From: Marinilabiliaceae bacterium
GTDB lineage: Bacteria > Bacteroidota > Bacteroidia > Bacteroidales > Marinilabiliaceae
Direction: 5' to 3'
Length of the DNA: 35,777 bases
Assembly (NCBI GenBank): GCA_021443545.1
Contig: JABUTU010000063.1
Coordinates: 1-35,777, forward strand
Below are positions 1 through 35,777 of this stretch, piece by piece; position 1 is the first letter of the stretch; each line of letters begins with the position of its first letter. The notes under the pieces are model-generated. The model saw only the letters and a program-made list of their open reading frames with translations. It was not told where the DNA came from and searched no databases. The position numbers and the translations under genes are program-made.

Positions 1-80
1 TGCTATAAACGCCAAGCACATTATGAGCAGCGCTAAGAATGCTTTTATAGAAAAAACTTAATTATATTACTATAGCTTTT
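1..80. other. Left edge, downstream of prmA, unassigned
   Basis: Eighty bases with no complete gene. On the minus strand one frame reads as a short hydrophobic stretch (K-A-F-L-A-L-L-I-M-C-L-A-F-I-A) running off the left edge, which would suit the signal peptide of a next gene downstream of prmA. The only ATG in that frame is at 21..19, in the middle of the hydrophobic run, and a stop lies shortly upstream. I therefore do not call a gene. No convincing terminator hairpin follows prmA here. Confidence 0.2.
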
Positions 81-929
81 CTACCCTTGCAGGCCTTTTT
101 GCAATTTCAAAGCGAACCATTCGCCATCGTTGGTTTTGTCCAAAAGTGTCATTTCAAGAGATTCCGCCCTCTCAATAAGTATACTCACATCGGCCTCTAA
201 AAAACCACTCAGCAGAAGTATGCCACCTTGAATCAAGACATCTATATAGGCAGGCATATCACGCATCAGGATATTTCTATTGATATTAGCAAGGACTATA
301 TCATACTGATGTTTTGCTTCAAGGCTTGAAGCATCCCCCGTCACAGCCGAGAAATTGTCCACACCATTGAGTTGACAATTCTCTTGAGTGTTGAGAGAAC
401 ACCACTCATCGATATCTATACCATGTACACTCTCTGCTCCCTCCTTGCAAGCCAATAGTCCAAGAATACCTGTTCCGCAACCCATGTCAAGGACTCTCTT
501 TCCCTTAACATCCATTGCTAAAATATAGCGCATCATGAGTCCAGTTGTCTCATGATGCCCTGAACCAAAAGACATTCGTGGATTAATCACAATCTCATTT
601 GGTATTTCAGGGCGACTCTCATGAGCAGGACCTCTGACAAGATAGCGGTCATCAATTACTATTGGTGTGAAGGAATTCTCCTCCCACTCTTTGTTCCAAT
701 CCTTATCCTCAACAGGCGAGTCATTCATGCCGAAAAAGACACCCTCGACATATGGATTCAGATAGTTAAGCATTGAGGCATCAAACAAGTGTTCCTGGAT
801 GTACGCCTCAAAACCCTCTTCAGTCTCAAGAAAACTCTCATATCCCAGTTCGCCCAACTGTGCCATGAGAATATCGCAGGCATCTTCATTGCGTGGACTA
901 AGAGTAAATATGACCTTATGGTACAACAT
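81..929 (-). CDS. prmA: Ribosomal protein L11 methyltransferase
   Basis: A 282-residue cytoplasmic SAM-dependent methyltransferase, expected to methylate ribosomal protein L11. The family signature preceding the Rossmann core, N-P-R-M-S-F-G-S-G-H-H-E-T-T, is intact. The SAM-binding motif I follows as V-L-D-M-G-C-G-T-G, then an acidic strand end (G-I-D-I-D) and the catalytic-loop motif L-A-N-I-N. The N-terminal third matches the substrate-recognition domain of PrmA, and the length is normal for Bacteroidetes members. The ATG lies 2 bp after the stop of the flavodiiron gene, so the two are almost certainly co-transcribed. The functional link between them is not obvious. Recognition is by motif, and the call is secure. 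Confidence 0.95.
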   Translation of the reverse strand: MLYHKVIFTLSPRNEDACDILMAQLGELGYESFLETEEGFEAYIQEHLFDASMLNYLNPYVEGVFFGMNDSPVEDKDWNKEWEENSFTPIVIDDRYLVRGPAHESRPEIPNEIVINPRMSFGSGHHETTGLMMRYILAMDVKGKRVLDMGCGTGILGLLACKEGAESVHGIDIDEWCSLNTQENCQLNGVDNFSAVTGDASSLEAKHQYDIVLANINRNILMRDMPAYIDVLIQGGILLLSGFLEADVSILIERAESLEMTLLDKTNDGEWFALKLQKGLQG

Positions 930-931
930 AT

Positions 932-2089
932 TTATTTAAGGAGGTTCTTCGCAAGTTCATCGAGTTGAGCACGAGACTGAGCTGTAAGAGCCGATTTGAT
1001 GCTGACTACAGGTTCAACGAACGATATATTCTTGAGAGTCTCCATGAAACTCCTCATCAACTTAGCTGCGGCTGGAGCCCATGAGCCGTTCTCTATGATA
1101 GCAACCTTTCGGTTCTGATAACCCTTTGCCTTGAGGTGCGAAAGAAAATCATCCATTGGCGAGAATATTCCAGCGTCGTATGTAGGAGAAGCAAGCACGA
1201 TACGGTCGTAACGGAAGGCATCCTCTACACATTCAGCTATATCATCACGCGAAAGATCAGATATGGCTACCTTAACTCCCGAAGCCTTAAGTTTCTCAGC
1301 CAATTCATTTGCTGCAACAGCCGTATTACCATGTATTGATGCATAAGCAATAAAGACGCCTTCAGTCTCAGGGCGATAGCTGCTCCATGTGTCATATTGC
1401 TTAATATAGTGACTCAGATCCCCTGTAAGAACAGGTCCGTGAAGTGGAGCAATCTTTGCTATATCAAGAGCCAAAGCTTTCTTCAGAAGAGACTGAACCT
1501 GCACACCATACTTACCACATATATTAAAATAATAACGACGAGCCTCGCAATCCCACTCCCCATCATCTGGCACTCCGAATTTACCGAAGCCATCAGCACT
1601 GAAGAGCACCTTCTCCGACAATTCATACGACACCATCACCTCAGGCCAATGCACCATAGGTGCAAGAATAAAGGAAAGAGTATGAGCTCCTAACTCAAGC
1701 TTATCCCCTTCTGTCTTGATGATACGTTGCGACTCTGGCAGATTGAGAGCAAAGAACTGCTCAATGAACTGAAACGTCTTGACATTACCAACCAGTTTTA
1801 TTGTTGGGAAAGCCTTCAAGGCAACAGCTATCGAACCTGCATGGTCAGGCTCAACGTGCGATACGACAAGATACTCGGGAGTGCGTCCTGCAAGTTCTCT
1901 CTTCACATTTTCCAACCATTCATCTGCGAATCTGGCATCAACTGTATCCATAAGTGCTACACGCTCATCGAGTATAACAAACGAGTTGTAACTAATACCT
2001 TCTGGTATGATATACTGACTTTCAAAAAGATCTGTTGTTGAATCGTTGACACCCACATATCGGATGTCTTTTGAGATATTCATTTCCAT
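932..2089 (-). CDS. Flavodiiron protein (FprA-type A flavoprotein)
   Basis: A 385-residue cytoplasmic flavodiiron protein. The family reduces O2 and/or NO to harmless products and is common in anaerobes. The metallo-beta-lactamase-like domain (about 1-240) has the complete diiron ligand set: H78-x-E80-x-D82-H83, H147, D166 and H217. The flavodoxin domain (about 245-385) begins with an FMN-phosphate loop of the form A-S-x-H-G-N-T-A. No rubredoxin or flavin reductase domain is fused, so electrons must come from separate partners. Two start codons are possible (ATG at 2089 or 2083); both give the full domain. The gene starts 25 bp after the upstream DUF493 gene and abuts prmA. Whether it prefers O2 or NO cannot be read from the sequence. 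Confidence 0.93.
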   Translation of the reverse strand: MEMNISKDIRYVGVNDSTTDLFESQYIIPEGISYNSFVILDERVALMDTVDARFADEWLENVKRELAGRTPEYLVVSHVEPDHAGSIAVALKAFPTIKLVGNVKTFQFIEQFFALNLPESQRIIKTEGDKLELGAHTLSFILAPMVHWPEVMVSYELSEKVLFSADGFGKFGVPDDGEWDCEARRYYFNICGKYGVQVQSLLKKALALDIAKIAPLHGPVLTGDLSHYIKQYDTWSSYRPETEGVFIAYASIHGNTAVAANELAEKLKASGVKVAISDLSRDDIAECVEDAFRYDRIVLASPTYDAGIFSPMDDFLSHLKAKGYQNRKVAIIENGSWAPAAAKLMRSFMETLKNISFVEPVVSIKSALTAQSRAQLDELAKNLLK

Positions 2090-2114
2090 ATATTTAATTT
2101 TAATTATTTCACCA

Positions 2115-2390
2115 CTATAGTATCATGACATTTGGAACCTTCGCCACATTTGATGTGACATCGACAACACTTTTAGCACTTGGCATACGTGCCACATTCG
2201 TAACGGCGATGTAACGACCATCCTTGCTCGTCTTATATGATGTTTTTCCTGTAGAAGGAAGCAACGAGTTCACCTGTTGTACCGTCGATTCATCATTCGG
2301 CATGACAAATTTAAACATATATAATGAAGGCCACTTCGATGTCTTCTTCAATTGTACATGAAGGCTCTTAAGCTGTTCTTCCAATGTCAT
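2115..2390 (-). CDS. DUF493 (YbeD-like) family small protein
   Basis: A 91-residue cytoplasmic protein resembling the DUF493/YbeD family (small ferredoxin-like alpha/beta fold, about 90 residues, proposed to be regulatory). The match is in overall layout: a short N-terminal helix, a strand F-K-F-V-M-P, a strand G-R-Y-I-A-V-T-N-V, then a helix and a final strand ending V-P-N-V-M-I-L. Its ATG overlaps the stop of the upstream PEP/pyruvate-binding gene by 4 bp (ATGA), so translation is probably coupled. The biochemical role of the family is poorly known, and the context gives only a possible link to the neighbouring PEP/pyruvate-binding protein. Confidence 0.8.
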   Translation of the reverse strand: MTLEEQLKSLHVQLKKTSKWPSLYMFKFVMPNDESTVQQVNSLLPSTGKTSYKTSKDGRYIAVTNVARMPSAKSVVDVTSNVAKVPNVMIL

Positions 2391-5300
2391 TCTTCTGTTG
2401 TATTATTGTTTATTGATAACGATATTGCTGACTTTCGTTCCTTACCATTCATCTTAACACTCAAAGGCTTATCTGCCCTTACATGTCTAAAGAACGTAGT
2501 ATGTTGCACCTCTTTCAGTCCCTTAATATTTTCCCATGCGATATAATCAACCGAAGATCCATCCTGGACACTTAGATAGCCGATGTTCATAGATGTCACA
2601 TTATGGAAGAAATGGGAACCCAATGATGAGTCAAGAGGAAAATTTGGAAGTGACATCTCGACAATCACCTTAGCCATTGATATCTGCGACCATTGCACAG
2701 GTATACCTATAAACTTATCGCGCGTTCCCCAACGACCTGGTCCTATCAGGATATAATGACGGTCTTCTTTGATCATCTGACTGTTCATGAACTCTATCTC
2801 ACGAGCCATCTCCTCAGTTCTCAAATGGTCAAAGGTATCGGGATCAACATATATTATATCAGTTATATCCTTCACGTCTCCGTTACCAAGGCTCTGAGTC
2901 GTGTATAGTATCGCACTCTCTTTTTCTGGTTCATCGATCACCACTGCTGAGCCTTGCAACTCACTGACAATCGGTTTCATTTGAAGCAGGTAGAATGATG
3001 GCAATTCGTTAGGCCCATCCTCTAAGTCGAGAGCCCACTCTATCTCGACAGGCGAGCCCATTGCATCCTTAGCTGTATTGAGAAGAAGCGACAGGAGTTT
3101 CGCCAATGGAACGTAGTCGTACTTCAGAATATCGGCAAAGTTGACAACCCTCGGACCATAACTATTCAGTCCTGCCTCAATAGTATCATTCTCTGGATTA
3201 TAGACAGAGGCGCAATGTTTGAGAGTTCCATGCCGCTCTGCATCTCTCATCTCAAGCGTAGCCAGTGGCGCATGCTCACCATCACCGACATAATCCAGGT
3301 TATGCTTGTCAAGGTCCACAGCGAGGAAATCAACCTGCGTAGTCTTAACCATATCGGCAGTTGAGACAATGGCTATATTAGGCCAAGCTGGCGAGAAACG
3401 ATAGGCCTTAGACCCGCCTACCACATAATAGCCCAAACCGAATCCTGCGACAGCAAATCCCTCATCAGGTTTCATGTGAGCAACAGGGTAATAGTTGTAC
3501 GACTGCGCTGTACCTGCTACATGCGGATAGAAATAATGTTCATACCTATTTCCGACAAGGACTTGAAGGACAACAGCCATCTTCTCCTCCTCTATATTGT
3601 GGTGAAGCGTCTGGAAATAAGCTCTCGACGTATCTGAATATATTGAGGCATAGACCATCTTGATTGCCGTTGATATCATCTCAACATTTTCCTCGATTGT
3701 CGGTTCATTATTTGGCACAAGGTAGGTATCAAAGACACCCGCGAAGGGTTGGTTCATTGAATCCTCCGAGAGACTTGATGACCGAACAGCTATCGGGCTC
3801 TTCACCTGCGACACGAAGCGCCGCAACCTATCCATGACACTGTCTGATAGTGGAACTTTCGCAAAGGTCTGTCGAAGCTTTTGGTAATCTGTCTCCTCAT
3901 TTATATATGGATACAAAGAGCCCCGCTGCATGAAGCGTGTGAACTCATCAGTTCCCACAATCGCTGTCAATGGCATTCGTATATTGATACGGTCAGAGAA
4001 CATCGACGTATCAATATTCTGAATGAGGGTATTGATAAATGCCAAACCACGACCTTTGCCTCCTAATGAACCCGAAGCAATCGACACTACATTTCGTTCG
4101 TCCAAAGCCTCAACCTCGTCGAAGTCAAGGCGCTTTCCACGCCGTCTGTTCTCGCGATAGTCCCGCATAATGCTAAGCACATCTGAGCGAAACTTCTCAA
4201 GGTCGGTATACTCCTCGAAGTGAATATTATTAACCAATCGGGCCAATGGAATCTCACCTCTCGACATCAACCATGATGACAAACGATTATCCATGAAATA
4301 ACGAGAGAGAAGGTGGTCTGGAATATTCCTAAATATTATCTCAAACTCCTTCAGTCCTTTTGCCTGTGCAATCGCTTTACCACTTGGCGAGCGGAAAATA
4401 AAGTCTCCAAATCCCAGTCGCTGCGTGACAAAGTCCATGATGTCAGCCTGAATAGCATCTGAATTCTTATCAAGATATTCGACACCCAGTTCGTCAGCTA
4501 TAGTTCTCCCTTCAGGGTCGGCCGTCTGCAATATAGATGGAAGGTCTGGACGGTCCGCCATGATATAGCGAAGAAGGGTCTCGCCTGCTCTATTGTCAAT
4601 CTTACCATTGTGTTCAAATTCAAGGTCTGATATGACACACATCAAGAAATCCTTATACTTCTCGTATATGTACATCGCATCTTCATAATTGCGTGCATGC
4701 AATATCTTCGGACGCTGTCGCATCTTAGAAATCTTATTTATCTCGTTGCGCTCCTCCTCTACCAGTAACTTCTGGACCTGACCGAAGACGATTGAGAAGA
4801 GAAGTTGCAGATATTTAGAGTAGTATACAGGTGAGTCTTCAACAAGAAGTATGACCCTGACCAAACCGATTTTTGTATCGTTCTCTACATTAGCCTTATC
4901 CTCGATTGATTTAACTATAGAGAATAGTATCTGGGAATTTCCACTCCATACGAACAACTTGTCGATGCTGGGAACAGTAGATGCTAACTGCTCGAAATAC
5001 TTGACGTTATTTGTTTTGTTCAGCAAGAGGAAAACGGGCAAGTCACTCTGACGTTCCTTTATATCGCGTGACAGGTCAATCACAGTATTTTGGTCAAGAC
5101 CAACCATAAGGATTGCCAGATCAAAATGCGTCGACTCCATAAGTTCAAGAGCCTCCTGCGACGATGTCACACCCGTAATACGAGGCAAAGAGAAGAGACT
5201 ATACTGATATATCTCTCCCATAAACTGCTCGAAGAATGAGTCGTCATTCTCAAGAATGAAGGCATCGTATAGTGTTGCAACAAAGAGTATATTCTTGACC

Positions 5301-6187
5301 TTGTACTTCATCATATCGAGATACACATACTTCTCGATAATCTGCTTATTGAAGAAAAGCTGAAGTGGTTGTTTGTCGCGTGTCAGCGTCTTGCGGAAAT
5401 CCTCGCTCACCTCGGTAGAGGCTTTGTGAGGCATATTGTTATATAGTTCGCGACCCTTATGATTATTGATATATCCGCAAATCAGTTTTGCCAGATTGGT
5501 CATCAACTGACACTCCTCCTTCAGAAATGGACCTTCGTAGGCATTAGGACGTGACTCCTTATAAAAGACCTGTACTACCCCCTTCTTATCGTCGAGTGTC
5601 ACAAAATTCTCGTTCTGCATCCATTGTGTCGCAACGAATCCCTCACTTTGAGCCTTATGTCCCTCATACTCAATGCGTGCACATGCTATATCTGGATATT
5701 GCCACGACTGAGGTATGGCCTGCACGATCTGCTGCAACGTCTCATCTATAGGAAGGTCTTGCGATATAATTTGTGTGACAACATTGATTGCAGCCAACTC
5801 TTTCAGACGTTCTCTATGCTCGAATGCCAAACGCCCTAACACCCTTCCTGCTACAAAACTCTTCACTAAGGACAAGGCCATATCTAACGACCCATTGGCA
5901 TGCGCCTCGTCATAACCTGGGACTAACTCCTGCTCAAAATAAACCTCAAAAATAATCTGCGACAAACCATCAACAATGATATTCTGCTTTCGGATGAAAC
6001 TGGTTTTCTTGAAACCATCCGACTCATACCATTCGTCTCTAAAGCCTAAATGCAGACTTACAGCACCAAGATAGTCCCTAAGCAGATTACATATCTGTCG
6101 AAGGGACATCTGCGGCTCATTGACACCTATGGTATCTCCAATATTGACTATCTGGTCGTAGAGTTCTTTGGGGGTCATCTGTAGCAT
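2387..6187 (-). CDS. GAF / receiver / PEP-pyruvate-binding (PPDK N-domain) protein
   Basis: A 1,266-residue soluble protein. Domains in order: a helical start; a GAF-like segment (about 130-245); a first receiver-like domain (about 297-435) that has lost the phospho-acceptor (M361 sits where the Asp should be); a second receiver-like domain (about 443-592) that keeps the acidic pair E450/D451, phospho-acceptor D521, T555 and K574; and a PPDK/PEP-synthase-type ATP-grasp domain (about 700-1090). The ATP-grasp domain has G-G-K-G around K711 and V-R-S-S around R802. A conserved C-terminal motif I-G-P-G-R-W-G follows. I see neither the swivelling phosphohistidine domain nor the PEP-binding TIM barrel of true PEP synthases. 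It is therefore probably not a classical PEP synthase but a nucleotide-binding phosphotransfer or regulatory protein. The gene starts 1 bp after the upstream stop and overlaps the DUF493 gene by 4 bp. Confidence 0.8.
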   Translation of the reverse strand: MLQMTPKELYDQIVNIGDTIGVNEPQMSLRQICNLLRDYLGAVSLHLGFRDEWYESDGFKKTSFIRKQNIIVDGLSQIIFEVYFEQELVPGYDEAHANGSLDMALSLVKSFVAGRVLGRLAFEHRERLKELAAINVVTQIISQDLPIDETLQQIVQAIPQSWQYPDIACARIEYEGHKAQSEGFVATQWMQNENFVTLDDKKGVVQVFYKESRPNAYEGPFLKEECQLMTNLAKLICGYINNHKGRELYNNMPHKASTEVSEDFRKTLTRDKQPLQLFFNKQIIEKYVYLDMMKYKVKNILFVATLYDAFILENDDSFFEQFMGEIYQYSLFSLPRITGVTSSQEALELMESTHFDLAILMVGLDQNTVIDLSRDIKERQSDLPVFLLLNKTNNVKYFEQLASTVPSIDKLFVWSGNSQILFSIVKSIEDKANVENDTKIGLVRVILLVEDSPVYYSKYLQLLFSIVFGQVQKLLVEEERNEINKISKMRQRPKILHARNYEDAMYIYEKYKDFLMCVISDLEFEHNGKIDNRAGETLLRYIMADRPDLPSILQTADPEGRTIADELGVEYLDKNSDAIQADIMDFVTQRLGFGDFIFRSPSGKAIAQAKGLKEFEIIFRNIPDHLLSRYFMDNRLSSWLMSRGEIPLARLVNNIHFEEYTDLEKFRSDVLSIMRDYRENRRRGKRLDFDEVEALDERNVVSIASGSLGGKGRGLAFINTLIQNIDTSMFSDRINIRMPLTAIVGTDEFTRFMQRGSLYPYINEETDYQKLRQTFAKVPLSDSVMDRLRRFVSQVKSPIAVRSSSLSEDSMNQPFAGVFDTYLVPNNEPTIEENVEMISTAIKMVYASIYSDTSRAYFQTLHHNIEEEKMAVVLQVLVGNRYEHYFYPHVAGTAQSYNYYPVAHMKPDEGFAVAGFGLGYYVVGGSKAYRFSPAWPNIAIVSTADMVKTTQVDFLAVDLDKHNLDYVGDGEHAPLATLEMRDAERHGTLKHCASVYNPENDTIEAGLNSYGPRVVNFADILKYDYVPLAKLLSLLLNTAKDAMGSPVEIEWALDLEDGPNELPSFYLLQMKPIVSELQGSAVVIDEPEKESAILYTTQSLGNGDVKDITDIIYVDPDTFDHLRTEEMAREIEFMNSQMIKEDRHYILIGPGRWGTRDKFIGIPVQWSQISMAKVIVEMSLPNFPLDSSLGSHFFHNVTSMNIGYLSVQDGSSVDYIAWENIKGLKEVQHTTFFRHVRADKPLSVKMNGKERKSAISLSINNNTTEE

Positions 6188-6188
6188 C

Positions 6189-7046
6189 TTACTGTTTACT
6201 CATCTTCTTAAGATCTTTTGATGTCAATGCATCTGGCTCCTTCTTGTTCACCTTATGCCAATCAAAATAATAAACCTCATCATCGTCTGCACCTATAATC
6301 ATATTATAGCAACGTGTCTCCAACTTGTTATTGCCTGGTCCGACCTTATGAAGGAAAACCACATCCTTGGCTTTATTTTCAATTGCCTCCATAACCTCCT
6401 TCTCCGTCACAAACTTAAACTTGTTCTTATAAACAGCTCCAAATGCCTTCTCATTTCTCAAATCCTTCTGCACCTCGCTCTCAACAACATACAAAGTCTT
6501 ATTCTTCAACGATTTGATATTCTTATTATAGTAAAGCAACGGAGTCTTTGATATCAGCTTTGGGTTTGACTTCATCAACTCCACATGTTTCAGTATGAAA
6601 CGCACAAACGATGCGAGTTTATATGTATAGTTTTGGTCCTGCAGATTAGAATATGCCAAAGGAATCGACAGAAGGTCCGGGAGAGTATTTACCTTACGAG
6701 CCTTCTCCTTTCCCATAAGCAATGACAGATATATGTACTTCGCCTTTGTCTTATCTTCTGGGTAAGTCACCGTCGTTGTTGTCAGGAACGAATATGACGG
6801 ATCGCTTATCATACTATTGAAATGCTTGTTTGTGGTGAAGTCGTACGACGTCACTTTCCATTCGTTCGACATGACATCCTTAATCTTGACATTAAAATCG
6901 CTCATCACATTATCGTCAAGAATTACCATTGTCTTGGTATCGCCAAAATCTGCATAATTCTGCTCCGTAGGAACACTGTCTTGTGCATTAATACTTGTTA
7001 CCACTGCAGCGAACAGAGCCGCTGATACCATCTTGAATATCTTCAT
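6189..7046 (-). CDS. Exported protein of unknown function
   Basis: A 285-residue protein I do not recognise. It begins with a clear Sec signal peptide (M-K-I-F-K-M then a hydrophobic core, cleavage probably after S-I-N-A) and has no later membrane span, so it should be periplasmic or outer-membrane-associated. The mature part is lysine-rich with many alternating beta-type segments and a helical middle. Notable stretches are T-M-V-I-L-D-D-N-V near the start and a C-terminal D-D-D-E-V-Y-Y-F-D-W that looks like a strand pair. No catalytic motif is evident. The gene sits 49 bp after the metallophosphatase gene and 1 bp before the PEP/pyruvate-binding gene, so it is probably co-transcribed with the latter. 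No lipobox cysteine was seen. Confidence 0.72.
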   Translation of the reverse strand: MKIFKMVSAALFAAVVTSINAQDSVPTEQNYADFGDTKTMVILDDNVMSDFNVKIKDVMSNEWKVTSYDFTTNKHFNSMISDPSYSFLTTTTVTYPEDKTKAKYIYLSLLMGKEKARKVNTLPDLLSIPLAYSNLQDQNYTYKLASFVRFILKHVELMKSNPKLISKTPLLYYNKNIKSLKNKTLYVVESEVQKDLRNEKAFGAVYKNKFKFVTEKEVMEAIENKAKDVVFLHKVGPGNNKLETRCYNMIIGADDDEVYYFDWHKVNKKEPDALTSKDLKKMSKQ

Positions 7047-7095
7047 AGTCTTGCAATTTTTAAATGGTTAGTCTACGATACTTCTATTTCAAATG

Positions 7096-8025
7096 TTATG
7101 CCATAATAATATTATGCGAATCTCCACCACAAGCCCACGCTCTCTCTCCATCGAAGTTTATATCAATATGTCCTATATACAAACCCGCATATCCTACTTG
7201 ATTGACGAGCACTTTCTTCCCAACGACATTATCAACGAATGTCGGTTCTGGAAGGAATGTATGAGTATGGCCTCCTAATATGATATCGAGGTAACGTGTC
7301 TTAGCTGCCAGCTTGAGGTCGTCGGGCTGACTTCCCATCTCATAACCTATATGAGTTATTGCTATCACCAAATCGCAATGTTCATCTCTCTTGAGTTGAC
7401 GCGCCAACTCGTCGGCTACTGATATGGGGTCTTTATATTTTGTGTCACCAAAATTCACCTTAGATACTAAACCTGACAGCTTTACGCCAAGTCCGAAAAC
7501 ACCTATTCGTCGTCCACAACGCTCAAAAACCTTATATGGACGAATCAGCTTTTGGGCTCTCTGATCCTTGAATTGATAGTTTGCATTGAGAAACGGGAAA
7601 TTTGCCTCTTGCACCCTGTCCAATAATATGTCAAGACCATTATCAAACTCATGGTTTCCAATGGTAACTGCATCAATTCCCATTTTATTCATGAGTGATA
7701 TCTCCAACTTTCCCTTATAGAAGTTGAAATATGGAGTTCCTTGGAACATATCACCACAATCAAAAACAAGCAATTCGCGGTAGGTGTTCTCCCTCACTTG
7801 CTTGATGTAAGCAGCTCTTCTGGCATAACCTCCCATACCCGGATACTTCTCATCATTAGCAGGGAAGGCATCTATATGGCTATGTACATCATTAGTATGC
7901 AAAATAGTTAGTCTCTTTGCTACTGGACCGACAACACGAGTATTTGTTGCAAACGACTCAATAGGGCGAGTCATCATTGCAACACCGCCCATAAGCATAT
8001 ACTTCAGAAAATCACGCCTCTCCAT
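7096..8025 (-). CDS. 5'-nucleotidase N-domain metallophosphatase, Tat-type signal
   Basis: A calcineurin-like metallophosphoesterase equivalent to the catalytic N-domain of 5'-nucleotidase/UDP-sugar hydrolase. All metal-site motifs are present in order: N-D-V-H-S-H, C-G-D-M-F-Q-G, G-N-H-E-F-D, T-H-I-G-Y and G-G-H-T-H-T. The N-terminus carries an E-R-R-D-F-L-K motif followed by a hydrophobic stretch, matching a Tat signal, so export as a folded metalloprotein is likely. I chose the ATG at 8025 (309 residues), which overlaps the upstream stop as TGATG; a GTG one codon earlier is possible. The substrate-specificity C-domain is absent here and is encoded by the gene just upstream. The two products probably act together in periplasmic nucleotide salvage. 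Confidence 0.9.
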   Translation of the reverse strand: MERRDFLKYMLMGGVAMMTRPIESFATNTRVVGPVAKRLTILHTNDVHSHIDAFPANDEKYPGMGGYARRAAYIKQVRENTYRELLVFDCGDMFQGTPYFNFYKGKLEISLMNKMGIDAVTIGNHEFDNGLDILLDRVQEANFPFLNANYQFKDQRAQKLIRPYKVFERCGRRIGVFGLGVKLSGLVSKVNFGDTKYKDPISVADELARQLKRDEHCDLVIAITHIGYEMGSQPDDLKLAAKTRYLDIILGGHTHTFLPEPTFVDNVVGKKVLVNQVGYAGLYIGHIDINFDGERAWACGGDSHNIIMA

Positions 8026-8780
8026 CACTCACATTTAATTATTCTTGGTTCTACAGGAGCAACAAGAGCCTCGCCTCGCGCCGTTCGTCTCTCAATATAT
8101 TCCCATATAGCTGTTCGGAACAGCTTGCCTACCGAACTTCTTTTCTGGTTATCAAGCATACCAAAGTCATCACCACCCGTTGCTATATAGTCGAGCGTAA
8201 CCAAAGCATACATCGACCTTCTCGATATCTCCTTGCCATTGACCGTTGCTTCAATAAGATGTCCATCTTTCATCGTCATCTTTATTGCACCTAAGCCTTC
8301 GCCTCCTCGCGCTGCAACATGCTCAAGCATCTTCGTCAGGACCTTTCCCCTCAGAAAGACTATGACCACCTCATTCTCAAAGGGTGATACTTCAAATACA
8401 TCCGACACTCTTATATCTCCCTCATTAATTATTGAGCGTATCCCCCCAATATTCGCGAGAGATACAACAGGATAGGAAACTCCCATCTGTTCAATTAATG
8501 GCTGCGCCGTCTCTATCAGGATATCTGCCCACAAGGATGCCATAGGAGAATCAGGACGTACAGCTTCCAACGTAGCACTGCTTCGACCAACCACCCTATT
8601 CAGTTCACTCTTTATGCTATCTTCATAGAGGTGAACAAGACTATCAACCTCCACATCTTTTGCAAGCCCACCATCAACGCAGATGCGCTTTACACCATCC
8701 ACTCTGTAGGATTGTGCTGGCACATTCAGCGACAACAAAAACAGAGCAATGGGGAATAATATGTGACTTAGAGTTTTCAA
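8025..8780 (-). CDS. 5'-nucleotidase C-terminal domain protein
   Basis: A 251-residue exported protein made essentially of the 5'-nucleotidase C-terminal (substrate-binding) domain. Signal peptide: M-K-T-L then a long hydrophobic run with probable cleavage after V-P-A. Family motifs include A-N-I-G-G-I-R-S, S-P-F-E-N-E and, near the end, Y-I-A-T-G-G-D-D-F, which carries the aromatic/acidic nucleoside-binding region. There is no metallophosphatase domain, so it is not catalytic alone. Its stop overlaps the start of the metallophosphatase gene, so production of the two halves is likely coupled. Order is reversed relative to the usual fused enzyme (C-domain gene first). The signal here is Sec-like, whereas the partner's is Tat-like. 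Confidence 0.88.
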   Translation of the reverse strand: MKTLSHILFPIALFLLSLNVPAQSYRVDGVKRICVDGGLAKDVEVDSLVHLYEDSIKSELNRVVGRSSATLEAVRPDSPMASLWADILIETAQPLIEQMGVSYPVVSLANIGGIRSIINEGDIRVSDVFEVSPFENEVVIVFLRGKVLTKMLEHVAARGGEGLGAIKMTMKDGHLIEATVNGKEISRRSMYALVTLDYIATGGDDFGMLDNQKRSSVGKLFRTAIWEYIERRTARGEALVAPVEPRIIKCE

Positions 8781-8803
8781 GATGATATGATTATTGGTTT
8801 TGA

Positions 8804-10930
8804 CTACTTATTATTGACATCTGTCTTGAGCCATCTATCCAACCACTTATAGAACTCTCGATGCCAAACTATACTATTCTGCGGCTTCTGCACCCAATGA
8901 CACTCATCGGGGAAGTAGAGGAACTCGGCTGGTATACCTCGCATGACAGCACTATTAAAAGCTGCCATTCCTTGCGTATATGGTATGCGAAAATCCTTCT
9001 CTCCATGAATAACCATGATTGGTGTATCCCACTTACCGACAAAGAGATGGGGTGACTCAGCATAGCTCTTCATGGCTACAGCATTGTCGCGCTCCCAGAA
9101 AGCACCTTTAAGATCCCAATCCGTAAAGAAGACCTCTTCTGTCGTCGCATACATCTGGTCGAAATTGAATATTCCACAATGAGAAATAAATGCCTTGAAT
9201 CGTCCTTCGTGATGACCCGCCAACCAATAGATTGAAAAACCTCCATAGCTGGCACCTACCGCTCCAAGACGCTCCTCATCTACAAATGGTTCCTCTTTAA
9301 CCGAGTCAATGGCTGAGAGATAATCCTTCATGTTCTGACCACCATAGTCACCACTTATCTGCTCATTCCACTCTCTACCAAAGCCTGGTAATCCTCGTCG
9401 GTTAGGAGCAACAACAATATAATCGTTAGCTGCCATCAAAGCCAGATTCCAGCGCGACGACCAGAACTGACTTACTGTATTCTGCGGACCTCCCTGACAA
9501 TAGAGTAAAGCTGGATATCTCTTGTTTTGATCAAAGTGAGGAGGATATAAAACCCACACCAGCTCTTTCTTGCCGTCTGTTGTCTTGACCCAACGCTCCT
9601 CAACTCTTCCTAAATCAAGTTTATTTAATATTGATGCGTTAACGGTTGTAAGTGATGTAGCTTCACCCGACTCCTTGTCCACCCCATAAATCTCTGTTGG
9701 AGAATGCATACTTTGGCGCGTTGTCACTAATCTTTGGGGTGTTGATATCACCGATGTATAGTCGCACACATCATCTGTTATGCGCGTTAACTGCTTCGTT
9801 GCAACATCAATCCTAAAGATAGCCTCTTTTGCATTCTCATCAATAATGGCCCAAACAACAGCGTCGCTTTCCGAGTCAAGACAGAATGAAGAGACACTCA
9901 AATCAGACTTCTCCATCAGGTTGACCTCCTGACGTGTCTGTAAATCCATCATTATAATACGATTCTGATCGCTCTCATATCCGTCGTGCTCCATACTGAG
10001 CCAAAAGAGATTCTTGCCATCAGCCGATACGAGCGGATTCTTATCGTATCCCTTATTGAAATCAGTCAGACAGACCGTCTGTCCATCCTCTAAATTATAT
10101 TGATACAGATTCGAGTTAGTACTTTTGGCACTTTCAAGACCTGTTAATTTCTTACATGTGTATATTACCGATTTACTATCGGGCGTCCAACATACATCCT
10201 CCATTCCGTCGAACGGCATAAGCGGAGAGTGATAAGGCTCTCCCTCGAGGATATCTTTTGCATCTTCCGCAGCGACACCATCCTTCGAGAGGTCAGCAAC
10301 AAAAAGATGGTTATAAGAGCCATCCGACCACTCATTCCAGTGACGATACATTAAACTTGTCTCTATTCTCGCTGTAGCAAGTGGCATATCTGGGTGCATA
10401 TCATGAATATCTCTATCCAGTTTTACCCTATTCAGATAGAGAATATGCTTCATATCTGGGGAGTATATAAAACCATCCACTCCGCCTTTAACATTTGTAA
10501 TCTGGCGAGGTATCCCACTTCCATCAGCTCCTATCTCAAAGACCTGACTCCCTGCCTCTCCAGCAGAAGCGAGGTAGCAAATGGCTTGTCCATCAGGACG
10601 CCACGCTACCTCATATTCATTTCTGACTGTACGGGTAATCCGTTTCATCTCACCACCAGCAACTGGCATAGTATATATGTCAGTAAACGACTTATTACTC
10701 TTGACATCTGTGTAAGCTATCGTGAAAACCATTGTGTTGCCATCTGGCGAAACTTGTGGGTTTCCGACACGCCCCATTTGCCATATCAGTTCCGGTGTAA
10801 GACGACTCCCTGCTTCAAGTTGGGGTTCAATAGGTTCATACAACTCCTCCTGCTTTGTCGTCTGACATCCTATAGTCAGCATCTGCGCCATAACCAATGT
10901 CGTAAGAAACGTTTTGAGTGATACCCGCAT
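8804..10930 (-). CDS. S9 family prolyl-oligopeptidase-type peptidase (DPP5-like lipoprotein)
   Basis: A 708-residue serine peptidase. An N-terminal beta-propeller (about 45-430) with repeated S-P-D-G and R-P-D-G type blades precedes an alpha/beta-hydrolase domain (about 445-705). The catalytic triad is readable: S561 in G-A-S-Y-G-G, D646 in G-E-K-D-F-R and H678 in D-E-C-H-W-V. Length, spacing and triad fit the dipeptidyl-peptidase 5 group known from Porphyromonas gingivalis, which cleaves dipeptides in the periplasm. The N-terminus is hydrophobic and ends L-T-I-G-C22, a plausible though not ideal lipobox, so it may be a lipoprotein. The 5'-nucleotidase C-domain gene follows 23 bp later. The role would be peptide catabolism in an asaccharolytic or mixed-diet anaerobe. 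Confidence 0.88.
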   Translation of the reverse strand: MRVSLKTFLTTLVMAQMLTIGCQTTKQEELYEPIEPQLEAGSRLTPELIWQMGRVGNPQVSPDGNTMVFTIAYTDVKSNKSFTDIYTMPVAGGEMKRITRTVRNEYEVAWRPDGQAICYLASAGEAGSQVFEIGADGSGIPRQITNVKGGVDGFIYSPDMKHILYLNRVKLDRDIHDMHPDMPLATARIETSLMYRHWNEWSDGSYNHLFVADLSKDGVAAEDAKDILEGEPYHSPLMPFDGMEDVCWTPDSKSVIYTCKKLTGLESAKSTNSNLYQYNLEDGQTVCLTDFNKGYDKNPLVSADGKNLFWLSMEHDGYESDQNRIIMMDLQTRQEVNLMEKSDLSVSSFCLDSESDAVVWAIIDENAKEAIFRIDVATKQLTRITDDVCDYTSVISTPQRLVTTRQSMHSPTEIYGVDKESGEATSLTTVNASILNKLDLGRVEERWVKTTDGKKELVWVLYPPHFDQNKRYPALLYCQGGPQNTVSQFWSSRWNLALMAANDYIVVAPNRRGLPGFGREWNEQISGDYGGQNMKDYLSAIDSVKEEPFVDEERLGAVGASYGGFSIYWLAGHHEGRFKAFISHCGIFNFDQMYATTEEVFFTDWDLKGAFWERDNAVAMKSYAESPHLFVGKWDTPIMVIHGEKDFRIPYTQGMAAFNSAVMRGIPAEFLYFPDECHWVQKPQNSIVWHREFYKWLDRWLKTDVNNK

Positions 10931-11057
10931 CGATAAATCATTAAAGGGAATTTCAACATCTTTTCTCTCTGAACGATTAGAAGTTGTGTTCAGCAGATTG
11001 TTGATTTGAAGTCCCCTGTGTTAAACTATATCAGATTATCTTGATTCACTCTGGCTT
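10931..11057. other. Intergenic, upstream of the S9 peptidase gene
   Basis: A 127-bp gap between the 91-residue protein gene and the S9 peptidase gene, both minus-strand. It is the widest gap within the left-hand minus-strand gene run, so it is the natural place for a promoter driving the peptidase and the genes below it. I searched for a TAnnTTTG box on the minus strand and found no clean match. No strong hairpin was seen. Confidence 0.3.
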
Positions 11058-11333
11058 TTAAACCAACTTCAATGAATCGTACTCCTTAATCAATTCGTTG
11101 TACTCTTCACCAACCTCTTTAAGGATATCACGGAACTGAGACTTACCATTATCCTCGCGGTTGTATGAACTTACCTTGCGAACCGACCTGTCGCGGAATG
11201 CGATAATCTTCACAATGAGTTCACTTGCCTTATCATCGTTCTGCTCGCTGATAATGCTCTTAACGCAGATACTTGATACCAATTCATCTGCAAGGAATTT
11301 AATCTCCTTCTTAAGATCTCTACGATTTGCCAT
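11058..11333 (-). CDS. Small conserved helical protein of unknown function
   Basis: A 91-residue, charged, largely helical cytoplasmic protein starting M-A-N-R-R-D-L-K-K-E-I. It has no signal peptide, membrane span or catalytic motif. Its character (short basic start, heptad-like leucine/isoleucine spacing, acidic C-terminal helix E-E-Y-N-E-L-I-K-E-Y) matches short conserved proteins I associate with Bacteroidales genomes, but I cannot assign a function. A good -7 promoter box lies about 43 bp upstream of the ATG, which supports the gene being real and having its own transcription start. Confidence 0.7.
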   Translation of the reverse strand: MANRRDLKKEIKFLADELVSSICVKSIISEQNDDKASELIVKIIAFRDRSVRKVSSYNREDNGKSQFRDILKEVGEEYNELIKEYDSLKLV

Positions 11334-11375
11334 ATTGATAAATATTAAATGTTATTTTTTGACACATTGAGATAG

Positions 11376-11383
11376 CAAAGATA
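11376..11383 (-). promoter_or_regulatory. Candidate Bacteroidetes -7 box for the 91-residue gene
   Basis: On the minus strand these bases read TATCTTTG, a perfect match to the Bacteroidetes -7 consensus TAnnTTTG. They lie 43 bp before the ATG at 11333, giving an expected leader of roughly 35 nt. I did not find a TTTG -33 element at the usual 19-21 bp spacing, so only the -7 half is supported. Confidence 0.5.
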
Positions 11384-11418
11384 GAGAAAATATTCCTCTT
11401 TATCTTACTGCTACAACA

Positions 11419-11452
11419 AAAAAGAGACGTCTCCTAAGAGACATCTCTTTTT
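11419..11452 (-). terminator. Rho-independent terminator of the BspA/MucBP gene
   Basis: A 15-bp stem with one C-A mismatch and a 4-base loop. The arms are A5-GAGACGTCTC and GAGACATCTC-T5. Read on the minus strand it ends in a run of T and lies 21 bp after the stop of the 1,504-residue protein gene. Because both arms carry A/T tails it could work in both directions. It separates the surface-protein gene from the 91-residue gene and its promoter. Confidence 0.8.
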
Positions 11453-11473
11453 ATTTCAGGAATATATAATTGT

Positions 11474-14400
11474 CTACTTTACAAGCACTCGCTTAACGAG
11501 CTGCTCTGTCTTAACCACGTATATACCCTTCGCATCAACCGCGATTATAGCCGTATTTTCAACAACCCCTTGATAGATAATCTGACCAGTGATGCTATAT
11601 ACTGCAATCATTTGCTTAGCTGGCACCTCAATCTCTATGTTATTACCCTTTGCTGTGATTCGAGTCACACCTGCTCCGACAGCTTCGATAGCATTTGGTT
11701 CATCATCCTCCCAGACTGTAGTAAATGTCAAGTCGTCGTTTGGCATCGTTGGTGGGACAACTCCATCCCACGTATATGTTGCTCCCTCAAGAGTATAGAG
11801 AGGTGCAACGATTGATGTACCATACTTTATTGTGCCCGTTGGTGTGTAAGAACCCTCATTGGTTACTGTGGCACTCGAACGAGTATTTACCCATGTCAAT
11901 ATGAAAGATTTACGCTGATATTTGACTTCAACGGTCACGTCGTTACTTGTCACACTCTTCTGAACAATAGCAAGAGCCTCAAACCCGTCAACACTCTTCG
12001 CAACAGCATTGGTCTGACCGTTGTAAGTAGTTGTCAAGGTCTCTCGCAACGATTCATCCTCTTCATATACACCATCAAGATTCTCGAAACTATGTACTAC
12101 TTGATAATCTATGACGTTAGGTGTAAAGACAGCGTAGAATACAGCACCCGCTTCAGTCATTATACCATAATCATCGTTCTCAATAGCCTCTGTTGCTGTA
12201 GGAGACGTTGCCCATCCAATGAAATCATATCCCTCCTTTTGTGGCAATGCTGATGGTTTAACTATCGCATCACCATAAGGGATAGGTGCAGAAATATAGT
12301 TTGCTGCTTCATCCTGGAAATACCATGTTACAGTGAATGACTTCTTGCTCCACACTGCTGTCAGAGTCAAATCTACAGCTGGCATTGTTGTTGGAACAGC
12401 CATGCTCCACGATGGTGTCTCATAACCGACTCTCGTCATCACGGGCAACTCAATAGGAGCCTCATATTTTACAGAACCGCTCTTCGTATAGGTGGTTTCA
12501 TTAGTAATGGTTGCCTCCTGGATTTCTTCATATACCAACTGATAGCTATTACGAGAATACTTTATCTCAACAATTGTACTACCATCCTCTGCTATCGTCT
12601 CCTGGTCAAACGACTGAGCCTCAAAACCCTCATAAGTATTTGCTGTAGCCTCTGTCTGCAGACCATACTTACCCTTACCTATTGCCAATGCTTTCTCTGA
12701 ATATGTACCATCAAGATTCTCTGTAAGATGCTTCACGGTATAGTCAACAGTTGCATTGTCAAGTATTATTGCATAATAGGTCACATCACCAGCGACACTT
12801 GTTGCAACCACCATGCTCTCCTGAGCATTCTTGTCGGTATTCCAGCCAACATAATGCTTTCCTGCTGGGGCCGTTGGTGCTTCAGGTGCTGTAATCGATG
12901 CTCCATACTTAAGTGTAGCCGACGCAAGTTCACTTGTACCATTCATCCATTTAACACTATAGGAATTACGTGTATAGTAGATATTTACAACTGACGAACC
13001 ATCTTCTTTGATAGTTACTTGTTCTATAGGCTCTCTCAGTGTAAAACCTGTATACTGCTTGGCTGCAGCTTGAGTCTGCAAGCCTGCTGTTCCACTACCC
13101 GACTCAGTAGCATTCGGACCAGCATACGAACCATCGAGACCTTCAAGGTAGTGACACACCTGATAATCAGCTGCATCATTAGCAGCGAAGACAGCATAAT
13201 ATGTTGTGTTATCTTCATACTGTGATGCTGGAGCCACAGTTGTCTGTGCCCCATCTGTCGTATTCCAGCCAATGAAATGCTTGCCTGCAACGGCTGATGG
13301 CGCAGGTGGAGCGACAAGCACCGTTCCAAAGAAGTGCTCTGCTGTAGCCAACTCAGCATCGCCATTCTTCCAGGTAACAGTATACTTGTTTCTGTCGTAC
13401 TTTATCACTACCTCTGTCGTGCCGTCCTCCTTTATCTCCTGCTGATCTACGTTCTGAGCAGTAAAGCCTGTAACTGTTTGTGCCGAGACGGCTGTTGTGG
13501 TTCCCCAGATACCCTCGCCTGTTGTGCGCAGACTCTCATCTTCTTCGTAGCTGGTACCATCCAATGTCTGAAACAGATGTTTAACGGTGTAGTTCTTCTT
13601 TGGATTATCAGCAAGAAGAGCATAATAGGTTATATCATCTACATACGTTGCCTCGTCTAAGTTAAGAGCAACAGATGACAATGGATCAGTATGCCATCCT
13701 ACAAAATTCTTTCCTGCTGGCAGAGTTTCCAAAGCTGGTGCTACCAATGGTGTCTGATAACGCTTTGTCGCCTCCGACAACTTGGCATCACCATTCATCC
13801 ATGTCACGGTATACTCATTACGATTGTAATAGATATTCACAACTGTGCCTTCCTCTGTAAGTTCTACATTATCAGCATGGTCAAAAGTGAAACCCTTTAA
13901 TGTTGTAGTATTATAGGCGTACAGAGCAGCATCGGTCATTGTAGATATCTTACCAACACAATTTGGCGTAGAACCATACGAGACATACTCATCATCATCA
14001 ATATTCTGTATGTAGTGTTCAACCGAATACTTTACCTCTACATCTTTTACATGTTGGTCATAATTCTCTACGTCATCGATGATATAGAAACATGTATTGA
14101 AGACTGAGTTTTTCTTGTATATCTCCATCAGGTTTGATGGGACACAAAGGACCCTCTTATGTGAGGCAGAAGCTGTTGATTCGAATGTGCCACTTGATGC
14201 TATCGGAGGTTGAGGAGAGGCAAGTTTTAGAACTTCAAGGTTTGTCAGAGCCCTCATTGACCTATATCTCATCTCTATCATATCATCCCCTAAATCTATA
14301 GCTCTCAATGAATTACATGCATCAAAAGTTCTGACTGCAGGTGTTCCTGTAGTTCCCGAAAGATATGCTGTTCCATCTGCAACGGTGTACGAAAGGCTCT

Positions 14401-15988
14401 TTTTGCCCTTTGGATATGAAACCATAGATATGACACCATTATCTGCCTTATGGTACAACGCATCATCATATACAAACAGAGTTGTATTTCCTCGACTGTT
14501 AGTGAATTTCTCCAGATTGTATAGATTGAAGAAATAACCATCGTTGCTACCAATTTTCAACTCCGCGCTTATGTCGAAGGTCTTGGTGTTACCATTAGAG
14601 TGCATACCAGCTCCTGCTATGGAGGTTACGCCATCAGGCATCACATAATTTGGGATATTCACATCAGTTCCCCATGTGACAAGTTTCTTTCCGTCTTTGG
14701 TGTACTCTATACCATCAATAACATTGTACAGACTGATATTGATGAACTTTAAAGAGACTGGCGATGGGACTGCTGTATCACTGATATTTTTCGCTTCCAA
14801 TACAGTGTTTCCTTCACAATCAACAAACTTGGTATATGTACAATTAAGAAAAGCCAGACTCGCTATCTCTTTTACTGTCGTTGGCAATATAAAGGTCTCT
14901 GTTCCGAAATAACCATTCTCATTATACTGACCACCATTCACTTTGTACCCATTGCACCTAAATGCCTTGAGAAGAATCGTTGGATTTCCATTACCATCTA
15001 TCTTATACAAAGCTCTGTTGTGATTAGCATCTTCTATCACTTTAAACGTCTTATTCTCAGGGTCGATTGTGAGGGTCATCTTATTATTTGCGCCATCACA
15101 AAGACGATAGTATTCACCAATTGAAGTAACATTCTTTCCGAGTGTTATGTTGGCGCACCCGAAGGTACATCCGCCTACGTATACCAAGGCTCCGCCATCA
15201 GTGAAGGAAGCCAAGGCCGATCCGTAGATTGAGTGTGTGAGCACTCTCTTCGTTGTAGCTGGTGTCGTATAATTCTTACCTGTACATAGACGTGGGAAGT
15301 ATATCAGTTTCTCTTTGTTTTTAGAGTAGAGAACTTCGAAGTCTACGACACCATCTTTCATCACGACATCCAACTCGAAACTGGTATTACCCTCCTCTAT
15401 CTCAATCTTCTTTGCACATAATGTAGACCACCCAAGGAAGGTTGTATTATTATCACCAAGCTGTCTGACTTTAGCTCCGATGCGAAGAACCTCGTCTGGT
15501 GGAACTACCGTTGTTGAGTAGAATGCATTCGCTTCAACAACCTCTAAGGATGGGGCATCCAAATTGATGATGACACCATTTCTTACAACGTTACCTGCCG
15601 CATTCTTGTTCCCCGAAGAATCTCCTGAGTAATTGAAGGCTTGGCTCTTTATCGTAGTAATATTATTTCCAAGTATAACCTCTTTCAGTTTCTTGCAATT
15701 GGAAAAGCATTTTGTAGCGATGATGGTAACGGGATATTCGATATCCTCATCTCTTACATCATCATGTACTGTCACTACATCGACTATTCTGACCGTTTCA
15801 CTATATTCGATTTCTCCAGCCACAACCATCGCATAGCCCCTGGTTTTTACACTCTTGTCCTCATTCAGAACATCTGGTGTCACCTTGTAATAAACTCCAT
15901 CCATCACCAAGGTATAGTCATAAGCCATACATGAGATTCTACATAGCGTGGATAGAAGCAAAAAAAGAAATAGTCCAATTCTGTTCAT
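11474..15988 (-). CDS. BspA-type LRR / MucBP / InlB-B-repeat surface protein with T9SS-like tail
   Basis: A 1,504-residue surface protein. Layout: signal peptide (about 1-22); a region of irregular BspA/LRR_5-type leucine-rich repeats (about 60-640) with motifs such as L-K-E-V-I-L-G-N-N-I-T-T-I and V-T-S-I; five alternating MucBP-like plus InlB-B-like modules (about 652-1431); and a 73-residue C-terminal domain. The tail has the type A T9SS pattern: I-A-V-Y-S-I-T-G-Q-I-I-Y, then G-I-Y-V-V-K-T, ending V-L-V-K. It should be secreted by T9SS and displayed on the surface, probably as an adhesin. It is transcribed divergently from the giant fibronectin-type protein and has its own terminator. Binding partner unknown. 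Confidence 0.86.
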   Translation of the reverse strand: MNRIGLFLFLLLSTLCRISCMAYDYTLVMDGVYYKVTPDVLNEDKSVKTRGYAMVVAGEIEYSETVRIVDVVTVHDDVRDEDIEYPVTIIATKCFSNCKKLKEVILGNNITTIKSQAFNYSGDSSGNKNAAGNVVRNGVIINLDAPSLEVVEANAFYSTTVVPPDEVLRIGAKVRQLGDNNTTFLGWSTLCAKKIEIEEGNTSFELDVVMKDGVVDFEVLYSKNKEKLIYFPRLCTGKNYTTPATTKRVLTHSIYGSALASFTDGGALVYVGGCTFGCANITLGKNVTSIGEYYRLCDGANNKMTLTIDPENKTFKVIEDANHNRALYKIDGNGNPTILLKAFRCNGYKVNGGQYNENGYFGTETFILPTTVKEIASLAFLNCTYTKFVDCEGNTVLEAKNISDTAVPSPVSLKFINISLYNVIDGIEYTKDGKKLVTWGTDVNIPNYVMPDGVTSIAGAGMHSNGNTKTFDISAELKIGSNDGYFFNLYNLEKFTNSRGNTTLFVYDDALYHKADNGVISMVSYPKGKKSLSYTVADGTAYLSGTTGTPAVRTFDACNSLRAIDLGDDMIEMRYRSMRALTNLEVLKLASPQPPIASSGTFESTASASHKRVLCVPSNLMEIYKKNSVFNTCFYIIDDVENYDQHVKDVEVKYSVEHYIQNIDDDEYVSYGSTPNCVGKISTMTDAALYAYNTTTLKGFTFDHADNVELTEEGTVVNIYYNRNEYTVTWMNGDAKLSEATKRYQTPLVAPALETLPAGKNFVGWHTDPLSSVALNLDEATYVDDITYYALLADNPKKNYTVKHLFQTLDGTSYEEDESLRTTGEGIWGTTTAVSAQTVTGFTAQNVDQQEIKEDGTTEVVIKYDRNKYTVTWKNGDAELATAEHFFGTVLVAPPAPSAVAGKHFIGWNTTDGAQTTVAPASQYEDNTTYYAVFAANDAADYQVCHYLEGLDGSYAGPNATESGSGTAGLQTQAAAKQYTGFTLREPIEQVTIKEDGSSVVNIYYTRNSYSVKWMNGTSELASATLKYGASITAPEAPTAPAGKHYVGWNTDKNAQESMVVATSVAGDVTYYAIILDNATVDYTVKHLTENLDGTYSEKALAIGKGKYGLQTEATANTYEGFEAQSFDQETIAEDGSTIVEIKYSRNSYQLVYEEIQEATITNETTYTKSGSVKYEAPIELPVMTRVGYETPSWSMAVPTTMPAVDLTLTAVWSKKSFTVTWYFQDEAANYISAPIPYGDAIVKPSALPQKEGYDFIGWATSPTATEAIENDDYGIMTEAGAVFYAVFTPNVIDYQVVHSFENLDGVYEEDESLRETLTTTYNGQTNAVAKSVDGFEALAIVQKSVTSNDVTVEVKYQRKSFILTWVNTRSSATVTNEGSYTPTGTIKYGTSIVAPLYTLEGATYTWDGVVPPTMPNDDLTFTTVWEDDEPNAIEAVGAGVTRITAKGNNIEIEVPAKQMIAVYSITGQIIYQGVVENTAIIAVDAKGIYVVKTEQLVKRVLVK
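11696..14035 (-). repeat. Five tandem MucBP-like/InlB-B-like repeat units
   Basis: Residues about 652-1431 of the surface protein. Each unit of about 140-200 residues starts with a MucBP-like half (pattern [D/N]-Y-x-V-x-H-x-x-x-x-L-D-G, ending in a strand before Y-x-R-N) and continues with an InlB-B/List-Bact-type half (T-V-x-W, then G-K-x-[FY]-[IV]-G-W and Y-Y-A). The fourth unit carries an extra B-repeat half, and the fifth has a diverged B-repeat ending F-T-T-V-W. The first unit's MucBP half is the most diverged. The array probably acts as a stalk lifting the LRR region from the surface. Confidence 0.8.
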
Positions 15989-16115
15989 TATTTGTTTGCA
16001 TTTATAGTATGTATTATCAATTTCCTTTAAAAACTCACTCCCCTCTATATCTCAATATGCTAACAATCGACACCTAATCCGTCAACAAAGGGACTTTATG
16101 AGCTAAAATTCGGCG

Positions 16116-16145
16116 CAAAAATAGTTATTATATTCGCATTTCCAA
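16116..16145 (-). promoter_or_regulatory. Candidate promoter for the BspA/MucBP gene
   Basis: On the minus strand bases 16123..16116 read TATTTTTG, matching the Bacteroidetes -7 consensus TAnnTTTG. A TTG at 16145..16143 lies 19 bp upstream as a partial -33 element. Transcription from here would give a leader of about 120 nt before the ATG at 15988. A second TATTTTTG occurs at 16290..16283 with a TTTTG 22 bp upstream, so the choice between the two is open. Confidence 0.4.
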
Positions 16146-16284
16146 CAATTTTTCAGAAAATCATCGTTACTATCACGAATAGGTTATTAGCAATCCTAAC
16201 TTGAAAAGTCTCGTAATCCTCTTTATATGTTATTTAGCGACATCTTGCAACATATTGAGGTATGTCTCGTAGAAAAATGTAGCA

Positions 16285-16323
16285 AAAATATTTTAAACGA
16301 CCAATAGTGTGACAAAATATTTT
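16285..16323. repeat. Twin AAAATATTTT palindromes
   Basis: The 10-bp perfect palindrome AAAATATTTT occurs at 16285-16294 and again at 16314-16323, start-to-start spacing 29 bp, in similar flanks (CAAAA...TTTTAAAC and ACAAAA...TTTTACAAC). Its position 73-111 bp before the giant gene's ATG suits an operator or an A/T-rich activating element, but A/T-rich palindromes also arise by chance in such DNA. Confidence 0.3.
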
Positions 16324-16395
16324 ACAACACAATACAATAATATATGCCTCTATACGCCTATTTATATGTTGAGTAATAATATAAAACATAATAAT

Positions 16396-19300
16396 ATGAA
16401 GAAGCTAATACAACTGCTTTTCGCCTTTCTGGCGGTCCCGATAGCGGGATTAGCACAGCTGGACACAGACAAGTATGAGTATATGCTCATCAAGCCTGAA
16501 CATTTCAATGTGGATGTTATCTACACTGCGGGCGAATCACTTGCAGAAACAGATGTTATGGATGACAAGACATGTAATGGCACTGGACACCAAAATATTG
16601 GTGAGTATCCTAACAAGGCCAATGATGCATCCTACACTGACCACTCCCATGGTAATACTCGAGGAGTATTCTACGACAAAAATTTCCCTAAAGCCAGGGA
16701 GAGTCAGACCTTCAAACCATTACCCGACGACCGAATCCTCAAGGGTACAGGTGACGGCCTATGCTGGTATCTGCAACCCTACAACCAGAACAATGCTATT
16801 AAGCTGACTGGACCTAACCGACCAGCCGATAAAAATGGCGGTCCTTTCTATGCATTGAAGAGTGGTAGCACCTGGACTCGTGGGTCATTCCAGCCTACCG
16901 ACCCTGAGTCGGTGACGCTGACCTTTGAAAATGAAGGTGTGTATAAAGCCTTCTACGTTGCTGCAACTGCCACCAATGTGGCGGGCTCTACTGCCAACAT
17001 GTATGTTACTGTTAACTTCTCGGATGGCACAACTGAGACTCCCGATCCTTTCCAGGTAGCAGACTGGTGCGCTGGTGCCAAAAATCTCACATCAGGTTAT
17101 GCTACCAAGACATACAGATACCACTACTTTGACGACAACCAAAACGAGTCTGGATATAGCGATGGATTCCGCGTAGGAGCTTACATCAAGTCGTGCAAGG
17201 TAGTAATCAATACTAAAAAACTCATTAAGAGCGTCACCATCTCAACTGTTAATGCAGCTAACCCATGTAACCCTCCTTCGGGAGGCGACGCTCCTCTGTA
17301 TGTAACCATTTTTGCTATAACTGGAGAAAAGGGCGAACTCGAAGGTCCCGAGATCACTGAAGAACAAGAGGCTGCATCGAAGGCTTCAATCACGGCTACT
17401 GACCCTGACGACCTGAACAGCCCGTGGGAGTTCGACGCTAAATGGGAACAGTCGTCTGTCGTTGGTTACTATCTGTCGGTATCTAAAAACCGTGGTATGA
17501 CTGACTTCGTTGATGGTTACAACCTGAAGGTTGTCGACCACGATAGCGGTCTCTCAGGTTCTACAATATCAAGTCATGTTACTGGCCTCGACGAAGGTAC
17601 TATCTACTACTACGCCGTCAAGGGCTATAACAAGGAGAACAACATAATAACTCAGGTGACGAACTACTCTCGCGTCATCGAGTTCGCCACATCTATTAAT
17701 AATGTGGGTGGCGACGACTTCTTGAATATCAGAACAAAGGATATAGGAGCCTACGACTTTACAGCCGAGTGGACTCCTCTGACTCAATATAATGCTGTCA
17801 CAGGATACAAACTGCAATTGTATGCGGGAGAGGGTTGCTCTCTGACAAATTGTCCTGACGATTGTCTGATACGCACAATAGCTGTCTCTGGCAATAGTGC
17901 AAGTGAATGCTACATCGATGGCCTTGAGCCCGATGTGGAGTATTTCATTAAGATAACCCCTACAAGTTCCTACAACAATGGAATGGAGGGTATAGCCTCT
18001 ATTGCTGCAGCAGCCACAACTGATATCACAAAGGCTTCGGTCGACCCGGTCTCAGTGACCTACATTTCAAGTTCATCGTGCCAGCTCGACTGGTCAGCTC
18101 TCAACTCAGCAAAGGTTAAGGGTTATAAGATATACAAGTCAAACAGTGCCCTCACAGAAGCCAACTATGCGTCTGGCACCCCAGCAACCGTAACAACTAA
18201 TACCTACACGGCAACTGGGCTATCAACTACAGCAAAGACCTATTTTGCAGTAGTCCCATATACCAACGATACGAACTGCAAGCCCGCATTCGCTGTATTC
18301 GACCCCACAGTGTTGGTTGCTACAATATCGTCAACGAGCACAACCACTAATAGTATTGCACTGCAATTACAGGCAGCAGGTACATACTATACATGGAATT
18401 TCAAATATGGCAGATATGATAGAAACACCTCAAGTGGCACTGCCTCGGTTGATGAATATAAGATATTCTACTCTGCCGACAAGAACTTTTCAAATGTTCA
18501 AGAGAAGGTATTTAATGTCACTGCAACTTCATCTCCATATTCTGCGAATTATACATTGAATAATCTGTCGGAAGGAACAGTATACTACATAAAGGCTCAA
18601 CCTTCTCAGAAATACAAGACAAGAGCATATAGCAGTTCTTATATATATTACGTTGAACAAGATGTCACAAAAGACTACAACTTCTCAACAACTGGCAATG
18701 TATTAACGGTTTGGACATCGATATCCAATATCAAGCCATCGAACCTCAAGGCCTCTAACATTGAGTGCACATCGTTCGACCTGTCGTGGGATTGTACAGC
18801 AACAGCTGTCACCAAATATGAAGTATATGTGAATGGCGCAAAAGTCGGAGAGACAAATGCGACATCATTCACAGTGACTGGGCTCTCTTATGAGACCACA
18901 TACAACAACATCTACGTAAAGCCGTTTGATGCAAATAATCAAACAGGTCAGAACTCCGACGGCATAAACGTGACTACGGGTACCGTTCATGGCACATCAG
19001 TCGATGACTTTGCCGGTACAGCTCTCTCGACAACATCGACTTCTCTCATGTGGACACCAATTACAACCAATACAGGTTACTACAGCGGTTATAGGATTTA
19101 CCGAAGCGTAGGTGGAGGTGCATTCAATCAGATTGCTCAGATAAACTCGCTCTCAACAGCGACTTACACCGATAGCAATTTGGATGTCTATAAGATGTAC
19201 CAGTACAAGATTGTACCTATCGACATCAAGAACCATGAGTGCTCTATGAGCGATGCCATCTCAGTACGTACTCTTCCCGACTTCGACGAGAATATGCAGG

Positions 19301-22300
19301 TTACGGGAGTGGCGGCTGACTCCCCTACTCAGTCGAAGATTCACGTAAGCTGGAATAAGATTAACAGTACTCTCATCTCAAAGTATGTAATCAACTATTC
19401 CAAGAATGCTGACATGAGCGATGCCTCGCAGGTTGAAGCAGGAAATGTCGACAACTACGATGTTCAGCCTCTCGACTTTGGAACACGCTACTACTTCACT
19501 GTTCAGGCTTACGCTGAAGAACTTGATAAGTACACCAAGCCTTCAGCTATCGTCTCGGCATGCACCGACATCGATTGGAACCAGGAGATAACAGCTGTCT
19601 GTGGCGCCGCTGCAAACGGCGGTGACAACACCATTTCTGTTGCTTGGCAGCCCTCGACACTGACAGGTGTTAAGGGATACCATATTTACTATAGCAAGGT
19701 TCAGAATAGCTTCAACAATACCGACAGAGTATTTGTTGATTACAAGGATAGCTCAGGCAACCTAAACAGTTCCTACACTTTCACCAATCTGGACCCTTCG
19801 ACAACATACTACTACAAGTTCAGAACTGTCGACTACTCAGGCAACGAAGGCAAGGAGTCAAGTTCCGACCCAGCTTGTTCAAGCCAAAGCGAGACAGTGA
19901 CGAACATGAGTGGTAACGAGGTTGTCAGAAACCTCAATGTAATAAATATCCAGACTACCTCGGCACGCATCACATGGCTTGAGCCTGAGAATGCAAGTGG
20001 CGTCGACCACTACATCGTTGTTGTTAAGGATGCTAAGGGGAATACCCTTATCAATACAACCTCGACAAATCTTGCTTATGACGTAACGGGTCTGACACAC
20101 GCCACGAACTACACGGTCGAGGTTACTCCTGCCAATGCAGCCAATAGCACAGGTAAGGCAGCAAGCAAGAGCTTCGCAACTAAACTCGACCAGTCGATAA
20201 CTGTTACTAACCCACAGGCATCGCCTCGTTCTACATCTGTAATCGAGGTGACATGGACTGTTCAGTGTAACAATGATGCCATCGAGGGTTATCATATATA
20301 CTACAGCAAGGATGCTGCGATGAACGGTGCAAGCACAATGACTGTCAAGGGCGTAAATGCCACAAAAGGCAGAATAACGGGTCTGGAGGTCTACACCGAA
20401 TACTTCATCCAGGTTGTTCCTTATATGTCATCAACGGAGGCTACCAAGTCGGCTATCGTATCAGCCAAAACATACCTCTCAAGTGATGTAACTGTTGAGA
20501 TTGCTGTCGACCCTGCCAAGATGGAGGTAACAGCCAAGTGGTATAAAGCAAATGCTGATGCCGTTCAGAACTACTTCGTATCTCTCATCAAGAAGACTAC
20601 AACAGGTGAGACAGTTCTTGGTTCTGAATGTATTAACAGAAGCGAGGCTCAAACCGATGATGGTGGTACATTCTTCTCTCACACATTCACTGGATTGCAG
20701 GAGGGTACCAACTACGAGGTTCGCGTCGACACCTATGGCTCCGACGGATGTACCACAGTAGATGATATCGACAACTACGGTGGCTCAGCAAGCAAAGAGT
20801 TCCACACCGATATCAAGGATATAGCGGCCTCTGACCTCAGCATAACGGCTGGTTCGGTCAAGGCTACTGAGGTGGGACTTGAGTGGACCAATACCGACTG
20901 CGATGCCATCACAGGTTACTACATCGAGTATAGTACTACTTCGACATTTGATAATGGAACGACAAACCGAATCTCAATATCGAGTGCTTACAATAGCACT
21001 ACTCTCAAGAGTCTTGAGCCTGGAACTGACTACTGGTTCCGCTCGCAGGCCTACGCTCCTGACAAGGTAAGCTCGAAGTACTCAAATGTGGTTTCTGCTA
21101 CGACGCTCATCGACGAGACAATCAAGGTTACCAACGACATCACAGCAACGGGTGCTGCCAACAAGGTTATCGTCAACTGGACTCCTGCTGCGAACAATAA
21201 GGTCACTGGTTACTATGTATACTATTGCCTCGATGCCGACTGCTCATGCACCAACACAGTTGTAGATGTTCCGGGCCGATCAGCAAAGACCACAACAATC
21301 AGTGGACTTCCTGCAGGAACAACATACTACGTAAAGGTTGTTCCTTACGATGGCAACGGCGCTAAAGGCGGTGACTCAAATATCGCAAGCGCTACAACAA
21401 ACATTGACGAGACAGTAACACTGGGTAGTGATGTGACAGCAACACCTCAATACGTAGGTGGCAAGCATCAGATAAAACTCGAATGGGACAAGTCGGTCAA
21501 TGCCGCTGTAACAGGCTACTACGTATACTACGCTGAGTCGTCAGAGACGCTGAAGACAGCAACACCTCATGACGCTGGTAACAATGCTACATATACTATC
21601 GACAACCTCAAGGGTGCTACAAAATACTACATCAAGGTTGTTCCTTACGACAAGAGCAAGAATCTTGGTGGGGCTAAGTATGCTGACGCTACAACTCTTG
21701 TTGATAGTAGCATAACTGTCAAGAACGTTACAGCAACCGGTGCTGAACACAGCATTGAGGTTAGTTGGACTCCTCTGACGGGTGTCGCTGGTTATCACAT
21801 ATACTACTGCGCAGAGGCAGCATGCTCGTGCAGCACTTTTGCAAGTGTGAATGGAGCTGAGACGCAGAATACGATTATCACTGCGACTCCTGATCTTCCA
21901 GCAGCAACGAAATACTATGTCAAGGTTGTTCCTTTTGACGCTCTTGGCAACGAAGGCGGCGACTCTAACATTGCTGAGGCCACTACGACCATCGACAGTA
22001 GCGTCAAAGTCACTATCACAGCCACAGGCGGTGAAAAGAAGGTTACCGTTGCCTGGGATAAGGCAGCTTCGGGCATCACGAACTATCGTGTGTTCTATAG
22101 CACACAGATTAGTGCAGATGGTAAGAACCTCGTAGATGCAAGCTATAAGGATGCAGGCAGCTTTGCTTCATCGGCAACAAACAGCGTCACATACGATGTC
22201 ACAGGCCTTAACAGTGCCACACTCTACTACTTCCAAGTTCTGCCATTGGTTAACAGCATGGAGGGTAGCAAGTCGAATATTGTAAGTGCCACTACGACCA

Positions 22301-25300
22301 TCACCAGCGACCTTAAGGTGTCGGGTGTTAAGGTTGAGGCAGGCGCTGTTGCAGCAGACAACCTGACAGCCTCTTTGGTTATATCATGGAACGAGCTGAC
22401 TGCCAATACAGGTATCACAGGCTATAAGGTATACTATAGTACTAATAGCGATATGTCAGATGCCCAATTCGTCACAACGGGTACGACAGGCACTCAGACA
22501 ATCTCCGGTCTGACACCAGCAACTAAATACTACGTTCAGGTTGCTCCATTAGCTGGTTCTAATGAGGGTGGCAAGTCCGACATTGTTGAGGGAGCTACAG
22601 CTATTTCGAATAAGGTTGTCGCTCAATTCCTCGTTGCCGTTGGCGGTGACAAGACGGTATCTCTCAGCTGGCAAGCAGCAACAAACACTAATGTCTCTGG
22701 ATACTACGTATATTATGCAGAGAACGAGGCCGACCTTGCATCTGCAACGCCTCTTGATGCAGCTAACAAGACAACATACAACATCACAGGTCTTAAGCCA
22801 AGTACCACATACTGGGCTAAGGTTGTTCCTTACGTCCTCTCTAAGGGTAGCTACTCATTCGGTGGAGACTCTAACCATGCAAGCGCAACAACTAAGATTT
22901 CTTCCGATGTCAAGGCTCTCATAACGAGCGTCACTCCGACAGAAAACTCTGTTACTGTTGTTTGGACTGCTCCTGAGAATAGTGATGCTGTCGATGCATA
23001 CATTGTGACTATCAACAAGAAGAGCGATGGCACTGAGGTTAAGAAGGTTTCTGTGGATGCACCGACAACGACTACCACAATAACGGGTCTCAGCGCTGCA
23101 ACCAACTATACAGTAACAGTAGCACCTGCTACTATCGAGGGTGAGACAACCACACTCGGTGGTTCCGACAGCAAGGAGTTCGCAACACTGATAGGCACTC
23201 TATCTGTAGATGATGCTGACATCACAACGACTCCTGGTTACTACGATATGTCTGTTACATTCCCATTACTCAGCAATGACGCTATCAAGGAGTATACAGT
23301 CACAATATCAGATGGCACAAACTCTCAGACTAAGACAGTATCAGCAAGCACTGACCTTCCTGTTAAGTTTGATGGTTTGAACGCAAATACGGAGTACACA
23401 ATATCAGTTACTCCAAAACATACTAACAATACCGCCGGTACCACGACATCTGTCACAAAGAGTACTCTCAACCCTGCTAACGTCTCGGTTAGTAACTTGG
23501 CTGTCCAAAGCACGACAGAGACAAGTGCGACGGTTCAATGGAGTGGCGTTGCAAATATTGACGAGAGTGGTATTTATGGATATCAAATCTTGGTAGACGG
23601 ACAGGTTGTCTCAGCTACCATCTCGGGCAAGACAGCTACCATCACAGGTCTTGAGAGTTCTAAGGAATACACCATAGGCGTGACACCTATCTTGAAGAAG
23701 GGCACCGCAGCTGGTGACTCAGGCACTATGAAGACATGTGATGCAACAACGAAGATGAGTTCTTCGTCAAAGGTTGTCATCACTAAGGTTACACCTGCCG
23801 AGACATCTGCTTCGTTCGAATGGACCTGTCCTGCCAACAACGATGCCATCACAGGATATGAGGTGCGCGTTCTTAATGGTGCGACAGAGGTTCATAAGAG
23901 CGTAGCATCGGGTAAGAACACTAACTCTTACACTGTTCCAGCTGGCACACTGACAGCAGGTACCGACTATAAGGTTGTGATACGTCCTACCGATGGCACA
24001 AATTTCGGCACAAGCGCTGAGGCTACATTTGCTACGACATGCGCTAATATTCAGGTCAGCAGCATCTCTGCAACACCTGCATATACTTCAATGACCGTAA
24101 GCTTCACTAAGGTCAGCGCAACAGCTATCGACTCTTACAAGATTGAAATCCTGAAGGGCACAAGCAATGTAGGAACAGCGACCGTTACAAATGCCGACCT
24201 TGAGAATAGCAGCAAGTATCCTGTCAAGTTCACAGGTCTTGACGCTAATACTCAATACACAATTAAGGTTACTCCTTACGATGGTACGACAGCCGCTAAG
24301 ACTGCAACAACAACCAAGTCAACTCTTGATCCTACGGATATCACAGTCGACATAATCTCAGGCGAGACTCTCGGTGTGACAAGTGTCAAGGCTTCTTGGA
24401 AGAGCACTCTCAAGTATCCTGCTACCTATCCTTCTGTTGAATCTGGCGACCTTGAGGGCTATGTCATCACATGCAATGGAGCTACCGTTGCTGCGGGCAA
24501 TATGCAGATAAGTGGCAATAGCGTCACCATCAATAACCTCAGTGGATCGACAGAGTACACAATTGGTATTACGCCTATCATTGCAGGCATCGAATGTACT
24601 GAGTCGACAGTAAGTGTCATGACTGCAATGGGTAATGACCTACAGGTTACAATTACGGGCTTCACCCCTAATAATAGTGATGTCACGAAGGGTACACTGA
24701 ACTGGACACTTCCAGCAAACACAGCTTCTGTTGATGGCCTGAAGGCTACTATCACTCCAGCTAAGGGCGGAAGTGCTGTATTCACCAAGAATGATATAGC
24801 TAAGACAGCAACATCCCTTGACGTCACTGGCCTCACCGCTGGTACCGACTATATCGCAAGAGTCTGGTTCTATAGTGGTTCTACAGATGCAACACCAGCT
24901 ACATACAACTTCTCAACTGCTATTACCTCGTTGACTGCATCAGATGTTCAGATGACTGCTGGCTACGACAAGATAAAGGTTGATTTCAAGACTGCAAGCG
25001 GTGATGCTATCGACCAATATGAGGTTGTACTGACTGGTGGTGGCAAGACATTCACTAAGACTGTAAAAGTTGCCGACTTGAGCGATAAGACAAAGGGCTC
25101 TGTCCTCTTCGAGGGTTTATCAACCAACACCGAATATGGCGTAGTAATAACTCCAAAGGATACCGATAACAGCACCTCTGGAACAGCCACGACGGAGGTC
25201 AAGAAGAGCACGAAGAACCCTGCCGATGTTACTGTTGAAGGTCTTACCGCTATTGACGTCAAGACCAACAGTATCAAGGTTCAGTGGACTGGCTTGTCAG

Positions 25301-28300
25301 ATGCTTCTCTGACTCTTGCTGAGGTAAGCAAATACAATGTCTACCTCGACGGTGTCAAGGTTAGCGAAGTATCTAAGGAGCTTAAGGTCTCTGAGCTGAC
25401 AGGTCTGACAAATGCTACTCAATACAAAATTGAGATTCAGCCTGTATTGACATATGGCGATGGCGGCAAGAGCGAGGTAACAGTAACAACACTCATAGGC
25501 GATGTTGCTGTAACAATCACAACGATTACACCAGCGACTACATCTGCCAAGATTGAGTGGACCACTCCTACTAACAAGGATGGTATTACTGGGTATGAAG
25601 TTAAGATATACCAAGGCACTACAGTCAAGTATACAACCACAGTTTCTGGCAATACAACAGCTGTCTGCAACATCCCAACTGGCACATTGACTGAAGGTAC
25701 CGATTACAAGGCAGAGGTTCGCGCAGTGGCTGGAGCAACACAAAGTAGCAAGTCGGACGAGAAGACATTCTCTACACTCTGCACTAATGTTACGGCTACA
25801 GGTGTAAAAGCAACAGCAAGCTACACATCAATGGTTGTTGAGTTTACACCTGCCACAGCTACTGCCGTTGATAAGTACAAAGTTGTAGTTAAACAAGGGG
25901 CAACCGAGAAGTTCTCAACAGAACTCACACTCGATGATCTCAACGATGCTACTAAGTATCCTGTCAAAGTAACTGGTCTCAACCCTAACACAGCATACAC
26001 AGTCACAGTAACACCATACGATACAGATGCTGATGCTGCAAACCAGAAGGGTAAAGAGACAACTATAAATGTCAACACCAAGAATCCATCGGCTATCACG
26101 GTAACTGACCTCACTGGTCACACTATCGACCAGGAGAGCATCAGTGCCACATGGTCGGGACTCTCTGACAAGACAGCCGAAGGTGACATTTCGGGCTACA
26201 CAATCGAACTGAAGAAGGGTGGCACCGTCATCAGCAGTCCTGCCTACACTATTGACGGCAACAAGGTGACTTTTACAGGCTTGACCAGTGCAACTCAATA
26301 CACAATCGGTGTGACACCTCTCATAAAGGGCGTTTCAGGAACTAAGGCTACCACGACAGCAAGCACCTCAATGGGTGGTGACGTCAAGGTTAGCGACCTC
26401 ACATTCACCGCCAATGAGAGCGATGCAACAAAGGGCACACTGACATGGACTCTGCCTGAGAACAGAGCTACCATAGATGGTTATATGATTGTTGTAGCTC
26501 CTGCTAATGGCGGTGCAAATGTTGTCGACAACAAAACGGTCGGAAAGGAAATCGACACATACAATGTGACTGGTCTTGCACTTGGTACTAAGTATACAGC
26601 AACAGTTATGGCATATAAAGATGCCAATAAGGCTGACGCTGTCACCACTTCATTCACAACAAGCATAGCCGAGCTTAAAGCTTCAGACCTTACGTTGACA
26701 GCTGGCTACGATAAGATGCATGTTGAGTTCTCACCAGCGAGTGGTGATGCTATCGACCAGTATGACATTATAATCAAGGATGGCACAACAGTAGTCAGCA
26801 CACAACACGTCATAGTCGCAAGCTCAACTCTTGACGACAACGGCAAGTACTCGGTTGACTTCTCTTCTCTCACCCCTGACACCGAATATACAATTGTCGT
26901 TACTCCAAAAGATAACGACCCATTGGAGAATGGATCATATGAGACTGGTGAGGAGCTCTCTGACACCCAGTCGACGAAGAATCCTGCCGACGTAGTTGTT
27001 AGCGGCCTTACAGTTGTCAACACCACAACTTCGAGTGTTAAGGTTCAGTGGACTGGTCTTACAGACTCTGGATTGATTGCAAGCGAGGTAAGCGGTTACA
27101 ATGTATATATTGATGATGTCAAGGTAGAAGGTGCTTCCGTTATTGTCGACAAGAGTGCCAAGACAGCTGAGATTAAGGGCCTTGACAATGCTAAAGAATA
27201 CAAGGTTGAGATTCAACCTGTACTAGTCTACGGCGATGGAGGCAAAGAGGATGTCATGGCAACGACTCTCATAGGTGACGCTGTCGTTGAGATAACCAAC
27301 ATAACTCCTGCCAAGACATCCGCTAAGGTTGAGTGGTCAACACCAACTAATAAAGATGGCATCACAGGCTACAACGTAAAGGTCTATAACGGCACTACGA
27401 AAGCTTATGAAACTACAGTCACAGGCAACGCTACTGCAGTTTGCAACATACCTGCTGGAACACTGGCTGAGGCAACTAACTACAGAGTTGTAGTACGTGC
27501 AATGGCTGGTACAACTGAGAGCAGTGCTTACGACGAGGAGAATTTTGCAACCCTATGTTCAGATGTTCAGGTTGGTTCTGTAACACCAACCGCAACATAC
27601 ACAACTATAAAGGTTGAGTTTACTCCTGTGGCTGCAACGGCAACGGCCATCGACAAATACAAGGTGGTCATCACCGGTTCAGACTTCTCGAAGGAGGTTA
27701 CTCTGACCAACGATGACTTGAATGATGAGGACAAATATCCAGTTGTTGCTACAGGTCTGAAGCCAGATACTGAATACACGATTACTGTTACTCCTTATGA
27801 TGGATCAGAAGCAGGCAAGGCTCTATCTGTAACAAAGAGCACAAAGGACCCTAATGGCGTTACAGTAACAGAACTCACTGGTCAGACCGTTGATGCAGCG
27901 ACAATCAGTGCCACATGGTCAGGTTTCTCTGATGCTGAAGCAGCAAGTGAGGTGACAGGATATGTCATTACTCTCAACGGAAATTCCGCACCACATACAA
28001 TAAGCGGAAATAAGGTGACATTCACTGGTCTGACCAACTCTACTGAGTACACAATCGGTGTCACACCAATCATCGGTGGTGTCAGCTCAGGTAGCGAGGT
28101 TACGACAACAGCTCACACAGCAATGGGTGAAGGTGTCACTATCACAAATCTTAAGTTCACAGCTGATACTAATGATGCTACGAAGGGTTCCTTGACATGG
28201 AACAAACCTACAAATGACGCTGCAATTCAGGGGTACAAGGTTACCATCGTTCCTACAGGCGGTGGCGATAAGATTGCAGATGGAGCACTTGTTGACAAGC

Positions 28301-31300
28301 TTGATCTTCAATACGCCGTCACTGGACTGGCAGCTGGAACAACATATACCGCAAGTGTTCAGGGTTATAGCAGCACAGGGGTTACAGCAGCTATCTCAAC
28401 AACGTTCACTACAAGTATTAAAGACTTACAAGCTTCAGGTGTCACTTTGACTCCAGACTACGAGAGCGTCAAAGTGGAATTCACTCCTGCTGCTGGTGAT
28501 GTAATCGACGAATACGAAGTTGTCATTAAGAAGAAGGAAGATGGTTCAATTGTCGACACGAAGAACATCAAGACAACGGAAATTGGTGTCGACAACTCTA
28601 AGTACCCAGTTGTATTCTCTCCTCTTGATGCAAATACGGAATATACAGTCGAAATCACACCAAAGGATACCGACAAGCCCTCGTCTGACCCTGAATATTC
28701 AGGCAATAAGATTTCAGAGGATATAAAGACAAGTAATCCTGGTACAGTCACTGTTAACAACCTCGCTGTTGTTGAGACTAATGAATCAACAATTGTGGTT
28801 GATTGGAGTGGTCTGACAGACTCTACAATCGCAGATGAGAAGGTTGACCACTACGTTGTATATCTCAACGGCACTGAGACAACAGCTGTTGTTGATAAGG
28901 ATAACAAGACCGCCACAATATCTGGCTTGACAAATGCTACTGACTATACAGTTGCTATCCAGCCAATATTTACATTCGGTGATGGTAAGACCTCTGACAC
29001 CGTCAGCGCCCGCACCTCTGTAGGCAATGCTCAGGTATCGGGTATCACAGTCACACCTGACAAGACTGACGCTGTAATTGAATGGACAGTTCCAACAAAT
29101 AATGCTGGTATCACTGGTTACGATATCACTATTACTGATGCTGATAACAAGGTTGTATATGGCCCAATTACTGAATCTGGAGCAACAGCCAACGAACACA
29201 TTGTTCCTGCTGGCACTCTGACTCCGGGTACCGATTACACCGTCAGCATCAAGCCAACAAACGGAACAAATGCTACGACTAAGGACTTTGCCACATCGAT
29301 AGATGGTTTGACTACCACAGTCACCACTACTTCTGGATTTACCAAAGTCGAGGTTGACTTCTCTCCTGTCAGCGGCAACGCCGTCGACAGCTACGAGATT
29401 ACTGTCAAGGACAAGAACGATTCGCAAGTTGGCTCAACAATCACTCTGACCAAAGAGCAACTCTCATCGTCACTGCCTCTGACAATCGACAACTTGAATA
29501 GCGGTGAAGATTATACTATCGAGGTTCGTCCTTACGATGGCACAACTGCTGGCTCTTTGTCATCAGCTTCTGTCACAACAAAGGATCTCTCTGACCTCAA
29601 GGTTGGCAATCTCAACGTCACACCAGCAGAGCAGAGCGCTACCCTCTCATGGGATGACATCCTCTTCGATGGTACATCATTTGCTATAAGCGACCTAACC
29701 AATATCGAGGTTAAGGTGTACAACTCAAGCAATGTTGAGGTAGGCACCGTTACTCTCAATGGTGACAAGCTCGGAGCTTCTATCAATAACCTGACAGCAG
29801 GTAGCAAGTACACAGCTAAGGTGACTCCAATCGTCGAAGGTGACAAGCGAGGCTATACCGAGAGCATAAGCTTCTCTACATCAAGTTCTGATTCTAAAGC
29901 AACAGACATTGATATCACATCAACATTCGATGAGATTACGGTTGACTTCACTCCTGCTTCAGAAGAGACGATAGTTAAACACATTGTCGAGCTCCAGGAT
30001 AGCGAAGGCAATACAATCGAGTCTGTCGAAGTCACTGACCCATCTCAAATCCCTGTCAAGTTTACAGGTCTCGATGATGGTACAACCTACATCGTTGTCA
30101 TTACCCCTGTTGATGAGGATGGCAAGCCTGCTGTCGCTACAGACGAGACCATTACAACGAAGGACCTTGACGATATCACTCTCGAAAACTTCAGAGTAAC
30201 TGATACAACCACTACAACAGCAGTTCTCAAGTGGGACGATATCAAATACGAAGAGACCTCATTCAACATGGGTGATGTAACAGGATTTAATATTATCGTC
30301 AAGGATTCTGAGGGCGGTGTTGTAAGTTGCACTACATCAGTCAATGCAGATAAGAAGGGCGCCACAATCAGCGGTCTGGAAGAGGGTAAGAACTACACCG
30401 TTATTGTTGCTCCAGTCATCGCTGCAGGTACAGGCTCTTCATCAAGTGAGGATTTCCACACCTCAATAGAGAACGCTAAGGTTGACAATCTCGTTGTCGA
30501 GCCTGATTACGATGAAATCATAATTGACTTCGACCCTGAAGATGAAGATAAAGATGCTGTCAAGGAATATGAGGTTGTAATATCTGACGAGGATGGCAAT
30601 CCTGTCAAGACAGAGACAATCACTGACCCTGATCAGTTACCTCTCATCATCACGCCTCTCGAACCTGGCAAGCAGTACACAGTTGATGTCACTCCAGTTG
30701 ATGAGGATGGTAATAAGGGTAAGACAACCTCAGAGACAGTTAACACAAAATCGCTCACTGACCTGAAGGTTCAAAACCTCAAGGGTGAAACAATCGATAC
30801 TCAGACTATCAAAGTGACTTGGATTGGTTTCAGCGATACCGAAATAACCAATGACAAGGTTATTGGATACGACATCGTTGTCAAGAAGACCGATGGCACT
30901 GTGGCAAGCGATGCAGTCGTATCGATTAACAAGGAGGGTGAGTTTGCAACAATCAGTGGTCTCGACATAGCAACAACATACAATGTAAGCGTTGCTCCGA
31001 TTATTGCAGCTGGCACTGGTGCTTCTGAAACAGTATCAGCAACAACAGCTATCGGCGAGATATCTGTTAGCGATATTAAGGTTACATCAACGGAGACTAC
31101 AGCCCACATCGAGTGGACTAATCCTTCGACAACCGATGGTATCGCCGGATATGAGGTCGTAGTTAAAGATGCTGAAGGTAATGAGTTCGTCAAGACGACT
31201 GATAGCTCAACCGATACATCTATCGACTTCATTGATCTCACACCTGGCACTAAGTACACTGTCACAATACGTCCAAAAGACGAATCTAGCAAGTATGGCA

Positions 31301-33714
31301 GCGCAGCCATCGAAGAGTTTTCTACTCGCATCGACAACCTCTCGGTTAGTGATGTAGTTATCGATAGCGACTTCGAAGAGGTGATTGTCGACTTCAAGCC
31401 TGCTGATGGCGACGCTATCAAGGAGTATGAGATTGTCATTACAGACAAGGATGGTAATGTCGTGAAAACTGAGACCGTCGATAGCAGAGATATCGATACC
31501 CTACCAATACACATCCCTGGTTTGACTCCAGGCGAAGACTACGTCATCAGCATCACTCCTGTTGATATCAACGGAGAGAAGGGCACGACGGTTGATACTC
31601 CTGTCTCAACAAAGAGCCTTGACGGAATCAAACTGACCGGTTTGCGAGGCGAAACAGTTGACGAGACAACAGTTCGCATCATCTGGTCAGGGCTTGAAGA
31701 TCAGTTTGTATCAATCAATGATGTCACAGGCTATGATATCGTAGTTAAACTCGATGGCAAGGTTATTGACGACGCTGTCGTAACAATCGATATGGAGAGT
31801 CATATAGCAACAATCACTGGTCTGAAACATGCTACTACATACGACATTGAGGTGACACCTTCAATCTCCGCTGGTAAGGGCAGTGCAACAGCTACATCGG
31901 CTACAACAGCCTTTACTGACCTGAAAGTTGAGAATATCAAGGTTACACCTGCTGACGAGTCGGCACTCGTTGAATGGACTCTTCCAGAGGCAACAGACGG
32001 ACTGTACGGATACCTGGTGGTTGTTACGGATGTCAACAATAATGTCATCTTCACAACTACGACAGATGGTGCTGACAAGACGTCTGCTACAGTTGAGTCA
32101 CTCAAGCCAGCTACTAAGTACACCGTTAAGGTTCAGCCTTCAAACGGCGTGGGTGGCTTAGGCGCTCCTGAATATAAGGAGTTCTCTACATCAGCTTCAA
32201 CTGTTGGTGTCGGGAATGTTGAGGTCGATCCTACATACGATGAGATTAAGATTGACTTTAAGCCTGCCGATGGTAACTCAATCGAGGAATACGAAGTTGT
32301 TGTCAAGGATAAAGATGGCAATGTAATTGCAACCGAGACAATAACAAACGATGAACTCAGCAAGTTACCTATCATCATAGATGGTCTGAACGATGGTACT
32401 GACTACGTAGTTGAGATTACTCCTATTGACAATAATGGTGATAAGGGTAAGACTGAGACTGTCGAAGTTTCAACTAAGAATCTCGATGACCTCAAGGTGA
32501 CAGACCTCAAGATTGACGAGGTGACAGATAACTCAATTACTGTCACATGGTCGGGCATCAGTGATGGTACTATCGACCAGTCAACAGTCACCTACCAGGT
32601 AACAGCGACTGACTCTGAGGGCAATGCTGTTCCAAGCGATAAGATTATTATCAGCGATGGAAAGGCTGCTGTCACAGGTCTTGAAGAGGGCAAGGTCTAC
32701 ACAATCACTGTAACACCTGTCATTCCAGAAGGCGTGGGTGGAGATAAGAGCGTAGAGACGGCAACCAAGATTGGAGATGTCGAGGTGGGCGATTTGACTG
32801 CAACCTACGGACAGGTGCTCTCAGATATTGCTTACCAGCTCCCAGAAGGTTGCAAGTGGGCATATCCTGAAACATCAGTGGGTAACGCCGGAGAACATTA
32901 CTTCCCCGTTATCTACACCGCTCCAAGTGGCGTAGAGAAGAGATTTGATGTCACCGTGACAGTTGAGAAGGCTAATCCTCCTATCTCTAAACTCGAAGGC
33001 ATCACAGCTCAGATAGGTCAAACCCTTGGTGATATCAACCTGCCAACAGGATTCACATGGGAGGATCCAACGATAGTTCTCGACGACTACACGGAGTATC
33101 ACGTACTTGTTGATTTCATACCAGAGGATACGGACAACTACAACACACTCTATGGTATAGATGTGGTTGTAACAGTAACCGAGAATATCCCAACAGAGTT
33201 CGATGATGAATACCTTGAACTTATGTGGAACGATGTTATCGTAGTTAACGTCATAGCGATGAAGGAAGAGTTGGGACGTGACGAAGTTGCATCATTCCAG
33301 TGGTATAAGGATGGCGAAGCAATTCCTAACGCAACCAAGCAGTTCTACTGCGAGTTGGGTGGCTTAGACGGCGAGTATAAAGCAGTCGTAACCACTAAGT
33401 ATGGAAGGGAGATAACCGTAGGTCCGAAGAGAATTGAGCTTCAGGCTGACGAAACATTCAAAGTAGCCGCTAATCCAAGCGAAGTGAGTGTGGGACAGGA
33501 GTTCAAAGTCGAGGTAGGTGGTTTGACACCTGAAGAGATGAAGAAGGCTCAGCTCTACATCTACGACGTCAAGGGTTCAATGGTATATGAATCCCTTAAG
33601 ATAAGCGAGAGTAACAGTGTGATACTTCCTGCAAGAACAGAAAGAGGTATTTGCATAGTTATTGTCATCGTAAACAATAACAAGATGCAGAACTGCAAAC
33701 TCCTTGTAAAATAA
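16396..33714 (+). CDS. Giant fibronectin type III-repeat surface protein with T9SS-like tail
   Basis: A 5,772-residue protein. I chose the ATG at 16396 because it gives a clean signal peptide (M-K-K-L-I-Q-L-L-F-A, cleavage after G-L-A, residue 20); an in-frame ATG 29 codons earlier would bury it. Layout: unrecognised N-terminal domain (21-327); 18 irregular Fn3-like domains (328-2168); 34 Fn3-like domains in an ordered A-B-C cycle (2169-5461); two small beta domains of MBG-like character with Y-G-Q/I-G-Q starts (5462-5597); an Ig-like domain with Q-W-Y-K-D-G (5598-5687); and a C-terminal domain (5688-5772) ending K-L-L-V-K, resembling a type A T9SS sorting signal. No catalytic motif was seen. 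It is probably a very long adhesin or surface filament. The downstream barrel gene follows after 32 bp. Confidence 0.9.
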   Translation: MKKLIQLLFAFLAVPIAGLAQLDTDKYEYMLIKPEHFNVDVIYTAGESLAETDVMDDKTCNGTGHQNIGEYPNKANDASYTDHSHGNTRGVFYDKNFPKARESQTFKPLPDDRILKGTGDGLCWYLQPYNQNNAIKLTGPNRPADKNGGPFYALKSGSTWTRGSFQPTDPESVTLTFENEGVYKAFYVAATATNVAGSTANMYVTVNFSDGTTETPDPFQVADWCAGAKNLTSGYATKTYRYHYFDDNQNESGYSDGFRVGAYIKSCKVVINTKKLIKSVTISTVNAANPCNPPSGGDAPLYVTIFAITGEKGELEGPEITEEQEAASKASITATDPDDLNSPWEFDAKWEQSSVVGYYLSVSKNRGMTDFVDGYNLKVVDHDSGLSGSTISSHVTGLDEGTIYYYAVKGYNKENNIITQVTNYSRVIEFATSINNVGGDDFLNIRTKDIGAYDFTAEWTPLTQYNAVTGYKLQLYAGEGCSLTNCPDDCLIRTIAVSGNSASECYIDGLEPDVEYFIKITPTSSYNNGMEGIASIAAAATTDITKASVDPVSVTYISSSSCQLDWSALNSAKVKGYKIYKSNSALTEANYASGTPATVTTNTYTATGLSTTAKTYFAVVPYTNDTNCKPAFAVFDPTVLVATISSTSTTTNSIALQLQAAGTYYTWNFKYGRYDRNTSSGTASVDEYKIFYSADKNFSNVQEKVFNVTATSSPYSANYTLNNLSEGTVYYIKAQPSQKYKTRAYSSSYIYYVEQDVTKDYNFSTTGNVLTVWTSISNIKPSNLKASNIECTSFDLSWDCTATAVTKYEVYVNGAKVGETNATSFTVTGLSYETTYNNIYVKPFDANNQTGQNSDGINVTTGTVHGTSVDDFAGTALSTTSTSLMWTPITTNTGYYSGYRIYRSVGGGAFNQIAQINSLSTATYTDSNLDVYKMYQYKIVPIDIKNHECSMSDAISVRTLPDFDENMQVTGVAADSPTQSKIHVSWNKINSTLISKYVINYSKNADMSDASQVEAGNVDNYDVQPLDFGTRYYFTVQAYAEELDKYTKPSAIVSACTDIDWNQEITAVCGAAANGGDNTISVAWQPSTLTGVKGYHIYYSKVQNSFNNTDRVFVDYKDSSGNLNSSYTFTNLDPSTTYYYKFRTVDYSGNEGKESSSDPACSSQSETVTNMSGNEVVRNLNVINIQTTSARITWLEPENASGVDHYIVVVKDAKGNTLINTTSTNLAYDVTGLTHATNYTVEVTPANAANSTGKAASKSFATKLDQSITVTNPQASPRSTSVIEVTWTVQCNNDAIEGYHIYYSKDAAMNGASTMTVKGVNATKGRITGLEVYTEYFIQVVPYMSSTEATKSAIVSAKTYLSSDVTVEIAVDPAKMEVTAKWYKANADAVQNYFVSLIKKTTTGETVLGSECINRSEAQTDDGGTFFSHTFTGLQEGTNYEVRVDTYGSDGCTTVDDIDNYGGSASKEFHTDIKDIAASDLSITAGSVKATEVGLEWTNTDCDAITGYYIEYSTTSTFDNGTTNRISISSAYNSTTLKSLEPGTDYWFRSQAYAPDKVSSKYSNVVSATTLIDETIKVTNDITATGAANKVIVNWTPAANNKVTGYYVYYCLDADCSCTNTVVDVPGRSAKTTTISGLPAGTTYYVKVVPYDGNGAKGGDSNIASATTNIDETVTLGSDVTATPQYVGGKHQIKLEWDKSVNAAVTGYYVYYAESSETLKTATPHDAGNNATYTIDNLKGATKYYIKVVPYDKSKNLGGAKYADATTLVDSSITVKNVTATGAEHSIEVSWTPLTGVAGYHIYYCAEAACSCSTFASVNGAETQNTIITATPDLPAATKYYVKVVPFDALGNEGGDSNIAEATTTIDSSVKVTITATGGEKKVTVAWDKAASGITNYRVFYSTQISADGKNLVDASYKDAGSFASSATNSVTYDVTGLNSATLYYFQVLPLVNSMEGSKSNIVSATTTITSDLKVSGVKVEAGAVAADNLTASLVISWNELTANTGITGYKVYYSTNSDMSDAQFVTTGTTGTQTISGLTPATKYYVQVAPLAGSNEGGKSDIVEGATAISNKVVAQFLVAVGGDKTVSLSWQAATNTNVSGYYVYYAENEADLASATPLDAANKTTYNITGLKPSTTYWAKVVPYVLSKGSYSFGGDSNHASATTKISSDVKALITSVTPTENSVTVVWTAPENSDAVDAYIVTINKKSDGTEVKKVSVDAPTTTTTITGLSAATNYTVTVAPATIEGETTTLGGSDSKEFATLIGTLSVDDADITTTPGYYDMSVTFPLLSNDAIKEYTVTISDGTNSQTKTVSASTDLPVKFDGLNANTEYTISVTPKHTNNTAGTTTSVTKSTLNPANVSVSNLAVQSTTETSATVQWSGVANIDESGIYGYQILVDGQVVSATISGKTATITGLESSKEYTIGVTPILKKGTAAGDSGTMKTCDATTKMSSSSKVVITKVTPAETSASFEWTCPANNDAITGYEVRVLNGATEVHKSVASGKNTNSYTVPAGTLTAGTDYKVVIRPTDGTNFGTSAEATFATTCANIQVSSISATPAYTSMTVSFTKVSATAIDSYKIEILKGTSNVGTATVTNADLENSSKYPVKFTGLDANTQYTIKVTPYDGTTAAKTATTTKSTLDPTDITVDIISGETLGVTSVKASWKSTLKYPATYPSVESGDLEGYVITCNGATVAAGNMQISGNSVTINNLSGSTEYTIGITPIIAGIECTESTVSVMTAMGNDLQVTITGFTPNNSDVTKGTLNWTLPANTASVDGLKATITPAKGGSAVFTKNDIAKTATSLDVTGLTAGTDYIARVWFYSGSTDATPATYNFSTAITSLTASDVQMTAGYDKIKVDFKTASGDAIDQYEVVLTGGGKTFTKTVKVADLSDKTKGSVLFEGLSTNTEYGVVITPKDTDNSTSGTATTEVKKSTKNPADVTVEGLTAIDVKTNSIKVQWTGLSDASLTLAEVSKYNVYLDGVKVSEVSKELKVSELTGLTNATQYKIEIQPVLTYGDGGKSEVTVTTLIGDVAVTITTITPATTSAKIEWTTPTNKDGITGYEVKIYQGTTVKYTTTVSGNTTAVCNIPTGTLTEGTDYKAEVRAVAGATQSSKSDEKTFSTLCTNVTATGVKATASYTSMVVEFTPATATAVDKYKVVVKQGATEKFSTELTLDDLNDATKYPVKVTGLNPNTAYTVTVTPYDTDADAANQKGKETTINVNTKNPSAITVTDLTGHTIDQESISATWSGLSDKTAEGDISGYTIELKKGGTVISSPAYTIDGNKVTFTGLTSATQYTIGVTPLIKGVSGTKATTTASTSMGGDVKVSDLTFTANESDATKGTLTWTLPENRATIDGYMIVVAPANGGANVVDNKTVGKEIDTYNVTGLALGTKYTATVMAYKDANKADAVTTSFTTSIAELKASDLTLTAGYDKMHVEFSPASGDAIDQYDIIIKDGTTVVSTQHVIVASSTLDDNGKYSVDFSSLTPDTEYTIVVTPKDNDPLENGSYETGEELSDTQSTKNPADVVVSGLTVVNTTTSSVKVQWTGLTDSGLIASEVSGYNVYIDDVKVEGASVIVDKSAKTAEIKGLDNAKEYKVEIQPVLVYGDGGKEDVMATTLIGDAVVEITNITPAKTSAKVEWSTPTNKDGITGYNVKVYNGTTKAYETTVTGNATAVCNIPAGTLAEATNYRVVVRAMAGTTESSAYDEENFATLCSDVQVGSVTPTATYTTIKVEFTPVAATATAIDKYKVVITGSDFSKEVTLTNDDLNDEDKYPVVATGLKPDTEYTITVTPYDGSEAGKALSVTKSTKDPNGVTVTELTGQTVDAATISATWSGFSDAEAASEVTGYVITLNGNSAPHTISGNKVTFTGLTNSTEYTIGVTPIIGGVSSGSEVTTTAHTAMGEGVTITNLKFTADTNDATKGSLTWNKPTNDAAIQGYKVTIVPTGGGDKIADGALVDKLDLQYAVTGLAAGTTYTASVQGYSSTGVTAAISTTFTTSIKDLQASGVTLTPDYESVKVEFTPAAGDVIDEYEVVIKKKEDGSIVDTKNIKTTEIGVDNSKYPVVFSPLDANTEYTVEITPKDTDKPSSDPEYSGNKISEDIKTSNPGTVTVNNLAVVETNESTIVVDWSGLTDSTIADEKVDHYVVYLNGTETTAVVDKDNKTATISGLTNATDYTVAIQPIFTFGDGKTSDTVSARTSVGNAQVSGITVTPDKTDAVIEWTVPTNNAGITGYDITITDADNKVVYGPITESGATANEHIVPAGTLTPGTDYTVSIKPTNGTNATTKDFATSIDGLTTTVTTTSGFTKVEVDFSPVSGNAVDSYEITVKDKNDSQVGSTITLTKEQLSSSLPLTIDNLNSGEDYTIEVRPYDGTTAGSLSSASVTTKDLSDLKVGNLNVTPAEQSATLSWDDILFDGTSFAISDLTNIEVKVYNSSNVEVGTVTLNGDKLGASINNLTAGSKYTAKVTPIVEGDKRGYTESISFSTSSSDSKATDIDITSTFDEITVDFTPASEETIVKHIVELQDSEGNTIESVEVTDPSQIPVKFTGLDDGTTYIVVITPVDEDGKPAVATDETITTKDLDDITLENFRVTDTTTTTAVLKWDDIKYEETSFNMGDVTGFNIIVKDSEGGVVSCTTSVNADKKGATISGLEEGKNYTVIVAPVIAAGTGSSSSEDFHTSIENAKVDNLVVEPDYDEIIIDFDPEDEDKDAVKEYEVVISDEDGNPVKTETITDPDQLPLIITPLEPGKQYTVDVTPVDEDGNKGKTTSETVNTKSLTDLKVQNLKGETIDTQTIKVTWIGFSDTEITNDKVIGYDIVVKKTDGTVASDAVVSINKEGEFATISGLDIATTYNVSVAPIIAAGTGASETVSATTAIGEISVSDIKVTSTETTAHIEWTNPSTTDGIAGYEVVVKDAEGNEFVKTTDSSTDTSIDFIDLTPGTKYTVTIRPKDESSKYGSAAIEEFSTRIDNLSVSDVVIDSDFEEVIVDFKPADGDAIKEYEIVITDKDGNVVKTETVDSRDIDTLPIHIPGLTPGEDYVISITPVDINGEKGTTVDTPVSTKSLDGIKLTGLRGETVDETTVRIIWSGLEDQFVSINDVTGYDIVVKLDGKVIDDAVVTIDMESHIATITGLKHATTYDIEVTPSISAGKGSATATSATTAFTDLKVENIKVTPADESALVEWTLPEATDGLYGYLVVVTDVNNNVIFTTTTDGADKTSATVESLKPATKYTVKVQPSNGVGGLGAPEYKEFSTSASTVGVGNVEVDPTYDEIKIDFKPADGNSIEEYEVVVKDKDGNVIATETITNDELSKLPIIIDGLNDGTDYVVEITPIDNNGDKGKTETVEVSTKNLDDLKVTDLKIDEVTDNSITVTWSGISDGTIDQSTVTYQVTATDSEGNAVPSDKIIISDGKAAVTGLEEGKVYTITVTPVIPEGVGGDKSVETATKIGDVEVGDLTATYGQVLSDIAYQLPEGCKWAYPETSVGNAGEHYFPVIYTAPSGVEKRFDVTVTVEKANPPISKLEGITAQIGQTLGDINLPTGFTWEDPTIVLDDYTEYHVLVDFIPEDTDNYNTLYGIDVVVTVTENIPTEFDDEYLELMWNDVIVVNVIAMKEELGRDEVASFQWYKDGEAIPNATKQFYCELGGLDGEYKAVVTTKYGREITVGPKRIELQADETFKVAANPSEVSVGQEFKVEVGGLTPEEMKKAQLYIYDVKGSMVYESLKISESNSVILPARTERGICIVIVIVNNNKMQNCKLLVK
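16456..17376 (+). other. Unrecognised N-terminal domain of the giant protein
   Basis: Residues 21-327, before the Fn3 array. Beta-rich, with many aromatic and Asn/Gly residues (for example V-Y-K-A-F-Y-V-A-A-T-A and Y-R-Y-H-Y-F-D-D-N), consistent with a jelly-roll or other beta-sandwich. It includes F-K-P-L-P-D-D-R-I-L-K-G-T-G-D-G-L-C-W-Y and several cysteines. As the only non-repeated globular part at the distal end of a long stalk, it is the best candidate for the ligand-binding head. That is inference from position, not from a known family. Confidence 0.5.
17377..22899 (+). repeat. Fn3 array 1: about 18 irregular domains
   Basis: Residues 328-2168, about 102 residues per domain. Most show the Fn3 pattern: a core Trp on strand B, then G-Y-x-[IV]-Y-Y-S on strand C, then G-L-x-x-x-T-x-Y-[YF]-x-[KR]-V on strands E-F and a closing A-T-T. 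Domains 13 and 15 share a C-x4-C-S-C motif after Y-Y, and domains 14 and 18 share Y-Y-A-E with a following A-T-P-x-D-A, which suggests local duplications. Domain 4 is long, with an insert rich in Tyr and Ser. Boundaries are by eye. Confidence 0.8.
22900..32778 (+). repeat. Fn3 array 2: 34 domains in an A-B-C cycle with ~1.75-kb super-repeats
   Basis: Residues 2169-5461, about 97 per domain. Three domain types follow in order. Type A has W-x-x-P and [I/V]-x-G-Y; type B has Phe in place of the core Trp, as V-[DE]-F-x-P-A, with a D-A-I-D-x-Y-like strand; type C has W-S/T-G-[LFI] with a longer loop before strand C. Twelve cycles are seen, two of them lacking A. Pairs of cycles form blocks at about 22900-24627, 24628-26370, 26371-28122, 28123-29889, a short 29890-31059, and 31060-32778. 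Within blocks I-IV every second A domain carries P-[AT]-G-T-L before its strand F. Confidence 0.85.
32779..33714 (+). other. C-terminal domains and T9SS-like sorting tail of the giant protein
   Basis: Two related beta domains (residues 5462-5526 and 5527-5597; each opens G-x-x-L-x-D-I and closes V-D/V-V-T-V-T-V), then an Ig-like domain (5598-5687) with Q-W-Y-K-D-G-E-A-I and a conserved cysteine, then the C-terminal domain (33457-33714). The tail shows the usual order: N-P-S near the start, L-Y-I-Y-D-V-K-G-S-M-V-Y in the middle, and a hydrophobic last hairpin ending L-L-V-K. Such tails direct T9SS export and are usually cleaved on the surface. Confidence 0.75.
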
Positions 33715-33746
33715 ATGAAGTAGCACCCTAACAAACTCAGTACTAT

Positions 33747-34664
33747 ATGAACTATATAAAATCAATATTAACAACAGCTTTGGCACTGTCGACGATGTCG
33801 GCAGTTGCCCAAAGCATCTCTAACGACATCCGTCTTAGTCGTTCTACTATTGCTCCTACTTTTGAGGAGGTGAAGTTTATCAGTATAGGTATCAATGGAG
33901 GAGAGAGTTCTCTCCACTTCGACCCTGACTGTGGTGACCGTTCTCTCGGTGGTGGGGGTTCCTTTAGTATCGACTATAACCAGTTCTTCAATCGTAATTG
34001 GGGTATCACAGCTGGCTTGGGAGCCTCTCTGAGTAATAGTAAAATCAGTCTTGATGACACTTTGAAATATGAGATGAAAGATGTTGAGAACAATCAAGAG
34101 CTCCTGTTCAAAGTTATCATGGACGGATGGACAGAGAAACAGCGTAGCGTACAACTCGACATCCCTATTGGCGCTCTATTTCGTCATAACTTCACCAACA
34201 GACTGACATTTATGGCAAGCGCTGGTGTCAAGTTGAGTTTCCCTCTTCGAACCAAATATGAGGTTCTCGAAGGCTCGTACGAGACTAAGGGATACTACAA
34301 AAAGACAGGTGTTGAGATTGACGATCTTCCACATCATGGATTCCTGCTGACAGATCCACGTCCAGCCAGCAAGATTCCTACGAAAGTGGTCAGTGCCTCA
34401 CTGTTCCTTGATGCTACACTCATCAATCGTCTAAACCGCAATATCAATATCTTCTATGGTGTCTTTGCGGCCTTAGGTGTGACCGATAACGGCAAAAGTC
34501 ATGATGATGCTGTGGTAGACCCAAATCGCAAATATACCAGTGTTATGGCTTCCGATAAGGTCGACCGCTTTAACGTTCGTAACTTCGGCTTGCGCGCAGG
34601 TATAAAGATTCCTATCTCATTCTTCCGCAACCGCTTCGGCAAATACCACCATTCAAGTTACTAA
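33747..34664 (+). CDS. Outer-membrane beta-barrel protein, partner candidate of the giant
   Basis: A 305-residue protein with a Sec signal peptide (M-N-Y-I-K-S then a hydrophobic core, cleavage after A-V-A, before Q-S) and about 8-12 amphipathic beta strands typical of an OMP beta-barrel. Examples are I-S-I-G-I-N-G-G, W-G-I-T-A-G-L-G-A-S-L and N-F-G-L-R-A-G-I-K-I. The chain ends in Tyr, as many barrels end in an aromatic residue. There is no OmpA peptidoglycan-binding domain, and the N-terminus lacks the usual PorP/SprF opening. The gene starts 32 bp after the giant gene with no terminator between, so the two are probably one transcript. It may anchor the giant, help its export, or be an unrelated porin. 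Confidence 0.8.
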   Translation: MNYIKSILTTALALSTMSAVAQSISNDIRLSRSTIAPTFEEVKFISIGINGGESSLHFDPDCGDRSLGGGGSFSIDYNQFFNRNWGITAGLGASLSNSKISLDDTLKYEMKDVENNQELLFKVIMDGWTEKQRSVQLDIPIGALFRHNFTNRLTFMASAGVKLSFPLRTKYEVLEGSYETKGYYKKTGVEIDDLPHHGFLLTDPRPASKIPTKVVSASLFLDATLINRLNRNINIFYGVFAALGVTDNGKSHDDAVVDPNRKYTSVMASDKVDRFNVRNFGLRAGIKIPISFFRNRFGKYHHSSY

Positions 34665-34689
34665 TAGAACTAACTGACTATACAATCAA

Positions 34690-34719
34690 GAGGCTGTATC
34701 AGATGTCTGGTACAGCCTC
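34690..34719 (+). terminator. Rho-independent terminator after the beta-barrel gene
   Basis: A hairpin with arms GAGGCTGTATC and GGTACAGCCTC (11 bp including one G-T pair) around an 8-base loop, beginning 26 bp after the barrel stop and followed by A-A-T-T-A-T-T-T. It ends the giant/barrel transcript. Confidence 0.8.
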
Positions 34720-34796
34720 AATTATTTAGAGTATTCAACGAAATCGTATAACCTATTACACTACACTTACTATCAAGGACATGTGACGCGGGAGTA

Positions 34797-35777
34797 TCAC
34801 GCCCTAACAACTATCCACGTATCGATATTACGCGTGGCGTTGTCAAAGCCTACCCCGACCTTCATCAGCTGCTTGCCCGATGCAAGGAAGGCATCGGCGT
34901 AGTGACTATCCTCAATCTGCTTCAAGGCCTCTTCTGCGGTGCCCTGTCCAACCTTGAACTCCATGACGTAGATGTAGTCGGGTGTCTCTACGGTGAGGTC
35001 GATTCTGCCCATCGCAGTGTGATATTCGACCTTCGTGTAGAAGCCCATCAGGGTGAAGAGGATATAGACAACATTCTGATACTGCTGCTCAATGAGTCGC
35101 TGACGGTGCTCATCATCGGCTTGTGTATAGGGGATATTGGCGAGGAGCGACTTGACGCGAGTCATGAAGTCGTCAACTCTGCCGGCCTCAACATCCTCTA
35201 CAAAATTGCTGATGCCAAAAGTCTTGTTGCGTGCCCGGGTCACGTATGCAGGCAACAGAAAATCAAAGAAGCCACTCTTTACCTCTCTGTTGGGGAAGTC
35301 GAGTGTGTACGTATCAAATCTGCTGTTGTAATCCTTTATCGTCAGATAACCGCTCTGGAAAAGTATCGGGATGGGGTCGAGTTCCGGCTCGCTGATATCT
35401 CCCAATCGCGACGCTGTGGCCTCTTCGCCCGACAGATCCATTAAGTCATAATCAGCGTTCCTCAACAGCCGTGTCAGGAATGTCGGAGTTGCTGTCTCAA
35501 ACCAATAGTTGCCAAGTTTCTTTGCTGCGAGGGCACCAAGAACACTATACGGATTGTACATATCAACCATCTTCTCGGAGAAATGGTAGCCATCATACAT
35601 CCCCTTCATTCCCACAAATACCTCCTCTCGCAAGATACCCCTCTTTTGTGCCATTGCATCGATATCCTGACTAAAAAAAGATGTCAACTCATCTTCTGTG
35701 ATGCCGCATATCGTTGCATACTCATCCATCATCGTAATATCCCTCAGGTTGTTCAAATCGCTGAAGATGCTCACCTT
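34797..35777 (-). CDS. AAA-ATPase-like / PD-(D/E)XK nuclease-fold protein, 5' truncated by window
   Basis: The C-terminal 326 residues of a protein that continues past the right edge: the frame is open to base 35777 and begins K-V-S-I-F-S-D-L-N-N-L, an internal motif of the AAA-ATPase-like family, so the GTG at 35774 is not its start. The C-terminal nuclease-like domain is intact with G-R-I-D and E-F-K-V (D259, E272 and K274 counted from that GTG). Family members usually have about 200 more residues carrying a P-loop ATPase domain. They are abundant and multi-copy in Bacteroidales, with unclear function (mobile-element or defence roles have been proposed). It converges on the beta-barrel gene; no separate terminator on its own strand was seen. 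Confidence 0.85.
   Translation of the reverse strand, partial: KVSIFSDLNNLRDITMMDEYATICGITEDELTSFFSQDIDAMAQKRGILREEVFVGMKGMYDGYHFSEKMVDMYNPYSVLGALAAKKLGNYWFETATPTFLTRLLRNADYDLMDLSGEEATASRLGDISEPELDPIPILFQSGYLTIKDYNSRFDTYTLDFPNREVKSGFFDFLLPAYVTRARNKTFGISNFVEDVEAGRVDDFMTRVKSLLANIPYTQADDEHRQRLIEQQYQNVVYILFTLMGFYTKVEYHTAMGRIDLTVETPDYIYVMEFKVGQGTAEEALKQIEDSHYADAFLASGKQLMKVGVGFDNATRNIDTWIVVRA

Follow-up and report, generated by a model that had tools for sequence, protein, structure and literature searches.

INTRODUCTION

Nested super-repeats built from several types of FnIII domain are best known from titin, where the periodicity of muscle is invoked as their explanation. In the D-zone and C-zone of the titin A-band, FnIII types A, B and C stand at fixed positions, with ABC tandems inside super-repeats whose growth by duplication of larger units was proposed, according to the accessible parts of PMC10665226. 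Giant proteins have also been described in bacteria: the portion of PMC4647330 available to us gives two or four copies of the EFG module in BAP of Acinetobacter, and other examples are treated in the accessible sections of PMC7730722 and PMC12863079. For substrates of the type IX system, the part of PMC12618676 at hand links dedicated downstream barrels to tails of type B and assigns PorV to those of type A.

Here we analyse a stretch of 35,777 nucleotides from a Marinilabiliaceae bacterium (hereafter the window, at its full length), which encodes a giant protein with two Fn3 arrays. We propose, with a probability of roughly 70%, that the second array (array 2) is the stalk of a giant protein which a gut member of the Bacteroidales displays on its surface after type IX secretion, and that this stalk grew by old, stepwise tandem duplication.

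RESULTS

Architecture of the giant protein

The giant ORF comprises 5801 aa when counted from a GTG (16309–33714, + strand). The likelier start is the ATG at 16396, with the signal-peptide-like sequence MKKLIQLLFAFLAVPIAGLAQ. An iterated profile detected 52 Fn3-like domains, 18 in array 1 and 34 in array 2. The N-terminal domain preceding them (16453–17376, +), a candidate distal binding tip, matched no Pfam or NCBIfam family and is homologous to the N-terminus of a paralogue on contig C84 (33% identity). Array 1 (17374–22845, +) consists of 18 diverged domains which, by profile and autocorrelation, have no cyclic order: no lag stood out clearly in an autocorrelation over 16 of them (the best was lag 2, z 1.7), and the single A-like domain (aa 1199–1288) lies outside any triplet. 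Array 2 occupies 22897–32766 (+; aa 2197–5486); its 34 domains, the number already counted in the earlier note, tile this interval by profile as (ABC)x8-BC-BC-(ABC)x2.

Array 2 is followed by two small beta-type repeats of a non-Fn3 family (32767–33195, +; sequence compared by eye), which we take to be MBG-like. No Pfam family matched them above cut-off, and repeats of the same type, again judged by eye, occur after ABC units in a second paralogue, on contig C6. The protein ends in a C-terminal chassis (33196–33711, +) made of an Ig-like domain (by eye) and a tail related to the T9SS type A sorting domain. An outer-membrane beta-barrel gene (33747–34664, +; PF13568, 35.5 bits against a cut-off of 27) starts 32 nt downstream of the giant ORF. 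On the other side lies a divergent gene (11474–15988, −) for a product of 1504 aa that combines BspA-type LRR with Listeria-Bacteroides repeats and whose tail matches type A weakly, a candidate for another surface protein. The barrel gene is followed by a gene of the PDDEXK_9 nuclease family (34797–35774, −).

Array 2 is built from three domain types

The twelve A-B-C cycles first described for array 2 are in fact ten full cycles and two B-C dyads, cycles 9 and 10 being without an A domain. With leave-one-out profiles, all 34 domains were assigned to the type predicted from their position, the tightest assignment being that of C8 (C 41.6 against A 37.4 bits). Similarly, the nearest neighbour by identity belonged to the same type in 33 of 34 cases, the exception again being C8 (nearest to A12). 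Mean identity was 33% within types (177 pairs) and 23% between types (384 pairs), as it was between neighbours. Any two domains were at most 68% identical and neighbours at most 31%; none of the 33 adjacent pairs exceeded 40%, confirming that neighbours are not closest relatives. Separate clades were recovered for B (98/95) and C (96/87), as the earlier note had anticipated, while A, for which it had anticipated the same, was split in the best IQ-TREE tree: type A needs two changes on that tree, and a tree holding A together was only 0.26 log-likelihood units worse (p-AU 0.42). The strand-B Trp was replaced by Phe in all 12 B domains and in none of the 22 A and C domains.

Applied to single domains of array 2, PF00041 matched 28 of 34 above its cut-off and 3 below it. 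The remaining B3, B7 and C8 gave no match at E 0.001. The profile derived from the array itself detected every one of the 34. The Fn3 fold was present in an AlphaFold2 model of cycles 3–4 (mean pLDDT 91.7), with VIA-align rows covering mostly model residues 4–292; since its pTM was only 0.58, the relative placement of domains in this model is uncertain.

A six-domain super-repeat is confined to part of the array

We examined periodicity by autocorrelation at the domain level, after Bjorklund et al. (PMC1553488). Over the whole of array 2, the autocorrelation peaked both at lag 6 (z 10.9) and at lag 3 (z 6.5), and 0 of 2000 shuffles attained either value. For cycles 1–8 alone, z was 9.9 at lag 6 and 2.9 at lag 3, and in 20000 shuffles of these cycles within types, the score of the real array for cycles separated by two steps was attained 0 times. 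Cycles 9–12 alone peaked at lag 3 (z 4.6, 0 of 2000 shuffles). Here A11/A12, B10/B11 and C10/C11 are reciprocal best pairs, in each case at a distance of three slots.

The six-domain unit of the earlier note holds for cycles 2–7 and part of cycle 8, and not for cycle 1 or cycles 9–12. Its blocks are cycles 3–4 (24625–26364, +), cycles 5–6 (26365–28119, +) and cycles 7–8 (28120–29877, +), the last with a C8 that is not of the even C class and pairs with C9. Upstream, cycles 1–2 (22897–24624, +) combine a cycle 2 of the even class with a cycle 1 outside the odd class; downstream, cycles 9–12 (29878–32766, +; BC, BC, ABC, ABC) have the three-domain periodicity and are more acidic, with net charges of −14 to −19 for B9–B12. 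By eye, the domains of cycles 9–12 also carry DxDGN-like loops, which are perhaps calcium-binding. Equivalent Met codons do lie at 24628, 26371 and 28123, spaced by 1743 and 1752 bp according to the tiling, and C3, C5 and C7 indeed have QP in common, then GDGG or GDGK.

The odd and even classes described for A and C domains were recovered in the 34-domain tree as A2/4/6 (98/96), A3/5/7 (100/99), C2/4/6 (99/94) and C3/5/7 (100/99). Parity of B domains appeared in trees only as the pairs B4/B6 (83/82 and 91/79) and B3/B5 (86/72). In the concatenated-triplet tree, cycles 2/4/6 (100/99) and 3/5/7 (100/100) formed groups, with cycles 1 and 8 outside; all four even cycles as one group were absent from the best tree but were not rejected (p-AU 0.29). 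Among the 70 possible labelings of cycles 1–8, none scored better than the odd/even split for any of the three types; in each type only 2 scored as high, namely this split and its mirror image. When all cycles were included, 4 of 252 labelings did as well for type A, 98 of 924 for type B and 72 of 924 for type C; on these counts and the lag 3 peak, parity was rejected for cycles 9–12 and with them for the whole array.

Each of the three domains of cycle 4 had its counterpart in cycle 6 as mutual best relative; the same was true of the B and C domains of cycles 3 and 5. The highest identity was found between C3-A4-B4-C4 and C5-A6-B6-C6 (56–68%). The A of odd cycles was ambiguous, the tree pairing cycles 3 and 5 (97/64) whereas A5 was nearest to A7 by identity, and the A and B domains of cycles 3, 5 and 7 had near-equal mutual identities (37–46%). 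Because of this equidistance and of the discordance over A5, the boundary of the duplicated block cannot be placed.

A paralogue in the same genome carries the triplet

The same genome contains two further giant Fn3 ORFs, the paralogues on contig C6 (3902 aa, 29 domains) and contig C84 (2514 aa, 15 domains), hereafter the larger and the smaller paralogue; their domains were counted with an Fn3 profile built in this analysis. The larger (L020:98–11803) has four A-B-C triplets alignable with those of the window, in a layout of roughly ABC-MM-D-ABC-ABC-MM-D-ABC-MM, where M is another beta-type repeat (by eye) and D a further Fn3 type. It also has an A-like domain outside the triplets (aa 1052–1141). 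Its triplets formed no supported clade, and as a single clade they were absent from the best tree but were not rejected (p-AU 0.28). The presence of a homologous triplet in a paralogue indicates that the triplet predates the paralogue split, or was exchanged between genes.

In searches of 71 genomes of the family (E 1e-12), 393 of the order and 395 of the phylum (E 1e-15), matches to the triplet profile came from the own genome alone. These sets overlap and include the own genome, leaving 70, 392 and 394 others; the order and phylum searches scored at most 6 candidates per genome and covered about half of GTDB species. The own genome has 82 PF00041 matches; each of 14 congeners has 0–3. The N-terminal 356 aa of the giant matched 0 of the 14 other congeners, and a scan of genome contigs with 3605 aa returned 12 pattern matches and no relative. 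None of these searches returned an orthologue that differs in block number, so that growth could not be followed directly.

Two broken cycles and the residue preceding B domains

The order of array 2 is interrupted at C8 (29584–29877, +), directly followed by B9, and at C9 (30163–30459, +), directly followed by B10, with A missing in both. C8 ends in a last strand with the A-type F, and C9 has the same A-like end; elsewhere in array 2, an F at the domain end is found only on A domains. Accordingly, Phe occurs in the last seven residues of all 12 domains that precede a B, C8 and C9 included, and in none of the 22 others. C8 and C9 are sisters in the tree (96/80). We considered whether both could be C::A chimeras and rejected them as clear cases: comparing A against C over the length of C8 leaves its type ambiguous (+7 bits), and the body of C9 is C-like throughout (−51 bits, compared with −54 to −68 for C10–C12), only its end being A-like. 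The chimera reading thus depends on a short motif.

In a simple reading, A would have been lost once, in frame, by recombination in the last strand between a C and a B domain, and the resulting dyad copied once, giving two B-C dyads. Selection for a pre-B Phe would account equally well for the ends of C8 and C9. A late gain of A elsewhere in the array is the alternative to this loss, which we infer to be the direction of change. In the larger paralogue, F is present at all four A-B junctions and at two of four B-C junctions as well; in the smaller, the stretches before the two B-like domains are without a clear F motif.

The copies of array 2 are old

For 23 domain pairs, pN ranged from 0.19 to 0.52 and pS from 0.61 to 0.85; dS was 1.24–2.85 for 13 pairs and not computable for the other 10. 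Synonymous sites are therefore near or at saturation and the duplications are old. The low dN (0.21 for A4/A6) indicates that each domain is constrained, and says nothing on order. With near-saturation no trace of breakpoints is left, so that crossing-over, slippage and gene conversion are indistinguishable. The longest exact direct repeat in the giant gene was 18 nt; at periods up to 500, Tandem Repeats Finder listed no repeat there. Recent or phase-variable expansion of array 2 was ruled out, no near-identical copies being present.

A common chassis with an adjoining barrel carries different stalks

The last 172 aa of the giant, the chassis, are common to both paralogues and to giants of sister species. 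The best 80 of 129 loci found in genome contigs held 83 chassis ORFs. For 77 of them, a barrel gene similar to that of the window lies downstream in the same orientation, at a distance between −400 and 600 nt; the six without one are in L137, L144 and L147. Conversely, 77 of 80 barrel matches in 1.37 Mb sit at the post-chassis position. The barrel profile was built from the surveyed loci, which makes it circular for detection, not for position. At least three Fn3 domains were found in 0 of the 83 chassis ORFs (each locus reaching at most 10 kb upstream). Among ten barrels scanned, the window's included, five passed PF13568 and five had an OmpA domain, while PorP_SprF gave no match in any at E up to 0.01.

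The window's tail scored 14.7–16 bits against T9SS type A (TIGR04183, cut-off 23) and 17.4–18.8 bits against type C (cut-off 40), and homologous tails of sampled relatives were above the type A cut-off in 10 of 10 cases. TIGR04131 (type B) gave no match in the window's tail (E up to 1) or in 10 relatives (E up to 0.1). Neither the tail nor the barrel of the window is thus that of a type B substrate with a PorP/SprF partner. The giant is predicted from its sequence to be exported by the type IX system, and SprA_N is present in the own genome. A type A-like tail with an adjoining barrel recurs in several Bacteroidota groups (L068–L147) and may represent a separate substrate-barrel pairing. Among the chassis loci listed, the best-matching came from horse-faeces MAGs of Bacteroidales; that the own genome likewise comes from a herbivore gut is our guess.

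In place of Fn3 arrays, sister giants carry other small repeats on this chassis. Those of G009 and G013 (3625 aa each) and a second one of G009 (2902 aa) have 24–32 repeats of a non-Fn3 family (L022:5618–16492, L023:6159–17033 and L026:4371–13076) and at most one Fn3 by profile. Their periods are nested too, with lag 2 (z 4.8–5.5) and lag 4 (z 6.5–8.4); in the 3625-aa giant of G009, the first 16 repeats have both and the last 16 only lag 4. Multi-domain growth thus needs no special feature of Fn3. Another congener, G003, has on contig C24 (L024) an open frame of 10406 aa with a barrel gene downstream, Listeria-Bacteroides-like repeats (by eye; 4475 aa examined) and a weakly matching C-terminus.

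DISCUSSION

Growth of the array and origin of its order

In the model that we favour, an A-B-C Fn3 triplet would have formed first, before the paralogue split unless it was exchanged, and triplets would then have been duplicated one at a time. In the N-terminal two thirds of the array, a diverged pair of triplets would have become a six-domain block, duplicated at least twice. Growth by unequal duplication of such a block, as the earlier note had suggested, agrees with cycles 2–7, among which mutual best relatives are found in cycles 4 and 6 for all three types and in cycles 3 and 5 for B and C, and does not extend to cycle 1 or cycles 9–12; recombination would be the presumed molecular event. 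The product would be displayed at the surface as a long rod whose likely job is to keep the N-terminal domain far from the cell, and the chassis together with the adjoining barrel may take part in export or anchoring.

The earlier note went on to ascribe the fixed domain order to selection. Our data do not bear this out: the order is broken twice, and block duplication keeps it unaided, so that the history of the array explains the order without selection for order. The order could also be a by-product, if selection against misfolding of similar neighbours spreads multi-type units and removes single-domain duplications. We hold this for possible, with the odds somewhat against it. Pairs above 40% identity are absent among adjacent domains (0 of 33, maximum 31%) and present at lag 3 (6 of 30) and lag 6 (13 of 26), in line with the rule of unlike neighbours stated in the accessible parts of PMC4647330, PMC8201768 and PMC4660218; however, all 30 pairs at lag 2 are under 40% as well, old neighbours of different type are dissimilar anyway, and the identities agree with the rule without being a test of selection. 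It seems unlikely to us that an interface code, with each type fitting only its proper neighbours and selection keeping the order, imposes a superstructure as proposed for titin. Such a code would fit the F before every B domain, the Phe for Trp restricted to B, the pre-B F of both C domains that precede a B and the F at all four A-B junctions of the larger paralogue. Common descent, though, accounts for the type-specific residues of A and B, and C8 and C9, which alone are independent, probably go back to one event; moreover, F recurs at two of four B-C junctions of the larger paralogue, the motif is unclear in the smaller, the order is broken in cycles 9–10 and array 1 has none. Equally doubtful is the broader view of the array as a bacterial counterpart of the titin A-band, in which the domain order is dictated by this junction code (F ending whatever precedes B, Phe for Trp in B) and stalks on the chassis generally grow with doubled periods; the latter is suggested by the sister giants, with two- and four-domain periods, beside three and six in the window giant.

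Gene conversion between alternate triplets, in place of block duplication, is an improbable source of the six-domain pattern. A conversion tract might leave the top identities (0.56–0.68) in four contiguous domains and not in the full six, as observed, but conversion alone leaves unexplained the odd and even clades of A and C, of three members each. The genome is a draft (104 contigs, 88% complete), and contigs C6 and C84 end about 100 nt or less from the ends of their giant genes; an assembly artefact is nevertheless hardly credible, as short reads would not collapse or misjoin an array whose longest exact repeat is 18 nt and which has no repeats by Tandem Repeats Finder.

Comparison with known systems

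Duplication of several domains together is in itself known. In nebulin and other repeats, as in array 2, several domains were duplicated together with mixed unit sizes per protein, according to the accessible part of PMC1553488; Fn3 repeats treated there mostly grow by four domains, whereas array 2 is bacterial and grew by three and six. BAP of Acinetobacter, like the window giant in our model, is a very large protein of the bacterial surface that combines several types of Ig-like module. It differs in domain family, and a nested three-/six-domain periodicity is not described in the available portion of PMC4647330. Periscope proteins, in the sections of PMC8201768 at hand, are similarly bacterial stalks that distance a distal binding domain from the cell. 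Their repeats are highly similar and variable in length, whereas the copies of array 2 are old and lack the high mutual identity between tandem domains by which Periscope proteins are recognized (neighbours at most 31% and any two at most 68% identical). SprB/SprF and other type B CTD-barrel pairs resemble the window in that a giant surface protein is followed by a barrel gene (PMC12618676, accessible part), and the window departs from them by its type A-like tail and a barrel without a PorP_SprF match. Varied stalks on one chassis with a neighbouring barrel gene offer an entry to the export and anchoring of type IX-secreted giants.

Titin is the closest architecture. The literature searched, mostly outside subscription journals, yielded no description of FnIII arrays of A/B/C types in bacteria, which does not prove absence. 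Against the PDB, the triplet profile matched titin chains best (E 5.6e-41), and fibronectin and others as well. As in the titin A-band, array 2 has three FnIII types at fixed positions inside a longer unit (in cycles 2–7 only), and the larger paralogue is closer still to the titin layout, its ABC tandems being split by pairs of another beta domain. Unlike array 2, the titin C-zone unit -AC-ABC-ABC has Ig domains between, and its dyads are without B, those of array 2 without A. The likeness is presumably one of convergence. The copies of array 2 are a record of how such a stalk grew, and small recombinant fragments of it would allow the roles of domain order, of junction chemistry and of misfolding avoidance to be studied. 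This bacterial array, which nests three domain types in two periods and has two of its cycles broken, is an independent case beside titin.
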